Below are positions 1 through 40,113 of a stretch of DNA of 40,113 nucleotides, piece after piece. The position numbers and the translations under genes are program-made. Below the pieces are notes generated by a model. It did no database searches. It was not told the origin of the DNA and saw only the letters and a program-made list of their open reading frames with translations. Position 1 is the stretch's first letter. Every line of letters starts with the position of its first letter. This DNA comes from Humidesulfovibrio sp. (lineage in GTDB: Bacteria > Desulfobacterota > Desulfovibrionia > Desulfovibrionales > Desulfovibrionaceae): assembly GCF_031082295.1 (NCBI RefSeq), contig NZ_JAVHLD010000018.1, forward strand, positions 1 through 40,113. Direction: 5' to 3'.

Positions 1-293
1 CACAGCAGCGCCGCGCGCACGCTCAGGCGTCCGGTGGGCAGCGGGCGGTTTTGCGTGCGGATCATGGCCGCGTCCTCGCGGCGTTCCTGCACCTGGTTCA
101 GGGCCGATGAGCCGCAGGCCAGCAGAAAGGCTCCGGCAACGGCGAATGACAGCGCGGCGCCGAGGTCGGCGGCGGGGGCGTGGGCGCGCGCCAGCACGAA
201 CCCGGCGCAGGTCCCGGCGGCGGCCAGCAGGCCGATGCGCGGCCGCAGCAAGGCCGCCATGTCTGCGATCGGATCGCGCAGGGCGCGGCTCAT
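1..293 (-). CDS. cyoE: Protoheme IX farnesyltransferase (haem O synthase), N-terminal part
   Basis: The reading frame starts at an ATG at 293 and runs off the left window edge, so only about 97 residues are visible. They hold a first membrane segment (about residues 17-35) and, near residues 65-92, the UbiA-family haem O synthase signature: ALNQVQERREDA followed by R-T-x-x-R-P-L. In the family this Asp-rich motif binds the Mg-prenyl diphosphate that is transferred to protohaem. The start overlaps the coxB stop codon (ATGA), so translation is probably coupled. Position at the end of an oxidase operon fits a role in making haem O/A for the oxidase. Identification is firm from the motif; the C-terminal half cannot be checked. 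Confidence 0.88.
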   Translation of the reverse strand, partial: MSRALRDPIADMAALLRPRIGLLAAAGTCAGFVLARAHAPAADLGAALSFAVAGAFLLACGSSALNQVQERREDAAMIRTQNRPLPTGRLSVRAALL

Positions 294-1576
294 TGGTGCC
301 CCCCGTGCGCGCCCAGAGACTCCAGGTAGAGCAGCAGTTGCTGGCGCTGGACCTCGGTCAGGTCGGGGAAGGCCGGCATGGACGAGGGGCGGCCCAGGCG
401 CGCGGCGGGGTCTTTCAAAATCGCCTGCACGAAGGCGCGGTCCACAACGGCCTTGTCCTTGGCGGTGCTCGGCTTGCCCATGAGGCCCTTGAAGCTCGGG
501 CCCACCAGTTCGCTGCCGTCGGCGGAGTGGCAGCCCAGGCAACCTTGGGCCTCGGCCAGGTCGCGGCCCTGCTCTGGGGTCGCCGTGGCGGTTGCGCCGC
601 CGGTCGAGTCGGCCTTTTCGCCGTTCTTCAGGAAGTCGATGATCTGGTTCAGCTCCTCCGGCGTCAGCTGGTCGGCGTAGCCGGGCATGATGGGTTCAAA
701 GCCCTTCACGCGCCAGGTGCGCTGCTCCATGATGACCTGCTTGAGCCCGGCCTCGTCGAGGACAAGCTTCTTCTCGCTCTTGTCCTTGGCCCCGGGCACC
801 ACGAACACGCCGGTGCTGCCGAACACGCCCTTGAGGGTCGGGCCGACGGACTCGGTGCCGTCCAGGCTGTGGCAGCCCAGGCAGCCCTTGGCGTCCATGA
901 CGGCCTTGCCCGAAGGCCCTGTGGAGGCCGGGTTCTCGGCCAGGAAGCGGTCGTATTCCTCCTGGCTCACGGCCTTGATGGCCGAGAGCATCCTGGCGTG
1001 CTGCAGGCCGCAGTACACCGAGCAGAAGATGACGTATTCGCCCTCCTTGTCGGCACGGAACCAGGCGTGGCTGGTCATGCCCGGCACGGTGTCGATCTTG
1101 AGCCGGAAGGCCGGGGCGAAGAACCCGTGGATCACGTCCTTGCTGGTGAGGGAGAGCTTGACCGGCCTGCCCACGGGCACCACCAGGGTGCCGCTGTGCT
1201 TCCCGCCGGGGTACTCGAAGTCCCAGGACCACATCCGCGCCATGACCTGGATCTCCAGGGCGTCCGCGGGGGCGTCGCGCAGGGCGCGGAAGCTGTGCCA
1301 GCCCGACCAGAACATGCCCATGACGAGCAGCGTGGGCAGCACGGTCCAGACGATCTCGGCCCAGAGGTTGCTCGAAAAGTCCGCCGGAATGGGGTGTCTC
1401 TTGCGGTTGTAGCGGATGACGAAATAGACCATGGCCGTGGTTATGAGCAGCAGCAGCGCCGCCGAGATGCCGAAGATCAGGAGGAAGGTGGCGTCCACTG
1501 AGGCCACGGCGTTGACCAGGTCGCCCGGGTGGGCGGTGGCGACGGCCTGCGGGGCTGCGAGTTCGGGTGCGCTCAT
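290..1576 (-). CDS. coxB: Cytochrome c oxidase subunit II with two C-terminal cytochrome c domains (caa3 type)
   Basis: 428 aa. Two N-terminal membrane segments (about residues 29-54 and 73-91) anchor a periplasmic cupredoxin domain. The CuA site is complete: H150, then C185-x3-C189-x3-H193-x2-M196. Two class I cytochrome c domains are fused behind it: CLGCH at 232-236 with a likely axial Met at 297, and CLGCH at 346-350 with M400. Most caa3 subunits II carry one haem c domain; two is less usual and extends the built-in electron wire from c-type donors to CuA. The start follows AGGAG at good spacing. It lies between coxD (10-bp gap) and cyoE (ATGA overlap). Confidence 0.95.
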   Translation of the reverse strand: MSAPELAAPQAVATAHPGDLVNAVASVDATFLLIFGISAALLLLITTAMVYFVIRYNRKRHPIPADFSSNLWAEIVWTVLPTLLVMGMFWSGWHSFRALRDAPADALEIQVMARMWSWDFEYPGGKHSGTLVVPVGRPVKLSLTSKDVIHGFFAPAFRLKIDTVPGMTSHAWFRADKEGEYVIFCSVYCGLQHARMLSAIKAVSQEEYDRFLAENPASTGPSGKAVMDAKGCLGCHSLDGTESVGPTLKGVFGSTGVFVVPGAKDKSEKKLVLDEAGLKQVIMEQRTWRVKGFEPIMPGYADQLTPEELNQIIDFLKNGEKADSTGGATATATPEQGRDLAEAQGCLGCHSADGSELVGPSFKGLMGKPSTAKDKAVVDRAFVQAILKDPAARLGRPSSMPAFPDLTEVQRQQLLLYLESLGAHGGHQ

Positions 1577-1586
1577 GGCGTCGCTC

Positions 1587-1883
1587 CTAGTACCTGTAGC
1601 CCACGTCCACGAACGTGAGGGCGATGGCGATGGCCAGGATGACGAAGGCCGTGAGCACCATGCCCTTGATGAGCCGGTTCTCGTACTTCAGGTGCATGAA
1701 GAAGAAGATCACCAGGCTGGCCTTGGCGCTGGCGATGCCCAGCGCCGCCACCACGTTCAGGAAGCCGAGGTCGACCTTGGCCGCGCCGAGGGTCAGCGCG
1801 GTGAGCGCCATGAGCCCGGCCCAGACCAGGGCCAGGAAACGGTAGCTCAGGGGCTCGTGCTGCGCTTCGTGCTTGTCTGTCAT
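1587..1883 (-). CDS. coxD: Cytochrome c oxidase subunit IV (caa3-type small subunit)
   Basis: 98 aa with three hydrophobic segments (about residues 16-34, 40-62 and 72-92). The sequence around ASAKASLVIFFFMHLKYE is typical of the prokaryotic subunit IV (COX4_pro) family, a small membrane subunit packed against subunit III. The gene sits 9 bp after coxC and 10 bp before coxB in the same operon. It has no catalytic residues; the assignment rests on size, membrane pattern, the conserved F-x-M-H-L stretch and context. Confidence 0.85.
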   Translation of the reverse strand: MTDKHEAQHEPLSYRFLALVWAGLMALTALTLGAAKVDLGFLNVVAALGIASAKASLVIFFFMHLKYENRLIKGMVLTAFVILAIAIALTFVDVGYRY

Positions 1884-1892
1884 GGCGGCCCC

Positions 1893-2510
1893 CTAGGAGA
1901 TGAGGTAGAAGAGGGGGAAGAGGTATATCCACACCAGGTCCACGATGTGCCAGTAGAGCCCGGCGTTTTCGAGAACCACATAGTCCTGGGCCGTGACCTT
2001 GCCCTGCCTGATGAGCAGCATCACCCAGGCCAGCACCGTGGCGCCGATGACCACGTGCACGCCGTGCAGGCCCGTCATGGCGTAGTACAGCCCGTAGAAC
2101 ACGCTCTGGCCCTGGGGCAGGCCGAGCATGTGCTCCGAGCCGGGGATGAGCCCGTGGTGGAACTTGGCGGACCATTCGATGGTCTTGTTGACCATGAACC
2201 CGCCCGCGCAGGCGATGGTGAAGCCCAGCAGCCACAGGCAGCGCGTGAGCTCCCCGCGCCGGAGCGCCGTGATGCTCATGGCCACGGTGAGGCTGGAGGT
2301 GATGAGCACGATCGTGTTCAGGGCTCCCAGGAACACGTCCAGCGTCTGCCCGCCCGCGTGGAAGGCCTCGGGGAAGCGGTGGCGGTAGCTGGCGTAGAGC
2401 AGGAACAACCCGCCGAACAGCAGTATCTCGGTGAACAAAAACAGCCACATGCCCATCTTGGCGGCGTGGTAGTCCTTGGGGTGGGCCGCGGTGGCGCCGT
2501 GCTCAGCCAT
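1893..2510 (-). CDS. coxC: Cytochrome c oxidase subunit III
   Basis: 205 aa. It begins with the typical K-x-G-M-W-L-F-L-x-x-E-I-L-L-F-G-G segment and has five membrane helices, the short bacterial form lacking the first two helices of mitochondrial subunit III. Other family marks are the middle stretch AMTGLHGVHVVIG and the C-terminal AGLYWHIVDLVWIYLFPLFYL. Subunit III binds lipids and stabilises subunit I during turnover. Its start lies 8 bp inside the coxA 3' end and follows an AAGGGGG ribosome-binding site, so the two are probably translationally coupled. Confidence 0.93.
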   Translation of the reverse strand: MAEHGATAAHPKDYHAAKMGMWLFLFTEILLFGGLFLLYASYRHRFPEAFHAGGQTLDVFLGALNTIVLITSSLTVAMSITALRRGELTRCLWLLGFTIACAGGFMVNKTIEWSAKFHHGLIPGSEHMLGLPQGQSVFYGLYYAMTGLHGVHVVIGATVLAWVMLLIRQGKVTAQDYVVLENAGLYWHIVDLVWIYLFPLFYLIS

Positions 2511-4155
2511 CGGGGTTCACCCCCTTGAAGTCGTATGGCTCGGGGGCCGACGGGTCGCCCTCGAAGGCCTCATGCGGCAGGGGGGTGGGCAGGGTCCACT
2601 CCAGCGTCGCGCCGCCCCAGGGATTTTTGGTGGCCGCGGGGCCGTAGCGGCTGCCTCGGTAGAGGTTCCAGAACATCAGCCCCAGGCCCACTGCCAGCAG
2701 CCACGAGCCCCAGGTGGAGACCATCTGCATGGGGCCGTACTGCGGCAGGTAGTCGTAGTAGCGCCGGGGCATTCCCTGCAAGCCCATTATGAACATCGGG
2801 AAATAGAGCACGTTCATGCCCAGGATGACCAGCCAGAAGGCCCAGGCCGCGCGGCCGTGGTCGTACATGCGGCCGAAGACCTTGGGGAACCAGAAGTGCA
2901 TTGCCGCGAACATCCCAAGGCCCGTGCCGCCGAAGATCACGTAGTGGAAGTGCGCCACCACGAAGTAGGTGTCGTGCACGTGGATGTCCGTGCCCGCGCT
3001 GCCGAGCACCAGGCCCGTCAGCCCGCCGATGGAGAACATGAAGATGAAGCCCAGGGCGTAGAGCAGGGGCGGGTCCAGGCTGATGGAGCCCTGGTAGAGC
3101 GTGGAGAGCCAGTTGAAGACCTTGATGGCCGAGGGGATGGCCACCACGAAGGTCAGGAACGAGAAGATGAGCACGGCGGTATCGCTCATGCCGCTGGTGA
3201 ACATGTGGTGCGCCCACACCAGCGACCCGGCGAAGGCGATGGCCAGGCTGGAGAAGGCGATCATGTTGTAGCCGAAGATGGGCTTCCGGGCGAACACGGG
3301 AATGATCTCGGAGATGACGCCCATGGCGGGCAGGATCATGATGTACACCGCCGGGTGCGAGTAGATCCAGAACAGGTGCTGGTACAGAAGCGGGTCGCCG
3401 CCGCGCGCGGCGTCGAACAGGCCCAGGTGCAGCACGCGCTCGGCGAAGATCAAAAGCGCCGTGATGCCAAGGATCGGCGTGGCCAGCACCTGGATCCAGC
3501 CGGTGGCGTAGAGCGACCAGACGAACAGCGGCAGCTTCTTCCAGGTCATGCCCGGCGCGCGCAGGCGGTGCACGGTGGTGATGAAGTTCAGCCCCGTCAG
3601 GATGCTGGAGAAGCCCAGGATGAACACGGCGATGACGGCCAGGCTCACGTTGGTGGTGGTGCGCTCGCTGAAGGGCACGTAAAAGGTCCAGCCCGTGTCC
3701 GGGGCGCCGGAGCCGGTGAAGATGCTCGTGATGGCCAGCACCATGCCGGTGACGTACAGCCACCAGGAAAAGTTGTTCAGGCGCGGGAAGCTCACGTCGT
3801 TTGCGCCGATGTGCAGGGGCAGGAAGATGTTGCCGAAGCTGGCCGGAATGCTCGGGATGACCACCAGGAAGACCATGATGACCCCGTGCAGGGTGAACAT
3901 GGCGTTGTATTCCTGCGGGCTCAAGAGCGTGCTGCCGGGGGTCATGAGCTTGAGCCGGAGGATGAGCCCGAGCGCCAGGGCCGCGATGAACATGAGGCCG
4001 ATGAGCCCCAGGTACAGAAGCCCGATGCGCTTGTGGTCGGTGGAGAAGAGCCAGGAGGCCGGTCCCAGGCCCTTGTCGCCGGGGCCGCCCGAGCCTTTGG
4101 GGCCGAAGAACGGGCGGGTGGTCAAGTCGTCGCTTTGGTGGTCTGTCTGGTCCAT
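2503..4155 (-). CDS. coxA: Cytochrome c oxidase subunit I (haem-copper oxidase, A2 subfamily)
   Basis: 550 aa, about 12 membrane helices. All metal ligands are present: H90 and H404 for the low-spin haem, H267 with Y271 (His-Tyr cross-link), H316-H317 for CuB, and H402 for the high-spin haem. Where A1 oxidases have a proton-channel Glu (HPEVY), this protein has Y265-S266-H-P-A-V-Y. That YS motif marks the A2 subfamily, which includes Thermus and Rhodothermus caa3 enzymes. It is the first gene of the operon coxA-coxC-coxD-coxB-cyoE; many operons instead begin with coxB. GGAGAG precedes the start. O2 reduction with proton pumping is inferred from the family. Confidence 0.96.
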   Translation of the reverse strand: MDQTDHQSDDLTTRPFFGPKGSGGPGDKGLGPASWLFSTDHKRIGLLYLGLIGLMFIAALALGLILRLKLMTPGSTLLSPQEYNAMFTLHGVIMVFLVVIPSIPASFGNIFLPLHIGANDVSFPRLNNFSWWLYVTGMVLAITSIFTGSGAPDTGWTFYVPFSERTTTNVSLAVIAVFILGFSSILTGLNFITTVHRLRAPGMTWKKLPLFVWSLYATGWIQVLATPILGITALLIFAERVLHLGLFDAARGGDPLLYQHLFWIYSHPAVYIMILPAMGVISEIIPVFARKPIFGYNMIAFSSLAIAFAGSLVWAHHMFTSGMSDTAVLIFSFLTFVVAIPSAIKVFNWLSTLYQGSISLDPPLLYALGFIFMFSIGGLTGLVLGSAGTDIHVHDTYFVVAHFHYVIFGGTGLGMFAAMHFWFPKVFGRMYDHGRAAWAFWLVILGMNVLYFPMFIMGLQGMPRRYYDYLPQYGPMQMVSTWGSWLLAVGLGLMFWNLYRGSRYGPAATKNPWGGATLEWTLPTPLPHEAFEGDPSAPEPYDFKGVNPDG

Positions 4156-4401
4156 GTGCTCTCCCGACTCATGGGTGGCGGTCCAGCTGCGGGGCGTCTG
4201 ATGGCTGTCCTCCCGGCCCGCGGCGGTGGCAAGAGGCTGGCGTGCCCTCGCTTGGCGAGGCAGACTTGGGTGAACATCAATACTCTTGACAGATTGAACG
4301 TGGCTCGTCGAGAAAAAATGGCGTGGCGTGGCTTGGTCGGGCTCTGGAGCGCCCGACGGGAGCGAGGCCAGCCCAAGGGGCGGGGCCAGGCGGGCCTAGC
4401 G
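4156..4401. other. Intergenic region between rnhA stop and coxA start
   Basis: 246 bp with no gene. It should hold the rnhA terminator and the cox operon promoter, both reading minus. No clear sigma70 pair was found on the minus strand. A 6-bp perfect stem, CCTCGC-TTG-GCGAGG, lies at 4246-4260 in the probable cox leader, and a minus-strand T-run lies near 4313-4318 downstream of rnhA. Confidence 0.5.
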
Positions 4402-4872
4402 TCAGGAGGGCTGCACGTCCGGCGGCAGGTTGCGGCCCGAGGCGGCGGCGCGGGCCAGCACGTCGCAGCGCTCGTTCTCCGGGTGGCCGCTGTGGCCGCG
4501 CACCCAGCGCCAGGTGACCTTGTGCGCGTTGATGAGCGGCACCAGCCGTTTCCAAAGATCCTGGTTCTTGACGGGCTGCTTGGCCGCGGTTTTCCAGCCG
4601 TTCTTTTGCCAGCCGGCCAGCCAGCGGTCGGTGAAGGCCTTCTTCACGTACTGCGAGTCCGTGACGATCTCCACCTGGCTCGGCTTCTTCAAGGCCTCCA
4701 GGCCCTTGATGACGCCCATGATCTCCATGCGGTTGTTGGTGGTGCCGGAGAAGCCCTCGGCCAGCTCCATGCGGTGCTCGCCGCAGACGAGGATGGCGGC
4801 ATAGCCGCCGGGGCCGGGATTGCCCAGGCAGGAGCCGTCGGTGTAGAGGGTCACGGGGGGCAGTTCGCTCAC
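4402..4872 (-). CDS. rnhA: Ribonuclease HI
   Basis: 156 aa from a GTG start, chosen because AAAAGGA lies a few bases upstream and the family N-terminus (VTLYTDGSCLGNPGPGGYA) begins directly. The catalytic set D-E-D-D is visible: D in YTDGS, E in NNRMEI, D in VTDSQY and the last D in ENERCD, with the conserved H in VRGHSGH. It cuts RNA in RNA-DNA hybrids, needs Mg and is cytosolic. Length equals the E. coli type. The start overlaps the upstream gene's stop in GTGA. Confidence 0.95.
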   Translation of the reverse strand: MSELPPVTLYTDGSCLGNPGPGGYAAILVCGEHRMELAEGFSGTTNNRMEIMGVIKGLEALKKPSQVEIVTDSQYVKKAFTDRWLAGWQKNGWKTAAKQPVKNQDLWKRLVPLINAHKVTWRWVRGHSGHPENERCDVLARAAASGRNLPPDVQPS

Positions 4873-5411
4873 GGGGTGTCCTTTTGCGTTGTGTTTGCTT
4901 GTGTCGCGGCCGGAGCCGGGGTGTCCAGTGCCGCCAGGCGCGACTGGATCAGATCGAGCGCCAGGAGCAGACCCTTCTGCCAGTTCTTGCCCGGCCCGAA
5001 ATGGAAGGGAAAGTGCTCCGCCGCCAGCTGCCGGGCGAAGTCCGGGCCGAGGGCGCGCTCCACCAGGGGCGGCAACATGACCACGGCGGTCCCTGCGTCC
5101 AGGTCCAGACCCACGAACAGGGTCTTGCCGTCCTGGTCGGGCGGCGTGGGCGCCCCGCGGCGCACCTGCACCCTGGCCTCCACGCCGTAGGTCTTGCGCA
5201 GGGCCGTGATGAAGCCCTGGATCTGCTCCTTCTCGACCGTGGACAGGGTCTTGGTCTCGTCGGAGAGCCCGTGGCTGGCGTTGATGCGCTCGATGTTGCG
5301 CTCGCTGTTCTTCCAGAAACCCACGATCACCAGGGAAAACAAGGCCAGAAGCCCTGCCAGGCGCAAAATGTGCTCCAGAAAGCTGCTTGAGCGCACGGAA
5401 AAGATGGCCAT
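4869..5411 (-). CDS. Membrane-anchored protein, possibly TPM-like domain
   Basis: 180 aa from an ATG at 5411 preceded by GAGAGGA. A frame extension 11 codons further upstream lacks this spacing. One membrane segment (about residues 18-33) is followed by a soluble domain of about 145 residues. The part from GFITALRKTYG to FGPGKNWQKGLLLALDLI has the secondary-structure order of TPM (PF04536) domains: a strand with D-L-D, a helix with a G-P-D-F turn, and a final helix. The match is weak and no function should be drawn from it. It is coupled to rnhA by a 4-bp overlap. Confidence 0.6.
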   Translation of the reverse strand: MAIFSVRSSSFLEHILRLAGLLALFSLVIVGFWKNSERNIERINASHGLSDETKTLSTVEKEQIQGFITALRKTYGVEARVQVRRGAPTPPDQDGKTLFVGLDLDAGTAVVMLPPLVERALGPDFARQLAAEHFPFHFGPGKNWQKGLLLALDLIQSRLAALDTPAPAATQANTTQKDTP

Positions 5412-5588
5412 GCGTCCTCTCTGCATGGGCGAACGCGCCCACAATGGGGAGGTGTACCCTCCGGCCGTGCCGCTGGCAAGATGTCTTGGCCGGACAAAGG
5501 TCTTGGGGCTTGCCCCGTGGCGGCCGATGGGCTATCTGAAGCAAGCGGCACTCCCGCCGTGGGAGACGAGAATGGCAAGGAGCGAGAC

Positions 5589-6305
5589 ATGCAGCGGAAG
5601 GTACTCCTGGCGGCGCTGATTGCGCTGGTGGCCCTGGGCGGCTGCGCCCAGCGCGATCCGAATCTCCAGGTGCGGAGCTTGAGCGAATTTCCCCGCGCCG
5701 CGGGCGACTACACCCTGACCCTGAAAACCTACGGGCTGGACGCGGAAGGCCGGGCCACGCTGGTCGGGACGGAAGACGCGTCCCTGCGCGGCTTCGTCGT
5801 GCGGGCCATGAAGGACAAAGGGTACACCCTCAAAGCTTCCGGCCCGGCGCGCTACGCGCTTGAGGCCCACCTGCTCTGCGCCGACACGCGCAAGGCCAAG
5901 CTCGGCATCATGGCCGAGGAGCTGCGCCTCCCGGCGGCCGCCGTGGGCGCGGGCTACAGCGAGGACATCCACTACTGGCTGCCCGCGCGGAGCATCGGCT
6001 CCGGCCAGGGGGGCCAGGCCGCCCTGGAACGCCGCGACACCCTCTCGCATCGTCGCTCCAGCGGCGCCGAGACGCGCACCGGCGACCCCATTCTTGGCGG
6101 AACGCCCCTGGGCGCCAATGAGCCCGCGTTCTGCCAGGGCCGGGTGCTCGTTACCCTGACGCCTGCCGGAGCCGGCCCCGTGCGCGAGGTCTTCGTGGCC
6201 CGCGACGCCACGGACGACTGCGCCGCCGTGGCCGACTGCCCGCTTGCGACCTGCCGCACGGCCCTGGAACAGACGCTGGTGTACGAGCTCGACACCCGCT
6301 TCTAG
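5589..6305 (+). CDS. Predicted lipoprotein of unknown function
   Basis: 238 aa. The start ATG at 5589 has AAGGAG 6 bases upstream. A signal peptide ends in a lipobox, LGGC, with the lipidated Cys at residue 19. The mature part contains a region reminiscent of lipoproteins that assemble on the periplasmic side (strands around residues 35-90) and a Cys-rich C-terminal stretch (DDC...DCPLATC) that could form disulfides. I do not recognise a family. It is a single gene followed by a strong terminator, between the divergent rnhA cluster and the convergent nitroreductase. Confidence 0.75.
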   Translation: MQRKVLLAALIALVALGGCAQRDPNLQVRSLSEFPRAAGDYTLTLKTYGLDAEGRATLVGTEDASLRGFVVRAMKDKGYTLKASGPARYALEAHLLCADTRKAKLGIMAEELRLPAAAVGAGYSEDIHYWLPARSIGSGQGGQAALERRDTLSHRRSSGAETRTGDPILGGTPLGANEPAFCQGRVLVTLTPAGAGPVREVFVARDATDDCAAVADCPLATCRTALEQTLVYELDTRF

Positions 6306-6325
6306 CTCTTCGCCGACACGACGCG

Positions 6326-6363
6326 AAAGGCCGCTCCCGAATCGCCGGGGGCGGCCTTTTTTT
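6326..6363 (+). terminator. Rho-independent terminator after the lipoprotein gene
   Basis: A 14-bp stem (6326-6339 with 6346-6359, one G-T pair) with a 6-base loop runs into T7. It also lies downstream of the convergent nitroreductase gene, where the opposite strand gives the same stem with only three Ts. Confidence 0.92.
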
Positions 6364-6395
6364 GTCCGCGCCGCAGTTTCTCGGCGGTTGCGGGC

Positions 6396-6905
6396 CTACC
6401 AGGCGTCGTGGTGCACGCGCTCGGGCCGGAAGCGGTCCACCCGGCCGGAGGGCATGTCCGGGTGGCCCAGGGGGATGAAGCTGTGCGGAATGACGGTTTC
6501 GGGGATGCCCAGCAGCGCGCGGAAGTTCTCCACGCGCGAGGCTTCCGGGTACACGCCCACCCACACCGCGCCCAGGCCTTGCGCGTGCAGGGCCAGCAGC
6601 AGGTTTTGCGTGGCCGCGGCGCAGTCGATGGGCCAGTAGCCGGGGTATTTCTCCAGGGCCGGCTCCGCGCAGACCAGGATCGCCGCCTGGGCCTGGCGGG
6701 CCATGGCCGCGTGGGGGTGGAAGTCCGGCACGCGGTGGAGCTTGGCGCGGTCGGTCATGAGCACGAAGTGCCAGGGCTGGGCGTTGCCCGCGCTGGGGGC
6801 GGACATGGCGGCGGCCAGCGCGGCCTGGATCAGCTCCGGGGCGACCTTCTCTGCGGTGAACTTGCGGATGGAGCGGCGCGTCATTAGACAGTCGAGTGCG
6901 TTCAT
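6396..6905 (-). CDS. Nitroreductase family flavoprotein
   Basis: 169 aa from ATG 6905, preceded by GGGAGGT. The N-terminal R-R-S-I-R-K-F (residues 10-16) is the FMN phosphate-binding motif of the family. S-A-P-S-A-G-N-A-Q-P-W (35-45) is the second flavin-contact motif, and G-L-G-A-V-W-V-G-V-Y-P lies near 111-121. Enzymes of this type use FMN and NAD(P)H to reduce nitro compounds, quinones or flavins; the substrate cannot be read from the sequence. Monocistronic and divergent from the downstream kinase gene. Desulfovibrio-type anaerobes often have several such genes. Confidence 0.88.
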   Translation of the reverse strand: MNALDCLMTRRSIRKFTAEKVAPELIQAALAAAMSAPSAGNAQPWHFVLMTDRAKLHRVPDFHPHAAMARQAQAAILVCAEPALEKYPGYWPIDCAAATQNLLLALHAQGLGAVWVGVYPEASRVENFRALLGIPETVIPHSFIPLGHPDMPSGRVDRFRPERVHHDAW

Positions 6906-7112
6906 GCGGACCTCCCTAAAGCCTCTGTGGCCGCAGCATAGTTCGGGGCGCGGGGCGGCGTAAAGGGGAAAGGAAAGGATGCCGTTTGTTGCGTTGACCT
7001 TCGGCCTTGTGCTAGAAATTTCCACGCAGGTGAGTATGCTGACACCCATTCCACACGGCGAGGGCTTGCCTCGCGCCATGACGCAGGCATCCGCAAACGG
7101 ACGGGCGGGCAC

Positions 7113-8525
7113 GTGCGCGCCATAGGCCGCTACGCCATTCTCGGGCTGCTTGGCCGGGGCGGCATGGGCGCGGTGTACAAGGCGGCCATGCCCCGCACGG
7201 GCCGCGTGGTGGCCGTGAAGGTGCTGAAGCCCGCCGAGATGCTGGCCGCCACCGCCGACCCCGCGCTGCTGCGCCGGGATTTCTTCCGCGAGGCCGCGCT
7301 CATGGCGGGCATCCGGCATCCGAACATCGCCCAGGTGCTGGACGTGGACGAGGCCCTGACAGCTGACGGCGGCAGCCTGCCCTTCTTCGTCATGGAGTAC
7401 TACTGCAACAACCTGGGCGCATTGCTGGGCGAGATCTACCGCGTGGAGGAGCCCACCCGCCGCCTTGGCGTTGAGCAGTCCCTGTGGCTGGCGCGGCAAC
7501 TGGCCTCGGCGCTGGCCCGGCTGCACCACGAGGGAGTCGTCCACCGCGACGTGAAGCCCTTCAACCTCATGCTGGCCGAGCGTCCGCCCGATGCCTGCGC
7601 GCCGGGCTTCTGCCTGGCCGACGAGGTCAAGCTCATCGACTTCGGCCTCTCGCGCCTGCGCGGGGAGAAAGGCCCGGCCACGCCAAAGGGCGCGGTGGTG
7701 GGCTCGCCGTACTACGCCGCACCCGAGCAGGAGGCCGACCCGGAGACCGCCGACGAGCGGGCCGATGTCTTTTCCGCCGGGGTCACGCTGTTCCGTTGCC
7801 TTACCGGGCATCTGCCCCAGGAGGGGACGCCTGCGAGCGCCCTGCGCGACGGCCTGGACGAGCGCTTCGACGCCTTCTTCGCCAGCGCCTGCCACGAGGA
7901 GCGCGGGAAGCGGCCTGGCTCGGCCCGCGCGCTACTGGCGGAACTGGACGAGCTGTCGGCCCACTGGGCGCGTCTGCGCGAGCGCGTCTGCTCCCTGCCG
8001 GAGGAGACCCCGCCGCCCTGCGCCAGCGCCCGGCCCGCCTCGGCGTTGCGCTCGGTTGCGGTGCGCCAGCCCCTGGAAGGAGCGCGTGCGGCCTTCGGGC
8101 TGGACGAGCTGTGGCGGCCCGCGACCTGCGATGCCGAACGCTTCGTCGCCAGCGGCCCGGAGCTGGTGCGCGACCTGCGCACGAAGCTCGTGTGGGAACG
8201 CGGCGGCAGCGCCTACGGCCTGACCTTCGCAGCAGCCCAGGCCAGGGCCGGGAGGCTCAACGCGGAGCGCCGCCACGGGCTTTCCGGCTGGCGGCTGCCC
8301 ACGGCCCAGGAGCTGGCCACGCTGCTGCTGCCCGAGCCGGACCTGCGCCAGCTTTGCCTGCCCCCGGCCTTTGCCCCTTCGCTGCGGCGCATCTGGACCG
8401 CGGACCGCAAGTCCTTCACCGCGGCCTGGTACGCCGATGTGGAGCACGGGTTCGTGTGGTGGCAGGACGTGACGTGCGAGTTCTTCGCGCGTTGCGTCAC
8501 GTCGGGTGAGGAGCAGGAGGCCTAG
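7113..8525 (+). CDS. Serine/threonine protein kinase with C-terminal DUF1566 (Lcl) domain
   Basis: 470 aa from a GTG start with only a weak GGCGGG upstream; the kinase fold begins at once, which supports the start. Kinase domain about residues 5-285: glycine loop G14-R-G-G-M-G-A, K36 in VAVKVLK, HRDVKPFN with D146, D176-F-G, and A203-P-E. All catalytic residues are present, so it should be active. A linker (about 290-350) leads to a DUF1566-type domain (about 355-462): L-V-W-E-R, G-W-R-L-P-T-x-x-E-L, and W-T-A-D-R-K. DUF1566 occurs in secreted and sensor proteins, but no membrane segment or signal is visible here, so the protein looks cytosolic. The ligand is unknown. Confidence 0.9.
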   Translation: MRAIGRYAILGLLGRGGMGAVYKAAMPRTGRVVAVKVLKPAEMLAATADPALLRRDFFREAALMAGIRHPNIAQVLDVDEALTADGGSLPFFVMEYYCNNLGALLGEIYRVEEPTRRLGVEQSLWLARQLASALARLHHEGVVHRDVKPFNLMLAERPPDACAPGFCLADEVKLIDFGLSRLRGEKGPATPKGAVVGSPYYAAPEQEADPETADERADVFSAGVTLFRCLTGHLPQEGTPASALRDGLDERFDAFFASACHEERGKRPGSARALLAELDELSAHWARLRERVCSLPEETPPPCASARPASALRSVAVRQPLEGARAAFGLDELWRPATCDAERFVASGPELVRDLRTKLVWERGGSAYGLTFAAAQARAGRLNAERRHGLSGWRLPTAQELATLLLPEPDLRQLCLPPAFAPSLRRIWTADRKSFTAAWYADVEHGFVWWQDVTCEFFARCVTSGEEQEA

Positions 8526-9550
8526 GTTCTCGGCCAGGCCGCAAGCCAGCCCCAGAACCAGGCCACGGCCAGGATCAGCCCCGCCAGGGAGCCGAGCGCC
8601 ACGTTGAGCCGCTCGCCCCAGGTCTCGTTGGGATAGCCGCGCCGCGCGGCCCAGCGACCCACCGGCAGCCCCAAAAGCCCTCCGGCCAGCAGGCCGAAGA
8701 AATGCGCGCCGATGTCGGTGTTCTCGCCCGCCGTGCCCAGGCTCGCCAGCAGGGCCAGCCCCGCGGCCACGGGCAGCAGCCAGCCGCGCGCTCCGGCCTG
8801 GAACTCTCCCCGGGGCTGGGAGAGCGCCCCCTCCCCGCTCACGGCCTTGAGCCCCGCCAGCACTCCGGCTGCGCCGAACACCGCCGTGGAGAAACCCACG
8901 GACAGGTGCGCCGGGCCTTGGGCCAGCACATTCAACACGTTGCCCAGCCCCCCGGCCAGGATGGCCAGGAACCAGGCCGCGCCCGAGCCCACGCGCCTGG
9001 AGAGCAGGATCAGGAACACGCCGCCGATGACGGCGTTGCTGGCCACGTGCGCCGGGTCGGCGTGCAGGGTGAGCGCCGTGAACATGCGCCACCATTGGCC
9101 GCCCAGCAGCAGGGTGGCGTCGCCCGCGCCAACGCTCTGCCAGTATTGCGGGTAGGAGCCGAAAGTCGGCATGGGCCGGTGGGTGAGCACGAAGAAGGCG
9201 CAGAGCGCCAGCATGGCCCCCACCGTGGGGCGGGAGCGCTCCTGCACCGGGGCCAGCGGGATGTCCGGGTGCGGGCTGACGTTCTCGTGGTGGTACAGGG
9301 TGATCTCATCCACCGCCTGGCGCAGGAAGCGCGCGGGCACCTGCACGGTATAGCCGCCGGGCATGGGGCGCACGCGGTGCGGCACGCGCCGGGCGCGCAG
9401 CACCAGGCTCCAGAGCCGGGCCTGGGCATTGGTGAGGCGCCCGGCCGGGCGACCGTCCACCTGGGGCCCAAGGTCCGGCCAGGGCGCGCGTTGCCCAGCG
9501 AGCGGGGTGGCGCGCTGGGTGAGGCGTTGGGTGGGGCGAAGCGGCAGCAT
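8522..9550 (-). CDS. Rhomboid family intramembrane serine protease
   Basis: 342 aa. A cytosolic N-terminal part (about 1-105) precedes six or more membrane segments. The rhomboid marks are complete: H168-x3-N172 in the second helix, catalytic S221 in G-F-S-T-A-V-F-G, and H283 in G-A-H-F-F-G-L-L-A-G. It cleaves membrane proteins within the bilayer; the substrate is unknown. The stop codon overlaps that of the convergent kinase gene within a single CCTAGG (8522-8525), leaving no room for a terminator between them. Confidence 0.92.
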   Translation of the reverse strand: MLPLRPTQRLTQRATPLAGQRAPWPDLGPQVDGRPAGRLTNAQARLWSLVLRARRVPHRVRPMPGGYTVQVPARFLRQAVDEITLYHHENVSPHPDIPLAPVQERSRPTVGAMLALCAFFVLTHRPMPTFGSYPQYWQSVGAGDATLLLGGQWWRMFTALTLHADPAHVASNAVIGGVFLILLSRRVGSGAAWFLAILAGGLGNVLNVLAQGPAHLSVGFSTAVFGAAGVLAGLKAVSGEGALSQPRGEFQAGARGWLLPVAAGLALLASLGTAGENTDIGAHFFGLLAGGLLGLPVGRWAARRGYPNETWGERLNVALGSLAGLILAVAWFWGWLAAWPRT

Positions 9551-9566
9551 GCGCTGAGCCTAACGG

Positions 9567-9620
9567 AAAATCCCCCCTGCCCGCCAGCCTTTTTGCAGCC
9601 GGGACAGGGGGGAGGATTTT
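9567..9620. terminator. GC-rich hairpin with AAAA/TTTT ends
   Basis: Arms AAAATCC...CCCCTGCCCG and CGGGACAGGGGGG...GGATTTT are complementary apart from small bulges and enclose an 18-base loop. It could act as a second terminator behind rpsI in either direction or as a structured leader of the rhomboid gene. The T-runs are only four bases long. The rest of 9621-9758 shows nothing recognisable. Confidence 0.5.
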
Positions 9621-9758
9621 GCGGAAGCGGCGCGCGGGAAATTCGGCGGCGGCCCTCACCTCCTGGCGTTCGTGCTCTCCCACCAGCGTTGCAATGCTGT
9701 CCGGGAAGTTGCGGACGCAGGAGCGGACACGACGGTGCATTGTCTGGAGCTTAAACTG

Positions 9759-9790
9759 AAAAAGGGCCGACACCTTTGGGGTGCCGGCCC
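9759..9790 (-). terminator. Terminator of the rplM-rpsI operon
   Basis: On the minus strand GGGCCGGCACC pairs with GGTGTCGGCCC (one mismatch) and is followed by T5. It lies about 30 bases behind the rpsI stop. Confidence 0.85.
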
Positions 9791-9821
9791 GAATGGGCAG
9801 GAGAGGGTAAACCGGTTCGGC

Positions 9822-10211
9822 CTAGCGCTTCGAGTACTGGAAGCGGGCGCGGGCGCCTTTCTGGCCGTACTTCTTGCGCTCTTTCTTGCGGGCGTCGCGG
9901 GTCAGGAACCCGGCGCGCTTCAAGGTGCCGCGCAGCTCCGGATCGAAGGTCAAGAGCGCGCGGGAGATGCCGTGACGGACGGCCTGGGCCTGTCCGGACA
10001 CGCCGCCGCCGGCGACATTGACCTTGATGTCGAACTTGTCGACGGTCTTGGTCAGCTTGAGCGCCTGCTGCACGATCATTTGCAGGGTCTTGCGCGGGAA
10101 GTATTCCTCGTAAGGACGGCCATTGACGGTGATCTGGCCGGTGCCAGCCATGACGCGGGTGCGCGCCACGGCGTTCTTGCGCTTGCCGGTGCCGTAATTG
10201 AAATCAAGCAT
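9822..10211 (-). CDS. rpsI: 30S ribosomal protein S9
   Basis: 129 aa, the normal length. N-terminal [12 protein letters not shown] and the C-terminal signature [14 protein letters not shown] are diagnostic; the S9 tail reaches the P-site tRNA in the ribosome. AGGAG lies 8 bases before the start. It follows rplM by 22 bp, the usual L13-S9 pair. Confidence 0.98.
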
Positions 10212-10233
10212 GCATCAACTCCTGGTGCGGAGG

Positions 10234-10662
10234 TTACAGGGCCAGAGCCTGGGGCTTCTGGGCGACGTGGGTGTGCTCGGGACCAGGGAACACCTTGAGC
10301 TTCTTGATGATCTGGCGGGACAGGCGGTTTTTCGGCAGCATGCCGCGCACAGCCTGGATGATCACCAGCTCGGGGTTCTTGTCCAGCATCTGCTGCAGGT
10401 TCCGGGTCTTGAGTCCACCGGGGTACAGCGTGTGCTTGTAGTACATCTTCTTGTTCAACTTGTCGCCGGTGACCTTGATCTTCGTGGCGTTGACCACGAC
10501 GATGAAGTCGCCGCCGTCCATGTGCGGGGCGAAACCGGGCTTGTGCTTTCCACGAAGGCGGTGGGCGATGGCGGTGGCCATGCGGCCCAGCACCATGTCC
10601 GTGGCATCGACCACGAACCATTCGTGCTTCAGGTCCGACGGGACCGGGCTGTACGTATTCAT
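10234..10662 (-). CDS. rplM: 50S ribosomal protein L13
   Basis: 142 aa from the ATG at 10662 (M-N-T-Y-S-P), the start with AAGGAG 9 bases upstream. A start 6 codons earlier is possible but gives a non-family N-terminus. V-D-A-x-D-x-x-L-G-R-M-A-T and the block [13 protein letters not shown] are typical of L13. First gene of the rplM-rpsI operon, with its own strong promoter. Confidence 0.98.
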
Positions 10663-10698
10663 TTTGGGCAGCTCCTTCACTTCAAACTGGAAACAGGG

Positions 10699-10727
10699 CT
10701 CTTACGGTTTTTGACCGAGCCTGTCAA
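10699..10727 (-). promoter_or_regulatory. Sigma70 promoter of rplM-rpsI
   Basis: On the minus strand TTGACA (10727-10722) and TAAGAG (10704-10699) are separated by 17 bases, 36 bases before the rplM start. This is the clearest housekeeping promoter in the window. Confidence 0.85.
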
Positions 10728-10772
10728 CTGAATTCCGCGACCTTTTCTTGGCCTCAACCCGGGGAACGTCCC

Positions 10773-13415
10773 CTAGGCCGCTGCCACCAACTCTTTCAGC
10801 TTGGCGATGGCCTTGTCAATGCCCGAGGCGTCGGTGCCGCCCGCCTGGGCCATATCGGGCCGACCGCCGCCGCTGCCGCCCACCAGGGCCGCAACATCTT
10901 TAATAAGGGCGGGCGCGGTGAACTTGGCGTGCAGGTCCTTGCTCACGCTGACGAGCACCGCCACCTTGCCGTCCTCGGTGGGGGCCACGATGCAGGCCAC
11001 GCCCGAGGGCAGCTTGCTCTTGAGCGCGTCCATCTGCTCGCGCAGGCTCTTGATGCTCGCCGCCTCGGCCTTGACCGCCAGCACCTTCACCCCGCCGATG
11101 TCCTCAACTTCGGCCATGCGGGCTCCGCCCTCGCCGCTGGCGAGCTTGGTCTGCAGGCGTTCCACGTCCTTCTGCAATGTCTTAACCTGGGCGCTCATGC
11201 TCTTGGCGCGGGCGGCCACCTCTTCCGGCCGGGCCTTGAGCACGGCCTGAACCTCTGCCATTTCCTGGCGCAGGGTCTGCAGGTGGTTCAGCGCGTTCCA
11301 GCCCGTGGCGGCCTCGATGCGCCGGATGCCCGCCGCCACGCCCGTCTCGGACAGGATGACGAAGCTGCCGGTCTGGCCGGTGTTGGTCAGGTGCGTGCCG
11401 CCGCAGAGCTCCATGCTCACGCCGGGGACTTCGACCAGGCACACCGTCTCGCCGTATTTCTCGCCGAACAGCGCCATGGCGCCGCGCGCGACGGCCTCCT
11501 TGGGGGTCACGATCTCGCGGCCCACCGGCAGGTCGTCCAGGATGGCGCGGTTGACGATCTGCTCCACCCGCAGGATCTCTTGCGGGGTCAGGGGCGCGAT
11601 GTGGGTAAAGTCGAAGCGCAGGCGCTCCGGGCCGACAAGCGAGCCGGACTGCTTCACGTGGTCGCCCAGCACCTGGCGCAGGGCCGAGTGCAGCAGGTGG
11701 GTGGCCGTGTGGTTGCGCGAGCTCGCCATGCGCGAGCGGGCGTTGACCGTGAGGCTGGCCGTCTGGCCGGTCTTGATCTCGCCCTCGTTGACGAAGATTT
11801 TGTGCACGGTGAGGCTCGGCGCGGGCTTGAGGGTCTCCAGCACGTCGGCGCCGCCGGTGGTGGTGGAGACCTCGCCGAGGTCGCCCTCCTGGCCGCCGGA
11901 CTCGCCGTAGAAGGGCGTGCTCGCCGCCACCAGCCAGCCGCCCTGGCCCTGGGTCAGCTCGTCCACCTGCTCGCCTTCGCCGTCCAGCAGGGCGCTCACG
12001 CGGCCGTCGTCCTCAAGCAGGGCGTTGCCGGTGAAGCGGGTCTTGAACCCGGACTCCAGCAGGCCCTGGAACATGCTGGCCACGTCCTTTTCGCCGGAAC
12101 CCTTCCAGGCGCTCTTGGCGCGGGTCTTCTGCTCCTTCATGCAGGCCATGAAGCCGGGCTCGTCCACGGTGATGCCCTGCTTCTCGGCCACGTCGTTGAC
12201 GATGTCGAGCGGGAAGCCGAAGGTGTCGTAGAGCTTGAAGGCGAACTCGCCGCTGATGCGGGTTTCGGTGTTCTCCTTCAGCCGCGCGATCTCGTCCTCC
12301 AGGATCACCAATCCCTTGTCCAGCGTCTGGGAGAAGCGTTCCTCCTCCTCGCGCACCACGCGGGCCATGAACTCCTGGTTGGACAGAAGCTCCGGGTAGG
12401 CGCCATGCATCTGGGCCACCACCTGGCGCACGGTCTCGTGCAGGAAGGGGTCGGTAAGGCCCATGAGGCGGCCGAAGCGGAAGGCCCGGCGGATGAGGCG
12501 GCGCAGCACGTAGCCGCGGCCCTCGTTGCTGGGCAGGATCTGGTCGGTGATGAGGAAGGCGATGGAGCGGCTGTGGTCGGCGATGACCTGAAGCGCCGTG
12601 TCCACTTCCTTGTCCGCGCGGTACTTCACCTTGGCCTTGTCGGCCACGAAGGAGATGAGCGGGGTGAAGATGTCGGTCTCGAAGTTGGACTGCTTGCCCT
12701 GGGCCACGGCGGCGATGCGCTCCAGGCCCATGCCGGTGTCGATGCTGGGGCGGGGCAGGGGAGTGCGGGTGCCGTCGGCCGCCTGGTCGAACTGCATGAA
12801 CACGAGGTTCCAGATTTCCAGGAAGCGGTCGCAGTCGCACTTGCCGATGCCGCAGTCCGGCCCGCAGGACATCTCCGCGCCCTGGTCCACGTAGATCTCG
12901 GAGCAGGGGCCGCAGGGGCCGGTGTCGCCCATGGACCAGAAGTTGTCCTTGTCTCCGAGGCGGTAGATGCGCTCCGGCGCGATGCCCGCCACGCTCTGCC
13001 ACAGCTCCCCGGCCTCGTCGTCATCCTTGTAGATGCTGACGTAGAGGCTCTCCTTCGGGAGCTTGATCTCCTTGGTGATGAAGTCCCAGGCCAGGCGGAT
13101 GGCGTCGGCCTTGAAGTAGTCGCCGAAGGAGAAGTTGCCGAGCATCTCGAAGAAGGTGTGGTGGCGCGCGGTGCGGCCCACGTTCTCCAGGTCGTTGTGC
13201 TTGCCGCCCACGCGCAGGCACTTCTGGGAGGTTACGGCGCGGGTGTAGGGGCGCTTCTCCTGGCCCAGGAAGCATTTTTTGAACTGGACCATGCCGGCGT
13301 TGGTGAACAGCAGGCTGGGGTCGTCCTTGGGCACCAGGGTGGAGCTTTCCACCACGGTGTGGCCGTTCTGCTCAAAGTACTTGAGGAAGCGGGAGCGGAT
13401 TTCTGCGGCGTTCAT
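10773..13415 (-). CDS. alaS: Alanyl-tRNA synthetase
   Basis: 880 aa from ATG 13415 (M-N-A-A-E-I); a TTG six codons upstream is a poorer choice. Class II catalytic core at the N-terminus ([12 protein letters not shown], then [18 protein letters not shown]). A Cys-rich insert, C-x3-C-x4-C-x-C, lies near residues 184-195. The editing domain is complete, with zinc ligands H569-x3-H573 and C671-x3-H675. The C-terminal domain ends in a Gly-rich segment, [10 protein letters not shown]. It charges tRNA-Ala and clears Ser-tRNA-Ala. It follows recA by 53 bp on the same strand, so they are probably co-transcribed. Confidence 0.98.
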
Positions 13416-13468
13416 GCGAGTTGTGTTCTCCAAAGGGTGATGTCGGATGGGGTGGGACGGGTGTCCTG

Positions 13469-14539
<1,071 letters not shown>

Positions 14540-14743
14540 GTGGACACCTCCGGGGGTCGCTTGATGATCGCGAATCAGGTTCGATATCAGATCGCATTGC
14601 GGGCGGCAACAGGCGATTGACGGACCACCCCGGGCCGGAGCCGGTCTGGACGGTCTGGTTCCTTGCGTCCGCGCGCGCTTGGGGGTAGGGGGTGGCATGC
14701 AGCATGAACGCCCGAGTATTTCGTCCCGCCCCCGGAGCCGACC
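14540..14743 (-). promoter_or_regulatory. Divergent promoter region recA / DUF721 gene
   Basis: 204 bp. On the minus strand TTGCCG, 17 bases, TATCGA (about 14586-14614) is a plausible recA promoter. CGAA-TCAGG-TTCG and GATCGC near both ends of 14575-14605 give weak dyads that might be SOS operators. No known LexA box could be matched with confidence. Confidence 0.4.
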
Positions 14744-15334
14744 GTGAGGGCGCGCCGGAGGATGCAGCACCCCGGACGGGAGTCGCGCCACCGCCATGTG
14801 GGCGGCGATGCGATCATGCGCGTGCTCTCCCGCTACGACAAGAAAGGGGGGCTCCGGCTGGTGCGCCTGTGGCTGGAATGGGAGAACGTCGTCGGGCCGG
14901 AGGTGGCCGAACTGGCCCGCCCGCTGGGCCACAAGGACGGCACCCTCATCATGCACACCGAGGACGCCATTGCCGCGCAGCAGCTTACCTACTACGCCCC
15001 GGAGATTCTCTCGCGGGCGAATGATTTTTTGGGTCAAGAAGTCTTTGACAAGGTGCGCTTCGAGCTGCTAAACGGCAGAGTTCCTTTGGGCGAGAAGCGC
15101 AGGGAGAGGCCACAGGCCTCGCCTCTGCGGGTCCAGAGGCCGCCCATACTCGGCGGTCTGGCAGGCAAGCTGGACCCGGAATCCGCTGCGGGCCGTTGTT
15201 ATATGGCCTATGTGAAGCGCTTCGTCCCGGAGAATGGGCAGGACGGCGAGCAGGTCGCCGACCAGCAGGACGGGGCGGGTCAGGATCAAGATGCGAATAC
15301 TCGCCCCACAGGGGCGTCAAGGAGAAGAACATGA
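14744..15334 (+). CDS. DUF721 (DciA-like) protein
   Basis: 196 aa from GTG 14744, which has CGGAG 7 bases upstream; ATG codons at 14762 or 14816 are possible alternatives. The core (about residues 25-112) carries the DUF721 pattern L-R-L-V-R-L-W-x-E-W-x-x-V-V-G-P, then G-T-L-I-M, A-A-Q-Q-L, and [11 protein letters not shown]721 includes DciA, the ancestral loader of the DnaB helicase. That role is not proven for this branch. A second conserved-looking block, [17 protein letters not shown], follows at about 142-158, then a Gln/Asp-rich tail. The stop overlaps the next start (ATGA). Confidence 0.75.
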
Positions 15335-15684
15335 GCCAGGAAGTTGTTGAAATCACTTTTGAGAGCCTGGGCCTGACCAAGCCCCTGGACAAGATGACCG
15401 CCAAGGAACTGCGCGCCCTCATCGTCGCGAAGATCCCGTCCATCGTGGGCGCCAGCGGCATGCAGAAGGACGATCTGGTCAAGGCCGTGAAGGACGTGTT
15501 TGGCATCGTTGATGCCGAGGGCGGCATCTCCCCCTACAAGGACCAGATCTTCACCCTGAAGAAGACCATCCGCGACATGCGCGTGCAGAAGGGCACTGTT
15601 GAAGCCCGCCAGGAGCGCACCAAGCTGCGCCGCAAGATCAACAAGCTGAAGAAGCGCACCCGCCGTCTGGCGCGCGCTCTGTAG
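15331..15684 (+). CDS. Small protein with Rho_N/SAP-like N-terminal domain and basic coiled-coil
   Basis: 117 aa from ATG 15331, with AAGGAG 8 bases upstream. Residues about 18-60 (M-T-A-K-E-L-R-A-L-I ... M-Q-K-D-D-L-V-K-A-V-K) match the helix-loop-helix pattern of Rho N-terminal (PF07498) and SAP-like nucleic-acid-binding domains. The C-terminal half is a strongly charged helix ending in K-K-R-T-R-R-L-A-R-A-L. RNA or DNA binding is inferred. It is coupled to the DUF721 gene by ATGA, and a perfect hairpin, CGCCCC-ACA-GGGGCG (15302-15316), lies just before its ribosome-binding site. Confidence 0.75.
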   Translation: MSQEVVEITFESLGLTKPLDKMTAKELRALIVAKIPSIVGASGMQKDDLVKAVKDVFGIVDAEGGISPYKDQIFTLKKTIRDMRVQKGTVEARQERTKLRRKINKLKKRTRRLARAL

Positions 15685-15711
15685 TTTTCTCGCGGAGCCG
15701 CGATTTCAGGG

Positions 15712-15741
15712 TTGACAAGCAGCCCCAGGAATCTGTATCAG
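15712..15741 (+). promoter_or_regulatory. Promoter of the tRNA-Gln/tRNA-Glu pair
   Basis: TTGACA at 15712-15717 and TATCAG at 15736-15741 are 18 bases apart. The tRNA-Gln 5' end begins 18 bases further on. Confidence 0.65.
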
Positions 15742-15758
15742 GGCTCCTCGCAGCTTGC

Positions 15759-15832
15759 TGGGGGATCGTATAAAGGCAATACAGCGGGTTCTGGCTCCGC
15801 CAATCGAGGTTCGATTCCTCGTCCCCCAGCCA
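15759..15832 (+). tRNA. tRNA-Gln (anticodon CTG)
   Basis: The acceptor stem TGGGGGA/TCCCCCA closes. The D arm GTAT/ATAC, anticodon stem GCGGG/TCCGC with loop TTCTGGC (anticodon CTG) and T arm CGAGG-TTCGATT-CCTCG are all present. CCA is encoded at 15830-15832. It lies 13 bp before tRNA-Glu. Confidence 0.95.
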
Positions 15833-15845
15833 AAGTTTATTGAAT

Positions 15846-15923
15846 GTCCCCATCGTCTAGCCTGGTCCAGGACGACGGCCTTTCACGCCGTTAACAGGGG
15901 TTCAAATCCCCTTGGGGACGCCA
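15846..15923 (+). tRNA. tRNA-Glu (anticodon TTC), integration target
   Basis: Acceptor GTCCCCA/TGGGGAC; anticodon stem ACGGC/GCCGT with loop CTTTCAC (anticodon TTC); T arm AGGGG-TTCAAAT-CCCCT. CCA is encoded at 15921-15923. The last 44 bases are duplicated at 26036-26079, so the 3' half is the attL copy of the integrated element. The complete, functional gene was restored on this side. Confidence 0.96.
15880..15923 (+). repeat. attL (44-bp repeat in tRNA-Glu)
   Basis: Identical to 26036-26079. It begins with the first base of the anticodon loop (CTTTCAC) and ends with the CCA. The bases on both outer sides differ between the copies. Confidence 0.95.
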
Positions 15924-15955
15924 ACGATTCCAGGTTGTTGCAGCCTGTTTAAGTT

Positions 15956-17113
15956 CTACTTGCTCACCGGATATCCCTGCGGATATCCTGAACCCTCGAA
16001 GGTACAAGCTTCGGGGGTTCTTTTCTTTGCGCTGAAGGGGATAACCTTGCCCCCCTCAGGGCGCATTGCCTCTTCCCTCAATCCGTCCACATCAAGCCCC
16101 AGGCTCTTCAGGTACCGTTCCGTGGTGGACGGGCTCTCATGGCGAAGCAGCTTCTGGACTTTGGCCAGCAGCACCCCCGAGTTGTAGAGCATAGCTGCCC
16201 GAAGGTGCCGGATCGCATGTAAGCCGAAGTGCTTCACCCCGGCGCGCCTGCACATACGTTCCATGAAGTGCTGACGCGACCGGAACGCCTCGCCTGGCAT
16301 GTGGTTTGGGCTTGGGGAATCGTCCAGGCATGTGAAGACGTGTTCAGTCTTGTATGGCCTGGCCTCCCGCCACCACTCCAGGGCTTCGCGCAGCTCGGGC
16401 AAGAGCGGCAACCAATCGGCCCGCCAAGAGCTGCCTTTGGTCTTCCTGGTGTAGAGCCGGACTCGGTTTGCGGTGAAGTCCACATCTTCCCATTTCAGGC
16501 GGAAGAGCTCTTCACGCCTGGCTGCCGTGTACAGGTAGGCCATGAGCATGACCTTATCCTGCCCCTTGGCCACCTCCAGCACGCGCCAGAAGTCCGCCTG
16601 AGGCGGGATGTACCTGGGGCTACGCTGCTCAGGGAACTTGTCTACGGCCAGGAAAGGATTGTCCCCCGCCGCTGGGAATCCCTCCATGTACCGCCTGCCC
16701 CATTTCCAGGCCGCCGCCAGGTTCTTTCTCACTCGGTTGGCCGCATGTCCTGAGCGGGTGTCGTTCTCATGCTGCAGAAGCCTCAAGGCGACTCCTGGAG
16801 TGATCTCGGCAAGCCCCGCCTGGCCGATGAAGGCAAGCAGTCTTTGCATGGCGCTACGCTTCTCCCACATGGTCTTTGTGCAACACCTTCGTTGCACGTC
16901 CTCCAGGTAGGAAGTCGCCCAAGCCAATGGCAGCGGCACGCTCGGCAAGGTCTGCTGGTCCAGCAACGCCGCGCGCTTGTCCCGCTCCCAGAGTATGGCC
17001 TTGCGCCCCTCTTTCGTGCCGCTCCCGAACCACTTGCTGGCGACGATCTTTCCGCCGATCTTCACGACCGCGCGCCACCTCATTATGCCACGTCGTAAGG
17101 TCTCCGTTGGCAT
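15956..17113 (-). CDS. int: Tyrosine integrase of the element
   Basis: 385 aa. The start ATG 17113 has AAGGAG 8 bases upstream. The N-terminal part (about 10-60) resembles the arm-binding domain, and 60-150 the SAM-like core-binding domain. The catalytic domain has R199 in T-A-A-R-R-E-E-L, H299-x2-R302, H325 in L-L-R-H-E-S, and the nucleophile Y334 in T-T-E-R-Y-L. It should recombine attP with the tRNA-Glu anticodon-loop site. The gene is last in the element and points at attL. Its first 260 bases overlap the preceding HTH frame. The last residues are encoded by the CGGATAT repeats and the antisense terminator stem. Confidence 0.93.
   Translation of the reverse strand: MPTETLRRGIMRWRAVVKIGGKIVASKWFGSGTKEGRKAILWERDKRAALLDQQTLPSVPLPLAWATSYLEDVQRRCCTKTMWEKRSAMQRLLAFIGQAGLAEITPGVALRLLQHENDTRSGHAANRVRKNLAAAWKWGRRYMEGFPAAGDNPFLAVDKFPEQRSPRYIPPQADFWRVLEVAKGQDKVMLMAYLYTAARREELFRLKWEDVDFTANRVRLYTRKTKGSSWRADWLPLLPELREALEWWREARPYKTEHVFTCLDDSPSPNHMPGEAFRSRQHFMERMCRRAGVKHFGLHAIRHLRAAMLYNSGVLLAKVQKLLRHESPSTTERYLKSLGLDVDGLREEAMRPEGGKVIPFSAKKRTPEACTFEGSGYPQGYPVSK
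15968..15986 (+). repeat. Left paired CGGATAT repeats, candidate integrase arm sites
   Basis: CGGATAT at 15968 and again at 15980, 12 bases apart and in the same direction, 44 bases inside attL. The same pair with the same spacing occurs near attR at 25929 and 25941. They lie in the last codons of the integrase gene. Confidence 0.65.
15990..16024 (+). terminator. Terminator for the tRNA transcript, antisense inside the integrase 3' end
   Basis: GAACCCTCGAAG pairs with CTTCGGGGGTTC (one G-T pair) across a 7-base loop and is followed by TTTT, then C and TTT. Its orientation stops plus-strand transcription leaving the tRNA genes. On the minus strand it codes for part of the integrase tail. Confidence 0.8.
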
Positions 17114-17291
17114 CGATGAATCTCCTTATTCGATTTTCAAAGAACCGCCAGCGTCCCGGAGCAACCCTCACGCCGCCAAGTGAGCCACCATATTTCTTCA
17201 CGGTGCGAACGTCCACACCCAGAAGATTGGCGACTTCCTGGGGCGTCATTGATTCCCCAAATTCGTTCAGGAGTCTTTCTTTCGCGTCCAT
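16854..17291 (-). CDS. HTH excisionase-like protein, frame overlapping integrase
   Basis: Open frame of 145 aa from ATG 17291 (weak AGGA upstream). Residues about 15-60 form a helix-turn-helix of the excisionase/MerR type: M-T-P-Q-E-V-A-N-L-L-G-V-D-V-R-T-V-K-K-Y, then G-R-W-R-F-F-E-N-R-I-R-R-F-I. Beyond residue 60 the frame runs 260 bp inside the integrase gene and has the composition of a shadow frame. The functional protein may therefore be only the first part, with a tail of no importance, or the two frames may be joined by frameshifting (integrase lies in a different phase). Role inferred: excision control or autoregulation. Confidence 0.6.
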   Translation of the reverse strand: MDAKERLLNEFGESMTPQEVANLLGVDVRTVKKYGGSLGGVRVAPGRWRFFENRIRRFIDANGDLTTWHNEVARGREDRRKDRRQQVVRERHERGAQGHTLGAGQARGVAGPADLAERAAAIGLGDFLPGGRATKVLHKDHVGEA

Positions 17292-17321
17292 GCTCTGTCC
17301 TAAATCAAGCCTAGCCCGCGG

Positions 17322-17783
17322 CTAGACCGCTTCTTCACAAAGCAGGTTGCCAAGTCTGTGGTGCAAATCTATCGCAAGGCGATCAAGTCGCTCCACAGCC
17401 GTCCACAAATAATTTTCCGCAGTCTGCAGCATGAGTTCTCTCTCCTGCGGATCATCCTCATGCTTCCTGGCGAAGTTCAGCATAGTTCTGGCTTCATCTG
17501 CCGATGAAGAACAAGACAGAAGCTCGACGCACAGGCCAGCGAGAGGGGGACACTTAAGCGTAGCCTCTAGATTTTCAGCGCCTTGAAATTGAGTCCGGTA
17601 GTAAGCATCGGCGCGGGCAAAATATGCCTGCACGTTGCCTAACGGGGCGGGGGTGTCTTCGGTGTGTCGTGCCGTCCCAACTCGGCTAAAAGTCAGGCCG
17701 GACGGGATGAGGCTCAGCGCAGACTTGAGGTCCAGATTGCCCTTGCGGTCCTGGACTGTGGTGGGATACTTGGAATCAGCCAT
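17322..17783 (-). CDS. Element protein of unknown function
   Basis: 153 aa. The start ATG 17783 has a strong AAGGAGG 6 bases upstream. It looks mostly helical, with a hydrophobic Cys-containing stretch (PPLAGLCVELLSCSSSADEA, about residues 78-97) and a C-terminal helix ending L-G-N-L-L-C-E-E-A-V. No signal peptide, membrane segment or known motif is visible. It lies between portal and the HTH gene, and its base composition is less GC-rich than the host's. Position would allow a head-completion or helper-interference protein, but nothing in the sequence shows either. Confidence 0.7.
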   Translation of the reverse strand: MADSKYPTTVQDRKGNLDLKSALSLIPSGLTFSRVGTARHTEDTPAPLGNVQAYFARADAYYRTQFQGAENLEATLKCPPLAGLCVELLSCSSSADEARTMLNFARKHEDDPQERELMLQTAENYLWTAVERLDRLAIDLHHRLGNLLCEEAV

Positions 17784-17815
17784 GTGTTCCTCCTTCGCGG
17801 TAGGTCACTGGTTAG

Positions 17816-17855
17816 GGGGTGAGGGGGGTAGCTGCCACGCGAGGCCCCTCATCCC
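17816..17855. other. Inverted repeat between portal and the 153-aa gene
   Basis: GGGGTGAGGGG (17816-17826) and CCCCTCATCCC (17845-17855) pair with one mismatch around an 18-base loop. There is no T-run. It may be a processing or weak termination site after portal. Confidence 0.4.
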
Positions 17856-17880
17856 TGCTTTATATCGTCTGCCGGGTGCC

Positions 17881-19077
17881 CTATGCGCCCGGCGTGACTC
17901 CTGTCTGTTTGCCGGGGAAATCGTCTCCTCCCGGCATGGGGTTCCATCCTTCCGCCTCCCTGATTTCATTCGGCGTCAGAATGCCGTTGCTCACTGCTAT
18001 CTGGTAGCCCTGCCAGCGCGCCCCGTGGTCGCCCCGCAGGAAGCCGGACAGGTCGAATTCAATCTGGTGCGTGGCCCTGTCCGCAGCAGACAGCACGGAG
18101 CGGGCAAACTCGGCTTCGAGCTTCCGGCACCAGGGGCCAATCGTGAAGGTGGCGAACCACTTGCCCGCCGTCTCGCTGTTGGTGAAGGTCGAGTGATCCC
18201 AGATGCCCACCATCGGAGGCGGCACCTGGAAAATGCGGGCCAGCTCTTCCGTGGTGAACCTGCGGCTGGACAGCAGCTCCGCATCCTCGGGAGAGACGGA
18301 GATTTGCTTCCAGTGCAGGCCGCTCTCCAGCAGCATGACCTTCCGCGCGTTCTGCGGGCCGGTGTAGGCGTCGTCAAACTGCTTCTTCAGCCGGTCGTAA
18401 GCTTCCGGCGCCAGCTTGGCGTCGGACTCCAGGGCGCCAGACGGGCTTGCCCCGTTGCGGTACATGCTCTCGGCAAAATCCTGGACGGACACGCCAGCGG
18501 CCACCACGGCGGCGGCGCGCTGGAGCCTGCTCTTGCCCAGAAGGCCGTCATCGGTGCGGTCGCGCAGGTGCATGACCTCGCCTTCCAGAAGCCGCCTGAA
18601 ACGGCCCTGTCCGCCGTAGATGCTGGTGATCTCCGTCACGTCATAGGCCAGGCGGCCAGAGGGCAGCACCTGGACGGAGACCCACTCCCACGGCACGGGC
18701 TTGAGTTCCTGCAAAAGGCCGGCGCGGTCTGTCACGATCTCCACCAGGGCGTTGCCGCGCAGGAGAGCGGAGGCCATGATAAATTCGATGAAATCCGGCC
18801 AGGTCTGCTTTTCGTTCGGGCCGCGCCTGATCAGTTCGGCCAGCGGGTGCGAGGCGTCTTCCACGCGCACCTTGCCTTCCATGCGGTATAGGTACGCGGG
18901 CAGGCTGGCAATGGCCGTGCTGATGGCCTGGACGCACGCCAGGACCGTGGAGAGGTTCTCCGCTGCACGGGGGTTCACCATGCGCCCGGTGGCTGTCCCG
19001 TGGCCGCTCAGGGCATCCCAGGAGGGGCAGGCGGCGCGCTGCTCAGTCTTGCCGAAAATCCGCTTGATGATGTTCAT
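17881..19077 (-). CDS. Phage portal protein, HK97 family
   Basis: 398 aa, full length for the HK97 portal family (PF04860). Visible marks are E-N-L-S-T-V-L-A-C-V-Q-A-I-S-T near residue 40, the P-x-W-P-D-F-I-E-F-style helix, the motif H-L-R-D-R-T-D-D-G-L-L-G-K-S near 170-183, F-Q-V-P-P-P-M-V-G near 285, and the C-terminal N-G-I-L-T-P-N-E-I-R-E-A-E-G-W-N-P. Portals form the 12-fold ring through which TerL pumps DNA. Its start overlaps the protease stop (ATGA). Here portal comes last in the head cluster, whereas HK97-type phages have portal-protease-capsid. Confidence 0.95.
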   Translation of the reverse strand: MNIIKRIFGKTEQRAACPSWDALSGHGTATGRMVNPRAAENLSTVLACVQAISTAIASLPAYLYRMEGKVRVEDASHPLAELIRRGPNEKQTWPDFIEFIMASALLRGNALVEIVTDRAGLLQELKPVPWEWVSVQVLPSGRLAYDVTEITSIYGGQGRFRRLLEGEVMHLRDRTDDGLLGKSRLQRAAAVVAAGVSVQDFAESMYRNGASPSGALESDAKLAPEAYDRLKKQFDDAYTGPQNARKVMLLESGLHWKQISVSPEDAELLSSRRFTTEELARIFQVPPPMVGIWDHSTFTNSETAGKWFATFTIGPWCRKLEAEFARSVLSAADRATHQIEFDLSGFLRGDHGARWQGYQIAVSNGILTPNEIREAEGWNPMPGGDDFPGKQTGVTPGA

Positions 19078-19586
19078 ACGGTCTCCAGGTAGCGCAGTGC
19101 GTTGGCCAGGCGCGGGGGCATCATGGCCCGCGCGGAAACGACCGTGCCGTTGTAGGCGGGCCAGGAAGAGACCACGCTGATTTCGTGCAGAGTCACGGCG
19201 CGCAGCTCGCGGCGGCGGCCCTGCCAGTTCTCGCCGCCTTTGCCTACAGTGAAGCCGAAGCTCATGCCGCCAAGGTCGCCGCGCTCGGCCAGGGCCAGCA
19301 CGTCACGGCCCAGCGTGGTTTCGGGAAGGTCGATCTCGAAGGCCAGGCCCTTGGAGTCTTCGGCAATGCGCAGGGTGCGGCTTTTTGTCCTGGCCAGGAG
19401 CTTTGCCGGGTCGTGATCCATCAGGGCCAGCACGTCACGGCCCAGGCTGCCACGGAAAGCGCCGGGTAAGATGATCTCGGTGAAGTCGGCAATGCGGGCC
19501 TCGGTCCCGAAGGTGGCCGCGTAGCCTTCCAGCTTGCGGCCTGCGGCCCTGATTTCCGTCACGTAGCGGCGTTCGATGTTGCTCAT
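19074..19586 (-). CDS. Prohead maturation protease, HK97 family (S78)
   Basis: 170 aa from ATG 19586, with AAGGGT 5 bases upstream; a GTG 21 codons earlier is less likely. Family marks: E-G-Y-A-A-T-F-G, catalytic His in L-M-D-H-D-P-A-K-L-L-A-R, catalytic Ser in G-G-M-S-F-G-F, and E-I-S-V-V-S-S-W-P-A-Y. It trims the capsid delta domain during head assembly. It lies between capsid and portal genes and overlaps portal by 4 bp. Confidence 0.93.
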   Translation of the reverse strand: MSNIERRYVTEIRAAGRKLEGYAATFGTEARIADFTEIILPGAFRGSLGRDVLALMDHDPAKLLARTKSRTLRIAEDSKGLAFEIDLPETTLGRDVLALAERGDLGGMSFGFTVGKGGENWQGRRRELRAVTLHEISVVSSWPAYNGTVVSARAMMPPRLANALRYLETV

Positions 19587-19668
19587 GTTGACCCTTGTTG
19601 GCTGCTCATCAGGCCCAGGCCGCCACGCCTGGACGAACGGTGCAATCACTGCCCGTTTTCGCGTCGTT

Positions 19669-20937
19669 TTAAGCGGCGGTGCCCACGTTCTGCGAGGCCG
19701 CGAAGCTCTCCGTGTGGCGCACGGCCACGTCGCAGGTGAGCATGCCGCGCACCTGCACGTTGCCCTTGCTGTAGGCCGTGCTCTCGTAGGGGTTGACCAG
19801 GATTTCGAAGGCGCTCCAGTAGCCCAGGATCAGGTCGGACCAGGCCCCGAAAATGAGGCTGCCCGACACGGGGCTGGCGACGGTGGGGCCAAGCGTGGTC
19901 CTGGCCACGGGGTAGCCTGCCAGGGTGCCCAACTCGGGCATGATGTAGCCCAACTCGGCGGCGCTGGCGTCCTTCAGCGTCCGGCGCAGCGCACGAAACA
20001 CCTTGGGGTGCCCCAGGAAGGCCGTGCCCTCGGCGTTGGCGTCTTCCACCAGGCCGATCAGCTCCAGCAGGTTGTCCCAGCTCGGCGTGGCCATGTCGTG
20101 GTCCGTGGTGTCCGCCTGCTCAAGGATGCCGTCGGGCTCGTTGGAACCGCCGCCCTTGATGGCCGCGCGGTCCACGGCTTCGGCCAGGATCTTGGCGAAG
20201 TCGGAGCGGATCAGCTCTTCGATGCCGGGGGAGGACTGCTGAAGCATGTTGCGGCTGAACTCGGTCAGGGCTCCGGCATGCTTGGGCGTCATCTGCACCT
20301 TGGTGAATTCCGCGTCCGAGGGGGTCAGGGCTCCATTCTCGGAGACCCAGCCAGCGGTGGCCGAGCCCTTGAGCTTGGGAATGTCCACGTTGCCGTGCAG
20401 GCCGGGCAGCACGGTGGCCCCGAGGGTGTTCACCTTGAGGGCCGCGCGCAGAATGTCGATGTACAGTTTGCCCATGTGGTCCGTGGCGATGATGTTCGAG
20501 CCGGGGCCGCCGCCAGGGGCCGCAGTCGTGATGACGCGCTTCTCGAAGACGTGCATGGGCACCATGATCCCGCGCGCCTTGACGCCCATGCGCCGGGCAA
20601 GCTCCTGGCTCAGTTCGCGCTCTTTGCCGCTGTCCACGTTCAGGTCGGGCACCTGCGAGGCGATGGCCCGGACCAGGGAGAAGTCGCGCAGCTCGCGGTC
20701 CAGATTGCCGTCGCCGGTTCCGGTGATCTGCTGGCCCTGCATGCGCCGGTCGGCTTCGTCCAAAAGCGTCTGGCGCTCAATCCGCTTCTCCAGGCCGCCC
20801 AACTCACCCTTGAGGGTGTCGAAACGCTGCGCCTGTTCGGTGCTAAGGTCGCCGCCCTCGCCGCCGGGATTGTCCGTCAACTCCCGCATGGACGCCACGA
20901 CGCGCCCTCGCTGCTCAAGCAAGTCTTTCATCTTCAT
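19669..20937 (-). CDS. Major capsid protein, HK97 fold
   Basis: 422 aa from ATG 20937, with AAAGGAG 8 bases upstream. The first about 115 residues are a charged helical delta/scaffold region (Q-A-Q-R-F-D-T-L-K-G-E-L). The capsid fold follows from about residue 135: I-I-A-T-D, V-D-I-P-K-L, T-A-G-W-V-S-E-N-G-A-L-T-P, and P-S-W-D-N-L-L-E-L-I-G. The C-terminal part has the usual G-Y-P-V-A-R-T and L-I-F-G-A-W-S-D-L-I-L-G-Y. The element encodes its own shell rather than only redirecting a helper capsid. First of capsid-protease-portal. Confidence 0.96.
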   Translation of the reverse strand: MKMKDLLEQRGRVVASMRELTDNPGGEGGDLSTEQAQRFDTLKGELGGLEKRIERQTLLDEADRRMQGQQITGTGDGNLDRELRDFSLVRAIASQVPDLNVDSGKERELSQELARRMGVKARGIMVPMHVFEKRVITTAAPGGGPGSNIIATDHMGKLYIDILRAALKVNTLGATVLPGLHGNVDIPKLKGSATAGWVSENGALTPSDAEFTKVQMTPKHAGALTEFSRNMLQQSSPGIEELIRSDFAKILAEAVDRAAIKGGGSNEPDGILEQADTTDHDMATPSWDNLLELIGLVEDANAEGTAFLGHPKVFRALRRTLKDASAAELGYIMPELGTLAGYPVARTTLGPTVASPVSGSLIFGAWSDLILGYWSAFEILVNPYESTAYSKGNVQVRGMLTCDVAVRHTESFAASQNVGTAA

Positions 20938-20959
20938 GGTCTGTACTCCTTTATGGCTT

Positions 20960-20974
20960 CCGCCATTTTGGCGG
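20960..20974. promoter_or_regulatory. Perfect hairpin in the capsid gene leader
   Basis: CCGCCA-TTT-TGGCGG lies just before the AAAGGAG of the capsid gene. It could tune capsid translation, or be an operator for the regulator gene upstream. The remaining leader, 20975-21104, shows no clear promoter. Confidence 0.5.
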
Positions 20975-21104
20975 GAGGTTTCGTCTTGCGGCGTGGGGCC
21001 TTTCTGTGGCTAAGGCGTTGTTGCCCGGATGTCCTTTTCCGAGGCTCCCTTTTGATTCTTGGGCGCGCCGCACGCCCGCACAGCGGAGAACCGGGCAGGG
21101 GTGA

Positions 21105-21641
21105 CTATAGAAGGCGCTTCAAATTATCCAAACCAGAAAGCGCTACATCCAGAAGCGCGTAGCAGTCGATAACAATCCAAGAAGTGTGAGGAATTGTATT
21201 AAAGCTGAGAGGGGCTGGTATTGATGAAATGCTTGATAATACTTCGTCTCGTGCTTCGTCATACCATGCAGACACGAAGCGTTCAAATTCGCCAAGCTTT
21301 GAATCTGATAAATCTTCGAATGCTCCAGAATACTCCATGAGCCGACGCCCAACGCAGAGCATTACTTTAGCGGAAAGTCCTCTTGCGGAACCCTGGAGGG
21401 GGAGCCCAAGCCGTGACAATTGCGTGAAGGCCAGCACCTCAATCAACCCTGAGAAGCTAAATAACATCGCTCGGCCAGTGCCAGGGCGAATGGAACCCCT
21501 CAGTTCGACGTAGCCTCGCTTTACCCACTGCGAAAGAGTGGCAGGCTTGATGCCTGCGATAGTTGCCACTTCTTCCGTGGTCAAAAACGGATGAAGCTCA
21601 CTATCCAGGTATTTGCTGGCTTGTTCTTGCGTTAGGGCCAT
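21105..21641 (-). CDS. MerR-like helix-turn-helix regulator of the element
   Basis: 178 aa from ATG 21641, with CAGGAGAT 7 bases upstream. The HTH is near residues 19-45 (L-T-T-E-E-V-A-T-I-A-G-I-K-P-A-T-L-S-Q-W-V-K-R-G), followed by a MerR-type wing (G-T-G-R-A-M-L-F-S-F-S-G-L-I-E-V-L-A-F). The C-terminal 100 residues are helical with no known ligand motif. The gene is clearly more AT-rich than its neighbours and sits between TerL and capsid with its own promoter. A role in timing head-gene expression or sensing a helper is inferred only from position. Confidence 0.8.
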   Translation of the reverse strand: MALTQEQASKYLDSELHPFLTTEEVATIAGIKPATLSQWVKRGYVELRGSIRPGTGRAMLFSFSGLIEVLAFTQLSRLGLPLQGSARGLSAKVMLCVGRRLMEYSGAFEDLSDSKLGEFERFVSAWYDEARDEVLSSISSIPAPLSFNTIPHTSWIVIDCYALLDVALSGLDNLKRLL

Positions 21642-21660
21642 AGTAATCTCCTGTGGCGAA

Positions 21661-21689
21661 AAGGTACGTTCGTACAGTACCGTTGTCAA
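21661..21689 (-). promoter_or_regulatory. Regulator promoter with overlapping dyad operator
   Basis: Minus strand TTGACA (21689-21684), 17 bases, TACCTT (21666-21661). The spacer holds nested dyads: GTACG-TT-CGTAC at 21664-21675 and GGTAC/GTACC at 21663-21667 and 21677-21681. An operator between -35 and -10 is the usual place for MerR-type regulators, so autoregulation is likely. Confidence 0.7.
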
Positions 21690-21722
21690 CTATTTTTAAG
21701 TCTTTGTATTTCAGCATTTTGG

Positions 21723-23372
21723 CTACAGAAATATTGGCCTCGAAAAGTCCACGACTTGCGGTGCCGGTTCCCGCGAGTGAAGACCAATGGCCATTGTTAG
21801 GGCTACCAGACCATCAACCCTATCAAGACTTTTGTCCTTGGCGATCTTCCGCGCGCCTGCCGGATCAACCTGCACGACGGCGTTTGAGCAGCACCAGGTC
21901 AAGACCGGGTGGCCGCCATGCCGGAGCTTGCCCTCAAGGATGGCCGTTTCTAGTGCGTCCACGGCTGGCCCCATGTCCTTGAAGCCCTGGCCCCAATCCT
22001 TGAGCGTGATATCTATGCCCTCATCTGCAAGGATTTTCTTCAAGTCCTCGATGCGCCAGCGGTCATAGGCGATGCCTTGGATATCGTAGAGGCCGGAGAG
22101 CTCGCCCAGGCGCAGCGCCACGGCCAGCTTGTCTATGGCCCGCCCCGGCAGGGCCTCGATGTGCTTCTTTCTCGACCAGAGGCCATAGGGCACACGGTCG
22201 CGGTCTTCTCTCGCCTCGATGTTGTCGCCAGGCACCCAGAAGAACGGCAATACGGCCCCGCCGTCTTCGGGAAAGTAGAGCACAAGGGCGGTCAAGTCCG
22301 TGGTGCTGGACAGGTCCAGGCCGCCCCAGCATGGCCGCCCACGGAGCGAGGCAAGGTCAACCGCGCCCGCGCAGGCCTCCCAATCGCCCGAGCTGATGAA
22401 ACGCTGGTCAGGGTCAACGGCCTGGTTCAAGTACAGGTTGCGAAAGGCCGCTTCCTTGGCCGGAATGCGCTTGGCCTGGGCCGCGAAGAGCCGCATTTCC
22501 TCCAGGCTGCGGAAGTCGCCCAAGGCAGGGTTGCAGGCATGCCACACGGTTTCATCCCACGGGTCGGCGTCTGGTGGGGCCTCGAAAATCGCCGCGTAGA
22601 AGCTCCGGTCCTGAATGAGCCCATCCCGCACCTTGCGCCCGTACTCGGTCAGCTCGGACATGACGTGGTGCGGGTCGCTGGACTGCGTACTGATGACCAC
22701 CATGAGCGGCTCGGCGCGCGCGCCCGTGCCGGTCGTCAGGTTGTCGTACAGGTGCCGGTTCGGGGCCTGGGCCAGCTCGTCATAGACCATGAAAGACGGG
22801 CTCAGGCCGTGGGCCTTGCGGGCATCGGAGCTGAGGGCAATATAGGTGCTGCCCGTCACTGTGTCTTCGATCTGCTTGCCAAAGTCGCGGATGATGACGC
22901 GCTGCGCGAACTCAGGGACGGCCAGGATGATGGCCTTCATTTCGCGGAAGATGATGCTGGCCTGGTCGCGGTCGCTTGCTGCGCTGAAGACCTGGCCACG
23001 GGATTCAGCCTCAGGCCCCACAAGGTGGGCGAGGGCGAGACCGGACGCGATTTGGCTCTTTCCGTTCTTTCTAGGCACGGTGAAGAGGGCCTGCCGCACG
23101 ATCCGCTTGCCATTCTTGCCCGTGGCGTAGATGCCTTCGATGATCTTTTTCTGCCACGGCCTGAGCTTGAATTTTTTCCCGGCGTGCATGCCGCTGGTGA
23201 TCGGCAGGAACTCCAGGAAGGCGATGACGCGCGCGGCCCGAGAAAGCCCGCGCTTTTCCCAAGGGAATTGGGTTTTCTCTTTGCGCGGGGCGGTCGTGCC
23301 CCACAAGGAAAGCTGCCCGCTCTTCACGGGGGCCTTTTCAACGGGCTTCGCGCCTGGTCCTCTTTTGCCCAT
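21723..23372 (-). CDS. Terminase large subunit (Terminase_1, HK97 type)
   Basis: 549 aa, full length. The ATPase half has R-P-W-Q-K-K-I-I-E-G (adenine side), Walker A P-R-K-N-G-K-S and Walker B F-M-V-Y-D-E-L-A-Q. The nuclease half has G-G-L-D-L-S-S-T-T-D-L-T and, near the C-terminus, D-R-V-D-G-L-V-A-L-T-M-A. It drives DNA into procapsids and cuts it. The start ATG 23372 has GAGGGG close by. It follows the HNH gene by 17 bp; HNH-TerL pairing is typical of HK97-like cos phages, where HNH proteins assist terminase cutting. Confidence 0.96.
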   Translation of the reverse strand: MGKRGPGAKPVEKAPVKSGQLSLWGTTAPRKEKTQFPWEKRGLSRAARVIAFLEFLPITSGMHAGKKFKLRPWQKKIIEGIYATGKNGKRIVRQALFTVPRKNGKSQIASGLALAHLVGPEAESRGQVFSAASDRDQASIIFREMKAIILAVPEFAQRVIIRDFGKQIEDTVTGSTYIALSSDARKAHGLSPSFMVYDELAQAPNRHLYDNLTTGTGARAEPLMVVISTQSSDPHHVMSELTEYGRKVRDGLIQDRSFYAAIFEAPPDADPWDETVWHACNPALGDFRSLEEMRLFAAQAKRIPAKEAAFRNLYLNQAVDPDQRFISSGDWEACAGAVDLASLRGRPCWGGLDLSSTTDLTALVLYFPEDGGAVLPFFWVPGDNIEAREDRDRVPYGLWSRKKHIEALPGRAIDKLAVALRLGELSGLYDIQGIAYDRWRIEDLKKILADEGIDITLKDWGQGFKDMGPAVDALETAILEGKLRHGGHPVLTWCCSNAVVQVDPAGARKIAKDKSLDRVDGLVALTMAIGLHSREPAPQVVDFSRPIFL

Positions 23373-23389
23373 AACCCCTCGATTTGAAA

Positions 23390-23755
23390 CTAACTCTGTG
23401 TTTGAGGCCCTACTCGGTCCAAGGCGTCAGCCGCCAGAGATTTTCCGTTCCACCAATGGCGGCGGTCGATCGGCCTGCCGTTCGCGTCACACCCCCGCAA
23501 GGGCTTGCCTTTGCCCTTCTTGTTCCCGAATGCGCCGTCTTCGGATGCTGTCTTGCGGCTGTGGCAGGACTGGCAGCAGCTCGCGAGGTTGTCCCATGCC
23601 CACGGGTCGCCCCCTTCTTTCACCGGCACCTTGTGGTCTACCTGGTTGGCCAGCTGCTCACGCCCGGGCGTGCAGTATTCACACATGGGCGCGGCTCGGA
23701 GCTTGGCCACCCGAAGCCGCCGCCACTGGCTGGTGTTGTAGGGCCAATCAGCCAC
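23390..23755 (-). CDS. HNH endonuclease
   Basis: 121 aa from GTG 23755 with GAGGAG upstream. Zinc ligands C25-x2-C28 and C61-x2-C64 surround the HNH core: D40-H41 (V-D-H-K-V-P-V), N56 (W-D-N-L) and H65 (C-H-S-R-K). In HK97-like phages the HNH protein beside terminase is needed for genome cutting at cos. It overlaps the preceding 63-aa gene by 8 bp and is followed at once by TerL, so a packaging role is likely. The C-terminal 50 residues are basic and unusual, possibly DNA-contacting. Confidence 0.93.
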   Translation of the reverse strand: MADWPYNTSQWRRLRVAKLRAAPMCEYCTPGREQLANQVDHKVPVKEGGDPWAWDNLASCCQSCHSRKTASEDGAFGNKKGKGKPLRGCDANGRPIDRRHWWNGKSLAADALDRVGPQTQS

Positions 23756-23939
23756 GGGGCTCCTCGAAGCGGAAATGATCCCCTTGGACGTGCGCCGTTG
23801 CCTGCTCTATCTCTTCCCTGGCCTCGCGCATGTCGCGCACAACGTCGTTGAGAGCGCTCACCATGATAAGCGCCTGTTTGTGTGACATGCCCTTTGCCTT
23901 GAGCCTGCGCTCGATAGTGCGCTTGACGATGGCTTCCAT
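23748..23939 (-). CDS. Small helical protein of unknown function
   Basis: 63 aa from ATG 23939, with GAGAGGA 8 bases upstream. It looks helical throughout: a basic N-terminal half (V-K-R-T-I-E-R-R-L-K-A-K) and an acidic second half (R-E-A-R-E-E-I-E-Q-A-T). No family recognised. It occupies the position a small terminase would have (before HNH-TerL), but is too short and shows no HTH. It overlaps HNH by 8 bp, so co-translation is likely. Confidence 0.65.
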   Translation of the reverse strand: MEAIVKRTIERRLKAKGMSHKQALIMVSALNDVVRDMREAREEIEQATAHVQGDHFRFEEPRG

Positions 23940-24019
23940 GTTGATCTTCCTCTCTTGCCGCTCGGGCGGCGCAAAATGCAGTTGTGTTAATCCCTTGGTT
24001 TTGCCTGCTCCCGACAGCA

Positions 24020-25819
24020 TCAAGCCACGGCCCGAAGGTTCTTCTTTGGGCTCATGTCCCGGTACCATTCGCCTTGCGGCAAGAGGCGGCATCCATCGAC
24101 CGTCTTGAACTTGAGTTGCATCCCGTTGGGGTTCTCATGTGAGCGCCAGTTCTTGGCCTTCACGATCTTGATGAGCCCTGGCTCAAGGGCCAGATACAGG
24201 CGCGGCTTCTCCAGACTCCTGCCACCCCCCAGCCCCAGGTCGGTGCCTTTGTTCTTCTGCAGGGCGACGATGGCCAGCGCGCCGTGTAGTTTGTCGTGGA
24301 TGGCCTTGAGCTGGCCGCCAACGCGGTAGAAGTCCTCGGAGACCTCAAGGAAGTCGATGATGTTGATGACTCCGGGGCCTGGCCTGATGGCGTCTTGAAA
24401 GTTGTCGGTGCGTTCCCAGGCGTGGAAGGTCCAGTCTGCTAGTGGCGTGGGGAATTTGCTCAAGCGCTTTTTCAGCTCTTGCGCCCCCATTTCCGAGTTG
24501 AAGTAATGCACCTGGGATTTGTGCATGTTCTCGCGCACGACGTTGAGCAAAAAGGCAGTCTTGCCCGCGTTCGGCTCACCGGCAAGAACGCAGATATTCC
24601 CCGGCATGAGTTCCACCATCTTGTCCAGGCCAAAAGGCAGGGTGATATCCACTGCCGGTTCGTCCGTGGTTAGAAAATCGATGGCGGGGCACTCTGTTTC
24701 GATTTTGCGGAAGGTGGCGTTACGAGTTCCAACGCGCTCTATCTTGGATTTATGTATTCTTCTTAAGAGGGCCTGGGAGACGGCAACCCGCTGCCCCCGC
24801 GTGCTGAATCCAGCCCATTGGCAAAGCTCAAAAGACGTAAAAGTTCCGGTAGCTTGTTCAATGAACAGGTCCACGAAAAAGCTCACTTCGGCTGTTGACG
24901 CTGTTGACGATTCTGGGGCTGCTGTTGACGGTTCTGTTGACGATTTGTCAACGCTTGTTGACGCTGTTGACGGTGTTGACGCTGTTGACGGTGTTGACGA
25001 AATAGGGGGTTTGTTGACGCTGTTGACGCTCTCCGGCTTCCTCGGTTCCTGCTCCCCGGCGGCAAAACCAGAGGCGAAAGTTTTGGCCGCTTCTACTGGA
25101 TTCAGACCAGCTCGCGAGGCTGCCAAGAGCAAGGTTGATTCGCCCTCTACCCGGTCGATTTGTCCGCCTGCTACTAGCTGCCCGATGCAGTAGGCAGCGC
25201 TGTTCAAGGCGTGGTTTCTTGTCCCTTCCGGCGCGAGTGCAACCCTTGAGGCTTCCGCTTCAAGCGCTTTTCGCCCGTATGGGGTCGTAGAGGCGTTTTG
25301 GATTGCCGGGGCGGGCTTGTGCTGCTTCGGGGCCGTCAGGAGCGCCAGGAGCCACGCCGGGGCCTCGGCACGGCCTTTTCCTTGCGTCCAGACATAGCCT
25401 GGCGTGGGCGGGGCGATGACGTAGCCGCCTTCGGTGCGAATATCCAGGCCAGCCCCCAGCCGCCGCGCGGAGTTTTTCAGCTCCAGGCCCTCAGGCAAGA
25501 TGAAGTGCCGATGCTCCCCGCCCGACTTGGTGCGGGCGGTCCAGGTAGGCGGCAAAGGGCCGTGTTCGGCTTCCAGGGCGGCCAAGGCTGCGGGGCCGTC
25601 TGGCAAGTCCACGTCCAGCACGAAAGTGCCCGTATTTGCACCGACAGGGACGCCGATCTGTGCATCGGGCCAGCGCTCCCACCATTCGCGCACCTGGGCT
25701 TGATCCTGCGTCGCGTCTTTGAGGCCGTGAGGCGTCAGGGGCTTTTTGTCTTTGCACGGGAAGAGCCGCCAAGAGGTGGCAAGGCTCAAAACCTGCTCAA
25801 GGTAGGTGGCTTCACTCAT
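24020..25819 (-). CDS. Replication protein: bifunctional prim-pol plus RecA-fold helicase/ATPase
   Basis: 599 aa; ATG 25819 after GAGGAGGT. N-terminal prim-pol (PF09250 type, about 1-165): catalytic D69-x-D71 (V-L-D-V-D), S-G-G-E-H103-R-H, and D126 in G-L-D-I-R-T-E-G-G-Y-V-I-A-P-P. A Ser/Thr/Ala-rich linker (about 263-310) is encoded by the octamer repeats. C-terminal ATPase: Walker A G-E-P-N-A-G-K420-T, Walker B I-N-I-I-D-F, then Q-K-N-K-G. A one-protein primase plus helicase that fires its own origin is the replication mode of P4-like satellites and PICIs. The gene gives the element replication independent of a helper, an inference from the domains. It is the first large gene of the element, coupled to the 51-aa ORF (ATGA). 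Confidence 0.92.
   Translation of the reverse strand: MSEATYLEQVLSLATSWRLFPCKDKKPLTPHGLKDATQDQAQVREWWERWPDAQIGVPVGANTGTFVLDVDLPDGPAALAALEAEHGPLPPTWTARTKSGGEHRHFILPEGLELKNSARRLGAGLDIRTEGGYVIAPPTPGYVWTQGKGRAEAPAWLLALLTAPKQHKPAPAIQNASTTPYGRKALEAEASRVALAPEGTRNHALNSAAYCIGQLVAGGQIDRVEGESTLLLAASRAGLNPVEAAKTFASGFAAGEQEPRKPESVNSVNKPPISSTPSTASTPSTASTSVDKSSTEPSTAAPESSTASTAEVSFFVDLFIEQATGTFTSFELCQWAGFSTRGQRVAVSQALLRRIHKSKIERVGTRNATFRKIETECPAIDFLTTDEPAVDITLPFGLDKMVELMPGNICVLAGEPNAGKTAFLLNVVRENMHKSQVHYFNSEMGAQELKKRLSKFPTPLADWTFHAWERTDNFQDAIRPGPGVINIIDFLEVSEDFYRVGGQLKAIHDKLHGALAIVALQKNKGTDLGLGGGRSLEKPRLYLALEPGLIKIVKAKNWRSHENPNGMQLKFKTVDGCRLLPQGEWYRDMSPKKNLRAVA
24893..25028 (+). repeat. Eleven TGTTGACG octamers, candidate replication iterons
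   Basis: Exact TGTTGACG at 24893, 24902, 24923, 24935, 24956, 24965, 24974, 24983, 24992, 25012 and 25021, plus one inverted near-copy (TGTCAACG at 24946). Most steps are 9 bases; others are 12, 20 and 21. The 20-base step changes reading frame, yet the octamer stays exact. They lie inside the replication gene. Confidence 0.8.
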
Positions 25820-25971
25820 TTGGCCACCTCCTCAAGGGCAATCGTCAACCTGTCCGTCAAGCGGCTACAGGTCATGCCCACTTCAGAGGCGAGGGTGAGC
25901 ATCCAACGCAAGGCGCGTTTGCGGATGGCGGATATTCCGACGGATATCTTCTGGCATGCTCGGTAGTGCAT
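25816..25971 (-). CDS. Small basic protein, first gene of the element
   Basis: 51 aa, too short for most gene callers. ATG 25971 has CGGAG 9 bases upstream and the stop overlaps the replication gene's start (ATGA), a strong sign of real coupling. The sequence begins M-H-Y-R-A-C-Q-K-I-S and has a basic first half (I-R-K-R-A-L-R-W-M) and an amphipathic, acidic end (T-I-A-L-E-E-V-A-K). No family recognised. The right CGGATAT pair lies inside it. It may be a regulator or only a leader peptide setting translation of the replication protein. Confidence 0.55.
   Translation of the reverse strand: MHYRACQKISVGISAIRKRALRWMLTLASEVGMTCSRLTDRLTIALEEVAK
25929..25947 (+). repeat. Right paired CGGATAT repeats, candidate integrase arm sites
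   Basis: CGGATAT at 25929 and 25941, same direction and same 12-base step as the pair at 15968/15980 near attL. They lie 89 bases inside attR. Confidence 0.65.
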
Positions 25972-26035
25972 TCTCTGCTACTCCGTGCTGCGCTAACATC
26001 CAGGAATCCTTGGCAGGCGTAGGGTTGCTAGGCGG

Positions 26036-26079
26036 CTTTCACGCCGTTAACAGGGGTTCAAATCCCCTTGGGGACGCCA
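26036..26079 (+). repeat. attR (44-bp partial tRNA-Glu)
   Basis: Exact copy of 15880-15923: anticodon loop to CCA. The 5' half of the tRNA is missing and the bases before it do not restore the anticodon stem, so this is not a tRNA gene. Confidence 0.95.
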
Positions 26080-26088
26080 GAACAAATC

Positions 26089-26121
26089 AAGCGGTTAGGA
26101 GAATATCCTAGCCGCTTTTTT
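26089..26121 (+). terminator. Original tRNA-Glu terminator, displaced by the element
   Basis: AAGCGGTTAGGA pairs with TCCTAGCCGCTT (one G-T pair) around 5 bases and is followed by a T6 run. It begins 10 bases after attR, where a terminator for the intact tRNA operon would have been before integration. Confidence 0.88.
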
Positions 26122-26350
26122 GCTTTGCAGGACAGTCCCACACGCTTCATAGCCCCACGGATTTGCCGGAGCTTCAGAGGCACTCGCCCGCAGGACCCCG
26201 GCGCCACGGCTGGGGATTGGCCGCTTGCCGTCACGGGCGCGAGGGGCAGAGTGGTGTGGCGCCGTAAGTCGGTCCATGAGCGCATTCAGAGCGCAAGCAG
26301 CTCCGAGTGAATCGAAATCCGACGCGAGGCTCCGCCAAGTGTCAGCGTGC
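26122..26350. other. Host flank behind attR, no gene seen
   Basis: 229 bp between the displaced terminator and the stop of the hybrid histidine kinase. No reading frame, repeat or hairpin with a T-run could be supported. It may hold a kinase terminator that is not sequence-obvious. Confidence 0.5.
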
Positions 26351-29300
26351 TTACGGGCGGAGACCCCGTTTGCGTACCGTCTGGGCGACCCTGCCAAGCG
26401 CCTTCTGGATTTCTTCCACCTGAACGGGCTTTGCCACGTGGTCATCCATCCCCGCAGCCAGGAACTTTTCACGGTCTCCGGGCATGGCGTAGGCGGTCAA
26501 CGCGATAATGGGGACTCTCGCCTTCCCCAGGGCGTCGGACATGCTGCGGATGCGGTTTGTCGCCTCGACGCCGTCCATCCCCGGCATCTGGATGTCCATC
26601 AGGATGCAGTCGATGTCATTCTGCAGCATTGCTTCAATGGCTTCAGTCCCGTTGCTGGCGGTGACGACTTCGTGGCCCATGCGCTTGAGGAGGACGAGCA
26701 TGCCCATTTGGCCAATGGGTTCGTCATCTGCGAGGAGTATCCGCAAGGGACCGTCCGTCGGCGCGATGTAGCACCGCTGCCCGTCCCCGATCGGCTGCTC
26801 TTCTCCATCGAAGGTGTCCAGGAGCAGATCCAGGTAGATGGCGGTGCCTTCGCCGACATCGCTGTCCACGCAGATGCTCCCTCCCATGAGCTCGACAATG
26901 CGCTTGACGATGGCCAAGCCGAGACCTGCACCCTCATAGGGTCTTGTGTAGCCTGCATCGGCCTGGGTGAAACGGCCAAACACATGGCTGAGCTTGTCGC
27001 TGGGAATGCCGATGCCAGTGTCGGCGACCATGAGATGCAAACGAAGCTTGCCTTCATGGCGCAGGGCCGGGCGGGCCCACACATCCACCTGCACAGAGCC
27101 CGAGGAAGTGAATTTGACGGAGTTGCCCACGAGGTTGAAGAGTATCTGCCGGATGCGCGCCTCGTCTCCGCAGAGGCGGGCGGGCGTTTCCTTCGCGATC
27201 TGGACGCGCAGGGCGATGTCCTTCTGGGCACAGGTCACGTGGAACACATCCGAAACGGAGCACAGCAACTCATTGAGGAAGAAGGGCGAGTTGTTCAGCG
27301 CGAACTGGTCCGTCTGCATTTTGGAGAAGTCCAGAACGTCATTGAGAAGCGAGAGCAGCCTGCGCCCCGCATCGAAGGCCATGGCGGTGAAGTTCGCACG
27401 CTCTTCCGCCGTCACATCCTGCTGGAGCAATTGCAGCATCCCAAGCACGCCATTGAGCGGGGTCCGGATCTCGTGGCTCATGTTGGCCAGGAATTCCGAC
27501 TTGGCGCGGTCCGAGGTCTCTGCGAGGTTCTTCGCCTGCAGCAGTTCGTCCTCGGCTTGCTTGCGGCTGGTGATGTCCAGGAACATGACGGCGAGGCGGG
27601 TGGGCGAAACCGCGAAGCTGAGCACCTCGAAGGTGCCGGAGGAATGCTCGTCCTCATAGCCGAATTGCTCCGAGTGCCATGGGGTCCCTGTGGTGATGAC
27701 GCTGAGGTAGCGGTCTGGGATGTCGGTTTCTTCCAGCATGGGGAAGGCCTCAAGAATGCCTTTGCCGATGAGCTGGCTGTGCTGCCGCCCAAGGATGGTG
27801 TCGGCAGCGGGATTCGCCCCGCCGAAAATGAGCTGGCCGTCCACCATGTCATACAGGTGCATGCCGATGGGCGTGTTCTCGATGATCGCCCGCAGTGCCG
27901 CTTCGCTGTTGATAAGCGCCTCGACGCCTTTCCTGCGCTCCAGCTCTCCGGCCGCGCGCATGCCGACCAGCTGCAGCAACGCCTCCACCCGGCGCCGGTT
28001 CGTCAGGGGCCTCCTGCCGATGACGGCGATTAGGCCGATGGCCCGGTGCTGGGTGTCCCAAAGGGTGACGCCGGCGTAGCTTTCGGCCTCCATGTCCTGG
28101 AGGATCTTGTCTTCGGGGAAAATGTGGCGCACGCGCTCGGCAAAGCAGCAGACATTCCGGCCCACAACGTCGCCGCACGGCGTGTCTTTCAAGGTGTAGC
28201 TGACGTTGTCCTCGAAATGTCCGTCGAAGTGCACCGCAACGGTATGGGCCGTGAGCCCATCACCCTCCAGCCGGTCGATGCAGATGTAGTCCATCTCAAG
28301 CGTCCTGGCCAAATAGCTCGCCAGGGACCTGAAGAAGTCCTCGCCATCGGCCTCGTTGCCGCATTGGAGCAGGAAGCGCTGGGCGTCTTCAATTGCCTTC
28401 CGCTCGGATATGTCCGAGAACATGATCAGGTGTTTCTCCTCATCCACGTTCTTCATCCGGACTTCCGCCTGCAGCCATTGACCGGACTTGGTGCGGTAGC
28501 GGCGCTCCAGGAATATGTTTTCGCCGGTCTTCGTGGCCTCGATGTTCTGCTCTATGCTCACCTGCTCGGCGTCCTCGGGATGCAGGAGGTCATGCCCGTC
28601 CATGGTCATCAACTCCGCACGCGAGAATCCGAGCAGCTCTTCGGCCATGGGGTTCGCGTCGAGCATGCGGGATGAACGGTCAACGAGCAGGATGCCGATG
28701 GAGGCTTTCTCAAACAGGCTGCGGTAGCGGCTTTCGCTCTCGCGGATCTCGATGTCCCGCGCGTAGAGGGTGTCGCTCATCTGAACGAATTCCTGCTCCA
28801 CTTGCGCCAGTTCCAGAAAGGCGGTGGAATTCATCCCCATGCCTTCGACTCTGTTTCCTTCCGCGAGGCGTTGAATGGCTTCGGAGAAGTCGACAAGGGG
28901 TGTCACCACGCGCTTGCCGAGGTCTTGGCGCATGCGCAGCGAGAGCAGGATGAGCACCACGGTGAGCAGCGCCAGCAAAATGATGGCGGAACGGGCCAGG
29001 GGGCCGAAAAGCGCTACGACAGGCTTGGTGGTCAGCAGCACCCAGCCCGTGTCGGCGAGGCGGACCGAGGTTCCGAACACAAGCTCCTTCCCGGCGCGGA
29101 ACACTCGCGACGTTGGCGTTTCGGTGCTCTCCCGTATTGCCTGCAGGTCCCCGATGTTCTCTTGCCTCTCCACACGCTTGTGCTCCGGGTGGGAGATGAG
29201 GTTCCCAAAGGCGTCGACAAGTATGATGGAGCCCTTGCCCTCTGGCTGCAGGTCTTGGAGATTTTTCTGGAAGACGCTTAGGTTCAGCTCTCCCACAAGC

Positions 29301-29791
29301 AGGTCCCCGCTGGGCGCAGGGGCGCCGATGTAGACCACGAGATGGCCGCTCGTGGACGAGGGTATGGGGCGGGAGAGGATAAGGAAGTCATTGCCTGCTG
29401 CGTCCAGGCTGAAGGGGAATTCGGTGCCTTCCTTGCCCGAGGGCACCACGGAACGCACGCGCTTGTCCTTGTCCAGCCAAAGCACACGCTCAAAATACGG
29501 CGATGCCGTGATGAACTCGTGCATGTGCTTCGGGATGTCCGGGGCGTGCTGCCCGCTGTCGATCTTTCCGGCGAAGAGGGCCAGCGAATGTGCGGAAGAG
29601 TCGACGTAGTTGCTGACATACTTGGCCAGGCCGCGCACGGCCAGGGCATCGCTGTGCACATAATGCTCGCGCATCCAGAAGGCGGCCAGCCCCGCGACCG
29701 CCAGCGCCACCAGGGCGCCAGGAATCAGCAGCCACAGGGTCATGCTGATGTTGAGGGTGCTGGAAAGGGAACGCGGCTTCTCCTGTGCCAT
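26351..29791 (-). CDS. Hybrid sensor histidine kinase/response regulator
   Basis: 1146 aa. Membrane helices at about 18-38 and 267-286 enclose a Cache-like periplasmic sensor. A linker follows, then PAS (about 352-465), GAF (about 480-615; motifs weak) and a second PAS (about 630-745). HisKA has H773 in N-M-S-H-E-I-R-T-P. HATPase_c has N886/N890, D-T-G-I-G-I-P (924-930) and G-A-G-L-G-L-A. The receiver domain (about 1016-1135) has acidic D1022-D1023, phospho-acceptor D1066, T1099 and K1121. No output domain, so phosphate must pass to another protein. The ATG overlaps the stop of the substrate-binding lipoprotein by one base (TGATG). The pair probably senses a ligand together. Confidence 0.93.
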
Positions 29792-30927
29792 CAGTGGGTT
29801 CCCCCCACGCTGTCGGTGATGACGAAGCGCCCCTGCTTGACGCTGGTGATGAAGGTGGGCCTGACGACGTCGCCGCTTGGCGACATGGCGAAAGGCCCAA
29901 GGATGCCCGTGTGCGGAGCGCTGTCCGCGAGGGCAGCTCTAAGTCCTTGAGTGTCTCCGCCGGAGCGTTTGAGCGCGTCGGCGAGCAGCAGCACCGCCTC
30001 ATAGGCAAAGGCTGCGGCAAAGCTCGGCTTCCAGCCAAAGCGCTTGGTGTAGCGCTCCTGAAAAGAGCGGAAGCTGGGGAAGGCATTGTCCTCCGAGTAG
30101 TTGGAGACGAACTGGAAGCCCTCGACGATGCTGCCGCCCGAGAGCAACAGGGCGTTTGTCGCCGGCCAAGGCGGCCCAAGCACCGTAATGCCCGCTTCGC
30201 TCGGCCGCAGGGCCTGGGCCAGCGCTACGAGATCGCGCGCAGCCATGCACGCCACAAGTACCTCCGGTTTGGCCTTGCGGATGGCCTGCGCCAAGGCTCC
30301 CCAGTCCTCGCCTGCGCGGGAGGAATAAAGCCTGGAGCCCACGAGGCGCCCCCCCTTCCTGGTGTAAGACTTGTCCAAAGAGGCAAGAAAGGTGTCCGTA
30401 TAGCCGACGTTGTCCGCATCGCCAACGAAGAAGATCGTCTTCAGCGACTTCTTGAGGGCGTACTCGGCCATGACCTCGGCCCATTTCGTGTTGCTGGGGA
30501 TGACACGGAAAAAGCCGTCCTGCTTGTCTTTGAGGGCTGGCGCGGCAGTGGTCGGAGAAACCAGTACGCCGCCTCGCTTCTCGACAACGGGATAGGCGGC
30601 AAGGGTCTGGCTCGTCGTCATGTGGCCGACGATGGCCACGACCCCCTTGCGGAGCAGTGTCTCATCGGCCTGGATGGCGCCGCTCGGAGAGTCGAGGTCG
30701 TCCTCCGCCAGAAGCTCAAGCGTGCGTCCATTGACGCCGCCAGCGGCGTTGATCTCCTCCACGGCGAGAACGGCGCCGTTGCGGCCCTGGACGCCAAGGT
30801 CCGACTTCGCCCCCGTGAGCTGACCGGAGAAACCGACCAGGATGGGCTGGTCGGTCGAGCAGGAGAGCGTCGCCAAGCATATGGCGGTGGCGCCTATTGC
30901 CCGGAGTAATGCGAAAATTTTGCACAT
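29791..30927 (-). CDS. Branched-chain amino acid-type substrate-binding lipoprotein (Peripla_BP_6)
   Basis: 378 aa. Signal peptide with lipobox L-S-C, lipidated Cys at residue 23. The fold of LivJ/amide-binding proteins is clear: [11 protein letters not shown], then [33 protein letters not shown], and [16 protein letters not shown]. No transporter permease or ATPase genes accompany it; instead the histidine kinase gene overlaps its end. A role as ligand receptor for the kinase is inferred. There is no ribosome-binding site before the ATG. Confidence 0.9.
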
Positions 30928-30933
30928 GTCTAA

Positions 30934-30962
30934 TGTATACCGAGAATGCTATGATTTGCCAA
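30934..30962 (-). promoter_or_regulatory. Promoter of the binding protein/kinase operon, predicts leaderless mRNA
   Basis: Minus strand TTGGCA (30962-30957), 17 bases, TATACA (30939-30934). Only six bases separate the -10 box from the ATG at 30927, so transcription would start at or next to the start codon. No Shine-Dalgarno sequence is present. Confidence 0.75.
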
Positions 30963-31329
30963 TGGAATTCTTGCGAGAACGGAGCGTGCGTCAATGCCGA
31001 CAGGCGTGGTCATGGCCTTGGAAGGCATGAATAATAGTCACGCGCCACGCCGCTTGGCCTGCGCCTGACATCACAGCCGGGTGCAGGAGCCCGGACAGCC
31101 TCTGCCCAGTGCGATCGGCACGGCCTGGCGGCATGGGCATGTTGCGGCCAGATGCAACGAGGGGAGCTGAAGCGGCGACTGGGGCGCCATGACAAGGAGG
31201 TCGGAAGGGATGCCGACGGTCCCCTGTTATGCCGGAGCGCCTGTGCCATCGCCTTTCAGAACAGGCCACGCACTCACGGGGCATGCCCCGTCAGGGCTGC
31301 GGGTGGAAGGCAGGCAACGTGCAGGACTT
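30963..31329. other. Intergenic region without a recognisable gene
   Basis: About 370 bp between the HD-GYP gene and the promoter at 30934-30962. It holds a perfect 16-bp palindrome at 31276-31291 and a small CCGGG/CCCGG stem near 31078-31098. Short open frames on both strands show no ribosome-binding site or family feature. Confidence 0.5.
31276..31291. promoter_or_regulatory. Perfect 16-bp palindrome ACGGGGCATGCCCCGT
   Basis: It lies 39 bases behind the HD-GYP stop. It could be a protein-binding site or a termination stem without a T-run. No function can be assigned. Confidence 0.35.
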
Positions 31330-32730
31330 TCAGTCTTGGCCTTGCCCCTTGGGCGAGCGCCATTTTCTGGCGACAAGGCTCGCCATGCCTTCCATCATGA
31401 CCTCGATGTCCCTGGTGAAGTAGGTGGTGAAGATCTCCTGCAGGCTGGCCTTGAGCTCGGCCCCGTTGCTTGCGGCCGTGCTGTCGAAAAGGCCTCGCGC
31501 GATGCCTGTGAAGGCATCAAGCAGCGCCGGGTCGAAGTGCGTGCCGCGCCCGGCCTCCAACTGGCGCATGGCCTCGGTGAAGTCCAGCGGCTCCTTGTAC
31601 GGCCGGCGCGAGGTCAGCGCGTCGAAGACATCGGCGATGGCGAACAGGCGGGCGCCGAGGGGCACCTGCCCGTTGGCGAGGGCCTGGTCGTAGCCCTTGC
31701 CGTCGAAGCGTTCATGGTGTCCGCTGATGACGTCCACGGCATCGGACAGCCAGCGGGCCTGGGCCACGATGTCGCGGCCATGCTGCACGTGCTGCTGCAT
31801 CTCGGTGAATTCGGCCGCCGTCAGCGGGCCGGGCTTGAGCAGGATGGCGTCGCGGATGCCGATCTTGCCCACGTCGTGCAGCATGGCGCCCTTGAGGAGC
31901 GGTCGGATGGCCGCGCCGTCCAGGCCCAGGGCCTCGGCCAGGCGCACGGAGTAGATGGCGACCCGGTAGTTGTGCTGGTCCGTGTCGCTGTCGCGCTTGG
32001 CGATGGCGCTGCCCAGCACGCTCAAGGTCTCCAGGTTGGACTCCTGCAGGTGCACCGAGAGGTCCGTGACGCGCCTGAGCAGCCTGATGATGACCGGGTA
32101 GAGCAAGAGCGTGGTGGCCAGCACCACGAGCACCGCCAGCACCACGCTACGCAGCATGCCAGCGGCGATGTCGTCGAGCACCTTGTCTGAGACGGCGAAA
32201 AGGCTCTCGACGTAGGCAGCGTTTTTTCCCGCGCTGTTGGTGAAGGCCAGGCCCAGGTGCAGGTGCGGCCTGCCCGCGATGCGCACGATGTCGCGGAAGC
32301 GGTTCTGGGTGCCGGGCGCGAAGGGGAACCGGTGCGCGTCCATGAACCGCCGCACCTCGTCCTCGTGGGCGTAGTCGGGCACGAAGCGCTCGGCCAGCGG
32401 CTTGAGGTCCGTGTCCATGATGCGCACGTAGACGGTGCGCCCCAGGGGGTCCTGGTGTCTGGGGGGCGGGATGGCGTCGAGTTCCGCCTGGATGCTCCGG
32501 CTTTCGAGCCGGTCCGGCTTGTCGAGGTGCGCCAGGATGTGTCGTCTGAAATCTTCGCCGGACTGGAGGGTGTGCTCGATGATGATGTCGTCGAAGCGGG
32601 AGCTGTCGCGCAGGTAGACCGCGCCCGCCACAAGCAGGCAGATGAGCACCGTCATGCCCGCGATGCGGCGCAGCAGCAGCCGGTGCAGCGAAGCCGTGAG
32701 GCCCTTGTGCGCGCGGTCGTGGGAGGTCAT
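31330..32730 (-). CDS. Membrane-bound HD-GYP-type phosphodiesterase with altered GYP motif
   Basis: 466 aa. Two membrane helices (about 24-40 and 193-216) enclose a periplasmic sensor region of about 150 residues. The HD-GYP domain (about 230-440) has H253, H285-D286 (M-L-H-D-V-G-K-I-G), H317, H338-H339-E-R-F-D-G-K-G and D367. All metal ligands I can see are kept. The signature tripeptide, however, reads G-Y-D (346-348) instead of G-Y-P. HD-GYP enzymes hydrolyse cyclic di-GMP; in this variant activity or substrate could differ. A good AGGAGG lies 12 bases before the ATG. Likely monocistronic. Confidence 0.9.
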   Translation of the reverse strand: MTSHDRAHKGLTASLHRLLLRRIAGMTVLICLLVAGAVYLRDSSRFDDIIIEHTLQSGEDFRRHILAHLDKPDRLESRSIQAELDAIPPPRHQDPLGRTVYVRIMDTDLKPLAERFVPDYAHEDEVRRFMDAHRFPFAPGTQNRFRDIVRIAGRPHLHLGLAFTNSAGKNAAYVESLFAVSDKVLDDIAAGMLRSVVLAVLVVLATTLLLYPVIIRLLRRVTDLSVHLQESNLETLSVLGSAIAKRDSDTDQHNYRVAIYSVRLAEALGLDGAAIRPLLKGAMLHDVGKIGIRDAILLKPGPLTAAEFTEMQQHVQHGRDIVAQARWLSDAVDVISGHHERFDGKGYDQALANGQVPLGARLFAIADVFDALTSRRPYKEPLDFTEAMRQLEAGRGTHFDPALLDAFTGIARGLFDSTAASNGAELKASLQEIFTTYFTRDIEVMMEGMASLVARKWRSPKGQGQD

Positions 32731-32843
32731 GCGGCTGGGAATCCTCCTGGGGCGTGGACGTGCGGGGGTCGAGGCAAGTTCAACTCCTATCCAAACCGCA
32801 AGGGCGTGGCAAGGCCGAACCCCCGTGGCCGCGGCTCCAAAGG

Positions 32844-32879
32844 AAAACGCCCGCCAGGCCGGTTGGCCGTGCGGGCGTT
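32844..32879 (-). terminator. Terminator behind the sigma54 activator gene
   Basis: A perfect 9-bp stem, AACGCCCGC/GCGGGCGTT, with an inner GGCC-AACC-GGCC stem is followed by TTTT on the minus strand. It ends the TPR-iorA-iorB-activator operon 29 bases after the last stop. Confidence 0.85.
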
Positions 32880-32907
32880 CATGCGGGTCGCCTGGGCGTG
32901 GGACCGG

Positions 32908-34479
<1,572 letters not shown>

Positions 34480-34504
34480 GGGGCTTCCTTTCGCGCGCGC
34501 GGCC

Positions 34505-35104
34505 CTAGGCCGGATACGCGGCTCCCAGTTCCAGGGCGCGCAGGTTCACTTCGGCGATCTTGGGCTTCATGGTGGCGCGCACCGTGTCGGCCAGGACGTC
34601 GACGCCGAAGGGCAGCGCGCCCAGGGCGCACAGCGCGCCCAGGAGTGCGATGTTGCCGCTCTGCACAGCCCCGGCCTCAATCCCCAGGCTGCGGCAGGGC
34701 AGGAAGCGGGCCTGGCCCGCGCAGGCCGTCACCGTGGCCTTGATGGCGTCGATGTCGGGGTTCTCCTCGCGTCCGCAGGCCACCGAGAGCGGCGGCAGGA
34801 ACTCGGTGCTGGAGAGCACCAGCCCGCCGGGCTTCAGGTAGGACATGGCGCGCAGGGTTTCCAGCGGCTCGAAGCCCAGCAGGATGTCGGCCTCGCCGGG
34901 TCCGATCTTGGGGCTCTTGTAGCCGATGAGCAGGGTCGACTCGACCACGCCGCCGCGCTGGGCCATGCCGTGGATCTCGCCGGAGGTCACGGGCAGGCCG
35001 AAGGCCAGGGCCGCGCGGGCGAGCAGGGTGGTGGCCGTGAGAGTCCCCTGGCCGCCGACGCCGGTCATGAAGATGCGGAGACGGGTCTGCTGAAGGGCGC
35101 TCAT
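34505..35104 (-). CDS. iorB: Indolepyruvate ferredoxin oxidoreductase, beta subunit
   Basis: 199 aa from ATG 35104, which overlaps the iorA stop (ATGA). F-M-T-G-V-G-G-Q-G-T-L-T-A-T near the N-terminus and G-E-I-H-G-M-A-Q-R-G-G-V-V are the gamma-domain marks of 2-oxoacid:ferredoxin oxidoreductases. With IorA it oxidatively decarboxylates aryl pyruvates to aryl-acetyl-CoA and reduces ferredoxin. Cytosolic. Confidence 0.95.
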   Translation of the reverse strand: MSALQQTRLRIFMTGVGGQGTLTATTLLARAALAFGLPVTSGEIHGMAQRGGVVESTLLIGYKSPKIGPGEADILLGFEPLETLRAMSYLKPGGLVLSSTEFLPPLSVACGREENPDIDAIKATVTACAGQARFLPCRSLGIEAGAVQSGNIALLGALCALGALPFGVDVLADTVRATMKPKIAEVNLRALELGAAYPA

Positions 35105-36975
35105 TTCGCGTCTCCTTTGCGGGCCTTGATGTTCGAGCAGAGCTGCAGGCAGAGCATGCAGCCGGAGCATAGCAGCGGGTCGATGGCCACCTTGCCGTCC
35201 TTCTTGAAGAAGGCGGGGCAGGCCAGGATGTTCAGGCAGTCGCCGCAGTCGCCCTTTTCGCCGCAGCCCTCCGTCACGTAGGCCACCTGGGTGACCTTCT
35301 TGCCGTAGGCGCGCCGGGCGAAGAGCGGGCAGGGCTCCTCGGCGATGAGCACGCGCACGCCGGACAAGGCCTTCAGCTCCTCGATGGCCTTGAGGGTGGC
35401 CTTCTGGTTCAGCGGGTTGACCTTGCGGATGTGCTGGATGCCAAGGCCGCCCACCAGCTTCTCGATGTCCACGCGAACAAGGTTGTCGCCGATGACGGTC
35501 TTGTCCACGCCGGGGTTGGGCTGGTGCCCGGTCATGGCCGTGGTGCGGTTGTCGAGGATGCACACCAGCAGGTCGTGCTGGTTGAACAGCGCGTTCACCA
35601 GGCCGGTGATGCCGGAATGGAAGAAGGTGGAGTCGCCGATGAAGGCCACCACGTCCTGTCCCGCCGCCTTGGCGGCGCCGCAGCCGGCGGAGATGCTCGA
35701 CCCCATGCACAGGAGGAAGTCCGCGGCCTTGAGCGGCGGCAGGATGCCCAGGGTGTAGCAGCCGATGTCCGAGGAGTAGACCGCCGCGTCGCCGTAGATT
35801 TTGCGCACGGCCACGTAGGTGGCGCGGTGCGGGCACCCGGCGCAGAGGTTGGGCGGGCGGTTGGCCAGGGGGCCGCAGGCGTTGGCCTCGGTTTCGGCCG
35901 CGCAGGCCGGGGCCGCCTTGGCGGGCAGGCCGAGCACGTCGCGCAATGCCTGGGCGACCATGCCCACGTTGAACTCGCCGAAGCGGGGCATGGGGCCTGG
36001 TGTCTTGCCCAGGATGGTCAGGGTCAGGCCGAGGCGCTGCGCCAGGGCGCGGATCTCGGTCTCCAGCACCGGCTCCAGCTCTTCGAGAACGAGCAGGGTG
36101 GAGAGGCCGCTCATGAAGGATTCGATCAGTTTCTCCGGCAGCGGAGAGGTGAAGCCCAGGTCCAGCACCTTGACCTTGCCCGTGAGGTCGTCCTCGAGCA
36201 GGGCGTCGGCCAGGTAGGCCCGGCTGATGCCCGAGGCCACCACGCCGACCTTGCCCGCGCCGGAAACGACGTTGAGCGGGGAGGTCTCGGCCAGGCCGCG
36301 CAGCTTGTCCAGAAGGTCAAGCAGGCGCAGGTGCATGGGCCGCGCAAAGGCCGGGATGGGCACGAAGCGCGAGGGGTTCTTCTGGAAGCCCGCGGGCGCG
36401 GGCAGCACGGCGGGCTCGGCAAGCGTCACCGGGCCGCGCAGGTGGTTCACGCGGGTGGTGGTGCGCAACAGCACCGGGGTGCCCAACTCGCGCGACATCT
36501 CAAGGGCCGCGCGGGTCATGTCCTTGGCCTCCTGGGCCGTGGCGGGCTCCAGGCAGGGCAGCCCGGCCAGGCGGGCGTAAATGCGGTTGTCCTGCTCGTT
36601 CTGGCTGGAGTGGCAGCCGGGGTCGTCCGCGGAGAGCAGCACGAAGCCGCCGGGGCTGCCGGTGTAGGTCAGGGTCAGCAGCGGGTCCGCCGCGACATTG
36701 ACGCCCACGTGCTTCATGGTCACGAGGGTCAGGGCTCCGGCCAGGGTGGCGCCGCCGCCGACCTCCAGGGCAACCTTCTCGTTCACGGAGTACTCGAAGG
36801 TGTAGGAGGCCTCAGAGGCGAGGCGGAAGAAAGTGTCAGGCACCTCGGAGGAGGGGGTGCCGGGGTAGCAGCTGATGAACTGGATGCCGGCCTCGATGGC
36901 GCCGCGCACGATGGCCTCGTTGCCGAGGAGCAGGTGCGTCTGGCCGGGAGCGCCGGATAGCAGGGGGTTTGCCAT
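35101..36975 (-). CDS. iorA: Indolepyruvate ferredoxin oxidoreductase, alpha subunit
   Basis: 624 aa. N-terminal pyrimidine-binding domain (L-L-G-N-E-A-I-V-R-G-A, Y-P-G-T-P-S-S-E). The thiamine-diphosphate motif is in the second half: G-D-S-T-F-F-H-S-G ... I-L-D-N-R-T-T-A-M-T-G-H-Q. Two Cys clusters near the C-terminus bind 4Fe-4S centres, C-G-x3-D-C-x2-C-x4-C-P and C-S-G-C-x2-C-x3-C, as in ferredoxins; an extra C-A-G-C-P-H motif lies near residue 375. Works with IorB in aromatic amino acid breakdown or synthesis in anaerobes. It follows the TPR gene by 14 bp. Confidence 0.97.
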   Translation of the reverse strand: MANPLLSGAPGQTHLLLGNEAIVRGAIEAGIQFISCYPGTPSSEVPDTFFRLASEASYTFEYSVNEKVALEVGGGATLAGALTLVTMKHVGVNVAADPLLTLTYTGSPGGFVLLSADDPGCHSSQNEQDNRIYARLAGLPCLEPATAQEAKDMTRAALEMSRELGTPVLLRTTTRVNHLRGPVTLAEPAVLPAPAGFQKNPSRFVPIPAFARPMHLRLLDLLDKLRGLAETSPLNVVSGAGKVGVVASGISRAYLADALLEDDLTGKVKVLDLGFTSPLPEKLIESFMSGLSTLLVLEELEPVLETEIRALAQRLGLTLTILGKTPGPMPRFGEFNVGMVAQALRDVLGLPAKAAPACAAETEANACGPLANRPPNLCAGCPHRATYVAVRKIYGDAAVYSSDIGCYTLGILPPLKAADFLLCMGSSISAGCGAAKAAGQDVVAFIGDSTFFHSGITGLVNALFNQHDLLVCILDNRTTAMTGHQPNPGVDKTVIGDNLVRVDIEKLVGGLGIQHIRKVNPLNQKATLKAIEELKALSGVRVLIAEEPCPLFARRAYGKKVTQVAYVTEGCGEKGDCGDCLNILACPAFFKKDGKVAIDPLLCSGCMLCLQLCSNIKARKGDAK

Positions 36976-36989
36976 GCGGGGGTGTCCTT

Positions 36990-37682
36990 CTAGCTCTTCG
37001 CCTTGAGTTGGTTGGCCTTGAATTCGTAGTAGGGCTTGCCTGCGCCTTCGGCCTTGGTGGCCAGCTCGGTGTAGGCATCCTGCGCGACCTTGTCGTTTCC
37101 GGCCTGCTCGGCGGCCACGGCGATTTGCCTGGTGAGCGCCAGCTCGTAGGCCTTGGGCGCCTTGCCCTTGAGGGACTGGAGCAGGGTCAGGGCCTCGGGC
37201 GCCTTGCCCGACATAAGCAGGCTCTTGGCGTGGCCGATGCCCGCGATGACCTGCATGTCGGCCGAAGAGGAACCCGACAGCTCGGTCCAGGCGGTGCTCG
37301 CCTTGTCGAACTGCTGGCCGACCATGGCGGCGGCGGCCAGCTCCAGCAGCACCGTGGGCCGCAGGGAGGCGGGGGCGTCCTTCAGGAAGGTCTCCAGGGC
37401 CTCAACGCGGGCCTTGGGGTCGGTTTTCTGGATGAGCAGAACGCCCAGCGAGTCGGCGGCCTTGAGGGCCTGGTTTGCGCGCCAGTGGTTCACGCCGGCG
37501 TAGACGCCAACGGCCACGATGATGGCGCCGCAGCCAATGGCGATGGCCTTGAGGTTGTCCACCAGGAAGTGCAGCAGCCTTGCGGCCGTGTTATCCGGCG
37601 TGCTCTTGATCTGCTCCAGCTGCTCGATGACGCCGGGATTGACGGCGTGCTCCGCTGGAGCCTTGTCTTTATTCTCGTCCAT
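36990..37682 (-). CDS. Membrane-anchored TPR-like protein (YfgM/TPR_21 type)
   Basis: 230 aa from ATG 37682, with AAGGAG 9 bases upstream. A cytosolic start of about 45 residues, one membrane helix (about 46-64, A-I-A-I-G-C-G-A-I-I-V-A-V-G-V-Y-A-G-V), then helical repeats to the end. Order and composition (W-R-A-N-Q-A-L-K-A-A-D-S-L, later L-L-E-L-A-A-A-A-M-V-G and A-K-S-L-L-M-S-G-K-A-P-E-A-L) match the YfgM-like family, which in E. coli sits at the Sec translocon. The exact role here is open. First gene of the operon with iorAB and the activator. Confidence 0.8.
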   Translation of the reverse strand: MDENKDKAPAEHAVNPGVIEQLEQIKSTPDNTAARLLHFLVDNLKAIAIGCGAIIVAVGVYAGVNHWRANQALKAADSLGVLLIQKTDPKARVEALETFLKDAPASLRPTVLLELAAAAMVGQQFDKASTAWTELSGSSSADMQVIAGIGHAKSLLMSGKAPEALTLLQSLKGKAPKAYELALTRQIAVAAEQAGNDKVAQDAYTELATKAEGAGKPYYEFKANQLKAKS

Positions 37683-38034
37683 GCGTGGGAACTCCTTGCG
37701 GCGTTGTCGCCCGTGTTCGTGATCTTTCCGTCCGCGTCCGCGTTCGGGCCAAAAATGTTTACGCAAAAATGTCAAACAGGTCAAAGGGGAAGATACGGCC
37801 AACCAAGATTATTTGCGCTTCATTTCAATGGTGTGGAAAATCAGTGTGTTGCTGAATCGGCTTGGTGCCGACGGGCACAATTTCTCAATAAGATTGACTT
37901 GGATGGCCTCTCAAGGTAGCCAAGCAGGGTTCAGAAGCGGAGTGGAACGCAGCAGGGCCAAGGCCTGGCGAGTCCCTCTCAAGCACGCTTTTTTGCCAAC
38001 GGCAACGCCGCCAAGCCAGGGAAGGAGTCAGGCC
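37683..38034. other. Divergent intergenic region between the TPR gene and proA
   Basis: 352 bp. Besides the minus-strand promoter it has a weak plus-strand pair for proA (TTGACT near 37893, 17 bases, TAGCCA) and a short GTGCC-GACG-GGCAC stem near 37866-37879. Nothing else could be supported. Confidence 0.5.
37756..37784 (-). promoter_or_regulatory. Promoter of the TPR-iorA-iorB-activator operon
   Basis: Minus strand TTGACC (37784-37779), 17 bases, TAAACA (37761-37756). A second TTGACA lies 11 bases further downstream on the same strand, without a good -10. No sigma54 -24/-12 element was found here, so the activator probably acts elsewhere. Confidence 0.6.
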
Positions 38035-39294
38035 ATGACCATCGCCGCCCAGATGCGCAAGATCGCCCAGGACGCCAAAGCCGCCTCGCGCAAGCTTGCT
38101 GCGGCCGAGGGCAGCGCCCGCCAGCAGGCCCTGCTGAACATCGCCGACCTGCTCGTGCAGAGCGCTCCCGTCATCTTCTCCGCCAACAAGAAGGACGTGG
38201 ACGCGGCGCGCAAGAACGGGCTCGACAGCGCCAAGCTCGACCGCTTGACCATCAGCCAGGGCGTCATGGACGCCATGGTCCAGGGCTGCCGCGAGGTGGC
38301 GGCCATGAGCGACCCCGTGGGCGAGATCGAAGGCATGAAGAAGCGCCCCAACGGCATGCTGGTGGGGCGCATGCGCGTGCCGCTGGGTGTGGTGGCCATG
38401 ATCTTCGAGTCCCGGCCCAACGCCGCCGTGGACGCCGCAGTGCTCTGCATCAAGAGCGGCAACGCGGCCATCCTGCGCGGCGGCAGCGAGGCCTTCCACT
38501 CCATCAAGGCCCTGACCAAGGTCGTGCACCAGGGGTTGGAAGCCGCCGGGCTGCCCAAGGGCTGCGTGCAGGTGCCGCCCACCCCGGACCGCGAGGCCGT
38601 GAGCGCCCTGCTCAAGCTCGACGAATTCATCGACGTCGTCATCCCGCGCGGGGGCGAGGGCCTCATCCGCGCCGTGGTGGAGCAGGCCTCCATGCCCGTG
38701 CTCAAGCACTACAAGGGCGTGTGCCACACTTTTGTCGACTTGAGCGCCGACCTGGAGCGCGCCGTGACCATCATCCACAACGCCAAGGTCCAGCGCCCCG
38801 GCACCTGCAACGCGCTGGAATGCCTGCTGGTGCACCAGTCCGTGGCCAAGAAGCTGCTGCCCAAGGTGGCCAAGAAGCTTGGCGATGCCGGGGTGGAGTT
38901 CCGCTGCTGCAAGGCGTCCCTGCCGCTTATGGGCAAGACGGCCAAGGCCGCGACCAAGGCCGACTGGGGCTACGAGTTCCTGGGGCTGACCCTGGCCGTG
39001 AAGGTCGTGGCCGACCTGGACGAGGCGCTGGAGCACATCGCCCAGTACGGCTCCAACCACACCGAGGTCATCCTGACCGAGAGCCACGCCAACGCCATGC
39101 GCTTCACCCGCGAGGCCGACGCAAGCATGGTCGCCGTGAACGCCTCCACGCGCCTGAACGACGGCGGCGAGCTCGGCCTTGGCGCAGAGGTCGGCATCTC
39201 TACCACCAAACTCCACGCGTATGGCCCCATGGGCATCCGCGAGCTCACCAGCGCCAAGTTCGTGGTCCTGGGGCAGGGCCAGATTCGCCAGTAG
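38035..39294 (+). CDS. proA: Gamma-glutamyl phosphate reductase
   Basis: 419 aa from ATG 38035, with AAGGAG 7 bases upstream; the frame is open further 5' but without a start signal. Aldehyde dehydrogenase fold; family marks G-V-V-A-M-I-F-E-S-R-P-N-A, I-L-R-G-G-S-E-A, I-P-R-G-G-E-G-L, and the catalytic C258 in R-P-G-T-C-N-A-L-E. It reduces gamma-glutamyl phosphate with NADPH in proline synthesis. No proB is visible. nadD follows in the same direction. Confidence 0.97.
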   Translation: MTIAAQMRKIAQDAKAASRKLAAAEGSARQQALLNIADLLVQSAPVIFSANKKDVDAARKNGLDSAKLDRLTISQGVMDAMVQGCREVAAMSDPVGEIEGMKKRPNGMLVGRMRVPLGVVAMIFESRPNAAVDAAVLCIKSGNAAILRGGSEAFHSIKALTKVVHQGLEAAGLPKGCVQVPPTPDREAVSALLKLDEFIDVVIPRGGEGLIRAVVEQASMPVLKHYKGVCHTFVDLSADLERAVTIIHNAKVQRPGTCNALECLLVHQSVAKKLLPKVAKKLGDAGVEFRCCKASLPLMGKTAKAATKADWGYEFLGLTLAVKVVADLDEALEHIAQYGSNHTEVILTESHANAMRFTREADASMVAVNASTRLNDGGELGLGAEVGISTTKLHAYGPMGIRELTSAKFVVLGQGQIRQ

Positions 39295-39381
39295 ACAGTT
39301 TTGGTTCGCGCCCCGGCCCTGCTCGGCCTGTGGTCCCTACGCGTGCATTGCGGGCAGAAAGAAAAAGGACAGAAACGCATC

Positions 39382-40053
39382 ATGGCCAAGATTGGAATCC
39401 TGGGCGGCAGCTTCAACCCCATTCACGCGGGCCACATGCGCATGGCCGTCGAGGCCCGCGAGTCCGTCGGCCTGGAGCGCGTGCTGCTCATGCCCGCGGG
39501 CGAGCCCCCGCACAAGCCCGCCGAGGGCATGCTGCCCTTCGCCCACCGCCTGCGCCTGGTCGAACTGGCCGTGCGCGGCGTCACCGGGCTCTCGGCCAGC
39601 GGTTTCGAAGGCACGCGCACAGGCCCCTCCTACAGCGTGGACACCCTGCTGGCCCTGCGCGAAAAAATGCCCGGCGACGAGCTGCACTTCATCATGGGCA
39701 GCGAATCGTTCCTGGCACTGCCGGGCTGGAATCGCGGCCTGGAGATCCCGCACCTCTGCTCCATCATCGTCGTGCTGCGGCCCGGCGCCGACAGCGGCAG
39801 CATCGCCGCCTTTGCCGAGGCCAACTGGCCCGGCATGGAACGCGCCGGCGCCAGCCACACGCGCTTCGCCTGCGGCACCGGCTTGTTCACCGTGAACATG
39901 CCCGTGCTGGAAGTCAGCTCCACCGACATCCGCAGGCGCTGGCGCGAACGCCGCTGCCTGGCCATGCTGGTGCCCCACGCCGCCGAGGAAATCCTCGAGC
40001 GCGGCGGCTCGGCCTACGAACAAGCCTGGGGCCAGCGCGAGGAGAACGGATAA
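39382..40053 (+). CDS. nadD: Nicotinate-nucleotide adenylyltransferase
   Basis: 223 aa from ATG 39382. The nucleotidyl transferase signature is present: G-G-S-F-N-P-I-H15-A-G-H18 at the N-terminus and the S-S-T-D-I-R-R motif near residue 180. P-A-G-E-P-P-H-K-P and I-M-G-S-E-S-F are typical of NadD. It makes deamido-NAD from NaMN and ATP. AAAGGA lies unusually far (about 12 bases) from the ATG. It follows proA by 87 bp, probably co-transcribed. Confidence 0.95.
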   Translation: MAKIGILGGSFNPIHAGHMRMAVEARESVGLERVLLMPAGEPPHKPAEGMLPFAHRLRLVELAVRGVTGLSASGFEGTRTGPSYSVDTLLALREKMPGDELHFIMGSESFLALPGWNRGLEIPHLCSIIVVLRPGADSGSIAAFAEANWPGMERAGASHTRFACGTGLFTVNMPVLEVSSTDIRRRWRERRCLAMLVPHAAEEILERGGSAYEQAWGQREENG

Positions 40054-40070
40054 GAGAGGGCCTCCGGCGG

Positions 40071-40094
40071 CCAAGGGGCCTTAAGGCCCCTTGG
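40071..40094. repeat. Perfect 24-bp palindrome behind nadD
   Basis: CCAAGGGGCC-TTAA-GGCCCCTTGG, preceded by GCCTCCGGCGG and followed by AACCCCC. This pattern resembles the palindromic intergenic repeats common in Desulfovibrio genomes. It could act as a bidirectional terminator stem although no T-run follows in the window. Confidence 0.65.
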
Positions 40095-40113
40095 AACCCC
40101 CGGTACGCGAAGG

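What the first reader, a model, noticed from the sequence alone, without database searches (positions are those of the whole stretch)
15880..26079. Capsid-forming phage satellite candidate in a Desulfovibrio-type genome
A tRNA-bounded, 10.2-kb, single-direction element carries integrase, its own prim-pol/helicase, HNH, TerL, capsid, protease and portal, but no tail, lysis, connector or small terminase. This matches the logic of capsid-forming PICIs (established knowledge): build and fill own heads, borrow tails and lysis. All genes look intact and tightly packed, which argues against random decay of a prophage. A 10-kb genome would need a small shell or concatemer packaging, since HK97-type T=7 heads hold about 40 kb. 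To my knowledge such satellites have mostly been described in other phyla.
Basis: partly seen in the sequence, partly recalled or inferred. Interest (0 to 1): 0.88.

Follow-up and report, generated by a model that had tools for sequence, protein, structure and literature searches.

The report
Tail-less capsid-making phage satellite island
This is a small piece of mobile DNA that appears to build and fill its own virus head but must borrow a tail and the means of escape from another virus; relatives of similar length sit in other bacteria.

Summary
A 44-bp perfect repeat bounds a 10,156-bp single-direction island in tRNA-Glu (15880-26079) with integrase, HTH, unknown 153-aa protein, portal, protease, capsid, MerR-type regulator, HK97-type TerL, HNH, small ORF, prim-pol/helicase and 51-aa ORF. 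No tail, lysis, connector or convincing TerS family was hit. A sister genome has the site empty. Decay is unlikely: head-gene dN/dS is about 0.06-0.26, except where genes were exchanged. It belongs to a lineage: 64 related loci were analysed (42 viral contigs, 13 Alphaproteobacteria, 7 from the host's family, 2 others). Fourteen bounded or circular members measure 10.05 +/- 0.63 kb; their capsids mostly group apart from the phage capsids sampled. Best reading: a capsid-forming, tail-borrowing satellite. It works like a cf-PICI but is not filed as one: connectors and TerS were tested and not found. The lineage is graded: some members have a connector or TerS, six of 14 have no TerL found by tblastn or Pfam, and one (L093) carries a tail-fibre-like protein. 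No helper prophage was recognised in the host. Induction, particles and head size are untested. New variant of a known kind.

The parts
15846..15923 (+). tRNA-Glu (UUC), insertion site; its last 44 bases (15880-15923) are attL
   Evidence: ARAGORN; repeat
26036..26079 (+). attR, 44-bp perfect copy of the tRNA-Glu 3' end
   Evidence: empty site in G158
15956..17113 (-). tyrosine integrase, 385 aa
   Evidence: PF00589 E 1.9e-20; phrog_1 E 1.3e-40
16854..17291 (-). AlpA/excisionase-like HTH ORF, 145 aa, HTH in its first 62 residues; overlaps the integrase start by 260 bp
   Evidence: HTH_17 E 5.1e-6, 27.1 bits against a cut-off of 27; phrog_66 excisionase/regulator E 8.7e-6; the first 57 aa alone stay below Pfam and NCBIfam cut-offs; related ORFs overlap the integrase in L002 and L003
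17322..17783 (-). X153, unknown accessory protein, 153 aa
   Evidence: no Pfam or NCBIfam hit, weak phrog_948 E 0.006; only the first 15 residues resemble the ORF at this place in L002; no relative in the 64 loci
17881..19077 (-). portal protein, 398 aa
   Evidence: PF04860 E 5.5e-98; TIGR01537
19074..19649 (-). prohead protease (S78), 191 aa (GTG start)
   Evidence: PF04586 E 2.5e-37; TIGR01543
19669..20937 (-). HK97-type major capsid protein, 422 aa
   Evidence: PF05065 E 3.9e-37; phrog_617 E 2.2e-70; TIGR01554
21105..21689 (-). MerR-type regulator, 194 aa (TTG start), between TerL and capsid; inferred switch of the head genes
   Evidence: HTH_17 E 2.5e-6; AF2 model pLDDT 80; best PDB match CvkR 7xn2, E 2.1e-4, TM 0.54/0.68; no BFVD match at E 0.001 or better; related ORF in 29 of 64 loci
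21723..23372 (-). large terminase, 549 aa, HK97 type
   Evidence: PF20441 E 2.2e-38, PF03354 E 1.9e-23; profile hit to solved TerL 6z6d E 3e-140; about 40% identity to HK97-group phages
23390..23755 (-). HNH endonuclease, 121 aa
   Evidence: PF01844 E 1e-10
23748..23939 (-). small ORF S63, 63 aa, unknown
   Evidence: related ORF in 7 of 64 loci; no convincing family
24020..25819 (-). prim-pol with partial DnaB-like helicase domain, 599 aa (replication)
   Evidence: PF09250 E 1.1e-38, PF03796 E 1.1e-7
25816..25971 (-). 51-aa ORF upstream of primpol, unknown
   Evidence: ORF list; no Pfam hit; no relative in the 64 loci

Best explanation
A capsid-forming, tail-borrowing phage satellite. Shown from sequence: it sits as an island in tRNA-Glu by site-specific recombination and carries its own integrase and excisionase-like HTH, replicase, HK97-type terminase with HNH, capsid, protease and portal, and no recognisable tail or lysis gene. 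Inferred: a MerR/CvkR-like regulator keeps the head genes silent; on infection or induction of a helper the island excises, its prim-pol/helicase makes concatemers, TerL plus HNH cut single roughly 10-kb units at a cos site into small heads built by its own capsid, protease and portal; the helper supplies head completion or connectors, the tail and lysis, and perhaps the small terminase. The narrow length of the lineage suggests one unit per small head (T=3 or T=4 rather than T=7) rather than concatemer filling of a large one.
For: 44-bp att repeat and empty site. Family assignments with no tail or lysis hit. The same head block without a tail module in relatives. 14 att- or circle-bounded members, window included, are 10,048 +/- 626 bp; the 9 with the firmest bounds 10,042 +/- 301. 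Of the viral-contig hits, 44 of 45 with capsid identity of 38% or more lie on contigs of at most 15 kb, against 6 of 23 with lower identity. Low dN/dS. TerL is closest among solved structures to 6z6d and in sequence to HK97-group phages. Contigs with identical ends, L099, L119, L121 and L126, fit excised or replicating circles.
Against: No induction, particle or transfer data. No helper prophage recognised in the 73-contig host assembly by seven searches. No connector or TerS found, so joining a tail and recognising cos need helper parts or proteins not recognised. Relative L093 carries a tail-fibre-like ORF with a Peptidase_S74 domain beside its portal, so not every member is free of tail-type proteins. 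Many relatives are short contigs, so missing genes there prove nothing.
Confidence: 0.81

Rival explanations
1. A member of the published cf-PICI family whose connectors and TerS have diverged beyond recognition (X153, the 63-aa ORF, the 51-aa ORF or the MerR-type protein being the candidates).
For: Shares capsid, protease, portal, TerL, HNH, integrase and replicase. An Acinetobacter plasmid block with capsid-protease-portal-HNH-ORF-TerL-connector-closure (L182) is next to this lineage in the trimmed capsid tree (SH-aLRT 94, long branch). Some relatives do carry a gp6-like connector (L111 by family search, similar ORFs in seven more loci, two of them short) or a P27-type TerS.
Against: TerS and connectors tested and not found here. 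The MerR-type protein folds like a transcription regulator and co-occurs with TerS in L036, L116 and L126. About 10 kb against a printed cf-PICI mean of 14 kb, and hosts outside the printed list (PMC10803314 passages).
Confidence: 0.32
2. Remnant of a tailed prophage that lost its tail and lysis genes.
For: It lies at a tRNA where sister genome G157 has a 49.5-kb prophage with a 71% identical integrase.
Against: Only the integrase of that prophage matches a window protein, and nine of its ORFs scanned include internal virion, head-tail adaptor, tail-fibre and endolysin matches of a podovirus kind. Head genes intact with dN/dS mostly 0.06-0.26. The block recurs without a tail module at similar length in other hosts.
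Confidence: 0.05
3. A complete minimal virus that needs no helper: tail-less or with an unrecognised injection device, released without known lysis genes.
For: Head and packaging genes present, unknown ORFs remain (X153, 63 aa, 51 aa); no helper recognised in the host genome; one relative, L093, has a tail-fibre-like ORF.
Against: The unknown ORFs are small and rare or absent in the 64 loci. The portal is of the tailed-phage type. Six of 14 complete members have no TerL found by tblastn or Pfam.
Confidence: 0.07
4. Gene-transfer-agent-like or otherwise domesticated head cluster serving the host.
For: Sequence matches to the RcGTA capsid and portal among solved structures (RcGTA is my reading of the Rcc names).
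Against: Has its own integrase, att sites and replicase, is patchy (6 of 288 family genomes, own included, with a capsid hit of 40% identity or more), and circular forms exist in relatives.
Confidence: 0.03

Closest known systems
[quoted passage not shown]
   Same: Integrated island with capsid, protease, portal, TerL and HNH and without tail genes (definition from passages of PMC10690885)
   Different: No connector or TerS found here; about 10 kb against a printed mean of 14 kb; hosts not in the printed list (PMC10803314 passages); some complete relatives have no TerL or HNH found
cf-PISP satellite-plasmids of Vibrio (PMC13230959 passages) and a similar block on an Acinetobacter plasmid (L182)
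   Same: PF05065 capsid, protease, portal, HNH and terminase without tails; several relatives of this lineage are circular contigs without a detected integrase (L119, L121, L124, L126)
   Different: Those encode head-tail adaptor and closure proteins; this one is a chromosomal island at a tRNA
Streptomyces satellites MulchRoom and MiniFlayer (PMC10690885 passages)
   Same: Encode their own capsid and packaging genes, helper tails proposed
   Different: Have scaffold, head-to-tail adapter and TerS; terminal repeats; virulent helpers; no obvious replicase
HK97-type phages
   Same: TerL about 40% identical, HNH, HK97 capsid family, S78 protease
   Different: About 36-40 kb with tails and lysis; here the head block runs capsid-protease-portal. 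Capsid before portal is not unique to satellites: a lambdoid prophage in L159 also has it

Membership tests
cf-PICI | own major capsid protein, prohead protease and portal | tested here: met
   definition from passages of PMC10690885
cf-PICI | head-tail connectors | tested here: not met
   no connector family; the search does find them in relatives (L111 phrog_442; two of 48 ORFs)
cf-PICI | large terminase and HNH endonuclease | tested here: met
cf-PICI | small terminase | tested here: not met
   no convincing TerS (one weak hit, phrog_7067 E 0.009, on the HTH ORF); relatives L036 and L116 do hit Terminase_4 and phrog_83
cf-PICI | no tail genes; depends on a helper for tails | tested here: inconclusive
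   absence of tail and lysis families met; dependence on a helper not testable here
cf-PICI | capsid falls in a published cf-PICI clade | not tested
   published cf-PICI sequences not at hand; the defining paper is not held
P4-like satellites, PICI and PICMI | no own major capsid protein; helper capsid is used (established knowledge) | tested here: not met
   own capsid, protease and portal
Tailed temperate phage | tail and lysis genes | tested here: not met
   for the window
Integrative island at a tRNA | integrase, att repeats, empty site in a relative | tested here: met

The most novel reading that the evidence does not exclude
An old, separate class of capsid-forming satellites, held to a length of about 10 kb, spread over Alphaproteobacteria and Desulfovibrio-type bacteria, whose steady core is capsid, protease and portal, often with a MerR-type switch. 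Connectors, small terminase and, in part of the lineage, the whole terminase are left to the helper to different degrees, which would make the satellite a supplier of small heads filled by foreign terminases and fitted with foreign tails.
Probability: 0.43. Interest if true: 0.76.

Novelty: new variant of a known kind. Interest (0 to 1): 0.61.

Why it matters
If right, capsid-forming satellites reach beyond the hosts printed for cf-PICIs, at a steady length that predicts one head size, and with a graded set of head genes (with or without TerL, TerS, connector). That makes the minimal kit for hitching on a tailed phage testable, and gives natural variants for asking how a head mates with a foreign tail and how a foreign terminase fills it. 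It also suggests that some 10-kb 'partial' phage contigs in viromes are complete satellites.

Tried and rejected
Prophage remnant: rejected on selection, recurrence and size. MerR-type protein as hidden TerS: not preferred, because its model matches CvkR and other MerR regulators and it co-occurs with P27 TerS in L036, L116 and L126. The 49.5-kb prophage of sister G157 as the tailed parent: only its integrase matches. X153 as a gp6-like connector: no family hit; only 15 N-terminal residues resemble the ORF in the same place in L002. Capsid structure model: pLDDT 49, not used. I first noted L123 (18.15-kb contig) as two copies of one element; its two portals differ, so it holds parts of two different members. 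Prim-pol search in viral contigs gave only distant hits. Published gene order of EcCIEDL933 could not be checked. Paper searches aimed at this lineage gave listings in which I saw nothing that describes it (one search returned none; of the rest I read passages only of PMC10690885, PMC10803314, PMC11389934 and PMC4490671); some searches were for cf-PICI background.

Mended on checking: my first ORF choice in relatives missed real genes under longer overlapping ORFs. A rescan of all 45 alternative ORFs and of 48 ORFs against PHROGs brought up the tail-fibre-like ORF of L093, a connector in the circular member L099 (its ORF was in A5 and A6; PF05135 and phrog_442 were hit) and one weak TerL-family hit (phrog_13702, E 4e-6; the answer does not say in which ORF). 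I lowered the novel case from 0.50 to 0.43 and the best reading from 0.82 to 0.81 for this. I had also used only the first 57 residues of the 145-aa HTH ORF.

Rows dropped before counts: L078, L087 and L090 (same contigs as L033, L037 and L039 by length and place) from the 64-locus set; L004-L006 and L012/L040 not put in; 4 of 86 short ORFs left out of A3; 63 of 64 loci went into the first tree (rule: capsid ORF of 250 aa or more); 11 named long-branch or repeat rows, identical rows and most of one phage cluster were left out of the second tree. 'Phage' rows of the trees are named phages or loci of low capsid identity; not each was checked for tails. A3, A5 and A6 are pseudo-alignments of unrelated ORFs made only so that they could be scanned together. 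A4 holds the window, L005 and 23 of the 29 loci with a MerR-type ORF.
Full report
What is there. The island runs from 15880 to 26079. The 3' 44 bases of tRNA-Glu are repeated perfectly 10,156 bp away. Twelve ORFs, all on the minus strand, fill about 95% of the space between the repeats; none has an internal stop. In the direction of transcription: 51-aa ORF, prim-pol with a partial DnaB-like domain, 63-aa ORF, HNH, TerL, MerR-type HTH protein, HK97 capsid, S78 protease, portal, 153-aa unknown, 145-aa AlpA-like HTH ORF that overlaps the integrase start, tyrosine integrase. No tail, lysis, connector or convincing small-terminase family was hit. The insertion is precise: in sister genome G158 the tRNA end is followed directly by the sequence that lies right of attR in the window (L047). 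The same 44-bp site in sister G157 holds a 49.5-kb prophage whose integrase is 71% identical; no other window protein matched there, and its scanned ORFs are of a podovirus kind. The site is a hot spot and the integrase is traded.

It is not a decaying prophage. Between the window and its nearest relatives L002 and L003, dN/dS is 0.15-0.21 for TerL, capsid, protease and portal; among three islands in one genome, G214, it is 0.06-0.26 for HNH, capsid, protease and portal. Pairs affected by gene exchange are higher: TerL of L036 against L034 or L035 0.33-0.37, portal of L123 0.56-0.58. dS is partly saturated in the distant pairs, and for HNH in two pairs it could not be computed.

It belongs to a lineage. 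In 288 genomes of the host's family (own included), 18 had some capsid hit and 6 had one of 40% identity or more; one of those, G081, looks like a remnant. Scans with a capsid profile found 18 loci in named genomes (Desulfovibrio, Alphaproteobacteria, one Clostridia MAG, one Synechococcus) and 68 in viral contigs. In 395 genomes of the phylum, 22 had a capsid-profile hit, mostly weak. I analysed 64 loci. Counts with a recognisable gene, lower bounds because many contigs are short: capsid 64, portal 61, protease 61, integrase 45, TerL 37, HNH 29, MerR-type 29, AlpA-like (first 57 aa as query) 7, 63-aa ORF 7, window-type prim-pol 1, 153-aa ORF 0, 51-aa ORF 0. The usual order is replication-HNH-TerL-regulator-capsid-protease-portal-HTH-integrase-tRNA, with exceptions such as L115 and L181 in which modules are permuted.

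Length. Fourteen members are bounded by att repeats at a tRNA or are contigs with repeated ends: the window, L080 (Parvularcula, tRNA-Val), L081 (Kiloniellaceae, tRNA-Arg), L086 (Roseomonas, tRNA-Thr), L107 (tRNA-Gly), L089, L091, L093 and L115 (short repeats of 16-19 bp), and circles L099, L119, L121, L126 and L124 (the last with 95% identical ends). Mean 10,048 bp, SD 626, range 8,672-11,307; the nine firmest 10,042, SD 301. Of viral-contig hits, 44 of 45 with capsid identity of 38% or more lie on contigs of 15 kb or less, while 17 of 23 with lower identity lie on longer ones; some contigs are fragments, so the bounded set is the better evidence. A printed mean for cf-PICIs is 14 kb (PMC10803314, passages).

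Gene content of the 13 complete relatives. By Pfam I scanned 82 of 86 first-choice unassigned ORFs and all 45 alternative ORFs of 100 aa or more on the capsid strand: replication, HTH, Terminase_4, a few others, one gp6-like connector (PF05135) and one Peptidase_S74 domain, the latter in a 435-aa ORF of L093 just after its portal. S74 domains are known from tail fibres and spikes, so this member may bring its own receptor-binding protein. By PHROGs, the 82 gave mostly replication families (25 of 66 shown), and a set of 48 mostly non-replication ORFs gave 20 families: head-tail adaptor in two ORFs, TerS in two and a second TerS family in one, an 88-aa 'tail fiber' family in two, six tail-fibre-type families in one ORF each (probably the L093 ORF), and one weak TerL family (phrog_13702, E 4e-6; owner not shown). 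No tape measure, tail tube, baseplate, holin or endolysin family appeared in the lists shown. Six of the 14 complete members (L086, L091, L093, L121, L124, L126) had no TerL or HNH by tblastn with this lineage's own proteins and no TerL by Pfam; the phrog_13702 hit leaves some doubt for one of the 13. Outside the complete set, a gp6-like connector is recognised in L111 and a P27-type TerS in L036 and L116. Dependence on a helper thus seems graded. In G214 three islands sit beside tRNA-Glu, beside tRNA-Asp and near a tRNA-Arg; their capsids differ little, but L036 carries a different TerS-TerL module, as if packaging specificity were swapped.

Capsid tree. With 66 family and 38 phage rows, 60 family rows form one group (SH-aLRT 81), one (L094, Synechococcus) falls with phages and five are unresolved. 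After removal of long and repeated rows, 58 family rows lie on one side of a branch (82), 57 of them in a group at 96, with the Acinetobacter plasmid block L182 next to it at 94. These are quick trees without bootstraps, and L182 has a long branch. L182 has capsid, protease, portal, HNH, a hypothetical ORF, TerL, connector and head closure on a plasmid, so this lineage and cf-PICI-like elements may share an ancestor. Capsid before portal is not by itself a satellite mark: a lambdoid prophage shows it too (L159).

How it likely works. Shown by sequence: site-specific integration, own replicase, own head and packaging enzymes. Inferred: the MerR-type protein, whose model (pLDDT 80) best matches the CvkR repressor (7xn2, E 2.1e-4; no match at E 0.001 or better among viral models), silences the head genes until a helper acts; the AlpA-like HTH helps excision; HK97-type TerL with HNH cuts cos-bounded single units (established knowledge of HK97 packaging, recalled); small heads form from its own capsid, protease and portal; a helper gives connectors, tail, lysis and perhaps TerS. 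By volume scaling from a 40-kb T=7 head, 10 kb would fit T=3 (about 11 kb) or loosely T=4 (about 17 kb); this is my arithmetic, not a measurement. No helper was recognised in the host: one TerL of this kind, one PF05065 capsid, and no PF04865, PF10145, PF03237, PF05136 or PF04984 hit. That does not count heavily against a satellite; for EcCIEDL933 none of 17 resident prophages mobilised it at detectable frequency (PMC11389934, passages).

Comparison with the known. The definition of cf-PICI given in passages of PMC10690885 lists capsid, protease, portal, head-tail connectors, both terminase subunits and HNH. Connectors and TerS were tested and not met, so I do not file it as a cf-PICI; it works like one. 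[quoted passage not shown] The cf-PICI paper (Alqurainy 2023) and the SatelliteFinder paper are not held, so I cannot exclude that this lineage is among their data. My library searches for it returned nothing that I saw to describe it.

Papers: passages only of PMC10803314, PMC11389934, PMC10690885, PMC13230959, PMC11773190, PMC13345588 and PMC4490671; other papers only as search listings; nothing of Alqurainy 2023 or the SatelliteFinder paper.

Noticed in passing
L066-L068 (G157 C22, 113106-162677): A 49.5-kb podovirus-like prophage lies between the same 44-bp att copies in a sister genome, with an integrase 71% identical to the island's; integrase sharing between a tailed phage and a satellite at one site.
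   Followed up: partly
L093 12719-14023: A complete member of the lineage (Rhodospirillales MAG) carries a 435-aa ORF with a Peptidase_S74 domain just after the portal: a tail-fibre or spike-like protein in a satellite without a tail module.
   Followed up: partly
L034, L035, L036 (G214): Three related islands in one genome with different integrases; one has a different TerS-TerL module while the head genes stay close.
   Followed up: partly
L086, L091, L093, L121, L124, L126: Complete members of about 10 kb that keep capsid and portal (and mostly a MerR-type gene) but have no TerL or HNH found by tblastn or Pfam.
   Followed up: partly
window 16854-17291, L002 7983-8534, L003 7998-8444: The HTH ORF upstream of the integrase runs 248-281 bp into the integrase gene in another frame in all three; a long overlap that may be real or a chance open frame.
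   Followed up: no
L123 (IMG/VR 3300049136_000040): An 18.15-kb contig with parts of two different members of the lineage in a row (two unlike portals).
   Followed up: no
L181 7458-18967 (G302): A member with permuted modules, an ORF that looks by eye like a transposase, and a portal split into two ORFs; possibly inactive.
   Followed up: no
L182 (NZ_CP044475.1 45348-51228): Acinetobacter schindleri plasmid with a tail-less block capsid-protease-portal-HNH-ORF-TerL-connector-closure near repM: a cf-PICI-like or satellite-plasmid block.
   Followed up: partly
L123 9672-9938 and related ORFs in L098, L107, L122, L124: 88-aa protein named 'tail fiber' (phrog_12296), in four of five loci just upstream of the capsid gene; a head decoration protein seems as likely.
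   Followed up: no
window 21105-21689: MerR-type protein whose model is most like CvkR, a MerR-type repressor (known to me from type V-K CRISPR transposons); a CvkR-like fold in a phage satellite.
   Followed up: partly
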